Source of the DNA: an uncultured Pelagibacteraceae bacterium
GTDB lineage: Bacteria; Pseudomonadota; Alphaproteobacteria; Pelagibacterales; Pelagibacteraceae
Assembly (NCBI GenBank): GCA_902558205.1
Contig: CACECY010000003.1
Location: forward strand, 1-56,747
DNA length: 56,747 bases
Direction of reading: 5' to 3'
Shown piece by piece: positions 1-56,747 of this stretch (positions within the stretch are counted from its first letter, which is position 1; every line of letters starts with the position of its first letter). The translations under genes were made by a program, and so were the position numbers. The notes below the pieces were generated by a model that was given only the letters and a program-made list of their open reading frames with translations, was not told the origin of the DNA and did not search any database.

Positions 1-249
1 GTGAGTTACTCTGGTATTGGAAACTTAGATAGTGCGTTTGGATTCTTTTTTGGTTTTATAAGAGCTTATATAATTTCTGTATGTATATTCTCAGGTGTTC
101 ATATTGTGTATAATTATGAAAAATGGCCAATAAATGTTGATAAATCTTATATCTTTCCATATTTAGAGAAAGGTAGTAATTATCTTTTAAAAGAATTCCC
201 AGATGAAAAAACATACCAAGATTCTAAAAAAAAAATTGAAGAGCTTTAA
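1..249 (+). CDS. cvpA: CvpA-family membrane protein, C-terminal part (5' end outside window)
   Basis: The visible 82 residues contain one hydrophobic segment (about residues 10-35) with the small-residue pattern D-x-x-F-G-F-x-F-G typical of the last membrane helix of CvpA/colicin V production proteins, then a polar tail. Family members are usually 160-190 residues, so the gene very probably begins upstream and the GTG at base 1 is only the first in-frame start-like codon. The gene immediately downstream is purF, the same order as cvpA-purF in many proteobacteria, and the two overlap by 47 nt. The precise role of CvpA is unsettled; it is an inner-membrane protein linked to envelope stress and colicin V export. 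The family call rests on hydrophobic pattern plus context, not on a catalytic motif. Confidence 0.7.
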   Translation: MSYSGIGNLDSAFGFFFGFIRAYIISVCIFSGVHIVYNYEKWPINVDKSYIFPYLEKGSNYLLKEFPDEKTYQDSKKKIEEL

Positions 250-1684
250 TCCAAAACTTAAAGAAGAATGTGGTGTATTTGGTATAAGTAATATTGAGGA
301 TGCATCTGCTTTAACCGCCTTAGGTTTACACGCTTTACAACACAGAGGACAAGAGGGTTGTGGTATCGTTACTTTTGATGGTAAGCAATATTATTCTGAA
401 AAAAGATTTGGATTAGTTGGTGACAATTTTAATGAAGAAAAAGTATTAAAAAGATTAAAGGGAAATTTTGCTATTGGTCACAACAGATATAGTACTACTG
501 GAAGCAATACTTTGAGAAATATTCAACCTTTTTTTGCAGATACTAATGCTGGTGGAATTGGGGTTGCTCATAATGGAAATTTAACAAATTCAATACATTT
601 AAGAAATAAGCTTGTTGAAGACGGTGCAATCTTTTACACAACTTCAGATACAGAGACTATTGTTCAATTAATTGCAAAATCAAAAAGAGCAAAAACAATC
701 GATAAAGTAGTTGATGCTATTTTCCAAATTCAAGGTGGGTATGCCTTAGTTATGTTAACTCAAAAATCTTTAATAGGTGTTAGAGACCCTTATGGCATAA
801 GACCCTTAATAATTGGAAAATTGAAAAATAGTTATGTGTTAGCATCTGAGTCATGTGCATTAGATATTATTGGGGCAAAATTTATTAGAGAAGTAGAAAA
901 TGGAGAAATTGTTATTATTGAGAATGAAAAATTAGAAAGTATTAAACCTTTTCCTCCTAAGAAAGTTAGACCTTGTGTTTTTGAGTATATTTATTTTGCA
1001 AGACCTGACAGTATCTTAAATAGTAAAACAGCATACGAGCATAGAAAAAATCTTGGTAAAGAACTTGCTAGAGAAAATAATATTGAAGCAGATATAATAG
1101 TTCCTGTTCCAGATAGTGGAAATGCAGCTGCCTTAGGGTTCGCTCAGCATTTAGGTAAAAATTTTGAACTTGGCCTGATTAGAAATCATTACGTCGGTAG
1201 AACTTTTATTGAGCCAAGTCAACAGATTAGAAGTTTGGGTGTTAAACTGAAACTAAATGCAAATCAAACAGCAATTAAAAATAAAAAAATAGTACTAATC
1301 GATGACTCTTTAGTTAGAGGAACAACATCACATAAAATAGTGAAAATGCTTTATGATGCTGGTGCAAAAGAGGTTCATGTAAAGATAGCTTGTCCAGAAA
1401 TTAGATATCCTGATTTTTACGGCGTTGATACTCCTACAAAAAAAGAATTATTAGCAGCAAACAAAACAAATGATGAAATTTGTAAATATATTGGGGCAAA
1501 ATCTTTGAAATTTTTGTCAATTGATGGAATGTATAAAGCTATTGGATTTGATAAAAGAAATGAAAATTATCCACAGTTAACTGATCATTATTTTACAGGT
1601 GAATATCCTGTAAAACCTGTTGATGAATTAGGGGATAATAAAATTACACAATTATCATTATTAAATACCGTATCTAATAATTAA
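203..1684 (+). CDS. purF: amidophosphoribosyltransferase
   Basis: PurF makes 5-phosphoribosylamine from PRPP and glutamine, the first committed step of purine synthesis, in the cytoplasm. The 493 residues show the N-terminal nucleophile glutaminase domain, with ECGVFGI placing the catalytic cysteine at residue 23, followed by LQHRGQEG and the GHNRYSTTG loop. The C-terminal half is a phosphoribosyltransferase domain with the PRPP loop VLIDDSLVRGTT around residues 365-377. Cys23 implies that a 22-residue leader must be cleaved to free the nucleophile, as in Bacillus-type PurF, unless translation starts further in. The ATG at 203 overlaps the upstream gene by 47 nt; a TTG at 236 is a possible later start. 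The next gene, gshA, begins 18 nt after the stop. Confidence 0.97.
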   Translation: MKKHTKILKKKLKSFNPKLKEECGVFGISNIEDASALTALGLHALQHRGQEGCGIVTFDGKQYYSEKRFGLVGDNFNEEKVLKRLKGNFAIGHNRYSTTGSNTLRNIQPFFADTNAGGIGVAHNGNLTNSIHLRNKLVEDGAIFYTTSDTETIVQLIAKSKRAKTIDKVVDAIFQIQGGYALVMLTQKSLIGVRDPYGIRPLIIGKLKNSYVLASESCALDIIGAKFIREVENGEIVIIENEKLESIKPFPPKKVRPCVFEYIYFARPDSILNSKTAYEHRKNLGKELARENNIEADIIVPVPDSGNAAALGFAQHLGKNFELGLIRNHYVGRTFIEPSQQIRSLGVKLKLNANQTAIKNKKIVLIDDSLVRGTTSHKIVKMLYDAGAKEVHVKIACPEIRYPDFYGVDTPTKKELLAANKTNDEICKYIGAKSLKFLSIDGMYKAIGFDKRNENYPQLTDHYFTGEYPVKPVDELGDNKITQLSLLNTVSNN

Positions 1685-1702
1685 TAAGATATAATATTAA
1701 AG

Positions 1703-2998
1703 ATGATTAATTCTAAAGAAAAAATTATCGAACATTTTAAATCTGGCATTAAAAAGACTAATAGATTTAAAATCGGTATAGAGCACGAAAAGTTTCTTTT
1801 TAATAGTAAAGACAATAAAAGAATTGATTATCTAAAAGTAAAAGAAATGTTCACAGCTTTATTAGAATTTGGTTGGAACCCAATACTAGAGAAAAATAAT
1901 ATAATAGGATTAAATAAGGGTGGTAAAAACATTACCCTTGAACCTGGAAATCAAATAGAACTATCAGGAGATAAATTAAACCATATACATGAAGCTTGTG
2001 CTGAGTCTCAAGATTACTTATTTGAATTAAGACAAGTTACCCAAAAACTTGGCATTAATATTGTCAGTGCAGGGTTTGATCCAATATCAAAATTGGATGA
2101 AATTCCAAATAACCCAAAAAAAAGATACGAGCTCATGACTAAAGAAATGCCATTAGGTGGAGAGTTAAGTTTAGATATGATGTATCGAACATGTGGAACT
2201 CAACTTAATGTTGATTATAATTCTGAGGAAGATTTCATTAAGAAATTTAAAGTTGTAAATTCTATAGTTCCAATCTCTATTGCACTGTTTGCTAATTCAT
2301 CAATAGTTGAAAAAAAGAAAAGTAAATATTTATCTTATCGATCAAAAGTTTGGCAAAATACCTCTAGAGGAGGATTGCCTAAATTATTTTTTGAAAATTT
2401 AGATTTTGAAAAATATGCTGAGTTCGTAATAAATTTTCCAATTTTGTTCATTCAAAATCAAGAAAACTATATTTCTGGAAAAAAATATATTTTTAAAGAT
2501 TTTATGGAAGGCAAAATAAGTGAGGTTAAAAACCGCTATCCAACTGAAGATGATCTAACTATGCACCTTAGTACAATATTTACTGAAAATAGGTTAAAAA
2601 AATATATAGAACTAAGATCCATGGATACTTGTGGTTGGGATTGCCTCTGTTCTGGACCTGCTTTTTATATTGGGATGCTTTATGGTAATTTAGATGAAGT
2701 TTACGATGTAATTTCAAATTGGGATAAAAATAAAATTATCAATGCATATCTTGAGGCTCCTCTAAAAGGATTTAATACTCAGTTAATGGGCAAGGATCTT
2801 TTATACTGGGCAAATATTCTATTACAAATATCTAATAAAGGTTTAGAAAAAAGAGATATTCTTAATAAAAATGGTAAAAATGAAAGTGTATTTCTAACTC
2901 ATTTAAAAAAAATAATTGAAGATAAAACTACTAATGCAGATCATATGATAAGTAAATTTTCAAATAGTGAAGATTTAAGCGAATTATATGATAAATAA
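1703..2998 (+). CDS. gshA: glutamate-cysteine ligase (plant/alphaproteobacterial class)
   Basis: This enzyme joins glutamate and cysteine with ATP to form gamma-glutamylcysteine, the first step of glutathione synthesis. The 431 residues match the GCS2-type ligase found in alphaproteobacteria and plants rather than E. coli GshA. Diagnostic segments are GIEHEK (25-30), LEPGNQIELSG (79-89) and RTCGTQ (162-167), together forming the active-site beta sheet with glutamate and metal ligands. The stop codon overlaps the start of gshB by 11 nt, so both glutathione genes are translated from one message. The plant enzymes carry redox-active cysteines; whether the cysteines here form a regulatory disulfide cannot be judged from sequence alone. 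Confidence 0.95.
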   Translation: MINSKEKIIEHFKSGIKKTNRFKIGIEHEKFLFNSKDNKRIDYLKVKEMFTALLEFGWNPILEKNNIIGLNKGGKNITLEPGNQIELSGDKLNHIHEACAESQDYLFELRQVTQKLGINIVSAGFDPISKLDEIPNNPKKRYELMTKEMPLGGELSLDMMYRTCGTQLNVDYNSEEDFIKKFKVVNSIVPISIALFANSSIVEKKKSKYLSYRSKVWQNTSRGGLPKLFFENLDFEKYAEFVINFPILFIQNQENYISGKKYIFKDFMEGKISEVKNRYPTEDDLTMHLSTIFTENRLKKYIELRSMDTCGWDCLCSGPAFYIGMLYGNLDEVYDVISNWDKNKIINAYLEAPLKGFNTQLMGKDLLYWANILLQISNKGLEKRDILNKNGKNESVFLTHLKKIIEDKTTNADHMISKFSNSEDLSELYDK

Positions 2999-3914
2999 AA
3001 TTGTAGCTATTCAGGGAAATCATCCTTCAAAGCTAAAACCTATCTCAGATACTACCGTTTTTCTCGCAAATGAAATTCAGAATAAAAAATATAGAATATT
3101 TTATTATGAACCTAAAGATTTATCTATAGTCAATTCAAATGTGATTGCTTCAGGTTTTTTTATAAAATTTAATTATAAACAAGATAAATTTTTTCAAATA
3201 ATTAAAAAAGTGAAATTAAATCTTGCAAAAACTAATTTTATACTCATCCGTCAAGATCCTCCCTTCAATCTTGAATATATTTCAGCAACATACATACTTG
3301 ATACAATCAAACATAAAGTTAAGATTTTGAATAATCCTACGTCAATAAGAAATGTGTCAGAAAAACTTTATTCGGCAAAATACCAAAAGTATATGCCTAA
3401 AACTATTTTCACTCAAAACATAACTGAAATAAAAAAATTTTTTAAGAAACATAAAAGAGTTATTATTAAACCAATTCATGGTTATAGTGGTAATGATATC
3501 CACCTTCTAAAGAAATTTAATTTGAGATTAATTGGTAAATTTATTGAAAAACACAATCATATAGTGTGTCAAAAATATCTACCTAAAATAAGTAAAGGAG
3601 ATAAGCGTGTTTTTTTGATAAATGGTAAAGTATGTGGTGCAATTTCAAGAGTTCCAAAAAAAGGATCTTTTCTAAGTAATATGAGCAAAGGTGCTAAGCC
3701 GATTAATATTAAACTAACAAGAAAAGAAAATAGAATTTCAAAAATGATTGCAAAAGATCTCAAAAAAGAAAACATTTTTTTTGCTGGAGTTGATTTTATT
3801 GATCAAAAATTAAATGGAGATATTAATGTTACATCTCCAACTGGTTTAAAAACTTTATATGATTTATCAGGCATCAATCATGCAAAAACTTTTTGGAAAG
3901 AATTAAAAGCATGA
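2988..3914 (+). CDS. gshB: glutathione synthetase
   Basis: GshB adds glycine to gamma-glutamylcysteine using ATP. The 308-residue product has the order of a prokaryotic glutathione synthetase: an N-terminal pre-ATP-grasp domain, IRQDPPFN around residue 85, the nucleotide-binding segment VIIKPIHGYSGND around 155-167, and the C-terminal metal and substrate segment GVDFID followed by INVTSPTGL. It overlaps gshA by 11 nt and its TGA stop overlaps the ATG of the following EamA permease (ATGA), suggesting translational coupling of the three. Placing both glutathione enzymes together is a compact arrangement; E. coli keeps them apart. Confidence 0.94.
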   Translation: MINKIVAIQGNHPSKLKPISDTTVFLANEIQNKKYRIFYYEPKDLSIVNSNVIASGFFIKFNYKQDKFFQIIKKVKLNLAKTNFILIRQDPPFNLEYISATYILDTIKHKVKILNNPTSIRNVSEKLYSAKYQKYMPKTIFTQNITEIKKFFKKHKRVIIKPIHGYSGNDIHLLKKFNLRLIGKFIEKHNHIVCQKYLPKISKGDKRVFLINGKVCGAISRVPKKGSFLSNMSKGAKPINIKLTRKENRISKMIAKDLKKENIFFAGVDFIDQKLNGDINVTSPTGLKTLYDLSGINHAKTFWKELKA

Positions 3915-4771
3915 GATCATTTTCAGACCAACAGAAAGGATCTTTGTTAGCTTTTGTTGCGGTGATGTTTATCACTCCAGACAGTTTATTTATAAGACTA
4001 TCGAGTGTCGATACTTGGGGTTTGGTTTTTTATCGAGGTATAATTCCATTTTTTACAGTCTTAGTTGGAATGTTAATTATTTATAAACTCAATTTTTTTA
4101 AAATGCTTTTAAATAGTGGGCATCATGGGCTAATTTATGTCATAACTTTTTCAATTACTAATGTCACTTTTGTAGTTTCTATTCAGAATACTAATGTAGC
4201 TAATACATTGGTAATGATTGCAATGGCTCCCATGCTATCAGCAATTTTGGGAGCAATTTTTTTAAAAGAAATGCCTGATAAAAAAACTTGGATAGCAATC
4301 GCTATCACATTTATATCTGCTGTTTATATATTTTACGATTCATTACAGATAGGAAGTATTTATGGAGATATTCTAGGCTTTATTACTGCTCTTGGGCTTG
4401 CTGTTGGAGCAGTAACAATTAGATCTGCTAAAAACAAAAATTTAGTTCCAGCAGCTGTAATAGGTAAACTATTCGTTGCAATATTCGCAATGTTTTTTAT
4501 AGAGTCTTATCTTCTAGCTGATCTTGATTTATTCATTGTCCCTTTAATGTGTATAATGTGTGTTGCAATACCGTTTGTTTTAGTAACGATTGCCCCAAGA
4601 TTCATTCCAGCTGAAGAAGTAAACCTATTCTTTTTATTAGAGACTATTATTGGTCCATTTTGGGTTTGGATGGTTATTAAAGAACAACCAAGCTTGGAGA
4701 CTATCCAGGGAGGTATAGTGATTATATTAACGATCGCAATCCATTCATTTCTAAAGCTTAAAAAATCATAA
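3911..4771 (+). CDS. EamA-family (DMT) permease
   Basis: This is an inner-membrane protein of about ten helices made from two EamA repeats. Conserved features are SLFIRLSSVDTWGLVFYRG in the first repeat and the second-repeat ending EEVNLFFLLETIIGPFWVW, which is characteristic of the family. I place the start at the ATG at 3911, which overlaps the gshB stop, rather than a TTG at 3893 lying inside gshB. DMT carriers export or import amino acids and other small metabolites, and the substrate cannot be read from sequence. Coupling to gshAB suggests a thiol, dipeptide or amino acid substrate, but that is inference only. It is one of five EamA proteins in the window. Confidence 0.88.
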   Translation: MRSFSDQQKGSLLAFVAVMFITPDSLFIRLSSVDTWGLVFYRGIIPFFTVLVGMLIIYKLNFFKMLLNSGHHGLIYVITFSITNVTFVVSIQNTNVANTLVMIAMAPMLSAILGAIFLKEMPDKKTWIAIAITFISAVYIFYDSLQIGSIYGDILGFITALGLAVGAVTIRSAKNKNLVPAAVIGKLFVAIFAMFFIESYLLADLDLFIVPLMCIMCVAIPFVLVTIAPRFIPAEEVNLFFLLETIIGPFWVWMVIKEQPSLETIQGGIVIILTIAIHSFLKLKKS

Positions 4772-4816
4772 GTTATCAAATACATTTTTCTTGATTTAGC
4801 CACAAATCAGAAATAG

Positions 4817-6190
4817 ATGTCGATTCATATGAACAAAGTATTAAAAAATTCTTGGGCACTTTTTTTAGGAATGGGATTTTTAATGATGGCTTATGGATTC
4901 CAGGGCTCATTACTTGGAGTAAGAGCTGTACAAGAAGAATTTAGTTTAACTGCAACAGGATTTATGATGTCTGGTTATTTTGTTGGATACTTTATTGGTG
5001 CAGCTACAATTCCAAATATAATCTCAAGGGTTGGGCACATAAGAGTTTTTGCAGCATTTGCCTCTTTAGCATCATTGGTAATTTTAATTCATTCTATATT
5101 GATCAATCCGTTTATTTGGTTTTTGTTGAGAGTGTTGACTGGAATAAGTATGGTATGTATTTATACAGTTGCTGAAAGTTGGCTCAATGACAGATCTAGC
5201 AACAAAAATAGAGGAAGCGTTCTTTCTATTTATATGGTCATACTTTATGGAGCGATGGGCATTGGTATGTTTTTACTTAACTTTAGCAGTCCTCAAAATT
5301 TTCAACCATTTATATTAATTTCAGTAATTACTTCAGCTGCTCTAATTCCAATTTTATTAACTAAAAAAAAACCACCTACTTTTAAAAAAATTAAAGCGAT
5401 GACACTGAAGAATCTTTATGAAGCATCTCCATTTGGAATGGTAAGTTCTTTTTTTTATGGAACTATCCAGGCTGCTCTATTTACTTTATTAGCAGTTTAT
5501 GCAACATCAATGAATTTTACAATCTTTGAAATATCAATTGTAACTTTTTTATTAGCAATTTCTGGTGCCATTTCACAATTTCCAGTTGGAAAAATATCTG
5601 ATATTTACGATAGAAGATTAGTAATTGTTATCTCAACTTTTGCTGCTGCAATATTTGCACTTTTTGCAATTTTAGTTTCAAGACAAATGTATTTACCAGA
5701 TGGCTTAGCAACTAGTAAAACTTGGTTTTATATTTTTCTAATACTTTTTTCTTTTTGTAGTTTACCAATGTTTTCTCTAATTTTAGCTCATACAAATGAC
5801 TACATACCAAAAGAAAAATTTGTTGCTGCAGGTGCAGGTCTACAATTTGTTTTTGGTTTGGGTGCAATGAGTGGTCCTTTTTTATGCTCAATATTTATGG
5901 ATTTGGTTGGCTCTAATGGATTTTTTTTATTTTTAATGTTTTTTCATTCAGTAATTGGAATTTTTGGAATTTACAGAATGAAAATTAGACAAACAGTCGA
6001 TAATCCAGATTCACAATTTGTTGCTATGCCTCAAACAATTACTCCGGCTGGAATTGAACTAAACCCTCAAACAGTGCCAATACAAGAGCCCAATCAAATA
6101 AAAAGTGAGATTGAAACTACTGAGACTAATACAATTATTGAACCATTAGAAAATAATACCGACTTGACTGAGCATTCAGAAAAAAATTAA
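4817..6190 (+). CDS. MFS transporter, YcaD-like
   Basis: The 457-residue product has twelve predicted membrane helices of the major facilitator superfamily. The loop ESWLNDRSSNKNRGSVLSIY (about residues 117-136) resembles the YcaD group, where a conserved SWLN precedes helix 5. A second MFS signature, GKISDIYDRR, lies between helices 8 and 9. The last 55 or so residues form a soluble tail rich in Asn, Gln, Thr, Glu and Pro that is absent from a minimal MFS carrier; it starts after the final helix near residue 400. Start ATG at 4817; a second in-frame ATG at 4829 is equally usable because neither has a strong ribosome-binding site. The substrate is unknown. It converges on cmk with only 2 nt between stop codons. 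Confidence 0.87.
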   Translation: MSIHMNKVLKNSWALFLGMGFLMMAYGFQGSLLGVRAVQEEFSLTATGFMMSGYFVGYFIGAATIPNIISRVGHIRVFAAFASLASLVILIHSILINPFIWFLLRVLTGISMVCIYTVAESWLNDRSSNKNRGSVLSIYMVILYGAMGIGMFLLNFSSPQNFQPFILISVITSAALIPILLTKKKPPTFKKIKAMTLKNLYEASPFGMVSSFFYGTIQAALFTLLAVYATSMNFTIFEISIVTFLLAISGAISQFPVGKISDIYDRRLVIVISTFAAAIFALFAILVSRQMYLPDGLATSKTWFYIFLILFSFCSLPMFSLILAHTNDYIPKEKFVAAGAGLQFVFGLGAMSGPFLCSIFMDLVGSNGFFLFLMFFHSVIGIFGIYRMKIRQTVDNPDSQFVAMPQTITPAGIELNPQTVPIQEPNQIKSEIETTETNTIIEPLENNTDLTEHSEKN

Positions 6191-6192
6191 TA

Positions 6193-6834
6193 TTAATTTT
6201 TAAGAACTTTTTCTATAGCTTTTGACATTTTAGCTAAAACTTCTTTTTTATTAAGTTTGTCAGTTTGTACTAAAATTGCATCTTTTACTTTTATTAAAGG
6301 GCTATTTTTTCTTTTCTTATCTAATAAAGTTCTATTGTTTAAAGATCTTCTTACTTCCACCAATGGAACCTTTTTTTTTATATCCAACCAGCGCCTATAA
6401 GCTGAAACTTTTAAATTACATTTGAAATAAAAAGCTAAATCATATTTTGGATTTTTTGCCAAAATTTTGCTTGCAATATCGCGTCCCTCAACACAAATTC
6501 TATTGTTCTTTTTTATGATCTTCATCTGTAATTCATGTACAATTTTTCTTACTTTTTTGTTTTTAGCTAAAACTGCTACATAATTAGAAATTTCTTCTGA
6601 ATGAAGATTTTGTTTTGCAATAGCTTTGTAAGAAATTTTTTTAAATTTATTTTTTAAAAATAAAGTTATATTTTTAGGCTTTTCTTTAATAATCAACTTG
6701 CTACAATATCTATAAATTAAACCCGAATTTATTAATAAAAGATTATATTTCTTTGAAACTAGTTTTGCAGCTGTACTTTTTCCGCTTGCAGACTCACCAT
6801 CGCATGCAATAATTAATTTTTTTAATTTAGCCAT
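6193..6834 (-). CDS. cmk: cytidylate kinase
   Basis: This kinase phosphorylates CMP and dCMP to the diphosphates for nucleic acid and phospholipid synthesis. The 213-residue length is typical. The P-loop is DGESASGKST at residues 12-21, followed by the conserved INSGLIYR segment that replaces the usual DTGAMYR, then the invariant VEGRDIA around residue 120 and a late arginine-rich lid with RRSLNNR. The glycine-alanine rich P-loop of most Cmk proteins is altered to ESAS here, but the Lys and Ser ligands are present. I see no rpsA gene next to it, although cmk-rpsA linkage is common in other bacteria. The upstream sulfotransferase gene ends 34 nt before its start. Confidence 0.9.
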   Translation of the reverse strand: MAKLKKLIIACDGESASGKSTAAKLVSKKYNLLLINSGLIYRYCSKLIIKEKPKNITLFLKNKFKKISYKAIAKQNLHSEEISNYVAVLAKNKKVRKIVHELQMKIIKKNNRICVEGRDIASKILAKNPKYDLAFYFKCNLKVSAYRRWLDIKKKVPLVEVRRSLNNRTLLDKKRKNSPLIKVKDAILVQTDKLNKKEVLAKMSKAIEKVLKN

Positions 6835-6868
6835 AAGATTTAATAGACTATTTAACTAATGAAAATAC

Positions 6869-7651
6869 TTAAAGAGAATAAGTATATTTAAAATATTCAA
6901 ATTCATTTTTATGTAAAGCGTATATCATTTCTTTATTTTCATTATCAATTAAGTTTTGAAAATTAAATGGTCTTTTATAACCAATCTTTACTTTTGGTAA
7001 AGAATTCAAATCTAGTGGAAGACCTATGCGTTTACTAATAAAGGATAAATCATCTTTCATGTTTTCAAAAGACCCTATAAAGTCTAATACTACTTTATCA
7101 TTGATAGAATAAATTGGCCAGTTAGTTGAAGGAGTAGCAACTAAATTTTCAGGGTCATCTTTAATTTTAAGTTTTCTTTTTAAAAATTCTTTGAAATCAA
7201 CTTTTTTTACCCTATCTCTAGTCCTCCAAAAATAATCACTTATTTCAAAATCAAAAGGATTTCTAACAAATGAAAATTTAAAATAATCTTTCCATGAATT
7301 TGGATCAAAACGCATAACTATGTCAGCAGTGGGACAATCTGGATTTAATCCAAGTTTATTTTGATAGCACCTTTTAATTGAACTATTTACAAATTCGGAA
7401 AAATACATTTTTTTATTCTGTAATTTGCTTGCTAAAATTTTTTTTAGAAGAAGGCTATAAGAAGAAGTTGAAAAAAAAGTATCCATAATGGCTTTTCTAT
7501 TCATTTTACCATTTCCACTTAATGTTTCATTCCAAGACCCTATTTGAATATCATTCGGCCCAAGATACTTATTTAAAGCAACTTGTATTGAGGTACCTGC
7601 ACATTTTCGCCCATGTAAAAATATAAATTTATATTTGTGACTAATAATCAT
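6869..7651 (-). CDS. sulfotransferase family protein
   Basis: Sulfotransferases of this type move sulfate from PAPS to a hydroxyl or amine of a carbohydrate, lipid or small metabolite. The product has 260 residues. The 5'-phosphosulfate loop is FLHGRKCAGTSI at residues 11-22, matching the KxxGTS core of the Sulfotransfer_2 group. The 3'-phosphate motif is FVRNPFDFEISDYFW near residues 129-143. Downstream there is a conserved FIGSFENMKDDL segment. The start is an ATG at 7651 and the first residues run directly into the first beta strand. No polysaccharide gene lies beside it, so the acceptor is unknown. The family is clear; the role is not. Confidence 0.82.
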   Translation of the reverse strand: MIISHKYKFIFLHGRKCAGTSIQVALNKYLGPNDIQIGSWNETLSGNGKMNRKAIMDTFFSTSSYSLLLKKILASKLQNKKMYFSEFVNSSIKRCYQNKLGLNPDCPTADIVMRFDPNSWKDYFKFSFVRNPFDFEISDYFWRTRDRVKKVDFKEFLKRKLKIKDDPENLVATPSTNWPIYSINDKVVLDFIGSFENMKDDLSFISKRIGLPLDLNSLPKVKIGYKRPFNFQNLIDNENKEMIYALHKNEFEYFKYTYSL

Positions 7652-7720
7652 AAAATTATAATTATCTTTTATTTTATTATTATCACGTGATTTTATTATA
7701 TATAACTATATTTTAGATTT

Positions 7721-7948
7721 ATGAATAAAGAAAACGCTAGTAAACTCTGGAAAATTATTCAGGAAGCTGGCGATTATTTAGTTGGTCAATTACCTGATCA
7801 TCCTAATCACCCTAAAGGAAGAAACTCATATGCTCATATTGCTCTTTGTGTTAAAAATAAGTTTGGCTTAAGTTACAAAGATATTCCTGATGAAAAATAC
7901 GATGAGGTAATCAAATATATTGAATTTTTAAAACAAAATCCGAGTTAA
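7721..7948 (+). CDS. small conserved-looking protein, ORF6C-like C-terminal motif
   Basis: This 75-residue protein has no signal peptide or membrane segment. It begins with a helix (KLWKIIQEAGDYL), then a His/Pro-rich turn (PDHPNHPKGRNSYAH), then KNKFGLSYKDIPDEKYDEVI. That last piece resembles the end of ORF6C domains found at the C-terminus of phage antirepressors, where a short K-x-F-G-x-x-Y-x-D-I-P motif precedes a helix. Only this half-domain is present; there is no DNA-binding KilA-N, Bro or ORF6N part. The gene diverges from the sulfotransferase across 69 nt and converges on the amidinotransferase gene. Coding probability is good because the frame is open with a clean ATG and typical composition. 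Function unknown. Confidence 0.7.
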   Translation: MNKENASKLWKIIQEAGDYLVGQLPDHPNHPKGRNSYAHIALCVKNKFGLSYKDIPDEKYDEVIKYIEFLKQNPS

Positions 7949-7951
7949 AAT

Positions 7952-9067
7952 TCATTGCTTAGGAAAATAATCTTTTAGTTCACCTTCTCTGTAAACATCT
8001 GCAGTACAACAATGAAGGCCACCTCCAAATGCATATGCGTCTCTTAAATCCACAGGAATAACCTCCATACCTAATTTATCTAATTGCTCTGCCTGGTAAA
8101 CTTCACTTTTTTCAACACACACAGTTTTAGGATCAAGTACCAAGACATTCATTGACAACCAAACAGATGAATAACACAGTGCTGGAGGCTCATTATGTGC
8201 TGGTTGTGCGCTATCAATAATTTCCCAACCATTATTCTCAAATAATTTTCTTTGGTCTTTTGGTAGTCTTCTTTGGGGGTTGTTAATAATTAAACCCTCT
8301 TTAATTGGTGTAAAAGTTGCATCAATGTGAATAGGATATGGATCACCTGGAAAATTTACAGCATGAACTCTATGATCTTTATAATGTCTTTTTATCCAGT
8401 CAATGCCCTTTAAATTGGTAGTAAATCCATGTTGAACAACTAAATCTTTGCCAAACCTTAAAACATCAGCTGCATCAAACAAAGGTTCTTCCTCTGTCGT
8501 GACAAAGTATTTTTTTTCAGTCCATTCTAATCTTTTTTGAACACCAATCTTATCGGATAAATAATCTTTTCTATAATCTTCATTTGTTAATCTTGGTTTG
8601 GGAGCAGACTCATGTCTCATATTTGGATCTTTGTTATAATAATGCTTCAGTAATGGTCTATAACATAAATATTCAAACCACCTGCAACGATAGCTCATAG
8701 TTGCCTCTAAAATTTCATTTCCAACTGTTAACAAAACATCTCTAGGAGGCATGCAGCCAAACATTGTCTCAGCTTCCCAATCAGGGGTTGATGTTTTCTG
8801 ACTAAAATCAATTGGGGTTGGTCGATCAACTTTAATTCCTCTTTTCTTAAGCATTTTTGTAAAATCATCTAAAAGTTGATTTGCTTTATCAATGCTATCT
8901 TTAGTTCTAGGACCAAACTGACCTCTCATATCACTATCTTCTGGTACTTTTGCATCTAACGCAGGTTCTGGAGCTGGAATGCATGTTCCATCAGCTCTTC
9001 CAACAATCACATGTTTTAATGGATCCCACTCGTTCCAACTATTAACTATTGTTTTATTATTAATCAT
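7952..9067 (-). CDS. arginine:glycine amidinotransferase-like enzyme
   Basis: Amidinotransferases move the amidino group of arginine to an amine; with glycine the products are guanidinoacetate and ornithine. The 371 residues show the whole family core: WNEWDPLKHVIVGRADG near the N-terminus, EPLFDAADVLRFGKDL around 196-211 holding the active-site Asp, PIHIDATF with the catalytic His near 245, and GGGLHCCTADVYR at the C-terminus with the nucleophile Cys at residue 353. This order matches vertebrate AGAT (GATM) and bacterial relatives. A second Cys directly follows the catalytic one; in vertebrate AGAT that position is Trp. The start lies 5 nt after the creatinase stop. Glycine is the likely acceptor by similarity, but other amines are possible. 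Confidence 0.92.
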   Translation of the reverse strand: MINNKTIVNSWNEWDPLKHVIVGRADGTCIPAPEPALDAKVPEDSDMRGQFGPRTKDSIDKANQLLDDFTKMLKKRGIKVDRPTPIDFSQKTSTPDWEAETMFGCMPPRDVLLTVGNEILEATMSYRCRWFEYLCYRPLLKHYYNKDPNMRHESAPKPRLTNEDYRKDYLSDKIGVQKRLEWTEKKYFVTTEEEPLFDAADVLRFGKDLVVQHGFTTNLKGIDWIKRHYKDHRVHAVNFPGDPYPIHIDATFTPIKEGLIINNPQRRLPKDQRKLFENNGWEIIDSAQPAHNEPPALCYSSVWLSMNVLVLDPKTVCVEKSEVYQAEQLDKLGMEVIPVDLRDAYAFGGGLHCCTADVYREGELKDYFPKQ

Positions 9068-9072
9068 TTTGA

Positions 9073-10290
9073 TTAAGTTTTTATAATATTGTGCTCAGGG
9101 CCAAAAGGAAATTTTGTAATGTTTTCTGCACCATTTTTGCCTATTATCAGAATGTCATGTTCTCTATAACCTCCTGCCCCTGGCTTTCCCTCTGGTATCA
9201 TAATCATAGGCTCCATTGAGATAACCATATTTTCCTCTAAAACAGTATCAATATCTTCTCTAAGCTCTAATCCAGCTTCTCTTCCATAAAAATGAGAAAG
9301 AACACCAAATGAATGACCGTAACCAAAAGTTCGGTATTGAAGATAGCCAAGTTCTGCAAATAATTCATTGAGCTCGTGACAAATTTCTGAACATTTCGCA
9401 CCTGGTTTAATTAATTCCAATCCACGTTTATGAACTTTGATATTTGCCTCCCATGCTTTTAAAGATGCCTCATCTGCTTGATCTAAAAATAAAGTTCTTT
9501 CAAGTGCTGTATAATAACCTGAAATCATAGGAAATGTATTAAGGGAAATGATGTCTCCTTTTTGAAGTTTTCTATTTGTTTTCGGGTTATGAGCCCCATC
9601 AGTATTAATTCCTGACTGAAGCCATACCCAGGTATCCATATACTCTGCTCCAGGATAAGATTTTGCAATTTCTCTTTCCATCTTATCTCTTCCAGAAATT
9701 GCAATTTCTAACTCTGTATTGCCTTCTCTAATATTTTTAACAATTTCCTCACCTCCAAGGTCAGCAATTCGTGCTCCATTTCTTATAATCTCTATTTCTT
9801 CATAAGATTTGATCATCCTTAAATTCATTAAATCTTTAGCAACATCTGAAAAGACTGAAAATGAGAACAATGAACCAATTTTATCTCTCATATCTAGCGT
9901 AATATGATCATATTCAAGCCCTATATACTTTGGTGGCTCGTCTCTACCAATAATTGATACTATTGCTTTTAAAAAATTATCTCTTTTCCAATCTGTATAA
10001 ATAATATTATCACAATGTGATCTCCTCCACGGCTGACTTGCATCTATATTAGCTGAAATTGTAGAGATTTTATCTTTAGTTATAACACATCCATAAGGCC
10101 TTCCAAAAGAACAATAAATAAAACCTGTATAATAAGCAATGTTATGCATTGAAGTTAAAATAATCATATCTAAATTATTTTTTTCCATCACTTTCCTTAA
10201 ATTAAGAACTCTTTGAGAGTATTCTTTATTTGAAAAAGGGAGTTTTGCTTTTTCTCCATTTTTTAATTCAAAAAAATCTGGTCTTTCCAT
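9073..10290 (-). CDS. creatinase (creatine amidinohydrolase) or close homologue, M24 fold
   Basis: Creatinase hydrolyses creatine to sarcosine and urea using a metal-free pita-bread fold. The 405-residue product aligns by eye along its whole length with Pseudomonas putida creatinase: YCSFGRPYGCVITKD, SANIDASQPWRR, YTDWKRDNF, GINTDGAHNPKT, GYYTALERTLFLD, FGYGHSFGVLSHFYGREAG and SMEPMIM. The residues corresponding to catalytic His232, Glu262 and Glu358 are all kept, each shifted by about one position. Metal-binding Asp/His sets of true aminopeptidase P enzymes are not all present, supporting creatinase over a peptidase. It sits 13 nt after an EamA gene and 5 nt before the amidinotransferase. 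Guanidinoacetate is a credible alternative substrate, given that neighbour. Confidence 0.9.
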   Translation of the reverse strand: MERPDFFELKNGEKAKLPFSNKEYSQRVLNLRKVMEKNNLDMIILTSMHNIAYYTGFIYCSFGRPYGCVITKDKISTISANIDASQPWRRSHCDNIIYTDWKRDNFLKAIVSIIGRDEPPKYIGLEYDHITLDMRDKIGSLFSFSVFSDVAKDLMNLRMIKSYEEIEIIRNGARIADLGGEEIVKNIREGNTELEIAISGRDKMEREIAKSYPGAEYMDTWVWLQSGINTDGAHNPKTNRKLQKGDIISLNTFPMISGYYTALERTLFLDQADEASLKAWEANIKVHKRGLELIKPGAKCSEICHELNELFAELGYLQYRTFGYGHSFGVLSHFYGREAGLELREDIDTVLEENMVISMEPMIMIPEGKPGAGGYREHDILIIGKNGAENITKFPFGPEHNIIKT

Positions 10291-10303
10291 ATTATTATTT
10301 TGA

Positions 10304-11209
10304 TTAATTTAATCCGATATATCTTTTATTCCATCTCATTATTAAACTATAATAAAATAAAGATATAAACAAAAAGAAGCCGCCAATAATTGTGTTGGAA
10401 TCAGGTATTTCATTAATTCCAAACAAAGGTAACCATACCCAAAAAATTCCTCCAATAACTTCTGTTAAAGATAATAAAGTCAATTCAGCAGCAGGAATTG
10501 CTTTAGATCCTATTGAATATAAAATTAAACCTAAACATACTAAAGTCCCATGTAATGAAAATAAAGAACTGTTATAGCTTGTTGAAAAAAATACTTGTCC
10601 TTTGAACAAAATTATAATTGTAGCAAATACAAAACAAAAGAATCCTGCAAAAGCAACTGTTGTAAATTTAGGAGTTTCTTTTCTCCATCTTAAAGTAACT
10701 GAGAAAACAGAAAAACCTACAGAAGAAGTAATTCCAAAAATGAATCCTACTAGAGAGTTTTCTCCAGTGTTCCCAAATGCCATAATAGCAATTCCAACTG
10801 TAGCAATGATAATTGATATCCAAACATTTGTTGAAATTTGCTCTTTTAAAAAAATAAAAGCCAATAGTGCTGTAAAAAAGGGCATAGCTGCTAAACACAA
10901 CAATGTAATAGCAGCTGTAGTATTTGTTATTGAATAAATAAAAGAAATCATAGCAATCCCAAGGCCTGAACCACCTAAAATTCCTGATATTCCTATTTTC
11001 AAGTAGTTCTTCCAAAATTTAGTACCCTCCTCAAAATAAAGATAAAGGTTAAGTAATGTAAAAATTGTAAGGCCTCTTCCAAAAATATATTGCCAGGGTA
11101 CTAGGTTTGGATTATCCATATATCTGACTACTAAAGGTCCGAAAGACCATAATATACCTGCAAACAAAACAACGGGAACTGCAATTCTAGGATTTCTTAA
11201 TTCAAGCAT
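10304..11209 (-). CDS. EamA-family (DMT) permease of the guanidino cassette
   Basis: The 301-residue product has about ten membrane helices in two EamA repeats. Typical segments are AGILWSFGPLVVRYMDNPN in helix 1, FLKEQIS at the end of the first repeat, and PAAELTLLSLTEVIGGIFWVW in the second. Its stop codon is 13 nt before the creatinase start, so it is probably the first gene of a three-gene operon with creatinase and amidinotransferase. That context suggests transport of a guanidino compound, creatine, sarcosine or an amino acid, or export of a product such as urea; sequence alone cannot choose. The gene follows moeA after 52 nt that must hold the operon's promoter, if it has its own. Confidence 0.87.
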   Translation of the reverse strand: MLELRNPRIAVPVVLFAGILWSFGPLVVRYMDNPNLVPWQYIFGRGLTIFTLLNLYLYFEEGTKFWKNYLKIGISGILGGSGLGIAMISFIYSITNTTAAITLLCLAAMPFFTALLAFIFLKEQISTNVWISIIIATVGIAIMAFGNTGENSLVGFIFGITSSVGFSVFSVTLRWRKETPKFTTVAFAGFFCFVFATIIILFKGQVFFSTSYNSSLFSLHGTLVCLGLILYSIGSKAIPAAELTLLSLTEVIGGIFWVWLPLFGINEIPDSNTIIGGFFLFISLFYYSLIMRWNKRYIGLN

Positions 11210-11261
11210 TCGCGAGAGAATAATTCTAAAAATTTACAACTACAACAAAATTTTAAGGACT

Positions 11262-12509
11262 TTAGTCTAAAATTTTATTTGAAATGTTTGGAAAAAAACA
11301 ATCAATAATTTGACCCTTTTTAAATTTTGATTGTCCATTAGGTAACACTGCCCATATATTTGATCTAACAAAAGAGTTAATTCTAAAGGACTCTTGACCG
11401 GGTAAAAGTTCTACCTGTACTTTACCATTTTTAGTTGTGTTAAGTTTGCTTTTTACAAATCTTGTTATGTTATTCTTTTTTTTAAAACTATTTTTCAATA
11501 TTGCTTTAATTGGTTTTTCTGGGGTCAAATTTAATATATTTTCCAAATAAGGATAAACAAAAAACCTAAAACATGCTGAAGATGAAATTGGATTTCCAGG
11601 TAACCCAAATATCGCTTTTTGTCTAATTCTTGCAAATAATATTGGTTTTCCTGGCCTAATCATTACACTCTTAAAATATTGTGTGGTTTTAAATTTTTTT
11701 ACAATATTAGGAACATAATCAAATTTGCCTGCTGATACTGCTCCAGAAGTTAAAATAATATCAAATTTTGAATTTAAGATTTTTTTAATTTTTGATCTAA
11801 ATAAACTTTGATGGTTATCTCTCAAAATACCAGCATTTTTAAAATTAAATAAAAAATTTTTACTTAAATTTTCAATATAATGACTATTTGAATTTCTTAC
11901 TTTCCAATTCGGAATTTTATTAGAATTAGATATTTCATTACCTGTAGAGAAAAAAATAATATTTATTTTTTTCTTAACTTTTATTTTCTGAACCCCCAAT
12001 GTTTTAAGAGCTAAAATATGATTTGGTTGAATAATTGTCCCTTTTTTAATAATCAATTGTCCTTTTTTATAATCTGATCCTTTAAATCTTACATGATTAT
12101 TTTTACTTACTTTATTATCAATTATAATAGATTTTGGATTATGTATATTGGGATAAAAATTAATCTTTTCAATTGGTATTATAGTATTAAAGGGTTTTGA
12201 AATTATTCCTCCAGTCATAATCTCAATTGTATTAAATTTTTTTACTCTTTTATTAAATGGTTTATTCCCTGCTGCAATAGATCCTACAATTATAAATTGC
12301 TTTGGTTTTTTTTTACTTAGATTTTTTGTGTCCTTTGAGTTAATTGCAAAACCATCGAAAGCAGCATTGTCACCTAATGGATGGTTAGATGGAGAAATAA
12401 TATCTTTTGCAACAACTCGATTTAAAGAATTTTTACTTAAAATTTCTTCATCTTGAATTTGAATTTTTGCTTTTTTTAAAATTTTTTTTGCTTGTTGATA
12501 ATTAATCAT
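11262..12509 (-). CDS. moeA: molybdopterin molybdenumtransferase
   Basis: MoeA inserts molybdate into adenylylated molybdopterin to form the molybdenum cofactor. The 415-residue product keeps the family order: an N-terminal segment DNAAFDGFAINS around residues 48-59, the molybdopterin-binding domain with ILTSGAVSAGKFDYV around residues 250-265, and RPGKPILFARIRQKAIFGLP with GNPISSSACF after it. The usual TSGGVS is TSGAVS here. The start overlaps the end of mobA by 8 nt, giving a mobA-moeA operon. The formate dehydrogenase operon that needs this cofactor starts just beyond mobA on the other strand. The composition is very lysine-rich, in line with the AT-rich genome. Confidence 0.93.
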   Translation of the reverse strand: MINYQQAKKILKKAKIQIQDEEILSKNSLNRVVAKDIISPSNHPLGDNAAFDGFAINSKDTKNLSKKKPKQFIIVGSIAAGNKPFNKRVKKFNTIEIMTGGIISKPFNTIIPIEKINFYPNIHNPKSIIIDNKVSKNNHVRFKGSDYKKGQLIIKKGTIIQPNHILALKTLGVQKIKVKKKINIIFFSTGNEISNSNKIPNWKVRNSNSHYIENLSKNFLFNFKNAGILRDNHQSLFRSKIKKILNSKFDIILTSGAVSAGKFDYVPNIVKKFKTTQYFKSVMIRPGKPILFARIRQKAIFGLPGNPISSSACFRFFVYPYLENILNLTPEKPIKAILKNSFKKKNNITRFVKSKLNTTKNGKVQVELLPGQESFRINSFVRSNIWAVLPNGQSKFKKGQIIDCFFPNISNKILD

Positions 12510-13125
12510 TTAAAATTTTTTCTGCCATTTCTAAATCTTCTTTAGTGTTAATATTAAAGAATGGATCTTGTTTTTCAAAAGTCATATTAATTATCCTAAC
12601 ACCAATATCATTAGCCCATCTTTCAACTTTTCTAGTTCCTATTTCAAGATCTTTATCCAATTGATCGACTAAATGAACTGACCATAAACCAAATATATTA
12701 TGTCTTTTTTCACCAGATTTCATAAAAAATAATTCACTTTCTTTTTCGTTAACTCTTTTTAAAAAATCATTAAAATTATCAATTTTAAAAAAAGGTGTGT
12801 CTGAAGGAAAAGATGCAATCCACTGATATTTCTTATTATTATCCTTTACCCATTTCATGGCGCTAAAAATACCTCCTAATGGTCCTAAGTTTTTTTTAAA
12901 ATCTTCAATCTTTATAATCTTGTCTGAATTTAAGTATTGAATTGAGCTATTAGCGACAATTAACACTTCATTAAAATCATCCAAAATTTCTTTGAGAATA
13001 TAATCAATAAGCATTTTGCCTCCTAATTTAGCTTGAGATTTATCTTCACCAAATCGTTTTGATTTTCCTCCAGCTAGTACTACAGGCAAAATATTGTTAT
13101 GTTGCATAATAAAAATATAAAACAT
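12502..13125 (-). CDS. mobA: molybdenum cofactor guanylyltransferase
   Basis: MobA attaches GMP to the molybdenum cofactor, giving the bis-MGD form used by formate dehydrogenases. The glycosyltransferase-like nucleotide-binding start PVVLAGGKSKRFGEDKS and the following KLGGKMLIDYIL identify the family, with GPLGGIFSAM and FPSDTPFF (the Asp metal ligand) further in. The frame is open from 13125, but the ATG at 13107 gives a protein beginning MQHNNILPVVLAGG that fits the family start better (201 residues instead of 207). It is the first gene of the mobA-moeA pair and is divergent from the formate dehydrogenase operon; the 24 nt between the longest frames must hold at least part of both promoters. 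Confidence 0.92.
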   Translation of the reverse strand: MFYIFIMQHNNILPVVLAGGKSKRFGEDKSQAKLGGKMLIDYILKEILDDFNEVLIVANSSIQYLNSDKIIKIEDFKKNLGPLGGIFSAMKWVKDNNKKYQWIASFPSDTPFFKIDNFNDFLKRVNEKESELFFMKSGEKRHNIFGLWSVHLVDQLDKDLEIGTRKVERWANDIGVRIINMTFEKQDPFFNINTKEDLEMAEKILND

Positions 13126-13149
13126 TAAAAATTGAATTAAAGAAATTAA

Positions 13150-13545
13150 ATGGATTTACGAATTTTAGAAATAGCCTCTCATACCGATAATAATAAGGTT
13201 TTAACCAATCCAACTCACAATTTTAAAAACAAAAATCCTCTTTGTGGGGATGAAATGGAAATAAGTCTTGTTGTTAAAGATGAAATTGTGAAAGATATGG
13301 GATATCAATGTAAATCTTGTGTTTATTGTCAAGCATCTGTCAGCTTATTATCAAGAAAAATAAAGAATAAGAAAGTAGATGAAATTAAAAACTTTATATC
13401 ACTCTCAGAAAAAATATTTGAAGATGCAAAATTTAATTTAAGCAAACATTGGAATGATTTTAAGGAATTATTTGACAAAAAAAATATCTCTAGGAAAGAA
13501 TGTCTACTTCTTCCTTTAAGAACTGTACTTAAAGCACTTAAATAA
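13150..13545 (+). CDS. NifU/IscU-like iron-sulfur scaffold protein
   Basis: The 131-residue product has the three-cysteine arrangement of NifU N-domain and SufU proteins: Cys in NPLCGDEM (near residue 32), Cys in GYQCKSCVYCQAS (near residues 52-58), and Cys in SRKECLLLP near the end. Scaffold proteins of this fold assemble or transfer Fe-S clusters. The middle segment carries three cysteines in a C-x2-C-x2-C pattern where the family usually has C-x2-C, and the HSCQ-like region of classical IscU is not seen. It heads the formate dehydrogenase operon, whose two large subunits need many Fe-S clusters, so a dedicated delivery role is reasonable inference. The general housekeeping scaffold is expected elsewhere. 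Confidence 0.8.
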   Translation: MDLRILEIASHTDNNKVLTNPTHNFKNKNPLCGDEMEISLVVKDEIVKDMGYQCKSCVYCQASVSLLSRKIKNKKVDEIKNFISLSEKIFEDAKFNLSKHWNDFKELFDKKNISRKECLLLPLRTVLKALK

Positions 13546-13546
13546 A

Positions 13547-14023
13547 ATGATAAAAATAAATAAAGAAATTTTTAAAAAAGCTTTGTTAGCTGGAATTTTT
13601 TCAGCATTTACAATTGGTGTCCTTACAGTTTTAACCTACAAAACTGCTCTAGGTTTATTCATCGCTGGATCATTTGGATCTTCAATGGTTTTATTATTTG
13701 GTTTTCCAGAAAGTCCATTTGCTCAACCAAAAAATGTTTTTTTTGGTCATTTAGTTACAGCACTTGTTGGTGTAGTCTTTGTTATTTTTATTCCTCTACC
13801 TATGTATATTAATATAGCATTAGCTGTGGGAGTTGGAATTTTTTTTATGATTTTGTTAAATATTGTCCATCCACCCGCTGGGGGTAACCCAATAATGGTA
13901 ATTATTGGAAGTGTTTCATATGATTACTTGCTAAGTCCAATAATTTTTGGGTGTATCATTATAATTTCATTAGCAATATTAATTAATAAATTTTTACTTA
14001 AAAAGAATTATCCGTTAAAATGA
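13547..14023 (+). CDS. HPP-family integral membrane protein
   Basis: This 158-residue protein has about four or five membrane helices and carries the family signature HPPAGGNP near residues 108-115, preceded by SFGSSMVLLFGFPESPFAQPKN near 42-60. HPP proteins are poorly characterised; chloroplast and cyanobacterial members have been linked to nitrite transport. The start is an ATG 1 nt after the NifU-like gene, and fdhD follows after 4 nt, so it is embedded in the formate dehydrogenase operon. Movement of formate, nitrite or another small anion is a plausible inference from this setting; no residue in the sequence proves it. Confidence 0.85.
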   Translation: MIKINKEIFKKALLAGIFSAFTIGVLTVLTYKTALGLFIAGSFGSSMVLLFGFPESPFAQPKNVFFGHLVTALVGVVFVIFIPLPMYINIALAVGVGIFFMILLNIVHPPAGGNPIMVIIGSVSYDYLLSPIIFGCIIIISLAILINKFLLKKNYPLK

Positions 14024-14027
14024 TTTA

Positions 14028-14867
14028 ATGAATTCTAAGTATAAGGTTCTCAAATTTAAAAAAAATAAATTTGAAAATACCAATGATTTAATTTCGATAG
14101 AAGAGCCTCTTGAAATTTCACTTAAATATCAAGATCAAAATAAATGGATAACTAGTAATCTATCAATCACAATGAGAACACCGGGTCATGATGAAGATTT
14201 AGTAAGAGGTTTTTTATTTAACGAACAAATAATTCAAAACTTAAATGAAATAAAAGAAATAGAAAGTATCGGCAACAAAGTTGGTCAATACAATATTCAA
14301 AATAAAATATTAATTACTTTAGATAATTCAAAAAATATTAATATTTCTAAAATAAAGAGAGATTTTTTAACAAATTCATCATGTGGGGTTTGTGGTAAAT
14401 CATCACTTGATGCTTTAGAAATTATCAAAAAAGAAAAAGTGTCTAATATAGAACCCAAATTATCTAAAGAAACTATTATTAAATCACCATCAGTATTGAG
14501 AGATAATCAATCTGAATTTTCAAAGACAGGTGGAATTCATGCAAGTGGTTTGTTTTCCTCAGATGGAAAATTAATATCTTTAAGAGAAGACGTGGGTAGA
14601 CATAACGCCTTAGATAAAATGATAGGAAATGCCTTGTATAAAAACCAAATTAATCCAAAAAATCAGTTCATCACATGCTCAGGACGTCTAAATTTTGAAC
14701 TAGTCCAGAAAGTTTTGATGACAAATATTGGCCTAATGATTGGTGTGGGTGCGCCAACTAGTCTAGCAATAGATCTTGCGAATAGGTTTGACATGACCTT
14801 GATAGGTTTCGTAAAAGAGGATAGTTTTAACGTTTACACAAATAACCAAAAAGTTATTATAAATTAG
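14028..14867 (+). CDS. fdhD: formate dehydrogenase accessory sulfurtransferase
   Basis: FdhD passes sulfur from a cysteine desulfurase to the molybdenum cofactor of formate dehydrogenase; without it the enzyme is inactive. The 279-residue product has the essential loop SSCGVCGKSSLDAL (around residues 117-130) with the two conserved cysteines, then GGIHASGLF, REDVGRHNALDKMIGNAL and SGRLNFELVQK. These cover the whole family fold. The gene lies between the HPP gene and fdsB in one operon, and the two coding regions are separated by 16 nt from fdsB. Its presence next to the catalytic subunits confirms that the following MopB protein is a formate dehydrogenase, not a nitrate reductase. Confidence 0.95.
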   Translation: MNSKYKVLKFKKNKFENTNDLISIEEPLEISLKYQDQNKWITSNLSITMRTPGHDEDLVRGFLFNEQIIQNLNEIKEIESIGNKVGQYNIQNKILITLDNSKNINISKIKRDFLTNSSCGVCGKSSLDALEIIKKEKVSNIEPKLSKETIIKSPSVLRDNQSEFSKTGGIHASGLFSSDGKLISLREDVGRHNALDKMIGNALYKNQINPKNQFITCSGRLNFELVQKVLMTNIGLMIGVGAPTSLAIDLANRFDMTLIGFVKEDSFNVYTNNQKVIIN

Positions 14868-14883
14868 AATTGCAGAAAATTTA

Positions 14884-16539
14884 GTGTCAAAAAATATTAG
14901 TAATTTATCTGGTAGAATTGGTTTAAAAGACAACCTATTTAAAAAGATGTCTGAAAACGTTCTTAACGACTCTCCAAAAGATATTAAAGATATTGCTAAA
15001 GAATATAATTTGGGAGTTTCAACCATTCACGGGGCAGAGAGTTTTTATGAGTTTTTAAGACCATCTCACAGAGAAAAAAAAGCTTTTGTTTGTAATGGCA
15101 GTGCGTGCATGTGTGCTGGAACTCAAGAAAAACTGAAAGAAACCCTAAAATCTAAACTTGGAAATGACAAAGTAGGAGAAATGTTTTGTTTGGGTCACTG
15201 CTATGAAAATCACGCATTCCACTATGATGGAGAAAACTATGCGGGAAAAGATATAGAAAAGATTGATCAAATTTTAAAAGGAGAAGATATTAAACAAGAA
15301 AAATTTTATTCTAAAAGTTATGCAACAACTAGCTTTTTGATGGATGATAAACTTTTGTCAACAGATCAATTTAAAGAACAGCTAAAAAAATTTTTAAAAA
15401 CAGATAAAAAAGAAATCATTAAATCTTTACTAGACTCGAACCTTACAGGAAGAGGTGGCGCAGGTTTTCCAACAGGAATGAAATGGGATTTTTGTAGTAA
15501 AGCAAAAGGTGATAAAAAATATGTTATTTGTAACGCTGATGAAGGAGACTCAGGTGCATTTTCAGATAGATACCTTTTAGAGGATCAACCCTTAAAGGTT
15601 ATTTTTGGAATGGTAATGTGCGGCCTGGTAATTGGTGGTGATGAAGGAGTATTATATATCAGAGGTGAATATCCAAAATCTATAGAGGCAATAAATGGAT
15701 GCATCAATGAACTTAAAAAATTAAACTTGCTTGGTGAAAGTATTTTAGGTACTGACTTTTCTTTTGATCTTGGAATTTGCATTGGTCAGGGTGCATACAT
15801 ATGTGGAGAAGAAACTGCTTTAATTGCATCTATAGAAGGAAGACGAGCAGAAGTAGATGTTAGACCTCCTTTCCCAGTTACAGAGGGACTTTATAAAAAA
15901 CCAACCGTAGTTAACAATGTTGAAACTTTAGCAGCAGCAACTGGAATTTTAATAAATGGTGCAGAAAAATTTTCATCAATTGGAAATAAAAAATCTGCAG
16001 GAACTAAACTAGTTTGTTTAGATAGTTTTTTTAATAATCCTGGTGTTTATGAAATTGATATGGGAACACCAATGAAAAAAATATTTAATGAAATAGGCGG
16101 TGGATATAAAGAACCTGTTAAAGCGTTTCAAATTGGTGGACCTTTGGGTGGTGTAGTTCCAATAGATGAAATTGAAAATCTAAATTTAGATTTTCAAGAA
16201 TTTGGTTCTAAGGGTTTTATGTTAGGTCATGCAAGTGTTGTGAGTATTCCCAAAGATTTTCCGATGACAGAATATATTCATCATTTATTTGAATTCTCTG
16301 CTGAAGAATCATGTGGAAAATGTTTTCCTGGAAGATTGGGTTCTTACAGAGGTAAAGAAATGTTTGATCAACTTAAGAAAAAGACAGCTAAAATTCCACT
16401 AAAATTATTAAATGAATTATTAGTTACCATGCAAAAAGGCTGTTTATGTGCTCTTTGTGGGGCAATACCTACTCCCATTATGAACATCTTAAAGTATTTT
16501 GGTGATGAAATTAAAAGTGATATGGTAAAAGATAATTAA
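14884..16539 (+). CDS. fdsB: NAD-dependent formate dehydrogenase, fused FdsG-FdsB (NuoE-NuoF type) subunit
   Basis: This 551-residue subunit takes electrons from the catalytic subunit to NAD. Residues 1-140 form a NuoE-like thioredoxin-fold [2Fe-2S] domain with CNGSAC near 70-75 and CLGHC near 102-106. The rest is NuoF-like: the FMN and NADH site GRGGAGFPTGMKW near 190, CNADEGDSGAFSDRY near 216, and a [4Fe-4S] site made by ESCGKCFPGR near 475 and CLCALC near 519. In Rhodobacter capsulatus the same parts are separate FdsG and FdsB proteins, so this is a fused version. It starts with GTG at 14884; no better ATG lies nearby. Its stop overlaps the fdsA start by one base. Confidence 0.94.
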   Translation: MSKNISNLSGRIGLKDNLFKKMSENVLNDSPKDIKDIAKEYNLGVSTIHGAESFYEFLRPSHREKKAFVCNGSACMCAGTQEKLKETLKSKLGNDKVGEMFCLGHCYENHAFHYDGENYAGKDIEKIDQILKGEDIKQEKFYSKSYATTSFLMDDKLLSTDQFKEQLKKFLKTDKKEIIKSLLDSNLTGRGGAGFPTGMKWDFCSKAKGDKKYVICNADEGDSGAFSDRYLLEDQPLKVIFGMVMCGLVIGGDEGVLYIRGEYPKSIEAINGCINELKKLNLLGESILGTDFSFDLGICIGQGAYICGEETALIASIEGRRAEVDVRPPFPVTEGLYKKPTVVNNVETLAAATGILINGAEKFSSIGNKKSAGTKLVCLDSFFNNPGVYEIDMGTPMKKIFNEIGGGYKEPVKAFQIGGPLGGVVPIDEIENLNLDFQEFGSKGFMLGHASVVSIPKDFPMTEYIHHLFEFSAEESCGKCFPGRLGSYRGKEMFDQLKKKTAKIPLKLLNELLVTMQKGCLCALCGAIPTPIMNILKYFGDEIKSDMVKDN

Positions 16540-19307
16540 TGAGCTCTGAAAAAAGAAAAATTGCATATATAGATGGCAAGCCTTATGAAATAGGTGCTAA
16601 TCATACATCTATTTTAAAATTTGTTAAAAGTTATGTTGGAGAAAAAAAGGTTCCAACTCTTTGTGATGATCCAAATTTAGCACCTTATGGGGCATGTAGA
16701 GTATGTTCTGTTGAGGTAGCATTGGAAAAAGACGGCCCAACAAAAGTGGTTGCATCATGCCATACTCCAGTAGCTGAAAATCAACATATTTTCACTTCGA
16801 ATCAAAACCTTCAAGATTTAAGAAAAAACATTGTAGAACTAGTTTTAACAGACCACCCGATGGAATGTGGAACTTGCGAAGTGAACAATAATTGTGAACT
16901 TCAAACTGTGGCTAATGATTTAGGAATTTCAGACCATAGATATAATAGTCCAAAACAACATAAAGGTATTCCTAGAGATACTTCTCATGATTACATGAGA
17001 ATGAATTTAGATAACTGTATTAATTGTGGAAGATGTGTGAGAGCTTGTGATGAAATTCAAGGTTCATTTGTTCTTACAATGTCAGGTAGAGGTTTCGAAT
17101 CTAGAATTACAACTGACAATGATATGATGTTTGGAGATTCATCTTGTGTTTCATGTGGAGCTTGTGCTCACACATGTCCAACTGATGCAATTTCAGATGT
17201 CTTTCAATCTAAATCAGCTGCTGTAGATAAAAAGGTAAGAACAACTTGTTCATACTGTGGAGTTGGATGTAATTTAGAAGCATCAATTAAAGATAATAAA
17301 GTTGTTGCAATTGACACTCCAAAACAAACAGAAGTAAATGCTGGTCATACTTGCATTAAAGGTAGGTATGCATTTGGTTTTTATGATCATCCTGACAGAC
17401 TTAAAACTCCATTAATTAAGAGAAATGGAAAATTTGAGGAAGCAACATGGGATGAGGCATATGATTTTATAAAAAAAGAAATGCAAAGGATCACTAAAAA
17501 TCATGGACCTGATGCTTTTGCGGGTATTTCTTCAGCAAGATGTACTAATGAAGAAAATTATGTATTTCAAAAAATGATAAGAGCAGCTGTTGGTACTAAC
17601 AGTGTAGACTGTTGTGCAAGAATTTGTCATTCACCTACTGCATGGGGAATGCAACAAACATTTGGTACTGGAGCTGCAACTAATTCAACTGAAGATATTT
17701 ATCATGCAGATCTATTTTTAGTTATAGGTGCAAATCCAACAAATGCACATCCTGTTACTGGGGCTAAAATTAAACAACAAGTAATGAAAGGAAAAAAACT
17801 TATAGTTTTAGATCCTATTACGACTGAGCTTGCAAAGCTTGCTGACTATCATATTAAATTAAGACCTGGAACTAATGTGGCTGTACTTAATATGATGTTA
17901 CATTTTATAATTAAATCAAAATTATATAACGCTGATTTTGTAAGAGATAGAACAGAAGGATTTGATAATTTTCTTAAAGAAATTGAAAGACAAGATGTTG
18001 ACCACTTAGCAAAAGTTGCTGGAGTAGATAAACAACTTGTTAAAGAAGCTGCAATTGCATATGCAACTGCAAAAAATTCAATGGAGTTTCACGGTCTAGG
18101 AGTTACAGAACACGAACAAGGTTCAAAAACAGTGATGCTTATTGCTGACCTTGCGATGATTACAGGTAACATTGGAAGAAAAGGTGTGGGAGTAAATCCT
18201 CTTAGAGGACAAAATAATGTTCAGGGTGCAGCAGACATGGGATGTCAGCCTCATCAAGGTGCAGGATACTTTGAAGTCTCAGATGAAAAAAATCAAAAAT
18301 TCTATACTGAAAAATATGGTGTGACACATCCAACAAAACCTGGTTTAAAAATCCCTCAAATGTTTGAGGCAGCAATTAACAAAGAACTAAAAGGAGTGTG
18401 GATTATTGGTGAGGATATAGTTCAAACAGATCCTAATAGTGCGCATGTAATTGAAGCAATGAACTCCTTAGAACTTTTAGTAGTTCAAGAAATATTTATG
18501 AGTGAAACAGCAAAATTAGCTACTGTGGTTCTTCCAGGAACTACTTTTTTAGAAAAAGATGGAACTTTCACTAACACTGAAAGAAGAGTGCAAAGAGTTA
18601 ACCGAGCAGTCCCTCCTCTCCCTGGAACAAAACCAGATGGAGTTATAGTAACGGATATGATGCAAAAACTTGGGTTTAATCAACCTACTTATGATGCAGA
18701 TCAAGTATTAGCAGAAATTGCTGATATTGTTCCATTCTTTAAAGGAATTACAAGAGAAAGATTAGGAAAAATGGGTTTACAGTGGCCTGTGAAAGAAGAT
18801 GGAACAGACACTCAAATATTACACACTGAAGAATTCAAACTAGGAAAAGGTCGATTGAAAAACTTTGATTGGAAAGAGTCATCTGAAATTGAAGCTAATC
18901 ATAAAGATTATCCACTAATATTAACAACTAGTCGAGTTTTACAGCACTATAATGCTGCTACGATGACAAGAAGAACAAGTAATATAAATATTGTTGATGA
19001 GGATGTTCTGTTAATTCACCCTAAAGATGCAGCTAATAGAGATTTAAATACGGGTGATATTGGAAGACTGTATTCAGGAAGAGGAGAAGTTGCTTTAAAG
19101 GTAGAAGTAACTGATAAAGTAAAAGAAGGAATAGTTTTTACAACTTTCCATTTCCCAGAACATATGGTTAACATGGTGACTGGACATGGAAAAGATGAAG
19201 AAACAATGTGTGCTGAGTACAAAGTTTCCTCAGTACAAGTGCAAAAAATTTCAAACCAATTTAAAACTGAAATACAACCAAAAGAAAATCAAGCTGAAGT
19301 AAGCTAA
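16539..19307 (+). CDS. fdsA: NAD-dependent formate dehydrogenase, catalytic molybdenum subunit
   Basis: This 922-residue enzyme oxidises formate to CO2. From the N-terminus it has a plant-type [2Fe-2S] domain (CDD...YGACRVC near 42-56), a His/Cys [4Fe-4S] region (HPMECGTCEVNNNC near 107-119), a two-cluster ferredoxin domain (CINCGRCVRAC and CVSCGACAHTC), then the MopB core starting with the [4Fe-4S] motif TCSYCGVGC near 237. Cys363 in the segment ARICHSPT replaces selenocysteine as the molybdenum ligand, so no selenium machinery is needed. The C-terminal molydopterin-binding domain ends with TSRVLQHYNAATMTRR and GEVALKVEVT. The N-terminal clusters and the partner subunit indicate a soluble, NAD-linked FdsA-type enzyme. 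Confidence 0.95.
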   Translation: MSSEKRKIAYIDGKPYEIGANHTSILKFVKSYVGEKKVPTLCDDPNLAPYGACRVCSVEVALEKDGPTKVVASCHTPVAENQHIFTSNQNLQDLRKNIVELVLTDHPMECGTCEVNNNCELQTVANDLGISDHRYNSPKQHKGIPRDTSHDYMRMNLDNCINCGRCVRACDEIQGSFVLTMSGRGFESRITTDNDMMFGDSSCVSCGACAHTCPTDAISDVFQSKSAAVDKKVRTTCSYCGVGCNLEASIKDNKVVAIDTPKQTEVNAGHTCIKGRYAFGFYDHPDRLKTPLIKRNGKFEEATWDEAYDFIKKEMQRITKNHGPDAFAGISSARCTNEENYVFQKMIRAAVGTNSVDCCARICHSPTAWGMQQTFGTGAATNSTEDIYHADLFLVIGANPTNAHPVTGAKIKQQVMKGKKLIVLDPITTELAKLADYHIKLRPGTNVAVLNMMLHFIIKSKLYNADFVRDRTEGFDNFLKEIERQDVDHLAKVAGVDKQLVKEAAIAYATAKNSMEFHGLGVTEHEQGSKTVMLIADLAMITGNIGRKGVGVNPLRGQNNVQGAADMGCQPHQGAGYFEVSDEKNQKFYTEKYGVTHPTKPGLKIPQMFEAAINKELKGVWIIGEDIVQTDPNSAHVIEAMNSLELLVVQEIFMSETAKLATVVLPGTTFLEKDGTFTNTERRVQRVNRAVPPLPGTKPDGVIVTDMMQKLGFNQPTYDADQVLAEIADIVPFFKGITRERLGKMGLQWPVKEDGTDTQILHTEEFKLGKGRLKNFDWKESSEIEANHKDYPLILTTSRVLQHYNAATMTRRTSNINIVDEDVLLIHPKDAANRDLNTGDIGRLYSGRGEVALKVEVTDKVKEGIVFTTFHFPEHMVNMVTGHGKDEETMCAEYKVSSVQVQKISNQFKTEIQPKENQAEVS

Positions 19308-19312
19308 TTAAA

Positions 19313-20761
19313 ATGACCATAGGATGGCATTTTAACAATACCTATTCAAAACTTTCTGAAACTTTTAGAGAAAATATAAAACCTATTCCTGTAACAAATC
19401 CTGATTTAGTAATACTCAATAAAACTTTAGCCTCTGAATTAAATCTAGATTTTTCTAAAATTGATAAAGAGGAACTTTCAAAAATTTTTTCTGGAAATTT
19501 ATTACCAGCTGGAAGTAATTCTATTGCACAAGCCTATGCTGGACATCAGTTTGGCCATTTTACAATGCTTGGAGATGGTAGAGCAGTATTAATTGGAGAG
19601 CATACAACTAGATCAAATAAAAAATATGATATTCAATTTAAAGGCTCAGGAAAAACTGCATTTTCTAGGAATGGTGATGGACGTGCTGCCTTAGGTCCAA
19701 TGTTAAGAGAATACATAATTAGTGAAGCTATGCATAAATTAAAAATACCTACTACACGAAGCTTAGCTGTAGTAAAAACTGGAGAAGATATCCAAAGAGA
19801 GAAAGTTTTGCAAGGTGCTGTGCTTACTCGAGTTGCATCTAGCCATATTAGAGTTGGTACATTTCAGTATATAGCAGCAAGACAAAAAGAGGATGAATTA
19901 ATGACTTTGTTAGATTATACGATTGATAGACACTATCCAGAAATTAAGGATTCAAATAATAAACCTTTAGACTTAATCAACCTTTTAATAGAAAGGCAAT
20001 GTAATTTAGTAGTGAACTGGATGAGAGTTGGTTTCATACATGGTGTTATGAATACTGACAATATGGCTATCTCGGGAGAAACTATTGATTACGGACCTTG
20101 TGCATTTATGGATACTTATGATCCAAAAACTGTATTTAGTTCAATTGATCAAACAGGTAGATATGCTTATTGTAATCAACCCGTTATTACAAAATGGAAT
20201 TTAGCCAGATTTGCTGAATGTTTAATTCCTTTAATTAATGAAGATCAAGAAAAAGCTATCAAAATTGCTACTGAGACAATTAATTCTTTTGAGAAAAAAT
20301 ATGAAGAAAAGTGGATGAACATGATGAGAGATAAATTGGGATTGTTTGGTTTAGATGATAAAGATAAATTTTTAATTTTAGATCTTTTAACTTGGATGCA
20401 TGAGAAAAAAGCAGATTATACAAACACATTTTGTCATTTGATGAATATCGATCTAAAACAAGTTGAATTATATAATGATAAAGATTTTATTAACTGGAAA
20501 AAAAGATGGGAAGATAGATCTTCAAAAAATAATAGTACATCAAAAAAATCTATGGAATTAATGAGAAATAACAATCCATTATTTATCCCAAGAAACCATA
20601 AAGTTGAAGAAGCTCTAGAAGCTGCAGAACAAAATGACTTAAAACCATTCAATAAAATTTTAGAAATTTTAAAGAAACCCTATGATGAACAGATAGGTAC
20701 TGAAGGTTATCAGTCTCCTTCTGTATCAGATGAAAAATATCAAACTTTTTGTGGGACTTAA
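19313..20761 (+). CDS. selO: protein adenylyltransferase SelO
   Basis: SelO is a pseudokinase-fold enzyme that transfers AMP to hydroxyl side chains of target proteins and is linked to redox stress responses. The 482-residue product has the family hallmarks: AQAYAGHQFGHFTMLGDGRA near residues 68-87, IQFKGSGKTAFSRNGDGRAAL near 109-129, and GVMNTDNMAISGETIDYGPCAF near 244-265, which holds the inverted catalytic Asp and Asn. The C-terminal FCGT places a Cys at residue 480, the position of selenocysteine in animal SelO. It starts 5 nt after fdsA, at the end of the formate dehydrogenase operon; whether it modifies a protein of that pathway is unknown. Confidence 0.94.
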   Translation: MTIGWHFNNTYSKLSETFRENIKPIPVTNPDLVILNKTLASELNLDFSKIDKEELSKIFSGNLLPAGSNSIAQAYAGHQFGHFTMLGDGRAVLIGEHTTRSNKKYDIQFKGSGKTAFSRNGDGRAALGPMLREYIISEAMHKLKIPTTRSLAVVKTGEDIQREKVLQGAVLTRVASSHIRVGTFQYIAARQKEDELMTLLDYTIDRHYPEIKDSNNKPLDLINLLIERQCNLVVNWMRVGFIHGVMNTDNMAISGETIDYGPCAFMDTYDPKTVFSSIDQTGRYAYCNQPVITKWNLARFAECLIPLINEDQEKAIKIATETINSFEKKYEEKWMNMMRDKLGLFGLDDKDKFLILDLLTWMHEKKADYTNTFCHLMNIDLKQVELYNDKDFINWKKRWEDRSSKNNSTSKKSMELMRNNNPLFIPRNHKVEEALEAAEQNDLKPFNKILEILKKPYDEQIGTEGYQSPSVSDEKYQTFCGT

Positions 20762-20764
20762 TTA

Positions 20765-21868
20765 TTAAAGAACATAGGGTTCAGGTCTTGCTTTTTTACC
20801 TAAAACTCTTTCAACTGCCATATTCGAGATATCAATAGATTGATATGCGCCTGTGGTAATCAATTCTGTAAGAGCTCTCCCTATTCCTGGAGCTTGCATT
20901 AGTCCTCTACCAGTAAATCCTGTTGCTAAATATACGTTTTCAAACTTAGGATGTTTGCCAACAACTGCATTGTTATCAAGTCTATTACAATCATAATATC
21001 CAGCCCAACCACCAGTAAGTTTTAGCTCCTCCATAGCAGGTATTCTTTGGGCTAAAGCAGGCCAAACTAATTCTTCAAAATCATCCCATGCTGGCTCTAA
21101 ATCATCTGCATCAAAAACTGATTTTGGTGACCCTGCTAAGTATTCTTTTCCCTCAGGTCTCCAATATACACCAGTTGTCAAATCACCAGTCAACGGCATT
21201 TCAGGAATATGTTTTGGGCATTTAACTCTAAACACTGTGTGTTTTTGAGGTTCGACAGGAATATCTTCCAACAATTCTTTTGTCCAGCATCCAGCAGCAG
21301 AAATAATTGTTTTAGCTTTTATTTCAGAAAGTGATTTTACTTCACCTTTTATAAACTCAGCGCCAAGTTCAGTTGCTTTGCTTTTTAAGGCGCTGTGAAA
21401 CATAAAAGGATCTATCCATCCCTCACTCTGATTATCTGTAAATGTTGCAGTTTCAATTCCTTCACTATTAATGTATGGAAAATATTTTGTTAACTCTGAG
21501 CCTTTAATATTTTTTGTTCCAGCTTCACAAGCTTTATGATTTTCTAAAGCCTTATACTGTTCTTCGGCATGTTCAGGTCCAAACATAAGTAGGTAACCAT
21601 TTGTTACCATACTAGCAGTTGGATTAGGATTTTTTTCAGTCTTGAGCAATTCAGGAATTTGAAAAATAAACTCTCTAGCAAATTTACCTAACAAAATATT
21701 TTCAGTTTGAAAAAACTGTCTTCTAAAACCTCCAAGTGAAAGAGGAAAAGATGCATTTTTATAAGTTGGGTCTCTTTCAATTACTTTTACTTTTCTACCT
21801 TCTTTAGATAGAAAATAAGCTGAAGCAGCTCCAATTATTCCACCACCGACTATTACTACATCATCCAT
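20765..21868 (-). CDS. FAD-dependent oxidoreductase of the DAO family (FOXRED1/sarcosine-oxidase-like)
   Basis: The 367-residue flavoprotein opens with a Rossmann FAD site, VVIVGGGIIGAASAYFLSKEG, and ends with the DAO family segment YLATGFTGRGLMQAPGIGRALTELI that contacts the flavin. The C-terminal part, with YDCNRLDNNAVVGKHP, resembles FOXRED1 and related bacterial oxidases that act on N-methyl or secondary amino acids such as sarcosine or dimethylglycine. It lacks the folate-binding domain seen in long sarcosine dehydrogenases. The gene follows tspO directly and converges on selO with 3 nt between. Creatine breakdown nearby would yield sarcosine, so a sarcosine substrate is attractive but unproven; glycine or D-amino acid oxidase activity are alternatives. 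Confidence 0.82.
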   Translation of the reverse strand: MDDVVIVGGGIIGAASAYFLSKEGRKVKVIERDPTYKNASFPLSLGGFRRQFFQTENILLGKFAREFIFQIPELLKTEKNPNPTASMVTNGYLLMFGPEHAEEQYKALENHKACEAGTKNIKGSELTKYFPYINSEGIETATFTDNQSEGWIDPFMFHSALKSKATELGAEFIKGEVKSLSEIKAKTIISAAGCWTKELLEDIPVEPQKHTVFRVKCPKHIPEMPLTGDLTTGVYWRPEGKEYLAGSPKSVFDADDLEPAWDDFEELVWPALAQRIPAMEELKLTGGWAGYYDCNRLDNNAVVGKHPKFENVYLATGFTGRGLMQAPGIGRALTELITTGAYQSIDISNMAVERVLGKKARPEPYVL

Positions 21869-22336
21869 TTAATTTAATATAAGTAAGTTAAAATTCAGAA
21901 ATAGTGCAAAGCAACACCAAAGTAAATAGGGAATCATGAGATAATAGCTCACAATATTGACACGTTTAAATCTCAACATGAGAATTATTATCATTAATAT
22001 TAAACCAATTAAAACAAACAGAGCTAGTAATATTTGATGTAACCCAAAAAAAACAATACTCCAAGTTGTATTAAATAAAATATGAATGAAATATAGGTAG
22101 ACTGTACTCAAATTTCTGTTTTTACTATGCCAAAAAAACCAAATAGCTAAAGTCATCATCAGATATAAAGCTGTCCAAACAGGTGCAAATATCCAATCAG
22201 GGGGATTTAAATTTGATTTAACAAGTTGAGAATACCAAGGATCTTTAAAACTGATAGTTATTAAACCCCCAATAAATGATGCTGAAAATGTTATTATAAA
22301 AAAAAGAATGAATGATAAAAATTTATTTTTAAGCAT
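21869..22336 (-). CDS. tspO: TspO/MBR-family membrane protein
   Basis: TspO proteins are five-helix membrane proteins that bind porphyrins and steroids or sterol-like ligands. The 155-residue product shows the signature LNPPDWIFAPVWTALYLMM near residues 42-60, with the tryptophans that form the ligand pocket, and NTTWSIVFFGLHQILLA near 89-105. Length and helix number match the family. In photosynthetic bacteria TspO affects tetrapyrrole and light or oxygen responses. Its end abuts the start of the DAO-family oxidase, making a two-gene operon, and its promoter region is shared with the divergent SDR gene across 23 nt. The stretch nearby also carries lipid-modification genes often seen with oxidative stress regulons. 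Confidence 0.9.
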   Translation of the reverse strand: MLKNKFLSFILFFIITFSASFIGGLITISFKDPWYSQLVKSNLNPPDWIFAPVWTALYLMMTLAIWFFWHSKNRNLSTVYLYFIHILFNTTWSIVFFGLHQILLALFVLIGLILMIIILMLRFKRVNIVSYYLMIPYLLWCCFALFLNFNLLILN

Positions 22337-22359
22337 TTAGGTATTATACATATTAATAA

Positions 22360-23118
22360 ATGAATAAAAAAACTATTTGGATAACTGGTGGAAGTACGGG
22401 CATTGGAAAAGCTTTAGCCATAAAATTTGCCAATGAAGGATGGAATGTAGCCATATCAGCAAGAAGGGAAAATTTACTCAAGGAAATTTCTGAAACGTAT
22501 GAAAATATACATTCTTTTCCATTAGATGTAACAAACAAAAATAGATGTAATGAAGTTTTTAATGATATAAAAAATAAATTTAACGAAGTTGATATTTGCT
22601 TTTTTTCTACAGGTACCTGGAATCCAAAAAAAGAGAAGGACATAGATGTAGAACAAATTGAAGATGTTTTTAAAGTGAATTTCTTTGGAACGGTCAATAG
22701 CATTAAAGCAGTTGAAAAATACTTTAAAGAAAAAAAGAGTGGTATAATTACTATTGTTTCTTCGATTGCAGGTTACAGAGGATTGCCTAACTCAACAGGT
22801 TATGGACCTTCTAAATCAGCACTAAATAATTTAACTGAAAGTTTATATTTTGACTTTAAAAGATTTGGAGTTCGAGTTTGTCTAGTTTCTCCAGGTTTTA
22901 TTAAAACACCTATGACTGACAAAAATGATTTTAAAATGCCATTTTTAAAAACTCCTGAATACGCTGCAGATAAAATTTACGATGGATTAATTAATAAAAA
23001 TAGTTTTGAAATACATTTTCCAAAAACATTAACAATTATATTAAAAATTTTCAGCTTCTTACCTAGCAAATTATATTTTGGTTTAGTTGGTCGAATGACT
23101 AAATATCAAAAAAAATAA
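22360..23118 (+). CDS. short-chain dehydrogenase/reductase
   Basis: The 252-residue product is a classical SDR. The NAD(P) site is TGGSTGIGKALA at residues 9-20, the basic ARREN after the second strand favours NADPH, and the catalytic Ser and YGPSK (Tyr-x-x-x-Lys) lie around residues 134-151. It ends with a short hydrophobic stretch (FLPSKLYFGLVGR). The gene is divergent from tspO and converges on the DUF3833 lipoprotein gene with no gap between stop codons. In many proteobacteria an SDR of this type travels with DUF3833, DUF1365, a Cfa-like methyltransferase and a flavoprotein, which are all present here. Its substrate is unknown. Confidence 0.88.
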   Translation: MNKKTIWITGGSTGIGKALAIKFANEGWNVAISARRENLLKEISETYENIHSFPLDVTNKNRCNEVFNDIKNKFNEVDICFFSTGTWNPKKEKDIDVEQIEDVFKVNFFGTVNSIKAVEKYFKEKKSGIITIVSSIAGYRGLPNSTGYGPSKSALNNLTESLYFDFKRFGVRVCLVSPGFIKTPMTDKNDFKMPFLKTPEYAADKIYDGLINKNSFEIHFPKTLTIILKIFSFLPSKLYFGLVGRMTKYQKK

Positions 23119-23667
23119 TTAATCTTTTACAAAAACTACAGTTAATTCAGCAACTTTAAAACCGAATTTAGTCATTGTGGCTCTATTAATTGCCACTCTA
23201 TCATCTTGCTTGAAAATCCAGTCATCAAAAGTAATTTTTAATTCTTTTCCTTTAACTGGAACAAGTAATACATATTCAAATTTAAAAGCTGATCCATAAG
23301 AATATCCTTTAGCTTTTCCAACAACATCACCAGCTGTTCCTTCGTAATTATTTTCATCTATTTTTGTAATTGTCCATTCTCTGTCTTGAATTTCACCATC
23401 ATCCCAATTAAATTTTTCTTTAAGAATTAATTTTTTACCATCCCAGGTTCCATCTAAATCGGCAGAAAATTGTCTTGTAACTTTGCCAGATCTATTTTGT
23501 AAAACTCCCCAAGCTTTTACATTTCCAGTTAAATATTCTTCAATGACTAGTCTTGGTTCTTTATTTTTAAAATCTTCTGGTTTCATGGCACTATTATTTG
23601 AGCAACTTGTAATTAAGAATAGTGAAATTATCAATAAAATTGATTTAATAGGTTTAAAATAACTCAT
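23119..23667 (-). CDS. DUF3833 lipoprotein
   Basis: The preferred ATG at 23667 gives 182 residues. It is preceded by GGAGA about 7 nt upstream; the longer frame from 23679 would place this ribosome-binding site inside the coding sequence. The N-terminus has a lysine, a hydrophobic stretch and the lipobox LITSC with the modified Cys at residue 22, so the protein is exported and anchored in a membrane. The remainder is a beta-rich domain with DLDGTWDGKKLILKEKF and DREWTITK typical of DUF3833. It follows the Cfa-like gene by 18 nt and is the last gene of the lipid-modification run. Its function has not been established. Confidence 0.88.
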   Translation of the reverse strand: MSYFKPIKSILLIISLFLITSCSNNSAMKPEDFKNKEPRLVIEEYLTGNVKAWGVLQNRSGKVTRQFSADLDGTWDGKKLILKEKFNWDDGEIQDREWTITKIDENNYEGTAGDVVGKAKGYSYGSAFKFEYVLLVPVKGKELKITFDDWIFKQDDRVAINRATMTKFGFKVAELTVVFVKD

Positions 23668-23685
23668 TAATATCTCCATAGGTTG

Positions 23686-24864
23686 TTATTTATTTTGCAT
23701 TGAAAATTGTATTAAATCTATATTCTTTGATTTAAAACCAGCCTCACAATAAGACAGATAAAATTCCCACATTCTTTTAAAAGTTAAGTCAAATCCTTGA
23801 CTTTTTATCGAGTCCCATTTTTTTAAAAACTCATTTCTCCATATAGCTAAAGTATTTGCGTAGTGATCTGCATAAGAAATATAAGAATTTATAGTTAATC
23901 CGTTATCAGAAACATATCGATTAATACTATTTTTGTTTGGTAAAAAGCCCCCCGGAAAAATATATTTTTGAATAAAATCTTGTTTATTTTTATATCTATC
24001 AAATAATCTGTCATCTATTGTTATTGCCTGAATGGCAGCTTTACCACCATCAGATAAATTATTTTTTATAGTTTTAAAATATCCCTCTAAATAATTTTGA
24101 CCAACAGCCTCTATCATTTCTATTGAGGCAACTGAATTATATTTGCCGTTAAGATCCCTATAATCTTTTATCTCGATATTAACTTTTTCATTTAAACCAC
24201 ATTTAAAAATTCGCTCTTTTGCATATTCAAATTGCTTTTTTGATATTGTTATACAATCAAGTTTAACATCATATTTTTTACCTAAATATTCTGCAAAACC
24301 ACCCCAACCACATCCAATCTCTAAAACTTTATCACCATTATTTGGTTTGATAAGATCTATTAATTTTTGATATTTATTGTTTTGGGCTTCAGAAAGATTT
24401 TTCGATTTATCATCAAATATAGCACTAGAGTAGGTTAATGTGTCATCTAACCAAAGAGAAAAGAAATCATTACCTAAATCATAATGTTTAGCAATATTTT
24501 CTTTGCTTCGATTTTTCGTATTTTTGATAATTTTGTTTTTAACAAAATTAAATATTGGAAAGTCTAGAAGTCCTGAAAACTTATATATCACTTGAATATT
24601 TCTAGCAGTTAATTCAATTAAATTTGATAAATTATCTGTTTCAAATTCTCCTCTCATATAACTTTCAGCAAATCCAATACTGCCACCTCTAATAAGATTA
24701 TAACAAAAATTTGGTTTCTTAATTACAATGTTTGCTTTCAATTTTTCTTCTGAATTTCCAAATTTTAAAATTTTTCCATCAACAGTTGTTAATTCAAGAT
24801 ATCCATAATTAACATTATTTAGAAATTTAAAAACTATTTTATCTGCTGTTTTATTTAAAAACAT
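23686..24864 (-). CDS. cfa: cyclopropane-fatty-acyl-phospholipid synthase-family methyltransferase
   Basis: Members of this family use S-adenosylmethionine to add a methylene or methyl group to the double bond of membrane phospholipid chains. The 392-residue product has the family N-terminal lipid-binding part, NIAKHYDLGNDFFSLWLDDTLTYSSA, the SAM site VLEIGCGWGGFAEYLG near 181-196, and IEMIEAVGQNYLEGYF downstream. The two ends carry lysine-rich helices. It overlaps DUF1365 by one base. Because it sits with a flavoprotein and DUF1365, it may belong to the methyltransferase type that makes methylated or furan fatty acids in some alphaproteobacteria rather than a true cyclopropane synthase; the sequence alone does not separate the two. 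Confidence 0.9.
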   Translation of the reverse strand: MFLNKTADKIVFKFLNNVNYGYLELTTVDGKILKFGNSEEKLKANIVIKKPNFCYNLIRGGSIGFAESYMRGEFETDNLSNLIELTARNIQVIYKFSGLLDFPIFNFVKNKIIKNTKNRSKENIAKHYDLGNDFFSLWLDDTLTYSSAIFDDKSKNLSEAQNNKYQKLIDLIKPNNGDKVLEIGCGWGGFAEYLGKKYDVKLDCITISKKQFEYAKERIFKCGLNEKVNIEIKDYRDLNGKYNSVASIEMIEAVGQNYLEGYFKTIKNNLSDGGKAAIQAITIDDRLFDRYKNKQDFIQKYIFPGGFLPNKNSINRYVSDNGLTINSYISYADHYANTLAIWRNEFLKKWDSIKSQGFDLTFKRMWEFYLSYCEAGFKSKNIDLIQFSMQNK

Positions 24865-25628
24865 TAATTTTCTACTGTTATATTATTTTTAATTTTTAAC
24901 TTTTTTTTCACAAATTTAATTCCTTTAATCCACAATTTAAACGCTTCAAAATGTATCGCAGAAATTATTTTAAATGTCATTAAGGGGTGTTTTAGGTATG
25001 AATTCATTAAATTTTCACTTGTCAAATCAGATCTTTTGCCATCTTGGGATGCAAAAAGAATTTTTCCTTCTTGATCGTACTGATCTATTTTAACTGACAA
25101 ATTCTCTCCTGGGTTTAATATCCTAAAAAAATAATTACAATTCATTTCAATAAATGGTGAAACATGAAATTTTTTTGAGCAATTATTTTGAATTAACTTA
25201 TTTTCACTTTCTACTTTAAATACATAAGTGTGTTGTTCGCCAAACGTATTTTTAACCTCATACAAAATAGAAATTAAATTTTCATCTTTGTCATATATAA
25301 AAAAAATACTCAGGGGATTAAAAACATATCCTAATATTCTAGGATAGCACAAAAGTTTAATCTTAATATTTTCGGTGCTTATGTTGTTATTTATTAAATT
25401 CAATTTTACCCAATTTAGAAGAGATGAGCCATCACGTTCACCGTGGTCTTTCTCATGGAAACTAATTAAATTAAATTTATTAAACGAAAAAAATTTTAAG
25501 TTTTTGTTAAGCTCTTCGAGCTCTGAAAGATCAATAAATAAAGAGAATACTTTATACTTAAAGAAATGCTCTTTTGGCTTAAATCTTTTATGGATTACAC
25601 TTCCATTATATATACAAGAATTAGTCAT
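24864..25628 (-). CDS. DUF1365 protein
   Basis: The 254-residue product has the DUF1365 pattern: SCIYNGSVIHKRFKPKEHFF at the N-terminus, FSLFIDLSELEEL near residue 30, then DHGERDGSSL, PRILGYVFNPLSIFF near 110, and FHVSPFIEMN near 159. It has no signal peptide. DUF1365 genes are almost always next to a Cfa-like methyltransferase and an FAD protein, as here, and the family is suspected to act on the same fatty acyl chains, but no reaction has been fixed that I can confirm. It overlaps the upstream flavoprotein gene by 8 nt and the Cfa-like gene by 1 nt, so the three are translated together. Confidence 0.9.
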   Translation of the reverse strand: MTNSCIYNGSVIHKRFKPKEHFFKYKVFSLFIDLSELEELNKNLKFFSFNKFNLISFHEKDHGERDGSSLLNWVKLNLINNNISTENIKIKLLCYPRILGYVFNPLSIFFIYDKDENLISILYEVKNTFGEQHTYVFKVESENKLIQNNCSKKFHVSPFIEMNCNYFFRILNPGENLSVKIDQYDQEGKILFASQDGKRSDLTSENLMNSYLKHPLMTFKIISAIHFEAFKLWIKGIKFVKKKLKIKNNITVEN

Positions 25629-26859
25629 CTAGGTTTTGTAGCATTTCAATAGATGATTTTATTCCATCTTCATGAAATCCGTAACCAAAATAACTTCCAC
25701 AAAAAAGTAAATCTTTTTTATTTTGTATTTTAACAAGCTCAGATTGAGCATTTAATGCTTTTTGATCATAATATGGATGTGTAAACTTTACTTTTCTCAA
25801 TATTTTATCTTCATCAATCTTAAAGTAAGGATTTAATGTTAAGAAAATATCTTTATTACACTTTAAGTTTTGTAATAAATTTAACCAATACGTAATTGAA
25901 TTTTTCTCTAAATTTTTATCATCTATTAAAGAGTTCCAAGAAGACCAAGCTTTTTTATTTTTTGGCATAGCTCGCTTATCTGTATGAATATAAGCTATAT
26001 TTTCTTTGTAATTAAAGTTTGAAAGAATATTTTTCTCATCGTCTGTAGGATTTTCGATTAATTTTAAGGCTTCATCTGCATGTGTTGCCAAAATAACCTT
26101 ATCGTAATCAAAAAATTCACTTTCTCCTCCGTAATATAAATCTAGTCCTGATGTTTTTCTTTTAATTTTTGTGACTTTATAATTTTTATAATGTTCTCCA
26201 CTTATTTGTGAAATTATTTTACTAACATAGGTTCTGCTTCTATTAGTTACTGTGTACCACTGTGGTCTGTTTTTTAATTTGAACAAACCGTGATTTTGAA
26301 AAAATTTTAAAAAGAAATTTATTGGCATCTTGCTTGCTTCATAAGGGGGCATAGACCAAATTGCAGATACCATTGGTATTATATGATAATCGATAAACGT
26401 TTTGGATAATTTATTAATTTTTAAATATTCACCTAAAGTGATTTTTTCATCTAATATGCTGACTTTATCACTTTTTTTATAAAATTTTATTATATCAAAA
26501 AACATTTTTAAAAACTTAATATTAAATAAATTTGATTTATTAGAGAAAATTCCGCTTATTCCTTTTCCACAATATTCAAAATTTGTATTATCTACTGAAA
26601 CTGAAAAAGACATATTACTTTTTTCAATTTGAATATCATTTTTTTTAAAAAATTTAATTAAATTTGGATAGGTTTGAAAATTAAAAACAATAAAACCAAT
26701 ATCAACAGAAACTTTTTTTTCATCAAAAAACAAATCTATAGTATGGGAATGTCCTCCAAAGTGGTCCTCTTTTTCAAAAAGATCCACATTGTGATTTTTA
26801 GATAGATAATATGCAGCACTTAATCCAGAAATACCTGACCCAACAACAGCAATTTTCAT
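25621..26859 (-). CDS. FAD-dependent NAD(P)-binding amine-oxidase-like protein
   Basis: The 412-residue protein begins with the FAD-binding segment IAVVGSGISGLSAAYYLS and then FEKEDHFGGHSHTIDL, the phytoene-desaturase/amine oxidase style dinucleotide site. The C-terminus closes the flavin domain with LLFCGSYFGYGFHEDGIKS. It is the first gene of the four-gene lipid-modification run and starts only 6 nt after gcvP. Flavoproteins in this setting have been shown or proposed to desaturate methylated fatty acyl chains (UfaD of Rhodobacter sphaeroides is the named example I compare with); that assignment here is inference from neighbours and general fold. Amine oxidation is less likely in this context. 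Confidence 0.85.
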   Translation of the reverse strand: MKIAVVGSGISGLSAAYYLSKNHNVDLFEKEDHFGGHSHTIDLFFDEKKVSVDIGFIVFNFQTYPNLIKFFKKNDIQIEKSNMSFSVSVDNTNFEYCGKGISGIFSNKSNLFNIKFLKMFFDIIKFYKKSDKVSILDEKITLGEYLKINKLSKTFIDYHIIPMVSAIWSMPPYEASKMPINFFLKFFQNHGLFKLKNRPQWYTVTNRSRTYVSKIISQISGEHYKNYKVTKIKRKTSGLDLYYGGESEFFDYDKVILATHADEALKLIENPTDDEKNILSNFNYKENIAYIHTDKRAMPKNKKAWSSWNSLIDDKNLEKNSITYWLNLLQNLKCNKDIFLTLNPYFKIDEDKILRKVKFTHPYYDQKALNAQSELVKIQNKKDLLFCGSYFGYGFHEDGIKSSIEMLQNLDD

Positions 26860-26865
26860 TAATTA

Positions 26866-29736
26866 TTATGCTGCATCTTCTTTAAACTCGTCCATGCTTG
26901 GACAAGTACAAAAAATATTTTTATCTCCGTATACATTGTCAACTCTCGCAACAGGAGGCCAAAATTTATTTGCTTTTAAGAATTTTGCTGGATATGCAGC
27001 TTGCTCTCTTGAATATTTATGATTCCATTCATCTGATGCTAATTCAATATCAGTATGCGGTGCATTTTTAATTGGATTATCAACTTTATCAAATTTACCT
27101 GAATTAATCATATCTATTTCTGACTTAATGCTAATCAAAGTATCACAAAATCTATCCAATTCAGATAAACTCTCACTTTCGGTCGGCTCAATCATCATTG
27201 TACCGGCAACTGGCCATGACATAGTTGGTGCATGAAATCCATAATCTATCAATCTTTTAGCTATATCTTCTTCAGAAATCCCAGTTTCACTTTTAATTGA
27301 TCTAATATCAATAATACACTCATGAGCTACATTACCATTTGAGCCTTTATAAAGAATTGGAAAATGGTCTTTGAGTCTATGTGCTATATAATTTGCATTT
27401 AGTATTGCAACCTGGGTAGCTAGTTTTAAACCTTGAGAACCCATCATTTTAATATACATCCAAGAGATTGATAGAATACTTGAACTTCCCCAAGGGGCTG
27501 CTGAAACTGCTCCTATTCCTGTAGCAGGTCCACAATCTTTAACAACTGGATGATTAGGTAGATAGACTTGTAAGTGTCTTTTACATGCAATCGGTCCCAT
27601 TCCTGGTCCTCCTCCACCATGTGGAATACAGAATGTTTTGTGTAAGTTTATGTGACAAACATCTGGTCCAAAATTTCCAGGTCTTGCTATACCAACAAGT
27701 GCATTTAAATTTGCACCATCCATATACACTTGACCACCATGCTTGTGAATTAACTCACATATATCTGTGATTTTTTCCTCAAATACGCCGTGTGTAGACG
27801 GGTATGTGACCATTAATGCTCCTAGATTTTCTGAGTGCATTTCAGCTTTTTTCTTTAAATCGTCATAATCAACATTTCCTTCTTTGTCACAATTAACAAC
27901 GACAACTTTCATTCCAACCATTTGTGCACTAGCAGGATTTGTTCCATGTGCTGAGCTTGGTATTAAACAAATATTTCTATTTTCCTCACCTCTGTCTAAA
28001 TGATATTTTCTAATTACCATTAATCCTGCATATTCCCCTTGAGCTCCAGCATTTGGCTGAAGTGAAACTCCAGAAAAACCAGTAATTGATCTTAACCAAT
28101 TTTTAAGATCAGTAAATAATGCTCTATATCCTTCCATCTGCTCAATAGGCACAAAAGGATGAGGCTCAGCCAATTCTCTCCATGAAATAGGTATCATTTC
28201 TGCAGTAGCATTTAATTTCATAGTGCATGAACCAAGTGCAATCATAGTTCTGTTTAGAGCTATATCTTTATCCTCTAACTTTTTAAGATATCTAAGCATC
28301 TCTGTCTCTGAATGATATGAATTAAAAACAGGATGTTCTAAATATTTAGAAATTCTTAATAAGTTTTTTGGAAGATTAGGTAAACTTACAGTAGGGTCTT
28401 CTTTTTTGATTGACTCTGCTGCATTAAAAATTTTTAATAATTGATTTACTCTATAAACATTTTTTTTCTCATCAAAAGAAACTGCTAACATCTCAGAATT
28501 TACTTTTCTGATATTAACTTTTTGATCTAATGCATTATTAAAGATTTGATCAGTTTTGTCCTTAGTAACAATTGTGACTGTATCAAAGAAATGATCTGAA
28601 TAAATCTTATATCCTGATTGCTTTAATTTATCTGCAAAATTTTTTGCTAATTGAGAGACTCTCTCAGCAATAGTTCGAATACCCTCTGGACCATGATAAA
28701 TAGCATATGCTGCTGAAACAATTGCTAATAAAGCTTGGGCAGTACAAATATTACTTGTAGCCTTGTCTCTTCTTATGTGTTGTTCCCTAGTTTGTAATGA
28801 TAATCTATATGCTTTGTTTCCATGTCTATCAACAGAGACACCTACAATTCTTCCTGGCATAGATCTTTTAAATTCATCTTTAGTTGCAAAAAAAGCTGCA
28901 TGTGGTCCACCATAACCCATTGGAATTCCAAATCTTTGAGAGCTTCCTACAGCTATATCTGCTCCTAGTTCTCTTGGTGTTTTTAACTTAGCAAGTGCTA
29001 ATAAATCGCAAGCTAAAATTGCTTTACCATTTTTTTTATGTATTTTACTTATTGGCTCACTTGGATCTTTTATATCCCCTAATGTTCCTGGATATTGCAA
29101 TATACCACAAACTAAATCTTCTTTTAATTGATCCAATACTTTGTCTTCATCACCAACAAGCACTTTTAATCCCATTGGTTCTGCTCTTGTTTGAATTACA
29201 TCAATTGTTTGTGGATGACAATTTTCCGAAACAAAAACTAAATTACTATCCTTTTTATTCAATCTATGGCTTAATCCCATAGCCTCTGCAGCTGCAGTTC
29301 CCTCATCTAATAGAGATGCATTTGCAATATCCATTCCCGTAAAATCAACCACCATTTGTTGAAAATTAAGTAACATTTCCAATCTTCCTTGAGCTACTTC
29401 AGGTTGATAAGGTGTATAAGAAGTGTACCAGCCTGGATTCTCTAGAATATTTCTTAATATTACATACGGAGTATAAGTTCCATAGTAACCCATCCCAATA
29501 AAATTTGAATAAATTTCATTTTTTTTTGATATTGCCTTTAGTTTTCTTAATGCTTCATATTCTGAATTAGATTCGCCAATATTAAGTTCATCTTTCAATT
29601 GTATTTTTTCTGGAACTGTACTTTTAATTAAATCATCTAAAGATTTATAATTAAGTTTCTTTAGCATTTTATTTTGATCTTCATCTGAAGGCCCAATATG
29701 TCTTTTCAAAAAATCTTTTTGGGAATTATGTAACAT
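26866..29736 (-). CDS. gcvP: glycine dehydrogenase (decarboxylating), P protein
   Basis: The P protein decarboxylates glycine and passes the aminomethyl group to the lipoyl arm of the H protein. The 956-residue product is the fused two-half form. The N-terminal half has RHIGPSDEDQNKML and ASLLDEGTAAAEAM, and the C-terminal half holds the pyridoxal phosphate lysine in HINLHKTFCIPHGGGGPG near residue 703, plus PYPSTHGVFEE-like and GFHAPTMSWPVAGTMMIEPTESE segments. It overlaps gcvH by one base. It is the last of gcvT-gcvH-gcvP, controlled by the glycine riboswitch upstream. The next gene starts 6 nt after its stop and no terminator is visible there. Confidence 0.97.
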   Translation of the reverse strand: MLHNSQKDFLKRHIGPSDEDQNKMLKKLNYKSLDDLIKSTVPEKIQLKDELNIGESNSEYEALRKLKAISKKNEIYSNFIGMGYYGTYTPYVILRNILENPGWYTSYTPYQPEVAQGRLEMLLNFQQMVVDFTGMDIANASLLDEGTAAAEAMGLSHRLNKKDSNLVFVSENCHPQTIDVIQTRAEPMGLKVLVGDEDKVLDQLKEDLVCGILQYPGTLGDIKDPSEPISKIHKKNGKAILACDLLALAKLKTPRELGADIAVGSSQRFGIPMGYGGPHAAFFATKDEFKRSMPGRIVGVSVDRHGNKAYRLSLQTREQHIRRDKATSNICTAQALLAIVSAAYAIYHGPEGIRTIAERVSQLAKNFADKLKQSGYKIYSDHFFDTVTIVTKDKTDQIFNNALDQKVNIRKVNSEMLAVSFDEKKNVYRVNQLLKIFNAAESIKKEDPTVSLPNLPKNLLRISKYLEHPVFNSYHSETEMLRYLKKLEDKDIALNRTMIALGSCTMKLNATAEMIPISWRELAEPHPFVPIEQMEGYRALFTDLKNWLRSITGFSGVSLQPNAGAQGEYAGLMVIRKYHLDRGEENRNICLIPSSAHGTNPASAQMVGMKVVVVNCDKEGNVDYDDLKKKAEMHSENLGALMVTYPSTHGVFEEKITDICELIHKHGGQVYMDGANLNALVGIARPGNFGPDVCHINLHKTFCIPHGGGGPGMGPIACKRHLQVYLPNHPVVKDCGPATGIGAVSAAPWGSSSILSISWMYIKMMGSQGLKLATQVAILNANYIAHRLKDHFPILYKGSNGNVAHECIIDIRSIKSETGISEEDIAKRLIDYGFHAPTMSWPVAGTMMIEPTESESLSELDRFCDTLISIKSEIDMINSGKFDKVDNPIKNAPHTDIELASDEWNHKYSREQAAYPAKFLKANKFWPPVARVDNVYGDKNIFCTCPSMDEFKEDAA

Positions 29737-30116
29737 TAACTAGCACTCTCCTTTGCAAATTTATCGTATTCTTCTTTGTTCATTAGACTATCCATTTCAG
29801 ACTGATCTTTCATTTTAAGTTTGAAAAACCATGCTGAACCCTCAGGATCTTCATTAATTTTTGAAGGATCATCAACAATTGCTTGATTAGTATCTACTAC
29901 CTCTCCACTAACTGGAGTGTAAACATCGCTAGCAGCTTTTGTAGATTCTACTACTCCCGCAGTTCCATCTTTTTCAACATTAGATCCTTTTTCAGGAAGT
30001 TCTGCAAAAACTATATCTCCAAGCATTTCTGTTGCATGTTTTGTAATTCCTATTGTAGCTACATCTCCCTCTAAGGTAATCCACTCGTGTTCTTTTGAAA
30101 ATTTTACTTCGCTCAT
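29736..30116 (-). CDS. gcvH: glycine cleavage system H protein
   Basis: The H protein carries the lipoyl arm that shuttles the aminomethyl group between the P, T and L proteins. The 126-residue product keeps the family pattern: [21 protein letters not shown] at the start, [16 protein letters not shown], and [16 protein letters not shown], where Lys60 is the lipoylated residue. The C-terminal [12 protein letters not shown] is also typical. It overlaps gcvT upstream and gcvP downstream by one base each (TAATG-type junctions), which is strong evidence for coupled translation. The gene for the L protein (lipoamide dehydrogenase) is not in the window and is normally shared with other complexes. 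Confidence 0.97.
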
Positions 30117-31219
30117 TAGTTTACTCCTTTCACATAATTTTTTTTATAAAATGGTAATGCACAAACATTTGCCAGATGTTTTTTTCCTCTTACTTCAAGA
30201 AAAATTTTAGTATCAACTTTTGAAAATTCTTTATCAACATAACCCATCGCAATAGGGCCGTTTACACTTGGTCCAAATGTGCCGCTAGTTATCTCACCAA
30301 TTTGCGTATCTTGATCATCAAATATTTTAGTTTTTTCTCTGGCAATTAATCTACCCTCAGGCTTAATCCCTACTCTTATTTGATTTGCTCCATCTTGCAT
30401 TTGGTTCATAATTTTTTTTGATCCAATAAAACCTCCATTTGATAATCTAGATTTTGAGATTGCCCATCTAAGGTTTGCTTCAACTGGTGTTTTATTAATA
30501 TCAAGTTCATGACCATATAAACATAATCCAGCTTCCAATCTCAAGGTATCTCTTGCCCCAAGTCCTATAAGTTGTGCTCCTTTTTCTATTAAATTTTCCA
30601 CAAATTTTTCAACTTTGTCGTTAGAAATTGAAATTTCAAATCCATCTTCCCCTGTATAACCTGATCTTGTGACAAATAATTTTTGATTCTCAGAATCGAA
30701 CCAATTTCCTGTCATAAAGTTTAATTGATCCACCCCATTTATAATTGAGTTTAAAATTTCAACAGACTTAGGTCCTTGTATTGCTATCAAAGATCTATCA
30801 TTGTCTAAATTCATTTTAAATTTTGTGCCTAATATATTTGATAAAATTTTAAAATCTTTATCTTTGCATGCAGCATTCAAAATAATTAAAAAACCTTGCT
30901 CAATTTTTGTAATAATCAAATCATCATAAATTCCAGCATTTTCATTCATTAAAAAACTATATTTAGAACAATTTAGTTTCAGATTCTTTAAATCTAATGG
31001 AAAAATTTTTTCAAGTTCTTCGGCTAAACTTTCATCGCCATAAATAAATAACTGACCCATGTGAGATACGTCGAATATCCCAGAGTGCGATCTTGTGAAT
31101 TTGTGCTCTTCAATAATACCTTTGCCGTATTGTATAGGCATTTCATATCCAGCAAATTCAACAAACTTAGCGTTGTTGATTTGATGAAGTTTATTTAAAG
31201 ATGTTTTCTTTATTTCCAT
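30116..31219 (-). CDS. gcvT: aminomethyltransferase, T protein
   Basis: The T protein releases ammonia and moves the one-carbon unit to tetrahydrofolate. The 367-residue product has [18 protein letters not shown] near the N-terminus, [11 protein letters not shown] near residues 46-56, [12 protein letters not shown]-like text reading [13 protein letters not shown] near 197, and [21 protein letters not shown] near 227-247, the folate-binding core. The ATG at 31219 is about 26 nt downstream of the second riboswitch aptamer, with AAAGAG a few bases upstream as a possible ribosome-binding site. It is the first gene of the operon. The sequence suggests no change of role; the full set with gcvHP makes glycine a one-carbon source. 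Confidence 0.97.
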
Positions 31220-31244
31220 ATTAACTCTTTGTACCCATCTGTAT

Positions 31245-31378
31245 ATTTGCCTGAGAGTTTTGCTCCTTCGGCGAGAACTTAATCTCTTTCCAGAGTTAAT
31301 ACGTTACGGTCCTTTTTGCCTGAGAGATTCCTGGGTGGTTGCTCCTTCGGCGCTACAATCATTTGTAGTCTCTCCCGT
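31245..31378 (-). ncRNA. tandem glycine riboswitch controlling gcvTHP
   Basis: On the minus strand two aptamers lie head to tail between the promoter and gcvT. Each has the hallmark glycine-aptamer core: GCCGAAGGAGCAA followed by CTCTCAGGC. The first core runs at about 31353-31318 and the second at about 31273-31249. The first aptamer opens with GGGAGAG and the second with CTCTGGAAAGAG, both forming P1-type pairings. Only about 26 nt separate the second aptamer from the gcvT ATG, with no clear terminator, so control may act on ribosome access rather than transcription. Glycine riboswitches on gcv operons are established, including in SAR11, where they have been tied to glycine/serine requirement. 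Confidence 0.95.
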
Positions 31379-31384
31379 AAATCA

Positions 31385-31413
31385 ATAATCTTACAAGTAA
31401 GGACGATTGTCAA
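31385..31413 (-). promoter_or_regulatory. sigma70-type promoter of the gcv operon
   Basis: On the minus strand TTGACA (31413-31408) and GATTAT (31390-31385) are separated by 17 nt. The expected start site, about 7 nt further, falls at 31378, exactly at the first base pairs of the riboswitch. The -35 box overlaps the last codon and stop of the EamA gene that lies upstream on the same strand, so this promoter sits inside that gene's end. Confidence 0.75.
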
Positions 31414-32288
31414 TTGGAAACACTTCTTTTATTCTTTATTAAAAGTGAATAAAACTGCAATAAAACTGCAAACAGAATGATGGCTCCTCCTATTATTCCA
31501 AACAATGATGGTCTTTCACTCACAAATAAAAAAGCCCATATGGGACCTAATACAGATTCGGACAACATAATTACACCAACTATAGCAGACGGAGTTGTTC
31601 TTGCTCCAATAGTAATAAATATAAAACCAAAACCAACTTGAAAAAATCCAGCCAAGAAACCTAAAAAAATATCATTAGGAGATATCATTAGTTTAGTTGA
31701 AAGTAAAAATCCAACTAAACATGAACTTACTCCAGCTACAAATTGGGCTGGGACCATATCTACAGTTGGGTATTTTCTAATTATAATTATTAAAATTGCA
31801 AAAACTATAGGCATTGAAAATGCTGCTAGATTTCCAGATAATTCACCTGGTGAAAGTGAATTTCCAACCATCAATAAAACACCTGTTATTGCTAAAAAAA
31901 TTGAAATCAAAGTAGTAACACTAATTTTTTCTTTTAAAAAAAAATATCCAAAAATAGCCAAAAATAATATCTGAAGTGAAATAATAAAGTTTGTATTAGC
32001 AACAGTAGTATTATACATGGCAAAAACGTATCCACAGAATCCAAAAGATAAAATTATTCCACCAAAGAACCCTGGTAAACCCGACAGATAAAATGATTTA
32101 AAAGTATCTTTTTTATAACTGATTATTATAAATACTAAAACTGTGAGAGTAAAAAAAAATGATCTCCAAAATAATATTTGCCATAAAGTGGCACCTTCAA
32201 ATGATTTTACAATAAGACCACCAAAACTTAAGCTTAATGCTCCTAAAAAAATTAATAATGGACCTGGTAGTTTTGTAATTATATTCAT
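31410..32288 (-). CDS. EamA-family (DMT) permease next to 5-oxoprolinase genes
   Basis: The 292-residue product has ten hydrophobic segments in two repeats, with LGALSLSFGGLIVKSFEGATLW in the first repeat, FFLKEKISVTTLISIFLAITGVLL between the repeats, and TTPSAIVGVIMLSESVLGPIWAF in the second. It starts on the last base of the frameshifted pxpC gene, so it belongs to the pxpB-pxpC transcription run. A role in moving 5-oxoproline, glutamate or a related compound is a fair guess from this context but is not shown by sequence. The gcv promoter overlaps its stop codon. Confidence 0.87.
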   Translation of the reverse strand: MNIITKLPGPLLIFLGALSLSFGGLIVKSFEGATLWQILFWRSFFFTLTVLVFIIISYKKDTFKSFYLSGLPGFFGGIILSFGFCGYVFAMYNTTVANTNFIISLQILFLAIFGYFFLKEKISVTTLISIFLAITGVLLMVGNSLSPGELSGNLAAFSMPIVFAILIIIIRKYPTVDMVPAQFVAGVSSCLVGFLLSTKLMISPNDIFLGFLAGFFQVGFGFIFITIGARTTPSAIVGVIMLSESVLGPIWAFLFVSERPSLFGIIGGAIILFAVLLQFYSLLIKNKRSVSN

Positions 32289-33233
32289 TATATTTGATTT
32301 AATAAATTTTGAGTCTCCATTTCATACATTTTAAAAAGTGTTTCTGCATCAGATAATTCAACTTGTTGAAATTTTACTTTAGCTCCAGATGGTAATTGAA
32401 CTAAACGATCATAATCAGCAGAAATTATAACTGCAATCTTAGGATAACCTCCAATTGTACCATGGTCTGATAACATAATTATTGGGTTTCCATCACCTGG
32501 AACTTGAATTACACCCTTAATTAACCCCTCAGACTTTATATTAGTGTTATTGATATTTTCTAATTGAGGTCCTTCAAGTCTCATACCCATTCGGTCTGAT
32601 AATTTTGAAACTTTAAATTCTTTGTTAAAAAAAATTATTTATTGCTGTTTGTGAAAAATAATCAAAATTAGTACCTTTAATAACTCTAATTTTTTCTATT
32701 TTCGAATTAAAATGATTCAATTTTTTTTTTCTAAAATCTTTATCTATTTTTTCTATTTTTATAGTTTGTTCATCCTGCAATTTTTTTCCATTGTTTGCAC
32801 CAATATTTGATTTGGTATTTGTTGAACAACTGCCCCACTGATAATTTACATCAAATTTTCCACTTAAGGATAAGTAGCCATAAACTGATTGGTTTGTAGA
32901 TAGTATATCTATCTCATCTCCATTATTTATTTTATAAGTTTCATAACAATTTCCATCAATTTCAGAGTTCTTTGATTTTATTTTAAAAGATACATCGCCT
33001 GTTATTGCTATATTTATCCCCTCACCTACATATTTTAGATGGGGGCCCTGGTATGCAAATTCTATAACTGGATTATTCAAATTATTTTGAACAAGTTTGT
33101 TTGCTAACAAATAATTTCTATTATCCATGGCACCGCTGAAAGGAATACCTAAATGATATAAATTTGATCTTCCCTTATCCTGAAAAGTTGAATTTATTCC
33201 TGTTCGAATTACCTTAAAATAATTACTGGTCAT
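32288..33233 (-). pseudogene. pxpC: 5-oxoprolinase subunit C (biotin-dependent carboxyltransferase-like), frameshifted
   Basis: Two frames together make one PxpC/KipA-type protein. The first (33233-32625) carries the N-terminal part: KVIRTGINSTFQDKGRSNLYHLGIPFSGAMD and LSGKFDV. It stops right after a run of eight T on the coding strand. The second frame resumes at once and, if read through, gives NKEFKVSKLSDRMGMRLEGP, the expected SDRMG-type continuation, then SDHGTIGGYPKIAVI to the end. A ninth T, or two fewer, restores a single reading frame. The rest is intact, so this is either a fresh frameshift, a homopolymer sequencing error or slippage. PxpC works with PxpA and PxpB to hydrolyse 5-oxoproline to glutamate. 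The product overlaps pxpB by 11 nt and the EamA gene by one base. Confidence 0.9.
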
Positions 33234-33897
33234 AGTTTAAATATTTCTCTTTACTTATTTCTTCAAAAATTACTGTGTCACCTGGGTTAATTAAATTGGG
33301 CATATTCTCTTTTGAATTATCAAAAACCTTAATTGGCGTATTACCAATTATGTTCCACCCTCCTGGACTTTCAAAAGTATAAATATTTGCAAACTGCTCT
33401 GTTATTCCTATAGATCCCTTAGGGACTTTTATCCTGGGTGTTTCTAATCTTTGTGCTCTCATATTTTCATTTAAATCTCCTAAGAATGGCATTCCGGCAA
33501 TAAAACCAGTCATGTAGCAAAAATACTTTTTATCAAAAAAGTTTTTGAGAATTTGTTCTCTGCTTAGTTTGAGTTTTTCTTCAAGCCTGAGAAAATCTAG
33601 TGAATAAGGCTTCTCACAACAAATAGGTATTTTTATAGTTTTTTTTTGAAAACTTTCATCTTTATCTATCTGAATTTTCTCTATTATATCTTTTAACTCA
33701 GTGTATTTAATTTTTTTTAAATCAAAAGAAATGATTAACTTATTATAGGAGGGTGTAATGTTATTTATACTTTCAATTTTTAACTGTTGAATTTTATTAA
33801 AATATTTGATGACAGATGAATTAATTTCTTTATTAACATCTTGTCCAAAATCGCAGTATAAAGCTGCGTCACCAAGATTTAATATATTTTTAATCAT
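33223..33897 (-). CDS. pxpB: 5-oxoprolinase subunit B
   Basis: PxpB (KipI-like) is the partner of PxpC in the ATP-dependent hydrolysis of 5-oxoproline to glutamate. The 224-residue product starts ILNLGDAALYCDFG, contains IPICCEKPYSLDFLRLEEKL in the middle, and has the diagnostic GFIAGMPFLGDLNE followed by RLETPRIKVPKGSIGITE and YTFESPGGWNIIG. It overlaps pxpC by 11 nt. Its start is only 21-27 nt from the start of pxpA on the opposite strand, so the three subunits are arranged as a divergent pair rather than one operon. The pathway clears 5-oxoproline, formed spontaneously from glutamine and from glutathione turnover; gshAB lie elsewhere in this window. Confidence 0.93.
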   Translation of the reverse strand: MIKNILNLGDAALYCDFGQDVNKEINSSVIKYFNKIQQLKIESINNITPSYNKLIISFDLKKIKYTELKDIIEKIQIDKDESFQKKTIKIPICCEKPYSLDFLRLEEKLKLSREQILKNFFDKKYFCYMTGFIAGMPFLGDLNENMRAQRLETPRIKVPKGSIGITEQFANIYTFESPGGWNIIGNTPIKVFDNSKENMPNLINPGDTVIFEEISKEKYLNYDQ

Positions 33898-33918
33898 GTC
33901 ATGTTATACTTAACAATT
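33898..33918. promoter_or_regulatory. compact divergent start region between pxpB and pxpA
   Basis: Only 21 nt lie between the two start codons. On the plus strand TATACT (33905-33910) could serve as a -10 box for pxpA, which would start transcription almost at its ATG and give a leaderless message. On the minus strand TATAAC covers nearly the same bases and would do the same for pxpB. No ribosome-binding site is seen on either side. The matching -35 boxes would fall inside the opposite coding sequence and are not obvious. Confidence 0.4.
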
Positions 33919-34698
33919 ATGAGTATGGAAATTAATATAAATTGTGATTTAGGAGAAAAATCAAAACATCACTCAAATAAATATGATCCTGATTTGTTAG
34001 AGGTAGTAAATTCTGCTAATATAGCATGTGGATTTCATGCAGGTGATGAAGAGACAATGCATCAGACAATCAAAATTTCAAAAAAAAATGGAGTAAGTAT
34101 TGGGGCTCATCCATCGTTTAATGATCCAGAAAACTTTGGAAGAGAAAGAATGAATCTATCAAGTACAGAAATAAAAAAACTTATAATTGATCAATATGAA
34201 ATTCTACAAAAAATTGCATTAAATTATAATGAGTCTGTTAGCCATATAAAGCCTCATGGAGCCTTAAACAATATGGCTTGTGAAGATATTGAACTTGCTA
34301 CCGTAATTGCAAAGACTATTAATGAAATAAGCAAAGATTTAATTTACCTCGTTCCAACTGGTTCAAAAATGGAGCAAGCAGCAAAAAAATTAAATATGAA
34401 AATAGCCTGTGAAATTTTTGCTGATAGAAATTATGAAGATGATGGGAATTTAGTTTCTAGAAAAAAACCTCATGCATTAATTACTGATCCAGAATTAGCA
34501 AAAAAACACGTATTAAATATGGTCAAGAATCAGACACTTAATTGTCACAGTGGAAAACAGATACCTTGTGAAATCGACTCCGTATGCATACATGGAGATA
34601 ATATGAGTTCACTAAATACAGCAAAGATAATTAAAGAAAATTTACTTAAAAATGGACTTAAATTAAAAAAACTAAATGAAATGGAAAAATTTTTATAA
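33919..34698 (+). CDS. pxpA: 5-oxoprolinase subunit A (LamB/YcsF family)
   Basis: PxpA completes the 5-oxoprolinase. I choose the ATG at 33919, giving 259 residues starting MSMEININCDLGE, which matches the family's usual first strand; the longer frame from 33901 adds six residues with no family support. Conserved parts are INCDLGEKS, SANIACGFHAGDEETM near residues 31-46, GAHPSFNDPENFGR near 60-73, and VSHIKPHGALNN near 109-120. The metal-like His cluster of the family is present. Divergent from pxpB with at most 27 nt between starts. The next gene (TPR protein) begins on the last base of its stop codon. Confidence 0.93.
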   Translation: MSMEININCDLGEKSKHHSNKYDPDLLEVVNSANIACGFHAGDEETMHQTIKISKKNGVSIGAHPSFNDPENFGRERMNLSSTEIKKLIIDQYEILQKIALNYNESVSHIKPHGALNNMACEDIELATVIAKTINEISKDLIYLVPTGSKMEQAAKKLNMKIACEIFADRNYEDDGNLVSRKKPHALITDPELAKKHVLNMVKNQTLNCHSGKQIPCEIDSVCIHGDNMSSLNTAKIIKENLLKNGLKLKKLNEMEKFL

Positions 34699-35189
34699 TG
34701 ATCAAAACTACACTTATTTCTTTACTCTTTTCAATCCTGTTAATATCTAGCTCTTTTTCAGCTGGATCAAGTGACAGTGGATCCTCTAAAACTAAAACAC
34801 AATACGACATGGCTGTATCACATGTTAAAGCTGCAAAAAATTTCGAAAAAAAAGATAAATTAAAAAAAGCAGAAAAAAGATATAAAAAAGCACAAAAACT
34901 TTTACTTCAATCCAACAAAAAATTCCCTAACAAAGCTGATACTTTAAATTATTTAGGCTTTACTACTAGAAAACTTGGTGATTTTGAAAATGGAGAAAAA
35001 TATTATCTTCAAGGTTTAGCGATAGAACCTAATCATGTAGGTATCAATGAATATTTAGGCGAACTATATGTTGCAACTGGCAGACATAATCTTGCAATTG
35101 AGAGATTAGAGATATTAAAAAGTTGCAATTGTGAAGAGTATGACCAGCTTAAAGCAGTTATTTCTGGAGAAAAAGTTTCAAAATATTAA
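34698..35189 (+). CDS. exported TPR-repeat protein
   Basis: The 163-residue product begins with a clear signal peptide (hydrophobic residues 5-20 ending FSAGSS). The mature part is a lysine-rich helix pair (KAAKNFEKKDKLKKAEKRYKKA) followed by two tetratricopeptide repeats, LNYLGFTTRKLGDFENGEKYY and INEYLGELYVATGRHNLAIER, which are protein-binding helices. A CNC pair near the end (KSCNCEEYD) could bind a ligand or form a disulfide outside the cytoplasm. It starts on the last base of the pxpA stop, but nothing links it to 5-oxoproline. The partner protein is unknown. Confidence 0.82.
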   Translation: MIKTTLISLLFSILLISSSFSAGSSDSGSSKTKTQYDMAVSHVKAAKNFEKKDKLKKAEKRYKKAQKLLLQSNKKFPNKADTLNYLGFTTRKLGDFENGEKYYLQGLAIEPNHVGINEYLGELYVATGRHNLAIERLEILKSCNCEEYDQLKAVISGEKVSKY

Positions 35190-35233
35190 TTGTTTAAGGA
35201 GTTTACTGCTAAATTTGTAATTTTAAATTGATT

Positions 35234-35260
35234 AAATTGAATTTACTCAATTTATTTATT
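35234..35260 (+). terminator. weak terminator-like hairpin after the TPR gene
   Basis: AAATTGA (35234-35240) and TCAATTT (35247-35253) form a 7 bp AT-rich stem with a 6 nt loop followed by ATTTATT. The low GC content and broken T run make it a weak candidate only; it lies in the 84 nt gap before the TerC-like gene, which holds no other visible signal. Confidence 0.3.
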
Positions 35261-35273
35261 ATAAGTTATTACT

Positions 35274-35885
35274 TTGATTGAAGAACTCATAATTTTAACC
35301 AAAATTATTTTTATTACGATTATTCTTACGGCTGATAATGCTGTGATAGTTGGCTCTATAGCTGCAAATTTTGTACCTAAAAATAGAAAACAAATTATTG
35401 TATGGGGAGTAATTGGTGCTTTTGTTTTCAAAATTGGTTTTGCAATATTTGCTACATATTTATTCGAATTTTATTTTATTAAAATTTTAGGTGGTATTTT
35501 ATTAATTTGGATAGTTAATGACCTAAGAAAAGATTTAGTAGATATAAAAAAAGTAAGATCTCAAACAAAAAAAGCTAAAGAACCTTCATATATAAGCAGT
35601 ATTGGTAAAGTTTTATTTGCAGATATAATGATTAGTTTTGATAACGTTATTGGCGTGGTGGCTGCTGCAAAAGGATACTTCGGATTCATGATTTTTGGTT
35701 TGATGTTATCGGTAGTATTAACAGGAGCTTTAGCAACTTATTTAGCACATTATATACAAAAACATTTATGGATAGTTTATGTTGGTTTAGGATTTATTCT
35801 ATTGGTAGCATTACAACTGATTATTGGAGGACTAAATGATTATGGAGTATTGTCTATCAATGAAACATTTAAACAATACTTTTAA
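35274..35885 (+). CDS. TerC-family (YjbE-like) integral membrane protein
   Basis: The 203-residue product has about seven helices. The family core is ILTADNAVIVGSIA near residues 17-30 and LFADIMISFDNVIGVVAAAKG near 114-134, each carrying the conserved Asp-Asn pair expected to bind or conduct a metal ion. The charged loop KKVRSQTKKAKEPS separates the two halves. TerC proteins of the YjbE type have been linked to manganese export or metal insertion into exported proteins. Translation is likely to start at the TTG at 35274; no ATG is close to the first helix. It is followed by an EamA gene after 9 nt. Confidence 0.86.
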   Translation: MIEELIILTKIIFITIILTADNAVIVGSIAANFVPKNRKQIIVWGVIGAFVFKIGFAIFATYLFEFYFIKILGGILLIWIVNDLRKDLVDIKKVRSQTKKAKEPSYISSIGKVLFADIMISFDNVIGVVAAAKGYFGFMIFGLMLSVVLTGALATYLAHYIQKHLWIVYVGLGFILLVALQLIIGGLNDYGVLSINETFKQYF

Positions 35886-35894
35886 AAAAAATAA

Positions 35895-36752
35895 TTGCCT
35901 CTAAAACATTTATTAATCCTAATTTTTATCATGATTGCTCACGGAAGTGCATTTCCTGTAGCAAAATTAGCTTTAAATAATTCTGTTCCTCCAATCTTAA
36001 TGGCTTCAATAAGAATGTTTTTAGTATTTATTATTTTAATTCCTTTTTGGAGATTTCGAATCCCAAGTAAAAAATTTTTTAAACCTCTTTTAATTTTTTC
36101 AGTTTCAATGGGTGTATTGGTCTACGTATTTATGAATTTATCCTTATATCACTCCTCAATAATTTCTCCCATTATTCTTGGATCTCAACTAGCAATACCT
36201 TTTGGCATATTGGCAAGTGCATTTATACTTAAAGAAAATATTAGTAAAAATAAGTGGTTATTAATATTAGCTTCATTTATTGGAATATTAATTATTTTCT
36301 TTGATCCAAAGTTGAATGAAAACTATTTAGGATTATTTTATGCTAGCTTAATGGCATTATTTTTTGGTTTGGCCCAGGTTTATTCTAGACAACTTAAAGA
36401 ATTACCAACAAGCATGATTAACGCTAGCACAGGTATATTTGGCTTTTCTATTTTGATGATTATTTCAATTTTAATCGAGGGAAACCTTTACGATAATGTT
36501 AAAGATATAAATTTTAGCTCTTGGATTTTAATCTCTTACCAAGCTGTGATTGTTTCTTTGTGTGCACATTTGTTGATGTTTTATCTTTATAAATTTTATA
36601 CTGTTGGCCAAATATTTCCTTTTTATTCGTTATTTCCCATTTTTGGAATAATCCTATCGTATCTAACTTTTGGTGAAGTTCCAACATTGATGTTCATATT
36701 AGGTGGTATAATCGTCATATCTTCTGTTTTTTTACTACATAAAATAAAATAA
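35895..36752 (+). CDS. EamA-family (DMT) permease
   Basis: The 285-residue product has ten helices with LIFIMIAHGSAFPVAKLALNN near the start and QAVIVSLCAHLLMFYLYKFYTVG in the second repeat. The second-repeat end, PFYSLFPIFGIILSYLTFGE, is the usual EamA closing loop. I use the TTG at 35895 because it allows a normal charged N-terminus before helix 1; an ATG at 35931 would cut into helix 1. It lies 9 nt after the TerC-like gene and may be co-transcribed with it. The substrate is unknown. The next gene is a well separated binding protein with its own promoter. Confidence 0.86.
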   Translation: MPLKHLLILIFIMIAHGSAFPVAKLALNNSVPPILMASIRMFLVFIILIPFWRFRIPSKKFFKPLLIFSVSMGVLVYVFMNLSLYHSSIISPIILGSQLAIPFGILASAFILKENISKNKWLLILASFIGILIIFFDPKLNENYLGLFYASLMALFFGLAQVYSRQLKELPTSMINASTGIFGFSILMIISILIEGNLYDNVKDINFSSWILISYQAVIVSLCAHLLMFYLYKFYTVGQIFPFYSLFPIFGIILSYLTFGEVPTLMFILGGIIVISSVFLLHKIK

Positions 36753-36771
36753 TTTGCTTATTGAAAAATTA

Positions 36772-36800
36772 TTGAAATAGGCTTTAATTTATCTTTTATA
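36772..36800 (+). promoter_or_regulatory. sigma70-type promoter of the first binding-protein gene
   Basis: TTGAAA (36772-36777) and TTTATA (36795-36800) are separated by 17 nt. The predicted start is about 20 nt before the ATG at 36827, which has AGGAAG as ribosome-binding site. The arrangement fits a strongly expressed periplasmic binding protein. Confidence 0.6.
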
Positions 36801-36826
36801 AATTGTTAACAATAAAAAGGAAGATA

Positions 36827-38008
36827 ATGAAAAAACTATTTATTGCTGCATTTATGTTTGTTTCAATTTTTGGGACAAAGGTAATGGCAGATATTAAGAT
36901 GGGTATCATTTTAGGATTTACTGGTCCCATTGAATCACTTACTCCAGCTATGGCAGCCTCAGCAGAGCTTGCTTTTAAAGAAGCTTCTGACTCAGGTTCT
37001 TTATTAGGTGGAAAAAAAATTGAAGTTGTAAGAGCAGACTCAACTTGTGTTGACTCAGCTGCTGCAACTGCTGCTGCTGAGGGAGTAATATCTCAAGGTG
37101 TTGCGGCTATTATGGGTGCAGATTGTTCAGGTGTTACAGGTGCTATAGCATCTAATGTTGCTGTGCCAAATGGTGTTGTAATGATTTCACCATCTGCAAC
37201 TTCACCAGGGTTAACTACTTTAGATGATAATGGTTATTTTTTCAGAACTGCTCCATCAGATGCAAGAGGTGGACAAATTCTAGCTGACATCACTAAAGAT
37301 AGAAGAATTAAAAGTGTAGCTATCAGCTATACTAATAATGACTATGGTAAAGGTTTAGCAGATGTTTACGAAGCTGCAGTTAAAGCTCATGGTATCAAAG
37401 TAACAACTGTTGCTGCGCATGAAGATGGTAAAGCAGACTACTCATCAGAAGTTGCTACTTTAGCTTCTGCTGGTGGTGATGCTGTTGCTGTAATCGGTTA
37501 TCTTGACCAAGGTGGAAAAGGTATAATTCAAGCTTCTTTAGATTCTGGTGCATTTGATACTTTTGTTTTATCAGATGGTATGATCGGTCAATCTCTAGTT
37601 GATGCTTTTGGGAAAGATTTAAAAAAATCTTTTGGTTCTATGCCAGGTTCAACTGGAAAAGGTGCTGGAGTTTTTGCTAAAGTAGCAAGTGCAGCAGGAA
37701 TTGATAGTTCTGGTCCTTATACATCTGAGTCATATGATGCAGCAGCATTAATAGTCTTAGCTATGCAAGCAGGTAATTCTGCCGACAGAGCTTCTATTGC
37801 AAAAAATGTAATGGATGTTGCTAATGGTCCTGGAACAAAAATTTACCCAGGTGAATTAAAAAAAGGTTTAGATTTATTAGCTAAAGGTAAGAAAGTTGAC
37901 TATGAAGGTGCAACTGGAGTTACTTTTACTAACGTCGGTGAAGCTGAAGGTTCTTTCTTGGAACAAGAAGTCAAAGGCGGAAAATTTAAAACTAAAAAAC
38001 AAAGATAA
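36827..38008 (+). CDS. periplasmic binding protein of a branched-chain-type (Liv) ABC transporter
   Basis: The 393-residue product has a signal peptide ending near Ala21 (KKLFIAAFMFVSIFGTKVMA) and a mature type I periplasmic binding fold. Recognisable parts are GIILGFTGPIESLTP at the first strand, MGADCSGVTGAIASN near 100-115, VVMISPSATSPGL near 117-129, and SYTNNDYGKGLAD near residues 162-174. An AGGAAG site precedes the ATG at 36827; a longer frame from TTG 36803 would add eight residues before the signal peptide and is not preferred. The gene faces livM-livH-livF-livG on the other strand across a terminator, so the importer is encoded convergently. The ligand is unknown; hydrophobic or polar amino acids are the usual class. 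Confidence 0.92.
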   Translation: MKKLFIAAFMFVSIFGTKVMADIKMGIILGFTGPIESLTPAMAASAELAFKEASDSGSLLGGKKIEVVRADSTCVDSAAATAAAEGVISQGVAAIMGADCSGVTGAIASNVAVPNGVVMISPSATSPGLTTLDDNGYFFRTAPSDARGGQILADITKDRRIKSVAISYTNNDYGKGLADVYEAAVKAHGIKVTTVAAHEDGKADYSSEVATLASAGGDAVAVIGYLDQGGKGIIQASLDSGAFDTFVLSDGMIGQSLVDAFGKDLKKSFGSMPGSTGKGAGVFAKVASAAGIDSSGPYTSESYDAAALIVLAMQAGNSADRASIAKNVMDVANGPGTKIYPGELKKGLDLLAKGKKVDYEGATGVTFTNVGEAEGSFLEQEVKGGKFKTKKQR

Positions 38009-38026
38009 TATTTTAATATTTATAAA

Positions 38027-38058
38027 CCTCAGCGAAGAAATTCGCTGGGGTTTTTTTT
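38027..38058 (+). terminator. intrinsic terminator after the binding-protein gene
   Basis: CCTCAGCGAA and TTCGCTGGGG form a 10 bp stem (one G-T pair) closed by a GAAA tetraloop at 38037-38040, followed by eight T at 38051-38058. This is a textbook rho-independent terminator on the plus strand. It separates the convergent binding-protein gene and the livM side and could also slow transcription coming from the minus strand. Confidence 0.92.
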
Positions 38059-38059
38059 A

Positions 38060-38128
38060 TTAAAACATATATTTGTCTGCTATATACATAAACCATGCTA
38101 TTGCAGCACCTAATATTATATATTTCAT
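38060..38128 (-). CDS. 22-codon ORF for a small single-helix membrane protein (candidate)
   Basis: The frame runs from an ATG at 38128 to TAA at 38060 and starts 4 nt after the livM stop. The product would have a lysine at position 2, a hydrophobic stretch around residues 4-17 and a mixed tail with Asp and Lys. It resembles the tiny single-helix membrane proteins that accompany some transporters. There is no clear ribosome-binding site, so it would depend on coupling to livM. It ends next to the convergent terminator. Such a short ORF can occur by chance, so the call depends on whether it is kept in relatives. Confidence 0.35.
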   Translation of the reverse strand: MKYIILGAAIAWFMYIADKYMF

Positions 38129-38132
38129 AAAA

Positions 38133-39503
38133 TTATTTTATTTCTATTTTTTCAGGAAGTATACCCTTTGGTCTGTACCTCATAATTAATAATAAACCTA
38201 TTCCCATCATTAAAAATCTAAAATACGGTACACTTTCAATTAAATGAACTTTTAAAAAATGAGCATCATCCAATCCTGCTGTTGTTAAATTTACCAAATA
38301 CAATCCTATTGGTGCAGCTTCAATCCATAAAAACCAAACTACAAAACCTCCAAGGATTGCTCCAAAGTTATTCCCGCTTCCACCAACAATAACCATTACC
38401 CAAATTAAAAAAGTATATCTCATTGGTCTATAACTACCTGGAGTAAACAACCCATCTTGAGTTACAAGCATTGCTCCTGCGATACCAACAATTGCTGAAC
38501 CTAAAACAAAAATTAGTAAATGTTGTTTAACTACGTTTTTGCCCATAGCATTAGCAGCTTCTTCATTATCTCTAATAGCTCTCATCATTCTTCCCCAAGG
38601 AGAGTAAAGAGCTTTTTGGGTTAAAATTAAAAGGATAATTACTACTACCAAAAATAAACCTGAGTAACAAAGTTTTACGAAAACTGATGATCCTTCAATT
38701 ACTAATTGGTTAAGAGCAGATTGTCTTTCAGTAAAATCTGAAATCAAACCTAGTTTACCAGAATTAAACTTTTCAACTAAATTTATGAACCAATCTGTTT
38801 GTTGTAAATTTACCTCATAGGGTGCAGGACGTTTTAGTCCAATAACATTTTTGACTCCTCTTGTCAGCCAATCTTCATGTTTTATAATTGCGATGACAAT
38901 TTCTGATATTAGTAATGTAGCTATCGCTAAATAATCAGCCCTTAAACCTAATGCAACTTTGCCTATTACAAATGCTAATCCACCGGCAAATAAAGCTCCA
39001 ACTATCCAAGAAAAAATAATTGGTAATCCTAAGCCTCCCAAAAAACCAGTTTTTGCAGGATCTACCTCTTCGATACCCTCAATTCCAGGCTCAGATACAA
39101 ATCGTATTATAATAATTCCTAATATGATGATTGAAGCAATGATATAAGTTCTTCTTTTTGATTTTTCAAATTTTTTTAAAACATATCTAACTGCTAGTAC
39201 CATTCCTATAATAAGAAATAGACTAAATAAAATATTCAAACCACCTGCACTCCAGGCCTCTTGAACTGGATTTACGGAAATTAAAACTGCCGCTAAACCA
39301 CCTAATGCTGTATAACCCATTATTCCAAAGTTAATAAGACCAGCATAACCCCATTGAATATTAGCTCCCATAGTCATTACAGCTGAGATCAAGCAAAGAT
39401 TAAATATCGATAAAGCAATATTCCAAGATTGAAATATTCCTACAAGGATAATTAGTCCCATCATAATACTGTAAGCAGCAATTACATTTAAATTTTTCCT
39501 CAC
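38133..39503 (-). CDS. livM: branched-chain-type ABC transporter permease
   Basis: The 456-residue permease has at least eight membrane helices. LivM features are MGANIQWGYAGLINFGIMGYTALGG near the N-terminus and DYLAIATLLISEI near the middle, then SPWGRMMRAIRDNEEAANAMGKN, the conserved cytoplasmic coupling loop, and GSAIVGIAGAMLVTQDGLFTPGSY at the end. It is longer than most LivM proteins because of an extra soluble insertion near residues 225-270. It overlaps livH by 4 nt. Together with livH, livF, livG it forms the membrane and ATPase parts of the importer whose binding protein is on the other strand. Confidence 0.92.
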   Translation of the reverse strand: MRKNLNVIAAYSIMMGLIILVGIFQSWNIALSIFNLCLISAVMTMGANIQWGYAGLINFGIMGYTALGGLAAVLISVNPVQEAWSAGGLNILFSLFLIIGMVLAVRYVLKKFEKSKRRTYIIASIIILGIIIIRFVSEPGIEGIEEVDPAKTGFLGGLGLPIIFSWIVGALFAGGLAFVIGKVALGLRADYLAIATLLISEIVIAIIKHEDWLTRGVKNVIGLKRPAPYEVNLQQTDWFINLVEKFNSGKLGLISDFTERQSALNQLVIEGSSVFVKLCYSGLFLVVVIILLILTQKALYSPWGRMMRAIRDNEEAANAMGKNVVKQHLLIFVLGSAIVGIAGAMLVTQDGLFTPGSYRPMRYTFLIWVMVIVGGSGNNFGAILGGFVVWFLWIEAAPIGLYLVNLTTAGLDDAHFLKVHLIESVPYFRFLMMGIGLLLIMRYRPKGILPEKIEIK

Positions 39504-40519
39504 AGTACTTTTCCTTTAAAAATTCCAGATGGTCGATATAATAAAACAATTACTAAGATCGAGAACGATACTGCAAATTTGTAGTCAGTTGAAAGTAATT
39601 GAACTAAACCATCTGGCTCCATACTTTCAGGTAAAACGTACATAAAAAATTTTCTATATGCATATGTTAAAAGAATTTCTGAAAAAGCTATTACATATCC
39701 TCCCAAAAAAGCCCCAAAAGGGTTCCCAATTCCTCCAACTATTGCAGCAGCAAATATTGGAAGCATATTGTTAAAATAGGTAAAAGGCTTGAAACTTTTA
39801 TCCAAGCCGTAAAGTGCTCCTCCAATTGTTGCTAAAATTCCAGCTATAATCCAAGTTATCATTACTATTTTTTTTGGATCAATCCCTGAAAGTAATGCTA
39901 GATCCTCGTTATCAGAATAAGCTCTCATACTTTTTCCAGTTTTAGTTTTATTTAAAAACCAAAAAAGAGTTGATACAAGAATTATTGTTACTAAAATTGT
40001 AATAACTTGAGTAGATTTAATTGCTAACCCTTCATTCAAACCTGTTATTTCCTTAAATTCACCTGCTTTGATTAAAAACTTTTCACCATCAAAAAATCTT
40101 CTGTCAGAGGGACCTATTATTATTCTAACTACAGCTTGTGTGACAAACATCACACCAATACTAACCATAGCTAATTGCACTGGAGGACTTTTGTTTATTC
40201 TGTAATATTTGAAAACAAATTTATCAATTAGAAGCATGTATCCAATCATAAAAATTATAGCAAACGGAATTGCTAACAATGCTGTAGGTAATACTCCAAG
40301 ACCAATACCAACTGATTGGAAATACCAAGTGAATAAAATTGTGAACATTGTTCCAAAAGACATCATGTCTCCAGTGGCAAAGTTTGCAAATCGTAAAATT
40401 CCATAGATTAAAGTTACAAAAATTGCTCCAAGTGCTAATTGAGATCCATATGCCAGAGCAGGAACAAAAATATAATTTAATAAAAGTATAATTGCATTTA
40501 CAAAATCCATATTATCCAC
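39500..40519 (-). CDS. livH: branched-chain-type ABC transporter permease
   Basis: The 339-residue permease has about eight helices. LivH features are ALGAIFVTLIYGILRFANFATGDMMSFG near residues 26-53 and KTKTGKSMRAYSDNEDLALLSGID, the coupling loop near 187-210, followed by AAIVGGIGNPFGAFLGGYVI near 261-280. It overlaps livF upstream by 8 nt and livM downstream by 4 nt, so all four genes are translated in tight series. A short periplasmic segment around residues 130-160 is polar and may contact the binding protein. Confidence 0.92.
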   Translation of the reverse strand: MDNMDFVNAIILLLNYIFVPALAYGSQLALGAIFVTLIYGILRFANFATGDMMSFGTMFTILFTWYFQSVGIGLGVLPTALLAIPFAIIFMIGYMLLIDKFVFKYYRINKSPPVQLAMVSIGVMFVTQAVVRIIIGPSDRRFFDGEKFLIKAGEFKEITGLNEGLAIKSTQVITILVTIILVSTLFWFLNKTKTGKSMRAYSDNEDLALLSGIDPKKIVMITWIIAGILATIGGALYGLDKSFKPFTYFNNMLPIFAAAIVGGIGNPFGAFLGGYVIAFSEILLTYAYRKFFMYVLPESMEPDGLVQLLSTDYKFAVSFSILVIVLLYRPSGIFKGKVL

Positions 40520-41219
40520 CTAGAAAAGAGCTTCTCACCCTTGAGTCCTCTAATAATTCTTTTCCTGTACCAGAATACCGGTTCTCACCTGTTACCAAAA
40601 CATAGCCTCTATCTGAAATATTTAATGCCTGCTTTGCATTTTGCTCAACCATCAAAATTGCTACATTGGTTCTTTTTACTTTTACAATATGATCAAATAA
40701 TTCATCCATCACAATTGGTGAAACCCCTGCTGTAGGCTCATCTAACATTAACACTGATGGCTTAATCATCAATGCTCTTCCTAATGCTACTTGTTGTCTT
40801 TGCCCTCCAGATAATTCACCAACTAACTGATTTTTTTTTTCTTTAAGAATTGGAAATAAGTCAAAAATTTCATCAATTGTATCTTTAAATTCAGAGTTAA
40901 TAAGGAAAGCACCCATCTCTAAATTTTCTTCAACGGTCATACCTGCAAAAACATTTTTCGTTTGAGGAACAAATGAAATACCTTCTTTTACTCTATCTTG
41001 TGGTGAAAGTTTTGAAATATCCTTGCCGTTAATAACTACTGAACCAGATTTAAGATTTAGTAAACCTAACATTGCTTTCATTGCTGTAGATTTTCCAGCT
41101 CCATTAGGTCCAAGAATTGATACAATTTCCCCTCTCTCAACATTTACAGAACATGAATTAATTATATCTGGCCCATTTCCATAACCGCCTGTCATTTTAT
41201 TACCCTCAAAAAATGCCAT
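40512..41219 (-). CDS. livF: branched-chain-type ABC transporter ATP-binding protein
   Basis: The 235-residue ATPase has the Walker A motif GPNGAGKST around residues 37-45, the Q-loop FVPQTKNVF near 85, the signature LSGGQRQQVALGRAL near 139-153, and the Walker B region PSVLMLDEPTAGVSP near 158-172. The H-loop His is replaced in the common way by VEQNAKQ, a normal LivF feature. Its C-terminus VRSSFLGG is the LivF family end. It starts 2 nt after livG stops. It drives import together with LivG. Confidence 0.93.
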   Translation of the reverse strand: MAFFEGNKMTGGYGNGPDIINSCSVNVERGEIVSILGPNGAGKSTAMKAMLGLLNLKSGSVVINGKDISKLSPQDRVKEGISFVPQTKNVFAGMTVEENLEMGAFLINSEFKDTIDEIFDLFPILKEKKNQLVGELSGGQRQQVALGRALMIKPSVLMLDEPTAGVSPIVMDELFDHIVKVKRTNVAILMVEQNAKQALNISDRGYVLVTGENRYSGTGKELLEDSRVRSSFLGG

Positions 41220-41221
41220 AA

Positions 41222-42007
41222 TTAATTATCCTTTAACTTTGAACCTCTGCCTAAATAACTTTCTATAACTTTTTCATCTTTTTTTGCGTCCTCAACAGAA
41301 CCTTCAAATAGAACTGACCCCTCTGCCATTACTATTACAGGATCACATAATCTTCCTATAAAATCCATGTCATGTTCAATCATACAAAAAGTATAACCTT
41401 TTTCTTTATTTAATTTTTCAATTGCTGTTCCAAGATCTTTTAATAGAGTTCTATTAACACCCGCTCCAACTTCATCTAATAAAACTAGCTTTGCATCGAC
41501 CATCATCGTTCGACCTAATTCTAATAACTTTTTCTGTCCTCCAGATAAATTTCCAGCTAATTCATTTTTTAAGTGACCAAGATTTAGAAAATCAACAACT
41601 TCCATTGCTTTATCTTTAATTTGACTTTCTTCTTTTGCTACCAATGAAGGTTTTAATAAAGCATTCATTAATTTTTCCCCAGATTGATTTCCTGGAACCA
41701 TCATTAAATTTTCTAAAACAGATAAATTTGTAAACTCATGCGCTATTTGAAAAGTTCTAAGTAAACCTTTCGAAAATAATTCATAAGATGGAATATCAGT
41801 AATATTTTCGTTATTAAACATAACATTTCCAGTCGAGGTTTTTAAATTACCTGCAATTAAATTAAACAAAGTTGTTTTGCCTGAACCATTAGGACCAATA
41901 ATTCCTGTGATAGTTCCTTTTTTTACTTTAAGTGAACAATCTGAAACTGCAGCAAGACCACCAAAATATTTCGATAAATTATTAATCTCTAAAATATTTT
42001 CAGACAT
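41222..42007 (-). CDS. livG: branched-chain-type ABC transporter ATP-binding protein
   Basis: The 261-residue ATPase has Walker A GPNGSGKTT near residues 38-46, the signature LSGGQKKLLELGRTMM near 150-165, Walker B AKLVLLDEVGAGV near 167-179 and the H-loop His in CMIEHDMDFI. Unlike most copies, the D-loop region reads DEVGAGVNR instead of DEPTAGLNP, so the usual Pro and Thr after the Walker B Glu are changed, while catalytic Glu is kept. It starts 3 nt after the proC-like gene ends, and its partner livF follows after 2 nt. Confidence 0.92.
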   Translation of the reverse strand: MSENILEINNLSKYFGGLAAVSDCSLKVKKGTITGIIGPNGSGKTTLFNLIAGNLKTSTGNVMFNNENITDIPSYELFSKGLLRTFQIAHEFTNLSVLENLMMVPGNQSGEKLMNALLKPSLVAKEESQIKDKAMEVVDFLNLGHLKNELAGNLSGGQKKLLELGRTMMVDAKLVLLDEVGAGVNRTLLKDLGTAIEKLNKEKGYTFCMIEHDMDFIGRLCDPVIVMAEGSVLFEGSVEDAKKDEKVIESYLGRGSKLKDN

Positions 42008-42010
42008 TAA

Positions 42011-42778
42011 CTATTTATTTAGTCTTTTATGAATACTATTTAAAGTATAAGTTACAGATTTATAAACACCTTTTTTGCTCAATTCTTTTAAACCTTGCTC
42101 ATTTAGTCCTTTAGGCGTTTGGGATTCTTTAACTAAAATCTTTAAATCTTTTTTTGAATTTACTACAGCATCTTTTGATAATGCCAAAAATAATGACGTT
42201 ATATATTTTTGTGCATCCAATTTCTTCAAACCCTTTTTTGTTAACCATATGCTCATAGTTTCTAATATCTGATAATATGAAGCCATCATTCCAGAAGTTG
42301 ACCAAAAATTAATTGATAATTTTTCATTTTTAATTTCAATAGTTGATCCTAATTGATCAAAAAAGGATTTGATCTTTTTATTAGGCGGGCAAATAGGTAC
42401 TGGTCCTTCTTTTAAAGAAATTGGAGGTAAAGGTATTGCCCTTACAATATCTACTTTTTTTTTAATCATCTTTTTTAATTGAGGCAAAGTTATTGTAGAT
42501 ATGAAACTAATCACTTTTTGATTTGTTTTAAATTTTAAATCTTTAATAATCTTATTACCTACAGCAGGTGTAACTGATAAAAAAACCCAATCTGATTTAT
42601 CAACAATTTCTTGGTTTGTTTTAGATATGGAAATTTTCTTAAATTTTTTTTTTAAGGCTTGGGATATTTTTTTATTTCTAGGAGAAATTATTATTTTTTT
42701 ATATTTTATTTTTGAATTGCAAACTCCAGTAATTACGGAAGATGCTATTTTTCCAGTTCCAATAAATCCTAATTTCAA
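42011..42778 (-). CDS. proC: pyrroline-5-carboxylate reductase-like protein
   Basis: ProC reduces pyrroline-5-carboxylate to proline with NADPH. The 255-residue product has the Rossmann start LGFIGTGKIASSVITGV, SDWVFLSVTPAV near residues 67-78 and IVRAIPLPPISLKEGP near 112-127, the usual VRxMPN/P loop. The C-terminal dimer part is lysine-rich and less clear (SQTPKGLNEQGLKELSKKG near 224-242, matching the family SPGGTT and EQ segments). It is the first gene of the run containing livG-livF-livH-livM. The link may mean that the importer supplies proline-related amino acids, but many SAR11 genes are packed without functional connection. Confidence 0.8.
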   Translation of the reverse strand: MKLGFIGTGKIASSVITGVCNSKIKYKKIIISPRNKKISQALKKKFKKISISKTNQEIVDKSDWVFLSVTPAVGNKIIKDLKFKTNQKVISFISTITLPQLKKMIKKKVDIVRAIPLPPISLKEGPVPICPPNKKIKSFFDQLGSTIEIKNEKLSINFWSTSGMMASYYQILETMSIWLTKKGLKKLDAQKYITSLFLALSKDAVVNSKKDLKILVKESQTPKGLNEQGLKELSKKGVYKSVTYTLNSIHKRLNK

Positions 42779-42804
42779 AATCTAAACCTAAGGTAATTTA
42801 ACAT

Positions 42805-42832
42805 AAAAAAAAAGCCCCCAAAAGGGGGCTTT
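42805..42832 (-). terminator. intrinsic terminator after the outer-membrane protein gene
   Basis: On the minus strand AAAGCCCCC and GGGGGCTTT make a 9 bp stem (42824-42832 and 42811-42819) with a 4 nt loop, followed by nine T. It lies just after the stop codon of the gene at 42856-43524 and 27 nt before the proC-like start. Confidence 0.93.
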
Positions 42833-42855
42833 AAATTTTTAAATTTTAAAAAAAT

Positions 42856-43524
42856 TTAGAATGATTTACCAATCGAAAGTTTACCTGTCAAACCATCAAG
42901 GTTTTTTAAAGTGATTGTGTTATCATTTGCTGTTAAAGAAACTCCATCAAAATCCATGTAAGTTCCTTCAACTCTTATAAACATAGCATCTAAATCTTTT
43001 TGATAACCAACACCATAAACAGTTCCATCTAAAGATGTATTTCCGTAAGATGATCCAGTTCCTAAGTTTTCATTAGTCTCTACATCCATAGTAGCATAAC
43101 CAAATCTAACGTAAGCATTTTCTGTTACATTCAAGCCAACATACATAGTTGTTAGATCTGTTAAATCAACTTGAACTTTGTTGACTACCTCTGTAACAGC
43201 AGCAGCTGCAGGATTTGCAGTTTGGTCGTCTCTTTTCTGCGTTTCAGCCGTTTCAGATTCAAATGGCGTAGGAACGTAATCTACACCTACAGTGATCATT
43301 CCAAATTCTTTTTCAAGAAAGATTGATCCATAACCTACTGCAGCAATTTCTGAAGCCTGATCTGCTGTAGTTGATCCAGTCGCTGATGTAGTGTGAGTTT
43401 CTTTTGCAGTCGCTCCAAATATACCAGCACTTCCAGATACACCGATATTCACACCAATTTCTGCGAAAGCAGATGTAGTGAATAGGTACAGTCCAGAAAT
43501 GATTATTAACGAAAGTTTTTTCAT
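42856..43524 (-). CDS. outer-membrane beta-barrel-like protein
   Basis: The 222-residue product has a signal peptide ending SAFA near residue 21, then alternating hydrophobic strands rich in Gly, Thr and Asn (IGVNIGVSGSAGIF, FGMITVGVDYVP, NAYVRFGYATMDV, FIRVEGTYMDF). It ends in LSIGKSF, a terminal Phe typical of barrel proteins inserted by the Bam machinery. There is no enzyme motif. A segment near residues 33-50 and 77-100 is low-complexity and Thr/Ala-rich. The gene stands alone with its own terminator. I cannot name the family more closely; SAR11-type small barrels are a good general match. Confidence 0.72.
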   Translation of the reverse strand: MKKLSLIIISGLYLFTTSAFAEIGVNIGVSGSAGIFGATAKETHTTSATGSTTADQASEIAAVGYGSIFLEKEFGMITVGVDYVPTPFESETAETQKRDDQTANPAAAAVTEVVNKVQVDLTDLTTMYVGLNVTENAYVRFGYATMDVETNENLGTGSSYGNTSLDGTVYGVGYQKDLDAMFIRVEGTYMDFDGVSLTANDNTITLKNLDGLTGKLSIGKSF

Positions 43525-43725
43525 AACTAGTTATCCTTTATTATTTTAATATTAATATTAATATGCACTTTTAAACATTTTAGTAATTATGTTCCATTAA
43601 ATTTGTTAAATTTGTTAAAAAAAAAATTTATGTTGCAATAAAACAACATAAAAACTGTTGATTTTAGCTAATAAATTAAAGAATTAGCTAATTTCACCTT
43701 ATGATTGATTTGTTTTCGTCTTTTT
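43525..43725. other. longest non-coding gap in the window
   Basis: This 201 nt gap holds the csiD terminator (43617-43650), then an AT-rich leader of the outer-membrane gene with AAGGATAAC a few bases before its ATG as ribosome-binding site, and two copies of TTAGCTAA near 43666 and 43683 spaced by about 9 nt. A tandem AACAAATTT repeat (minus strand) lies near 43600. No other gene or known RNA is seen; a likely promoter for the outer-membrane gene is in the AT-rich part 43545-43600 but no single -35/-10 pair stands out. Confidence 0.45.
43617..43650 (-). terminator. intrinsic terminator after the csiD/glaH gene
   Basis: On the minus strand TATGTTG (43650-43644) and CAACATA (43635-43629) pair across an 8 nt loop, followed by AAA-less T-rich bases and a run of ten T at 43626-43617. 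It lies about 75 nt after the stop codon at 43726 and would end the operon that starts with the binding protein near 50449. Confidence 0.7.
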
Positions 43726-44637
43726 TTAAGCGTCAAAAAAGGACCCCCTAATTCTCAGTAATTCTCGACTCAGTTTTTTGTTCTCTTTAAATGGCTTTCG
43801 ACCATGTAACCAAAAATAGTTGTTTGCAACAATAGATGAACCAACGGGCAATTTGAGAATTGCTTTATTTCTGCTACTTTCTAAAGCATCAGAAAGTTTC
43901 TGTAAAAATAAACCTTGTTTCATATTTTTAGGCTCCGGGAATTGATCAATATAAGAAATTTGTGGCAAACCATTCTCATCCTCAAAAAAAATAGGATGCT
44001 CCACTTTATAGTTAACATTTTTACTTTTAGGTGAAGACCAATGAAAATTTTCCCTCCCTATTGGATCATTGAAAAGCTCGTTGCAAGACTCCCAATCATC
44101 AAGATGAAGCATAGCACTTTCTCCACCTTCAACATTCTTTTCCTCAATTTTTGTCATCATTAACCAGTCAGTAATTTCTTTAACATAGGTTCCATCAGTA
44201 TGAAGATCCATATTGGTGTATGCTTTTCTTAAATAAGAGTCGCTTTTATCCTCATGTTTAACATGAAATCGTGCGTAAAATTTTCCTGCCATTGAGTCAT
44301 GATTTGGTGTTCCAATTAGATGTGTCACTGCTGTTGATAATTTAACTAAAAAAATATCATCTATTTCTTTTATAATTTTTTCTGGGCTAATTATAAAACA
44401 ACCAAGTTTTCTATCTCGTAAAATATTGTTTAAATATTTACCTAATTCATTTTTAGTTAAATCATCTAAATATTTTGCAATAGTAAATCTAGTAAATGGT
44501 TTGTATTCAATAGCTGTCAAATCAAATCTTTTAAACAAATCAATCAGTTCCAAAACAACTTCATTTTTGATTTTAATATCAATAATATGTTTAGAGAAAT
44601 TGTTTTCAGTGATTAATAAACCAGAAATATTTTTCAT
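43726..44637 (-). CDS. glaH: glutarate 2-hydroxylase (CsiD-type Fe(II)/2-oxoglutarate dioxygenase)
   Basis: CsiD/GlaH hydroxylates glutarate to L-2-hydroxyglutarate, using 2-oxoglutarate and oxygen, in lysine-derived glutarate breakdown. The 303-residue product aligns by eye with E. coli CsiD across its length: AIEYKPFTRFTIAKYLDDL, AVTHLIGTPNHDSMAGKFYARF, and LHTDGTYVKEITDWLMMTKI. Iron ligands are His146 and Asp148 in LHTDGTY and His277 in WLHGRKPF; an arginine for 2-oxoglutarate follows in RELLRIRG. The normal partner oxidase LhgO is not seen in the window. The gene starts 31 nt after azlD, so it is likely the last gene of the importer operon and is followed by a terminator. Confidence 0.92.
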   Translation of the reverse strand: MKNISGLLITENNFSKHIIDIKIKNEVVLELIDLFKRFDLTAIEYKPFTRFTIAKYLDDLTKNELGKYLNNILRDRKLGCFIISPEKIIKEIDDIFLVKLSTAVTHLIGTPNHDSMAGKFYARFHVKHEDKSDSYLRKAYTNMDLHTDGTYVKEITDWLMMTKIEEKNVEGGESAMLHLDDWESCNELFNDPIGRENFHWSSPKSKNVNYKVEHPIFFEDENGLPQISYIDQFPEPKNMKQGLFLQKLSDALESSRNKAILKLPVGSSIVANNYFWLHGRKPFKENKKLSRELLRIRGSFFDA

Positions 44638-44668
44638 TGAACGAATATTAGAATATCTAAATATATTT

Positions 44669-44992
44669 TTAAATCAAATTATTTAATAATGCCATTCCCA
44701 AGGCAGAGAAAATAGTAGGATAAACAAAATTTTTTTTTGTAATAAAAAAAATACCTAAACTTAATACAATGACTAAAATACGGCTTAAATAACTAGCCTC
44801 TGATAAAACACCAACTGGAAATATGATTGTTCTTGCAATTAGAGCTGCTAATGTTGCATAAGCTAAACAATTAAACCATCTAAAAATTTTAGAAGTCTCT
44901 TTTATTCTCACAGATGATAAAACACCTAAAAACCTAGATATATAAGTTGCAATAGATGTTACAATGATTGATAAAAAAATATTAATTGACAT
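44669..44992 (-). CDS. azlD: AzlD-family branched-chain amino acid export subunit
   Basis: AzlD is the small membrane partner of AzlC in branched-chain amino acid (or azaleucine) export. I start the gene at the ATG at 44992 because GGAG lies about 7 nt before it; the longer frame from 45004 begins with TTG inside azlC. The 107-residue product has four helices, with the family pattern VTSIATYISRFLGVLS near residues 10-25 and FRWFNCLAYATLAALIARTIIFP near 38-60. It overlaps azlC by 11 nt. Together the two form a complete AzlCD pair. Confidence 0.88.
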   Translation of the reverse strand: MSINIFLSIIVTSIATYISRFLGVLSSVRIKETSKIFRWFNCLAYATLAALIARTIIFPVGVLSEASYLSRILVIVLSLGIFFITKKNFVYPTIFSALGMALLNNLI

Positions 44993-45686
44993 TTTTTTCT
45001 CCAATTAAAAAAGCAATTGACCCTGCTACTAATCCTCCTAATAAAATTGACCATTCAGGAGAAAAAAAGTAAAAAACTGGACCTAAAGCTGCACCTAAGG
45101 TAACTGCTAATGTAACTTGAACAGTTTTCATTGCTCCAACCATCATGCAGATAAAATAAATTGGGTTTAAAATTGCCAAACCCATTAGCATGTCTTTATT
45201 CAAATAATCTGATAAATAAAAACCAAGAATTGTTGCGATAACTGCAACACTCCATGTTGCCGAACCAATACCTATCCAAAAATCAACTCGATCTTTTTTT
45301 TCAATTGTTTCATAATTACTTTTCATGATGAGCCAAGCAGAAACGGCAATGAAATGACATGAAATATAATATTTCCACTTTGGCTGCCTTTCATCCATCA
45401 TTAATGGAAATAAAGAAACAGCCATTGGGTAAAGTCTTGCATTTACAAACCAAACAGCAATAAAAATACTTAATAATGAGGCGCCAACTAAAATCGACTC
45501 TGCCATAACTAACGATCCTGGCAACGCATAAATTAGCATTGTTGAAAATATACTTTCTTGAATGTTAAAACCAATATTTTTTAAAAGTGCTCCAATAGCA
45601 ATAAAACAACATCCTAGAGCTATTGCGGGACTATCAGGTTTTAAAATTGATTTATATCCTTTAAAAAATAATTCTTTTTTGATCAT
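44982..45686 (-). CDS. azlC: AzlC-family branched-chain amino acid exporter
   Basis: The 234-residue product has about seven helices and the AzlC pattern: PAIALGCCFIAIGALLKNIG near residues 19-38, PGSLVMAESILVGASLLSIF near 55-74, and VNARLYPMAVSLFPLMM near 80-96, which is the conserved N-A/N-x-R-x-x-x-M region. It starts on the last base of the livF stop, so an exporter subunit is translated directly after an importer ATPase. AzlC/AzlD pairs export leucine, isoleucine, valine or analogues. The neighbouring system imports amino acids, so this may release excess or exchange one amino acid for another. Confidence 0.9.
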   Translation of the reverse strand: MIKKELFFKGYKSILKPDSPAIALGCCFIAIGALLKNIGFNIQESIFSTMLIYALPGSLVMAESILVGASLLSIFIAVWFVNARLYPMAVSLFPLMMDERQPKWKYYISCHFIAVSAWLIMKSNYETIEKKDRVDFWIGIGSATWSVAVIATILGFYLSDYLNKDMLMGLAILNPIYFICMMVGAMKTVQVTLAVTLGAALGPVFYFFSPEWSILLGGLVAGSIAFLIGEKNVN

Positions 45687-46471
45687 TAGCCACCCAGAAA
45701 TAAGCGACCGACATCTGGATTATTTAAAAGATCGTCTCCTTTGCCTGCAATAGCAGTTTGTCCTGACACTAAAACATACCCTATGTCTGCAAACTCAAGT
45801 CCTTTTTTAGCATTTTGCTCTACTAGAATAATTGTTTTTTTCTCATTTTCTTGAAGATCTCTTAAAATTTCGAATACCATATCTATGTATCTGGGTTCTA
45901 ATCCAATTGAAGGCTCATCAACTAGTAAAATTGAGGGTTTCATAACAAGGGCTCTTGAAATTTCAAGCAATCTTCTTTCTCCACCGGATAATACTTTAGC
46001 TGGTTGATTTCTTCTATTGCCGAGTCTCTCGTATTTTTGGAGAATTTTTTCAGCCTCCTCATAAGACTCTTCTGTTTTGTCTTTGATAAAACCTCCCATT
46101 AATAAATTTTCTTCCACTGTCATATCTGGAAATACTGAATTATCCTGAAGTATATAAGCTATCCCAACTGATTTAAGTTTTTCAGCAGGAGAAAGATTTG
46201 TTATTTCTTTTCCATCAATTTCAATTTTTCCTGAAAATATATTTGTAAATCCATAAATTGAGTGAAGTATCGTAGATTTACCTGCACCATTAGGACCTAT
46301 TAAACAAAGAGATTGTGCTTTACTAACACATAGATCAAAATTATGAAGAATTTCCATTTTACCATAACCAGCATTTAAATTTTTAATTGTTAAATGAACA
46401 TTATTAGGTGATAGGTTTTTTAAATCTTCTACTCCAGGTGCTTTGCCCAAGACTTCATATTGATTAGACAT
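45686..46471 (-). CDS. livF: branched-chain-type ABC transporter ATP-binding protein (second system)
   Basis: The 261-residue ATPase has an extra N-terminal extension of about 25 residues, then Walker A GPNGAGKST near 59-67, the signature LSGGERRLLEISRAL near 161-175 and Walker B ILLVDEPSIGLEPR near 182-195, then VEQNAKKGLE. The C-terminus DVGRLFLGG is the LivF ending. It starts on the last base of the livG stop and ends on the first base of azlC. It belongs to the second importer and is clearly distinct from the livF at 40512, which has a different sequence. Confidence 0.93.
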   Translation of the reverse strand: MSNQYEVLGKAPGVEDLKNLSPNNVHLTIKNLNAGYGKMEILHNFDLCVSKAQSLCLIGPNGAGKSTILHSIYGFTNIFSGKIEIDGKEITNLSPAEKLKSVGIAYILQDNSVFPDMTVEENLLMGGFIKDKTEESYEEAEKILQKYERLGNRRNQPAKVLSGGERRLLEISRALVMKPSILLVDEPSIGLEPRYIDMVFEILRDLQENEKKTIILVEQNAKKGLEFADIGYVLVSGQTAIAGKGDDLLNNPDVGRLFLGG

Positions 46472-47211
46472 TATTGAGCCCCCAGATAAGCATCAATTAC
46501 TCGCTTATCATTTTTGATCTCTGTTGGTGAACCATTTGCAAGCATTTTTCCATGGGCTAAACAGAAAATATCTTCTGCTAATTGCATAATTACTTTCATG
46601 TTATGTTCAATTACTAAAAGTGTAATACCAAAATCTTGATTCACTTTGATTAATCTATCGATAATTCCATTTATTAAAGTTGGATTAATTCCTGCAGTTG
46701 GTTCATCTAATAATAACATCTCTGGCTCATTCATCAATGCCATTGCCAATTCTAATAATTTCTGCTGACCGAAAGATAAATCTCCTGCTCTTAATTTTCT
46801 TTTTTGGTACAAACCAACAAAGTTAAGTAAATTTTCAGCTTTTTCAGTCAAATCTTTTGGAATCTTTTTAAATATTGTGAATAAACTAGCATCACTACCT
46901 TTATGGCTAATTAACATATTTTCTACACAATTTAATTTTCCATAAATCCTTGTTTGTTGAAATGTTCTTAGCAGACCAAGCTTAGCAATTACTGGAACTG
47001 GTAATTCAGAAACCTCTTTACCGTTAAATTTAATAGATCCATTATCTATTGGATAAGTTCCAACAATAGAATTAAATAGGGTTGTTTTACCAGAACCATT
47101 GGGTCCGATTAGACCAACTATTTTTCCTTTTTCAACATTCATTGAGATATCAACATTTGCTTTTACTCCTCCAAAAGATTTACTCACATTATTTACCTCT
47201 AAAATACTCAT
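46471..47211 (-). CDS. livG: branched-chain-type ABC transporter ATP-binding protein (second system)
   Basis: The 246-residue ATPase has Walker A GPNGSGKTT near residues 36-44, the signature LSFGQQKLLELAMALM near 144-159 (SFGQ instead of SGGQ, common in LivG), and Walker B PEMLLLDEPTAGINP near 162-176, then VIEHNMKV with the switch His. It overlaps livM by 4 nt and livF by one base. This LivG is a normal copy with intact DEPTAG, unlike the copy in the first system. It pairs with LivF to energise the importer. Confidence 0.93.
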   Translation of the reverse strand: MSILEVNNVSKSFGGVKANVDISMNVEKGKIVGLIGPNGSGKTTLFNSIVGTYPIDNGSIKFNGKEVSELPVPVIAKLGLLRTFQQTRIYGKLNCVENMLISHKGSDASLFTIFKKIPKDLTEKAENLLNFVGLYQKRKLRAGDLSFGQQKLLELAMALMNEPEMLLLDEPTAGINPTLINGIIDRLIKVNQDFGITLLVIEHNMKVIMQLAEDIFCLAHGKMLANGSPTEIKNDKRVIDAYLGAQ

Positions 47212-48257
47212 TTTAATTCTACCTGTGCTTTTCGATCTGCTTCATCTATTGTTTCACCAAATCTTTCTGGAAATTTTTCTCTTAACCATCCCATTATTCC
47301 TTCAGGGAAATAAATTACAATTACAACAATTAGAACACCAAGTGCAACATACTGCCATCCTAAAAAGAAGGTCCAAAACCCTTCTTTGAAAATATGAAAT
47401 ACTGTTGCTCCTATAACTGGTCCCCATAAAGTTCCTTTACCACCAAGAATAGCCATCAGGACCATAAATACTCCCATCTCTCTTCCATCAAATGCAACAT
47501 CAGTAGAGTCTATGTAACCAACTAATCCACCCATAATTCCTCCTGCTAAACCGCAAAAGAAGGCAGATATCATCCAACCAATAATTTTATACTTCATTGT
47601 TTGAATTCCCATAGCCTCAGCTTTATCTTCATTATCTCTGATTGCATTAAGAATTAATTTAAATCTAGTTGAGTAAATTGCTCTGACAGCGATGAATGTT
47701 AATACAAGTGCACCAAAACTTAAGAGATAAAAGAATTCTCCCCTTGCCTCTAAACCTCCTACGTCTGGAAATGGAGGAGTGGTAAAACCTTGTCCTGCAC
47801 CAATAATTTCTATTCCTCCAGAAATTTCTCCTGCTGCAACTCCTAAACCTAATGTACAAATCGCAAAATAATGGCCTCTTAATCCTAAAATTGCATAACC
47901 AATTAATCCTGCAACTATTGTTGGAACTACTGCAGCAACTACTAATCCAACTGCCATTCCTTGGAAAAATTGAGCCGGTGTATGAACAAAAGTTTTTTCT
48001 CCACCACTTTCGGTCCATTCTGCTAAAGGAAAAAACATCCCAACTTGAACTGAAGCACAAAGGTACATTCCGAGGCCGTAAAACAATATATTTCCAAAAG
48101 TGTTATAGCCCATTTCTCCACCTTGAATATTCCAAGTAAGAGCTAATACAATTAAGACACAAAGTATTGATAATTGAACTTTAAATGCTGGAAAAATAAA
48201 AGGGGCCAATACTCCAAAAACTAATATGGCAGCATATAAAATTAAATTTTTATTCAT
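47208..48257 (-). CDS. livM: branched-chain-type ABC transporter permease (second system)
   Basis: The 349-residue permease has nine or ten helices with LTWNIQGGEMGYNTFGNILFYGLG near residues 40-63, LRGHYFAICTLGLGVAAGEI near 128-147, and ILNAIRDNEDKAEAMGIQTMKYK near 208-230, the coupling loop. GPVIGATVFHIFKEGFW follows near the end. A long loop of about residues 78-100 faces the periplasm. It begins directly after livH with no gap and overlaps livG by 4 nt. Confidence 0.93.
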   Translation of the reverse strand: MNKNLILYAAILVFGVLAPFIFPAFKVQLSILCVLIVLALTWNIQGGEMGYNTFGNILFYGLGMYLCASVQVGMFFPLAEWTESGGEKTFVHTPAQFFQGMAVGLVVAAVVPTIVAGLIGYAILGLRGHYFAICTLGLGVAAGEISGGIEIIGAGQGFTTPPFPDVGGLEARGEFFYLLSFGALVLTFIAVRAIYSTRFKLILNAIRDNEDKAEAMGIQTMKYKIIGWMISAFFCGLAGGIMGGLVGYIDSTDVAFDGREMGVFMVLMAILGGKGTLWGPVIGATVFHIFKEGFWTFFLGWQYVALGVLIVVIVIYFPEGIMGWLREKFPERFGETIDEADRKAQVELK

Positions 48258-49151
48258 TTATTTTAAATATTCTCTTTTTCTTGATAATTTAAATCTTCTG
48301 TAAACTAAAATTAAAACTAATAATAAAAATACTGCACCAATTCTAAATTCTGTACCTAAAATGTAGTCTGCAAATTCCTCAAAAACTCCTAATCCCATAC
48401 CCGATAATGCTACTCCAGGTAAATTTCCTAATCCTGCAACAATTACAATCATAAAAGATCTAATTGTATAAGGTAGTCCCATGTATGGATGAATCGTAAA
48501 TGTTATTGATATTAAAGCGCCTGCAACACCACAAAGAGCGGCATTAATGCCAAACGTAGCTGCATAAACTTTTTCTGTATCTACTCCTAAAATCTTTGCT
48601 GCTCTTGCGTTTTGTGCAGTTGCTCTGATTGCACGACCAAGCTTAGATTTTTTCATATAAATCACTAAACAGATTGCGAATAAAATACTAATGAATGCAG
48701 AAAATATTTTTGAGTTTGGTAAAACTACTGCACTATCAAATAAAAAAGTCGTTCCATAACCTGAATTAGCTAAAACAACATCTGCACCAAATGCAAAATT
48801 CATTAGTTGCATAAAGAGAATACTTATTCCAAATGTTGCAAGTATTGAGATAAATAAATCTCTATCTACAACCTTATTAATTACTAATTTATAAAGCCCA
48901 ACTCCAACAAAATACATTATAATTGGTGCAACAATTACACCCCAAGCAGGATGAATTCCATACAAATACATAAAGTATGCAATATAACCTCCAAGAATAA
49001 CTAAATCACCTTGAGCGATGTTTATGATGTTCATAACTCCCCACTGCAAAGCCATGCCATAAGCAATCAATGCAAATAAAATACCTAGGAGTATTCCGTC
49101 CAAGCATGCTTGAACGCTAATCATTGGATATTGAAAAACCATGAAATCCAT
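48258..49151 (-). CDS. livH: branched-chain-type ABC transporter permease (second system)
   Basis: The 297-residue permease has eight helices. LivH features are ALQWGVMNIINIAQGDLVILGGYIA near residues 29-53, ILATFGISILFMQLMNFAFG near 103-122, and SKLGRAIRATAQNARAAKILGVD, the cytoplasmic coupling loop near 169-191. It ends VLILVYRRFKLSRKREYLK. It lies after an internal terminator that follows the binding-protein gene, so its message is likely less abundant than that of the binding protein. It starts at ATG 49151. Confidence 0.93.
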   Translation of the reverse strand: MDFMVFQYPMISVQACLDGILLGILFALIAYGMALQWGVMNIINIAQGDLVILGGYIAYFMYLYGIHPAWGVIVAPIIMYFVGVGLYKLVINKVVDRDLFISILATFGISILFMQLMNFAFGADVVLANSGYGTTFLFDSAVVLPNSKIFSAFISILFAICLVIYMKKSKLGRAIRATAQNARAAKILGVDTEKVYAATFGINAALCGVAGALISITFTIHPYMGLPYTIRSFMIVIVAGLGNLPGVALSGMGLGVFEEFADYILGTEFRIGAVFLLLVLILVYRRFKLSRKREYLK

Positions 49152-49162
49152 AATTTACCTTT

Positions 49163-49197
49163 AAAAAAAAAATACCCCCTAGCGTTTAGGGGGTATT
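49163..49197 (-). terminator. internal terminator between binding-protein and permease genes
   Basis: On the minus strand AATACCCCCTA (49197-49187) pairs with TAGGGGGTATT (49181-49171), an 11 bp stem with a 5 nt loop, followed by ten T (49172-49163). It sits in the 59 nt gap after the binding-protein gene and before livH. A strong terminator inside an otherwise continuous operon is a known way to make binding protein in excess over membrane components. Confidence 0.93.
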
Positions 49198-49210
49198 TAT
49201 AGATTTGTTA

Positions 49211-50449
49211 TTATCTTTCAGACCACTTAGGAACTGGGTGAATTAACTTAGCTGAAGCCCACTTAAGAGGAGCTACAACTTTGTTTTCACATTTACCAGC
49301 GCTATCACACATAACTTGGAAAAGTACCATCGGCTTGTCAACATTTTGACCACCCGGTGCGAACTTTATGTTTCCATAAAATGTTTGCATGTTAGTTGCT
49401 GCAAGAGCATCTCTTACTTTCTTTTGATCGAAAGAATTAGCTCTTTCAAAAGCATCTTTAAAAACTAACAATGCTGCTGAAGACTCAGCTGCTTGGTATG
49501 GCGGGTCATATCCAAACTCTTTTGTAAAATCTGCCGCATAAGTCATACCATCTTTAAAGAAGTCATCTTTATAAGTTAATGTTTTATGCCACTGAGAGGC
49601 ACATAGAGCATACTGAGAGTTTTTACCATGTTGTTTTGATAATTTCGCAGCATCACAGTGTGTCATTGCAAGCATTGGAACATCTACTTTCATTTCAGCA
49701 ATCTGTCTAATTGCAGTTAATGCACCTTTTGTATGACCTGATACAACTAAAACATCTGGCTTCATTTGTTTAACTTTAACTAATGTAGCTGCCATATCAT
49801 TAAGCTCTTTTGGTAGTTTATCGTCAATTATAATTTCAGATCCAGTGTCTTTCGCTGCATCTAAAATACCCAATCGAACATCTTGTGAAAAAGCATCCTG
49901 TTCAAATGCTTGTGCAATTCTTACACCTTTACCACCATTTAACTCAACTGCTGTTCTAATTGCAACATCAAGATATAAATTAGCTGGAGCTAAAACTGCA
50001 AATAGATATTTGTAACCTTTGGTAAACAAAGATCTAGAAGCACCATTTGCCTCAACCATTGGTACACCATATTTTTCTGTTACAGGGGCAATTGCTTTTG
50101 TTAAACCAGAACTGTATGGGCCAAGCATAAATTCAACGCCATCTTGTGAAATTAATCTTTCTGCTAGCTGTGCTGCTCTTTTTGGGTTTGATTCATCGTC
50201 ATAATAAATGATTTCAAACTTATAAGTTTTTCCACCAACTTTAACTCCACCCATGCTGTTAATTCTATCAACAGCCATATTGTAGCCGTTTTGAGTATGC
50301 ACACCATTAGATGAATACTTACCAGTTAATGAAATAGCAGAACCTAAAATTATCTTGTCACCAACAACTTTTGCAAAAGATATTACTGATGAAGATAAAA
50401 GTAGTGCTATTGCAGAAATAAAACTTAAAATTATTTTATTTATTTTCAT
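49211..50449 (-). CDS. periplasmic binding protein of the second branched-chain-type ABC transporter
   Basis: The 412-residue product begins with a signal peptide (hydrophobic residues 7-26, ending ISFA). The mature domain shows ILGSAISLTGKYSSNGVHTQNGYN near residues 33-56, YDDESNPKRAAQLAERLISQDGV near 78-100, FMLGPYSSGLTKAIAPVTEKY, and VVSGHTKGALTAIRQ. The gene has its own promoter and an internal terminator downstream. Cysteines in the last third (CDAAK, CASQW, CDSAGKCE) may form disulfides in the periplasm. It belongs to the Liv-type family; amide- and urea-type relatives exist too, so the ligand is not fixed. Downstream AzlCD and glaH suggest amino acids or lysine-derived compounds. Confidence 0.92.
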   Translation of the reverse strand: MKINKIILSFISAIALLLSSSVISFAKVVGDKIILGSAISLTGKYSSNGVHTQNGYNMAVDRINSMGGVKVGGKTYKFEIIYYDDESNPKRAAQLAERLISQDGVEFMLGPYSSGLTKAIAPVTEKYGVPMVEANGASRSLFTKGYKYLFAVLAPANLYLDVAIRTAVELNGGKGVRIAQAFEQDAFSQDVRLGILDAAKDTGSEIIIDDKLPKELNDMAATLVKVKQMKPDVLVVSGHTKGALTAIRQIAEMKVDVPMLAMTHCDAAKLSKQHGKNSQYALCASQWHKTLTYKDDFFKDGMTYAADFTKEFGYDPPYQAAESSAALLVFKDAFERANSFDQKKVRDALAATNMQTFYGNIKFAPGGQNVDKPMVLFQVMCDSAGKCENKVVAPLKWASAKLIHPVPKWSER

Positions 50450-50484
50450 TTTATTTCCTTAGTTAATTAATTAATTAAATTCTA

Positions 50485-50513
50485 ATTAAATAAAGAAAAC
50501 TCTGCTTTTGCAA
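50485..50513 (-). promoter_or_regulatory. sigma70-type promoter of the second transporter operon
   Basis: On the minus strand TTGCAA (50513-50508) and TTTAAT (50490-50485) are separated by 17 nt. The start would fall near 50478, in a leader containing repeated TTAATTAA. The ATG at 50449 has AAGGAAATAAA before it. The region just upstream (CTCTTGCAAAAGCAGAG) is partly self-complementary and overlaps the -35 box, so an operator is possible. Confidence 0.55.
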
Positions 50514-50539
50514 GAGGCAAAACGTACTTTGTAGGAATG

Positions 50540-51154
50540 TTAATACTGTTGTGTAACAATAATTATTAATGCAATTATAATTAAAACACTCGCTGAGATT
50601 GTATTAATTGTTTTTGGATTTGCTTTTATCCACGTTATCAATCTTTGAGCTAGTAATGCATAACCAATTAAAGATAAAAAATCTAAAATAACATAAGTCG
50701 TTATTAAAATAAAAAATTGAACAATATAATTTGAATTAAAATCTATAAACTGTGGAAATATTAAAGGAAAAAACAACCAAGCCTTGGGGCTTGTACCTGC
50801 AACCAAAAAACCATCTTTAAAAAAAGAGAATATACTTTTTGATGAAATTATTTTTGAATTTATGTCTTTGGGTGAAGATTTATAAACATCATAAGCTAGA
50901 TAAATTAAATAGATTGCACCAATCCACTTAAAAAAATTTAAAAAATTTGGATTTTCAGAAAAAAAACTTCCTAAAACAAATATAACTAAAGTTGCTTGAA
51001 CAAAATTAGCAGTGATATCTCCTAGCGCTGTCCAAATACAATTTCGAACACCATAATTCATTGAATAAGACACGATTACTATTCTTGGGGTACCAGGGGT
51101 GATAAAAAGAAAAATTATGATTTGTAAAAAAAGGATAAAATCTAAGGGGAGCAT
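50540..51154 (-). CDS. LysE/RhtB-family amino acid exporter
   Basis: The 204-residue product has six helices. The family signature near the N-terminus is LFITPGTPRIVIVSYSMNYG (residues 16-35), with the PGP motif changed to PGTP. GALGDITANF-like text reads ALGDITANFVQATLV near 42-56 and SPKAWLFFPLIFPQF near 122-136 is the usual fourth helix core. The ATG at 51154 is directly after a run of T that closes a strong hairpin (51164-51214), so there is almost no room for a normal ribosome-binding site. LysE proteins export lysine, homoserine, threonine or related amino acids; substrate here is not predictable. Confidence 0.88.
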   Translation of the reverse strand: MLPLDFILFLQIIIFLFITPGTPRIVIVSYSMNYGVRNCIWTALGDITANFVQATLVIFVLGSFFSENPNFLNFFKWIGAIYLIYLAYDVYKSSPKDINSKIISSKSIFSFFKDGFLVAGTSPKAWLFFPLIFPQFIDFNSNYIVQFFILITTYVILDFLSLIGYALLAQRLITWIKANPKTINTISASVLIIIALIIIVTQQY

Positions 51155-51156
51155 AT

Positions 51157-51214
51157 AAAAAAAAAGATAGTCCTTAAAAACCGGGAGCTAAAGATGGCTA
51201 AGAAGGACTATCTT
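51157..51214 (-). promoter_or_regulatory. terminator-like hairpin adjoining the lysE start codon
   Basis: On the minus strand AAGATAGTCCTT (51214-51203) pairs perfectly with AAGGACTATCTT (51175-51164). The arm runs into nine T, ending at 51157, and the lysE ATG begins 3 nt later. The 27 nt loop includes AGCC and AGCT segments able to make a small inner stem (shown on the plus strand as AGCT and GGCT). As a leader of lysE it would act as an attenuator; as the end of another minus-strand transcript it would be an ordinary terminator. I could not match it to a known riboswitch. Confidence 0.6.
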
Positions 51215-51275
51215 TATCAATATAGCATATCCCAAAAAAAATGCATTATCGATTTTTTTCAAATATAAAGGATTT

Positions 51276-51569
51276 ATGAAAAAAAAAGGTCACAGACCTC
51301 TCACCCGGGTTAAAAATCCAGAGCCAAAAATTGAGGATCCAGATTGGGTCATCTGGGCAGCTTGGGCTGACAGGATAACTTTTGAAGAAATCAAAAAAAA
51401 GACTGGTAGGTCAGAATCTGAGGTTATCAAAATTATGAGAAGATCTCTTAAACCGTCTTCATTTAGATTATGGAGAAAGAGAGTTCATGAAAAAAGTATT
51501 AAACATAGAAAAAAATTCGAACATTCTAGAAAACAAATGTCTAGTAAAATAAAAAAAAGTGATTATTAA
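51276..51569 (+). CDS. DUF2805/TIGR03643 protein
   Basis: The 97-residue product matches this small family: DPDWVIWAAWADRITFEEIKKK near residues 18-40, TGRSESEVIKIMRRSLKPSSF, then RLWRKRVHEKSIKHRKKFEHS. Helix-turn-helix-like content (SESEVIKIMR) and a strongly basic tail suggest nucleic acid contact, but the family has no assigned role. The ATG at 51276 has AAAGGA about 6 nt upstream. It is divergent from lysE and the hairpin lies between the two. The glutaredoxin gene follows after 6 nt. Confidence 0.85.
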   Translation: MKKKGHRPLTRVKNPEPKIEDPDWVIWAAWADRITFEEIKKKTGRSESEVIKIMRRSLKPSSFRLWRKRVHEKSIKHRKKFEHSRKQMSSKIKKSDY

Positions 51570-51575
51570 TGAATT

Positions 51576-51830
51576 ATGAAAAAAATTACAATCTACACAG
51601 GTCCATTATGTAACTACTGTGATGCTGCGAAAAGATTATTAACTAGAAATAATGCTTCTTACAATGAAATTAATATTGCAGCAGTTGATGGTGCAATGGA
51701 TGAAATGATCAAAAAAGCTAATGGGAAAAGAACTATACCACAAATATTTTTTGACGATCAACATATCGGTGGTTATGACGAAGTAAGATCATTAGAAAAA
51801 GAAAATAAATTACAAGATTTATTAAAATAA
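51576..51830 (+). CDS. grxC: glutaredoxin 3-type
   Basis: The 84-residue product is a dithiol glutaredoxin with ITIYTGPLCNYCDAAK placing Cys12 and Cys15 in the CxxC active site, then KRTIPQIFFDDQHIGGYDEV, which holds the cis-proline and the glutathione-binding GG. It reduces protein disulfides using glutathione made by GshAB in the same window. The active-site sequence CNYC differs from the usual CPYC by loss of the proline. It follows the DUF2805 gene by 6 nt and converges on msrB with 2 nt between stops. Confidence 0.94.
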   Translation: MKKITIYTGPLCNYCDAAKRLLTRNNASYNEINIAAVDGAMDEMIKKANGKRTIPQIFFDDQHIGGYDEVRSLEKENKLQDLLK

Positions 51831-51832
51831 AT

Positions 51833-52201
51833 TTATTTAGGTTTAAAAGTTAAACAAACTCCATTATTACAATATCTTTTTCCTGTCGGTAGTGGTCCAT
51901 CATCAAATATATGACCATGATGTGCATCACAATTCTTACAATGATATTCTGTTCGTGCATAACCTAATAAATGATCAGTTTTAGTATCAAAAACATTAGG
52001 TAGTGATTGAAAAAAAGATGGCCAGCCTGATCCACTTTCATATTTTGTTTGAGAATCAAATAATTTTGTTCCACAGTTAGCGCAATGATAACTTCCTTCA
52101 CGTTTTTCATTATTTAATTCACTTGTACCTGGTGGCTCAGTCCCATCTTCAAACATTACTAATTTTTGTTCAGCTGAAAGGTTTGGATTTTTTTTACTCA
52201 T
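51833..52201 (-). CDS. msrB: peptide-methionine (R)-S-oxide reductase
   Basis: MsrB reduces the R form of methionine sulfoxide in proteins. The 122-residue product has the zinc cysteines Cys40/Cys43 (CANC) and Cys88/Cys91 (CKNC), the core GSGWPSFFQS, and the catalytic Cys111 in KRYCNNGVCLTF. The usual RYCINS is changed to RYCNNG, and an extra Cys116 lies five residues on, which may act in disulfide recycling. It is the last gene of the five-gene minus run starting at 56183 and begins 3 nt after the deacetylase-family gene. Confidence 0.94.
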   Translation of the reverse strand: MSKKNPNLSAEQKLVMFEDGTEPPGTSELNNEKREGSYHCANCGTKLFDSQTKYESGSGWPSFFQSLPNVFDTKTDHLLGYARTEYHCKNCDAHHGHIFDDGPLPTGKRYCNNGVCLTFKPK

Positions 52202-52204
52202 TAC

Positions 52205-53098
52205 TCAAAGTAATTTAGCACATGATTGATGCAAAATAGAGTGTAATTCGATAAGTTTTTCAAAATCTTTATTATAACCACCACCTAAAACACCACAAAT
52301 AGGAATACCTTTAGAAAAAAAATTTTCTGTAACAATTTCATCTCTTTTTCTAATTCCTTCATCAGAAATTTTTAACTTACCTAAACGATCATTAAAGTGA
52401 ATATCAACGCCTGCAATGTAAAAAACATAGTCAAAATTCTCTTGATTTAACTGATTTATATTAAACTTAAGTATTTTAATATATTGAGCATCTTCAGTAT
52501 TATCTTCAAGCTCAACATCAAGATCACTTATAGATTTTTTTGCTGGATAATTTGATTTTGAATGCATACTAAAAGTAAATACATTTCTATTATCTTTAAA
52601 TATATCTGCATTACCATTTCCCTGATGAACGTCTAAATCTACAATCAAAATTTTTCCTGCTAGACCTCTCTCAAGTAGATATTGTGCAGCTACGGCTACA
52701 TCATTAAATACACAGTAACCAGCACCTCCTTCAAAATTTGCATGATGGCTTCCACCAGCTGTATTACAAGCTAAACCAGAATTAATTGCAAGTTTTGATG
52801 CTAAAACTGTTCCACCTGTTGCTACTAAAGATCTTTGAACAACACTATCAACTAATGGAAATCCAATTTTTTTTATAGTGTTTTCATCTAAAGTTTTATC
52901 TTTAATATCTTTTATATACTTTTCGGAATGAGCCCTTTTTAATGTTTCCTCAGAACAGGGATATGGATTATGAAATTTCTTAACTATCTTTTTTTCTATT
53001 AAATAATTTGCAAGTTCTCCAAATTTATTAATTGGAAATTTATGATCATTACCAATTTTAGCGAAATAATCCTTATGATTTACGACAGCTAAATCCAT
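52205..53098 (-). CDS. histone deacetylase-family (AcuC/APAH-like) hydrolase
   Basis: The 297-residue product has the zinc hydrolase core: GGSHHANFEGGAGYCVFNDVAVAA with the double His near residue 117, LIVDLDVHQGNGNADIF with Asp and His zinc ligands near 150-165, and VDIHFNDRLGKLKIS with the third Asp near 226. The GGGYN segment near the end places the catalytic Tyr. Bacterial members deacetylate acetyl-CoA synthetase, polyamines or other amides. It lies between a D-2-hydroxyacid dehydrogenase and MsrB in one operon. The true substrate is unknown; the genomic setting points to a small-molecule amide rather than a histone. Confidence 0.88.
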   Translation of the reverse strand: MDLAVVNHKDYFAKIGNDHKFPINKFGELANYLIEKKIVKKFHNPYPCSEETLKRAHSEKYIKDIKDKTLDENTIKKIGFPLVDSVVQRSLVATGGTVLASKLAINSGLACNTAGGSHHANFEGGAGYCVFNDVAVAAQYLLERGLAGKILIVDLDVHQGNGNADIFKDNRNVFTFSMHSKSNYPAKKSISDLDVELEDNTEDAQYIKILKFNINQLNQENFDYVFYIAGVDIHFNDRLGKLKISDEGIRKRDEIVTENFFSKGIPICGVLGGGYNKDFEKLIELHSILHQSCAKLL

Positions 53099-53100
53099 TT

Positions 53101-54051
53101 TTATTTAATTACACGTATAGGCTTACCATTTACGCAAGCTTCCAATGCTTCAATCATTTGAGAATAAAAAATACTATAATTTTCTGCTGTCACGTAACCA
53201 ATATGAGGAGTGAGTAAAGCATTGGGCAAAAATCTTAATTTGTTATTTTCTGGTAAAGGCTCTTTTTCAAAAACATCGAGACCTGCTCCAGCTATTTCAT
53301 TTGTGGAAAGCGCGATTATCAAATCATCTTCGTTAACAATTGGTCCTCTGGAAGTATTGATCAAAAAAGCTGTTTTTTTCATTTTGTCTAATTCTTTTAA
53401 AGTTATACAGTCTTTATACCTATCGCCTCCCTGAACATGTATAGATAGAAAATCTGAATTTGAAATTAAATCATCTTTGCTGCATGGCAAAACATCTAGT
53501 TCCTTACATTTAGTTAAATCTAAATTTTCACTCCATGCCATTACCTGCATTCCAAATGCTTTTCCTATCTTCGCAACTTGTGAACCAACTCTACCAAGAC
53601 CGATTAATCCTAGGATTTTGCCTTTAAGTTCTACACCAATCGATGTTTGCCAATAACCTTGATACATATTATCAATTTCTTCTTTTAAATTTCTTGCCAG
53701 TCCCAAAATTAAAGCCCAAGTAAGTTCTGGGGTTGGATGACTATTAATTTCCGTTCCACAAACTATAATTTTTCTTTTTTTAGCAGCATCTAAATCAATA
53801 GATTTATTTCTTAATCCGCTAGTAATTATAAATTTCAATTTAGTAAGATTATCAATAATATTTTTTGTCATTGGTGTTCTTTCTCTCATTATAAGTAAAG
53901 CTTCGAAATCAGACAATTGTTCTAAAACTTCTGCTTCATCAGCAAAAGGTTCACTAAAAATTTTAATTTCATATTTCCCTGAAAGTTTTTCAATATCAAC
54001 GAATTGTTGAGAAACATTCTGATAATCGTCTAAAATTGCGACCCTAAGCAT
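53101..54051 (-). CDS. D-2-hydroxyacid dehydrogenase
   Basis: The 316-residue product has the NAD-binding segment GKILGLIGLGRVGSQVAKIG near residues 144-163, the substrate Arg in FLINTSRGPIVNEDDLI near 229-245, a Glu in DVFEKEPLP near 259-267, and the catalytic His in LLTPHIGYVT near 282-291. This is the full set of D-isomer-specific 2-hydroxyacid dehydrogenases, related to SerA and glyoxylate or hydroxypyruvate reductases. The regulatory ACT domain of SerA is absent. It overlaps the EamA gene by 8 nt. The oxidised amino acid product of the DadA-like enzyme would be a 2-oxoacid, which this enzyme could reduce. Confidence 0.9.
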   Translation of the reverse strand: MLRVAILDDYQNVSQQFVDIEKLSGKYEIKIFSEPFADEAEVLEQLSDFEALLIMRERTPMTKNIIDNLTKLKFIITSGLRNKSIDLDAAKKRKIIVCGTEINSHPTPELTWALILGLARNLKEEIDNMYQGYWQTSIGVELKGKILGLIGLGRVGSQVAKIGKAFGMQVMAWSENLDLTKCKELDVLPCSKDDLISNSDFLSIHVQGGDRYKDCITLKELDKMKKTAFLINTSRGPIVNEDDLIIALSTNEIAGAGLDVFEKEPLPENNKLRFLPNALLTPHIGYVTAENYSIFYSQMIEALEACVNGKPIRVIK

Positions 54052-54937
54052 TTTTAATTTCCTTATTTGATAGAAGTAAACCTAATATAATTAAAATTGC
54101 TCCAATCAAGTGAAAAAATTGAAATTGTTCATTATAAAAATATATAGCCATTATTGTGCTAAATAATGGTATTAGAGACAAAAATATACCGGCTCTATTT
54201 GCCCCAATGATAGAAACTGCTCCAGCCCAACAATAATAAGATCCAATGCTTGGAAATATTGCAACATAGACTAAAATATAAAAAAGATTACTACTTATCT
54301 CAATAGTTTTGCCCTCTGATATATCTAAAATAAATAGTGGTAAAAGAAAAACTAATCCAAATGTACAAATTATCTGAACAAGAGCAAGTAAAGGTAATTC
54401 GAAAGTTCTTTTTCTTAGGTAAGCAGAATATATTCCCCAAGAAATTATTGCTCCAATCATGAATAAATCTCCCTTATTAAAATTTAATGAAAGCAAAATA
54501 TTAAGATCAAGTCTAGTAATGATAGCTAAAATTCCTAATACTGAAATTAGTAAGCCAGATATTTGATAAATATTTGTTTTTTCAATTTTTAAAAGAAAAC
54601 AAACTAAAATTATTGTTACAGGTATCGCAGTGTTAAAAAGTGATGCATTAATCACCTGGGTATAGTTTAAAGCATTGTAGGTAAATGAAGTGAATATACA
54701 CACACTTGTAGAACCTAGAATAAAAAATAATGATAAATTTTTTTTAATATGATTAGTTATTTTAAATATGTCTTTAAATGTGAAAGGAAGTAATATTATC
54801 CATACAAGGCACCATCTTAAAAATGCAAGTGAGTTTGGGGGTATATTTTCTAAATAAGCGAACTTTGCTAATGTGAAGTTTCCAGCCCAAAATAATGTTG
54901 CACATACAAGCATTAAATATGCTTTAGTATTTTGCAT
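54044..54937 (-). CDS. EamA-family (DMT) permease
   Basis: The 297-residue product has ten helices with LVCATLFWAGNFTLAKFAYLEN at residues 9-30 (the classical EamA WGsN-like start), FLRWCLVWIILLPF, and GAISWGIYSAYLRKR opening the second repeat. The second-repeat end reads SIIGANRAGIFLSLIPLFSTIMA. It starts 4 nt after the DadA-like gene and overlaps the D-2-hydroxyacid dehydrogenase by 8 nt. The flanking catabolic enzymes suggest movement of an amino or hydroxy acid, but the substrate is not encoded in obvious residues. Confidence 0.88.
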   Translation of the reverse strand: MQNTKAYLMLVCATLFWAGNFTLAKFAYLENIPPNSLAFLRWCLVWIILLPFTFKDIFKITNHIKKNLSLFFILGSTSVCIFTSFTYNALNYTQVINASLFNTAIPVTIILVCFLLKIEKTNIYQISGLLISVLGILAIITRLDLNILLSLNFNKGDLFMIGAIISWGIYSAYLRKRTFELPLLALVQIICTFGLVFLLPLFILDISEGKTIEISSNLFYILVYVAIFPSIGSYYCWAGAVSIIGANRAGIFLSLIPLFSTIMAIYFYNEQFQFFHLIGAILIILGLLLSNKEIKNA

Positions 54938-54941
54938 TTAA

Positions 54942-56183
54942 TTAATTAAATCTAGTTGAGCTATAAGGATCTAAATTTAAATTTGTATTTTCTTTAGCAA
55001 TCATTCCTGACACAATCTTTCCAGATATTGGGCCTAAAGTCCATCCTAAATGATGATGACCAAAGCAATAAAATACATTTTTATGATTTTTAGATGGTCC
55101 CATGACTGGAAGAAAATCTGGAAGTGTTGGTCGAAAGCCTAACCATTCATCTTCGTGTTCCGGAAGATCTCCCAGCATATACTTAGCATTATCAATTAAA
55201 TTTTTTATTCTTGATTTTGATAAAGGATTTTCCAAACCACCAAATTCTACTGTCCCCACAACTCTCAATCCTTGTTCCATTGGAGTTATTCCAAAACCTC
55301 TATTTGAAAAAATAACTGGTCTATTCAATAAATGATCACAATTTTTAAAATGAACATGATAACCTCTCTCAGTATCAAGTGGTATTCTTTCACCTAAATT
55401 ATCAGTCAATTTTTTTGAAAAAGCTCCACAGGCAATTATAACTTTGTCAAAATTATATCTTTTATCATCTGCTACAAAAATTGGTTTTTCATTATCAAAT
55501 TGAATATCGTTAATATCTTTCTTTTCAAATTTTCCACCTTTTTTCAAAAATAATTCAAAAAATTTTAATAAAATTTTTTTTGGATTTCTTGCATGTCTAG
55601 CATATGGATAATAAACACCAGCATGATAAAAGGGTTTTATATAAGGTTCTAAATCATGAATTTCAGATTTGTTCACCAGCTGTTGTTTTACTCCTAATTC
55701 ATTTCTTACATTAATTTCTAATTCACGGCTTTTGAGATCTTTGTTATTCCATATATAAAGAATACCTTTGTTTTCAACTAAACCATCTAAATCTATTTCA
55801 TCAAACAATTCATCATAAGCTGGTAAGGCTAAATCTAAAATTTGATGCATATTTTTTGCGGTGTGCATCATTTTTTTTTGAGAAGTGTTGAAAATAAATT
55901 TAAGAAACCATGGGATCATTTTTGGAACATAGTTCCATTTTAAAGCCAATGGTCCAGTAGAGCTAAGTAACATTGCAGGTACGTCTGCTAAAATATCTGT
56001 TCTGTTTAATGATAAAGAGGCATAGGGTGAAAAATGACCAGCGTTTCCATAAGAAGCAGCAGGACTTCCGGGCTCCTCTCTATCAAAAATAGTAACCTCG
56101 TAACCCTTCTTTTGAAGAAATAAGGCATTTGAAACTCCCTGAATACCAGCACCTACTATACCAATTCTTGATTTTTTACTCAT
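54942..56183 (-). CDS. D-amino acid dehydrogenase-like FAD oxidoreductase
   Basis: The 413-residue product opens with RIGIVGAGIQGVSNALFLQKKGYEV, an FAD site, then DREEPGSPAASYGNAGHFSPYASL, the DadA-specific region. It ends with YCFGHHHLGWTLGPISGKIVSGMI, where the HLGWT segment contacts the flavin. D-amino acid dehydrogenases of the DadA type oxidise D-alanine and other D-amino acids and pass electrons to the respiratory chain. The second helix region is longer than usual and lysine-rich. It is the first gene of the run EamA, 2-hydroxyacid dehydrogenase, deacetylase, MsrB. L-hydroxyproline or N-methyl amino acids are alternatives. Confidence 0.88.
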   Translation of the reverse strand: MSKKSRIGIVGAGIQGVSNALFLQKKGYEVTIFDREEPGSPAASYGNAGHFSPYASLSLNRTDILADVPAMLLSSTGPLALKWNYVPKMIPWFLKFIFNTSQKKMMHTAKNMHQILDLALPAYDELFDEIDLDGLVENKGILYIWNNKDLKSRELEINVRNELGVKQQLVNKSEIHDLEPYIKPFYHAGVYYPYARHARNPKKILLKFFELFLKKGGKFEKKDINDIQFDNEKPIFVADDKRYNFDKVIIACGAFSKKLTDNLGERIPLDTERGYHVHFKNCDHLLNRPVIFSNRGFGITPMEQGLRVVGTVEFGGLENPLSKSRIKNLIDNAKYMLGDLPEHEDEWLGFRPTLPDFLPVMGPSKNHKNVFYCFGHHHLGWTLGPISGKIVSGMIAKENTNLNLDPYSSTRFN

Positions 56184-56233
56184 AAAAAAAGTTATAATGA
56201 CTTTTTATTTAATTTTTAAGCGACAAATTATAC

Positions 56234-56747
56234 TTAAGCTATTGATTGCTTACTATGAATTTTAGCACTCATCACAATTCCAAATCCTATCATAGTTGCT
56301 AACATTGATGAACCTCCATAAGACATTATTGGTAAAGGTGAGCCTACAATTGGCAATAAACCTAAGACCATACTCATATTGATAACAATGTAGATAAATA
56401 AAGATGCTCCAAAACTATAGCAAAACAATTTTGCAAAATAACTTCTTGAGATTGCTCCTATTTTAATAACTCTATAAATAATGAGAGCATACAACAACAA
56501 AAGTAAAACTGATCCTATAAATCCAAATTCCTCTGAAAAAAGAGTGAAAATAAAATCTGTATGTTTTTCAGGTAAAAATTCTAAATAACTTTGTGTTCCT
56601 TGTAAAAAACCTTTTCCAAATAATCCGCCTGAACCCACTGCAATTTTTGATTGAATAATTTGGTAACCTGCACCTAGTGGATCTCTGTCAGGGTTTAAAA
56701 AAGTTAATACTCTTAATTTTTGATATGGTTGTAAGAAAGATATGATG
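56234..56747 (-). CDS. mrdB: rod shape-determining protein RodA, C-terminal part (continues beyond window)
   Basis: RodA is the SEDS-family glycosyltransferase that polymerises peptidoglycan for side-wall growth. The frame stays open to the window end at 56747, with LQPYQKLRVLTFLNPDRDPLG and AGYQIIQSKIAVGSGG before GLFGKGFLQGTQSYLEFLPEKHTDF and then FGFIGS. The C-terminus has three or four helices and MVLGLLPIVGSPLPIMSYGGSSM, the SEDS signature. An internal ATG at 56638 is not the start. About two thirds of the protein is outside the window. The gene lies upstream of the DadA-like run and is separated from it by 50 nt. Confidence 0.93.
   Translation of the reverse strand, partial: IISFLQPYQKLRVLTFLNPDRDPLGAGYQIIQSKIAVGSGGLFGKGFLQGTQSYLEFLPEKHTDFIFTLFSEEFGFIGSVLLLLLYALIIYRVIKIGAISRSYFAKLFCYSFGASLFIYIVINMSMVLGLLPIVGSPLPIMSYGGSSMLATMIGFGIVMSAKIHSKQSIA

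Follow-up and report, generated by a model that had tools for sequence, protein, structure and literature searches.

A candidate salvage cassette for creatine-type guanidino compounds in SAR11 bacteria

Three consecutive genes in the DNA of an uncultured Pelagibacteraceae bacterium encode an EamA-family permease, a creatinase and an L-arginine:glycine amidinotransferase (AGAT)-type enzyme, and may well constitute a salvage cassette for creatine-type small guanidino compounds. They lie in a 56,747-nucleotide stretch that was analysed as a whole (contig CACECY010000003.1 of assembly GCA_902558205.1; hereafter the window). SAR11 bacteria rank among the ocean's most abundant cells, and a dependence on glycine or serine has been reported for them; AGAT is best known as the first enzyme of vertebrate creatine synthesis.

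A SAR11 creatinase is already in print. Thompson et al. 2013 (PMC3686209) list a 'Creatinase' gene cluster of SAR11 as core to SG1a, mention genes turning glycine betaine and creatine into glycine, and cite a reference with a title on glycine-serine auxotrophy, but the passages on creatinase name no amidinotransferase, permease or operon. Catabolism of creatine and sarcosine has also been proposed, in another study (PMC11366302), for Ca. Indicimonas (AEGEAN169), which resembles the present case as a marine oligotroph with a route from creatine through sarcosine to glycine; neither 'amidino' nor 'guanidino' appears in the main text of that paper. Literature searches on AGAT in SAR11 found no relevant paper on the AGAT link.

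Gene order and enzyme identity

The genes are read on the minus strand in the order permease, creatinase, AGAT, with 13 nt between the permease stop and the creatinase start and 5 nt between the creatinase stop and the AGAT start (Table 1). A first-pass annotation of the window had given these coordinates, strand and spacings, which were exact on re-reading. Because dN was 0.04-0.29 against a dS of 1.27-2.36 (dS being near saturation) when each of the three genes was compared with three relatives, and because relatives throughout the genus share the gene order, the cassette is not a product of chance.

Table 1. Features of the window, with positions, strand and the basis of assignment.
Feature	Position	Strand	Basis
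EamA/DMT-family permease, 301 aa, operon gene 1	10304..11209	-	Pfam EamA; orthologs track AGAT
Creatinase (creatine amidinohydrolase), 405 aa	9073..10290	-	PDB 1chm match; active-site set kept
L-arginine:glycine amidinotransferase-type enzyme, 371 aa	7952..9067	-	PDB 1jdx match; catalytic and arginine-binding sets kept
75-aa ORF, conserved neighbour, convergent with AGAT	7721..7948	+	Cluster c4
FAD oxidase of the DAO family, acting perhaps on sarcosine or glycine	20765..21868	-	PDB 1y56_B
gcvP, gcvH, gcvT glycine cleavage genes	26866..31219	-	NCBIfam models above cut-offs
Glycine riboswitch upstream of gcvT	31297..31387	-	Rfam RF00504, 65.2 bits

The creatinase matches Pseudomonas putida creatinase (EC 3.5.3.3, PDB 1chm) over its full length, with 59.0% identity over 398 aligned residues. 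Matches to 1chm, 7yto and 1kp0 range from E 1.4e-160 (1chm) to 1.4e-147, and the next best, to an Xaa-Pro dipeptidase, is at 2.7e-27. In the alignment to 1chm, C60, F62, R64, H232, Y258, E262, C298, R335, E358 and H376 (PDB numbering) are kept; the active-site residues H232, E262, E358, R335, R64, F62 and Y258 are all identical. The full-length match and catalytic residues claimed in the first-pass annotation are borne out. Creatine cleavage by the window protein is predicted from its sequence, and it differs from the P. putida enzyme in its operon partners, the EamA permease and AGAT.

The closest solved relative of the window AGAT is human AGAT (EC 2.1.4.1, PDB 1jdx/1jdw; E 7e-87 to 1jdx), with 45.0% identity over 351 residues. 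D170, D254, H303, D305, R322, S354, S355 and C407 (human numbering) are kept. The catalytic residues D254, H303 and C407 correspond to D198, H247 and C353 of the window protein, confirming the Asp, His and Cys noted at first reading, and the arginine-binding set (D170, D305, R322, S354, S355) is complete. The window protein differs from human AGAT in its place in a bacterial operon with creatinase and, in a stretch beside the active site, in the substitution of N300 by Tyr and M302 by Ile; the same two places hold Ile and Thr in the AGAT of another genome (G456), and an AGAT paralog (L064) has Tyr at position 354. The N300Y and M302I substitutions may bear on the acceptor and were counted against salvage.

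The permease scores 58.3 bits with Pfam PF00892 (cut-off 28.2) in one stretch, residues 10-144, and exceeds no NCBIfam cut-off, the best model being 2A78 (52.6 bits, cut-off 230.2).

Distribution in the genus and beyond

AGAT was found in 93 and creatinase in 34 of 100 same-genus genomes, so that 59 of the 93 have AGAT without creatinase. Linkage was examined in 80 near-complete genomes. EamA and AGAT were both present in 73 of these and both absent from 7, with no genome carrying AGAT or an EamA ortholog alone, and in 71 of the 73 the two genes were adjacent or flanked creatinase only. Of the 39 AGAT-only genomes, 38 had EamA immediately upstream of AGAT; of the 34 with creatinase, 33 had the order EamA-creatinase-AGAT, and contig ends interrupted the locus in the remaining one. 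EamA-AGAT is the constant pair, to which creatinase is an optional addition, an arrangement unforeseen by the first-pass annotation. Its gene identities and guanidino theme are supported, and the search of SAR11 genomes that it proposed recovered the trio, excluding the case that the three genes are never conserved together.

A single gain or loss of creatinase in the genus was rejected, with at least 7 state changes among the same-genus rows of an AGAT tree. Over all 81 rows there were at least 9 changes, of which well-supported branches force 3; the tree was a quick one, in which 14 of its 74 inner branches have good support and one row (G152) is a long-branched paralog. The best 80 of at least 580 AGAT-encoding stretches in named genome contigs, at 92-95% identity (79 titled Pelagibacteraceae or Pelagibacter, 1 Alphaproteobacteria), added no kin from outside. 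Phage carriage was rejected, as none of 33 AGAT and 70 creatinase pattern matches in viral contigs encoded a relative.

Among other genera of the family, no close AGAT was found in 13 of 17 creatinase genomes, many of which are incomplete. Nine loci from these genera carry creatinase (L091-L093, L095, L100, L101), AGAT (L077, L078) or AGAT followed by creatinase (L096). Clusters of DoeA-like and PotA-type importer genes lie directly behind the enzyme or enzymes in eight of the nine, with an EutA-like cluster too in six (annotation made on L096 representatives). Another family of the same class contributed 14 genomes with AGAT. In 9 of them a creatinase gene lies next to it, in divergent orientation in 7 and in convergent orientation in 2. 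The other 5 have no creatinase beside AGAT, which was counted against salvage, and a DegT-type aminotransferase follows AGAT in 8 of the 14.

Neighbouring genes, glycine and urea

Besides the window, the 75-aa ORF cluster occurs in 18 of 40 context loci (L062-L101); the ORF has no Pfam match. The DAO-family oxidase matches PDB 1y56_B, 'sarcosine oxidase' (E 2.4e-24), and falls below all NCBIfam cut-offs. Members of its cluster stand within a few genes of EamA-AGAT in 12 of the 40 loci, and it may be tied to the function of the cassette. The glycine cleavage genes could provide an onward route for glycine; these, formate dehydrogenase and the oxidase had been noted in the window at first reading, and all are present. 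Control of the cassette by a glycine riboswitch was rejected, since the search of the window found one such riboswitch, ahead of gcvT, and none near the cassette, an observation also counted against salvage.

Of the 80 genomes, 37 have a threonine-aldolase-like gene, which in 34 lies directly downstream of AGAT. The AGAT paralog of G152 has a DAO+GcvT fusion beside it; AGAT has MttB and a DmdA-like gene (the latter below its cut-off) as neighbours in G596, and serC and a serA-like gene in G582. The predicted products place all of these neighbours in glycine or N-methylglycine metabolism. Other AGAT neighbours include ectoine-type EutA/B/C- and DoeA-like genes and, in L062, a glycosyltransferase, which, with the DegT-type aminotransferase, have no place in the salvage account. 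A methyltransferase after the G152 paralog was rejected as guanidinoacetate methyltransferase (GAMT): its best solved match is Methyltransferase-like 27, with weaker matches to glycine sarcosine N-methyltransferase, and GAMT is not among its matches up to E 0.01. A search of 39 genomes with human GAMT at E 0.001, which included no positive-control genome, found no match, a result compatible with the earlier premise of a cell lacking this enzyme.

Urease, for which the first-pass annotation had suggested a search, occurs among the 80 same-genus genomes in 11 of 34 with creatinase, 1 of 39 with AGAT only and 0 of 7 with neither (11/34 with creatinase vs 1/46 without, Fisher p 2.3e-4). When kinship is taken into account, by comparing independent pairs on the AGAT tree, the association is not supported. 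As urease is absent from 23 of the 34 creatinase genomes, it was rejected as an obligatory partner. None was found in the window's own genome, which is 53.89% complete and from which its own pathway is not to be judged. Ureohydrolase-family genes are present in 74 of the 80, including all 34 with creatinase; in one genome (G017) two such genes are agmatinase-type where checked.

Proposed role and rival explanations

In the proposed salvage, the permease (EamA, or the PotA-type ABC importer in related genera) would bring in creatine and guanidinoacetate. Creatinase would split creatine into sarcosine and urea, and an oxidase, of sarcosine-oxidase or DAO type, could convert the sarcosine to glycine. 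AGAT would take the unmethylated compound, exchanging the amidino group between guanidinoacetate/glycine and arginine/ornithine, and would do so most usefully from guanidinoacetate and ornithine to glycine and arginine, with no nitrogen lost as urea. Glycine would be the outcome of both branches. The conserved catalytic residues of the two enzymes, the recurrent grouping of their genes with transporter genes, the glycine-related neighbours of AGAT and the empty GAMT search speak for this reading; which substrates the transporters carry, which way AGAT runs in the cell and what the cassette is for are inferred. It is a more tentative suggestion, one that we would not yet favour, that SAR11 AGAT is a catabolic guanidinoacetate:ornithine amidinotransferase, freeing the glycine of environmental guanidinoacetate and keeping the amidino nitrogen as arginine, with creatine left to creatinase, so that methylation divides the compounds and both feed the need for glycine.

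The EamA-AGAT pair may instead serve to produce a guanidino compound that is exported or accumulated, either with guanidinoacetate as a solute or with AGAT as a source of ornithine, creatinase being a separate scavenging gene that shares the operon. The fixed EamA-AGAT pair with its optional creatinase agrees with this, as would a supply of glycine to AGAT by the threonine-aldolase-like gene. Many EamA/DMT proteins are exporters, a habit that would fit export and was counted against salvage. However, AGAT and creatinase are also neighbours, in different arrangements, in another family, and importer genes lie behind either enzyme in other genera; both point to shared substrates from outside, and export or accumulation appears unlikely.

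The first-pass annotation had offered two options: creatine scavenging with urea release, and a cycle in which the creatinase homologue cleaves guanidinoacetate made by AGAT. Scavenging fits better because AGAT occurs without creatinase in 59 of 93 genomes, creatinase lacks a close AGAT in 13 of 17 genomes of other genera (many incomplete), and ureohydrolase-family genes are already present in 74 of 80. With AGAT running forward, the cycle would amount to a conversion of arginine and water into ornithine and urea in which glycine serves as a carrier and is regenerated. The near-constant tandem order in creatinase genomes and the raw urease association are in its favour, but the latter finds no support in independent pairs, and the creatine-site residues are identical to those of P. 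putida creatinase; the cycle is improbable.

It is also quite doubtful that AGAT uses an acceptor or donor that is not glycine but some other amine or amino acid, in a cassette for a different guanidino metabolite, as SxtG, HsvA and StrB do (PDB 6u1r, 5wpi, 1bwd; enzymes of biosynthetic settings with whole-length kinship to the window AGAT): the substitutions at N300 and M302, here and in G456, and the DegT aminotransferase, GntG-like aldolase and EutA/B/C-like neighbours would suit such a role, but human AGAT is the closer match (295 bits vs 217, 198 and 176, respectively) and the arginine-binding set is intact.

AGAT is present in 93 of 100 genomes of one genus, with EamA beside it, or only creatinase between, in 71 of 73. 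If the salvage reading is true, it would provide a concrete route from animal and protist creatine and guanidinoacetate to bacterial glycine, arginine and urea.

Gene content of the cassette

The first-pass annotation had described three minus-strand ORFs separated by 13 and 5 nt, and rechecking of the coordinates returned the same positions and gaps. The first gene encodes an EamA permease, to which Pfam and NCBIfam assign no narrower family. The middle gene, judged by sequence, is a creatinase: a PDB search matched the Pseudomonas putida enzyme (1chm) over its full length (E 1.4e-160), the best M24 match other than creatinases reaching E 2.7e-27, and a rebuilt alignment gave 59.0% identity to 1chm. 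The reported retention of catalytic residues was borne out by that alignment, with C60, F62, R64, H232, Y258, E262, C298, R335, E358 and H376 (PDB numbering) all kept. The third gene is closest in PDB to human arginine:glycine amidinotransferase (AGAT; E 7e-87, 45.0% identity in a rebuilt alignment), with weaker matches to SxtG (4e-63), HsvA (2.9e-57) and StrB (7.5e-51), and Pfam returns an arginine-deiminase match alone, just above its cut-off (25.3 and 22.8 bits, respectively). The Asp, His and Cys previously noted in this protein are conserved as D254, H303 and C407 of human AGAT, as are D170, D305, R322, S354 and S355. N300 and M302 are replaced by Tyr and Ile, substitutions that leave room for another acceptor.

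Elsewhere in the window, pxpC (5-oxoprolinase subunit C) is split between two reading frames, with an ORF of 202 aa matching the first part of its family models and one of 100 aa the last part of those models, which makes a frameshift or sequencing error likely. An rhtB sRNA family match (RF01814, 83.7 bits) is located at the beginning of an ORF of 204 aa, a putative RhtB/LysE-type exporter.

Coordinates of the cassette genes and of additional features in the window and in fetched loci
Feature	Source	Position	Strand
EamA permease	window	10304-11209	-
Creatinase	window	9073-10290	-
AGAT	window	7952-9067	-
Split pxpC	window	32288-33233	-
rhtB sRNA match	window	51148-51230	-
204-aa ORF	window	50540-51154	
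AGAT paralog cluster	L071 (G152)	4433-12513	
Distant amidinotransferase, 32% identity	L098	7109-8281	
Distant amidinotransferase, 35% identity	L097	6858-8042	
AGAT fragment	L202 (G137 contig C15)	235-829	
AGAT and ectoine-type gene run	L197 (G456)	9283-15681	

Conservation in the genus and family

The window is contig C3 of a 622,143-base assembly that is 53.89% complete. Creatinase was found in 52 of 297 genomes of the family (E <= 1e-60) and AGAT in 107 (E <= 1e-20). In a same-genus set of 100 genomes, each at least 90% complete and excluding the window's own, AGAT was present in 93 and creatinase in 34, all 34 of which also carry AGAT. Further searches covered 80 of these (all 34 creatinase carriers, 39 of the 59 AGAT-only genomes and the 7 that have neither gene), and EamA orthologs (E <= 1e-60) occurred in 73/73 genomes with AGAT and 0/7 without it (Fisher p 3e-10, relatedness ignored). 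In one of the seven (G234), AGAT absence may not be real, because a threonine-aldolase-like gene runs off the contig end at the expected AGAT place.

The trio, for which a search in relatives had been proposed, is adjacent in 33 of the 34 creatinase genomes, with 4-19 nt between the EamA and creatinase matches and 8-18 nt between those of creatinase and AGAT; contig ends interrupt the locus in the remaining genome (G188). EamA and AGAT matches lie 3-61 nt apart in 38 of 39 AGAT-only genomes, the sole exception being G152, where the threonine-aldolase-like gene directly follows EamA with no AGAT between and an AGAT paralog is found elsewhere. On these presence counts and spacings across the 80 genomes, EamA-AGAT is the core of the cassette and creatinase an optional middle gene, the state of which changes at least 7 times among the same-genus members of the AGAT tree.

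Gene neighbourhoods in relatives

The threonine-aldolase-like PLP enzyme (Pfam Beta_elim_lyase; best NCBIfam model GntG, 71.1 bits, cut-off 230) is present in 37/80 same-genus genomes, 4-16 nt after AGAT in 34 of the 37, and is absent from the window itself. In nine loci from other genera of the family (creatinase in L091-L093, L095, L100 and L101, AGAT in L077 and L078, AGAT then creatinase in L096), these genes sit in one recurring block, with DoeA-like and PotA-type clusters directly behind in eight (L095 lacks them) and a EutA-like cluster in six. Annotation was from L096 representatives, PotA scoring above its model cut-off (382 bits) and the EutA-like and DoeA-like proteins below theirs. 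A tenth locus (L094) holds EamA-creatinase, with neither AGAT nor importer.

Across the class, AGAT (E <= 1e-40) was found in 11 of 385 drawn genomes: the genome of the window itself, two others from the same genus, five whose AGATs are close (593-757 bits) and three with weak matches. Two of the AGAT-bearing families were searched further, giving AGAT (E <= 1e-100) in 14/61 and 8/14 genomes. In the first, AGAT has creatinase (52.7-58.1% identity) as a direct neighbour in 9 of the 14, divergently in L194, L261, L263, L264, L265, L266 and L269 and convergently in L267 and L268; contig ends fall within creatinase in L261 and L264, and that of L267 was detected by tblastn alone, being missing from the ORF table. 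Solute-binding-protein genes lie near AGAT in L267 and L268, as does a PotA-type gene (64% identity) in L267. Of the AGAT loci of this family lacking an adjoining creatinase, L193 and L262 have a DmdA-like gene, L270 has only DegT, L271 has a weak EutA-like gene and L272 shows no recognised neighbour; a DegT aminotransferase follows AGAT in 8/14 genomes. In the second family, HIBCH- and HIBADH-like genes precede AGAT in L275 and in L196, where serC and a serA-like gene follow, and a HIBCH-like gene precedes it in L273; no recognised neighbour was seen at L274 or L276. That AGAT and creatinase stand side by side in three arrangements (tandem, divergent and convergent) argues for functional coupling and not merely inherited gene order.

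Several other amidinotransferase loci were observed. The G152 paralog cluster contains a homocysteine S-methyltransferase-like gene, a DAO+GcvT fusion, a small SAM methyltransferase, a GbcA-like Rieske oxygenase, a SET-domain protein and a DddP-like M24 protein, and looks like a demethylation cluster for some methylated compound. In L064, L076, L204 and L205 an AGAT paralog (76% identity to the window AGAT in L064) follows GMC oxidoreductase, HD and TauD-like gene clusters, annotated from L064, and the three longer loci continue after it with EamA and 2OG-Fe(II) oxygenase clusters. The L098 amidinotransferase is closest in PDB to StrB (inosamine-phosphate amidinotransferase) and sits in a long same-strand gene run. 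The L202 fragment has one in-frame stop within the match and is repeated inverted, with a 75-aa ORF, at the opposite contig end, perhaps as an amplification chimera. In G456, AGAT heads EutA-, EutB-, EutC- and DoeB2-like genes in a run resembling an ectoine-type degradation cluster.

Proposed function

Creatine differs from guanidinoacetate by one N-methyl group. P. putida creatinase converts creatine to sarcosine and urea, and AGAT catalyses a reversible amidino transfer, with arginine/ornithine as one pair and guanidinoacetate/glycine as the other; it is not known to use sarcosine. By homology, creatinase would serve the methylated compound, yielding sarcosine and urea, and AGAT would handle the exchange between arginine/ornithine and guanidinoacetate/glycine, possibly in the reverse direction, from guanidinoacetate and ornithine to glycine and arginine. 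A cell importing both compounds would profit from both enzymes, with glycine at the end of each branch. Gene neighbourhoods agree with this glycine-linked reading: besides the threonine-aldolase-like gene, they include a DAO+GcvT fusion next to the G152 paralog, as well as the AGAT neighbours in G596 (MttB and a DmdA-like gene) and G582 (serC and a serA-like gene). Counting against it, EamA proteins may act as exporters, and neither DegT nor the G456 EutA/B/C genes have a role in it. The place of the window's DAO-family oxidase is a guess, because its PDB matches to sarcosine oxidases are weak and no NCBIfam model exceeds its cut-off. The glycine cleavage genes and formate dehydrogenase alpha subunit do exceed theirs, but are general functions.

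No guanidinoacetate N-methyltransferase-like gene was found in the 39 genomes searched, a set containing no positive control. Ureohydrolase-family genes occur in 74/80 same-genus genomes (the six lacking them are all AGAT-only), and the creatinase genomes therefore have other urea-forming enzymes available. Urease is present in 11/34 creatinase, 1/39 AGAT-only and 0/7 genomes with neither, an association (11/34 versus 1/46, Fisher p 2.3e-4) that receives no support from independent pairs on the AGAT tree.

Thompson et al. 2013 (PMC3686209) place a SAR11 creatinase cluster in the core of subgroup 1a and mention genes turning glycine betaine and creatine into glycine; 'creatin', 'amidino' and 'guanidino' are absent from the main text of Sun et al. 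2011 (PMC3160333). Diplonemids, described in PMC10161547 as having acquired genes for the amidination and methylation of glycine and as able to make creatine, are a possible source. The cassette parts are known enzymes; the literature searched held no description of an AGAT link in SAR11/Pelagibacter or in marine bacteria with creatinase, and their combination and the fixed EamA-AGAT core appear undescribed there. The cassette is real and conserved and probably catabolic, and we give even chances to its salvaging both creatine and guanidinoacetate, with each branch giving glycine.
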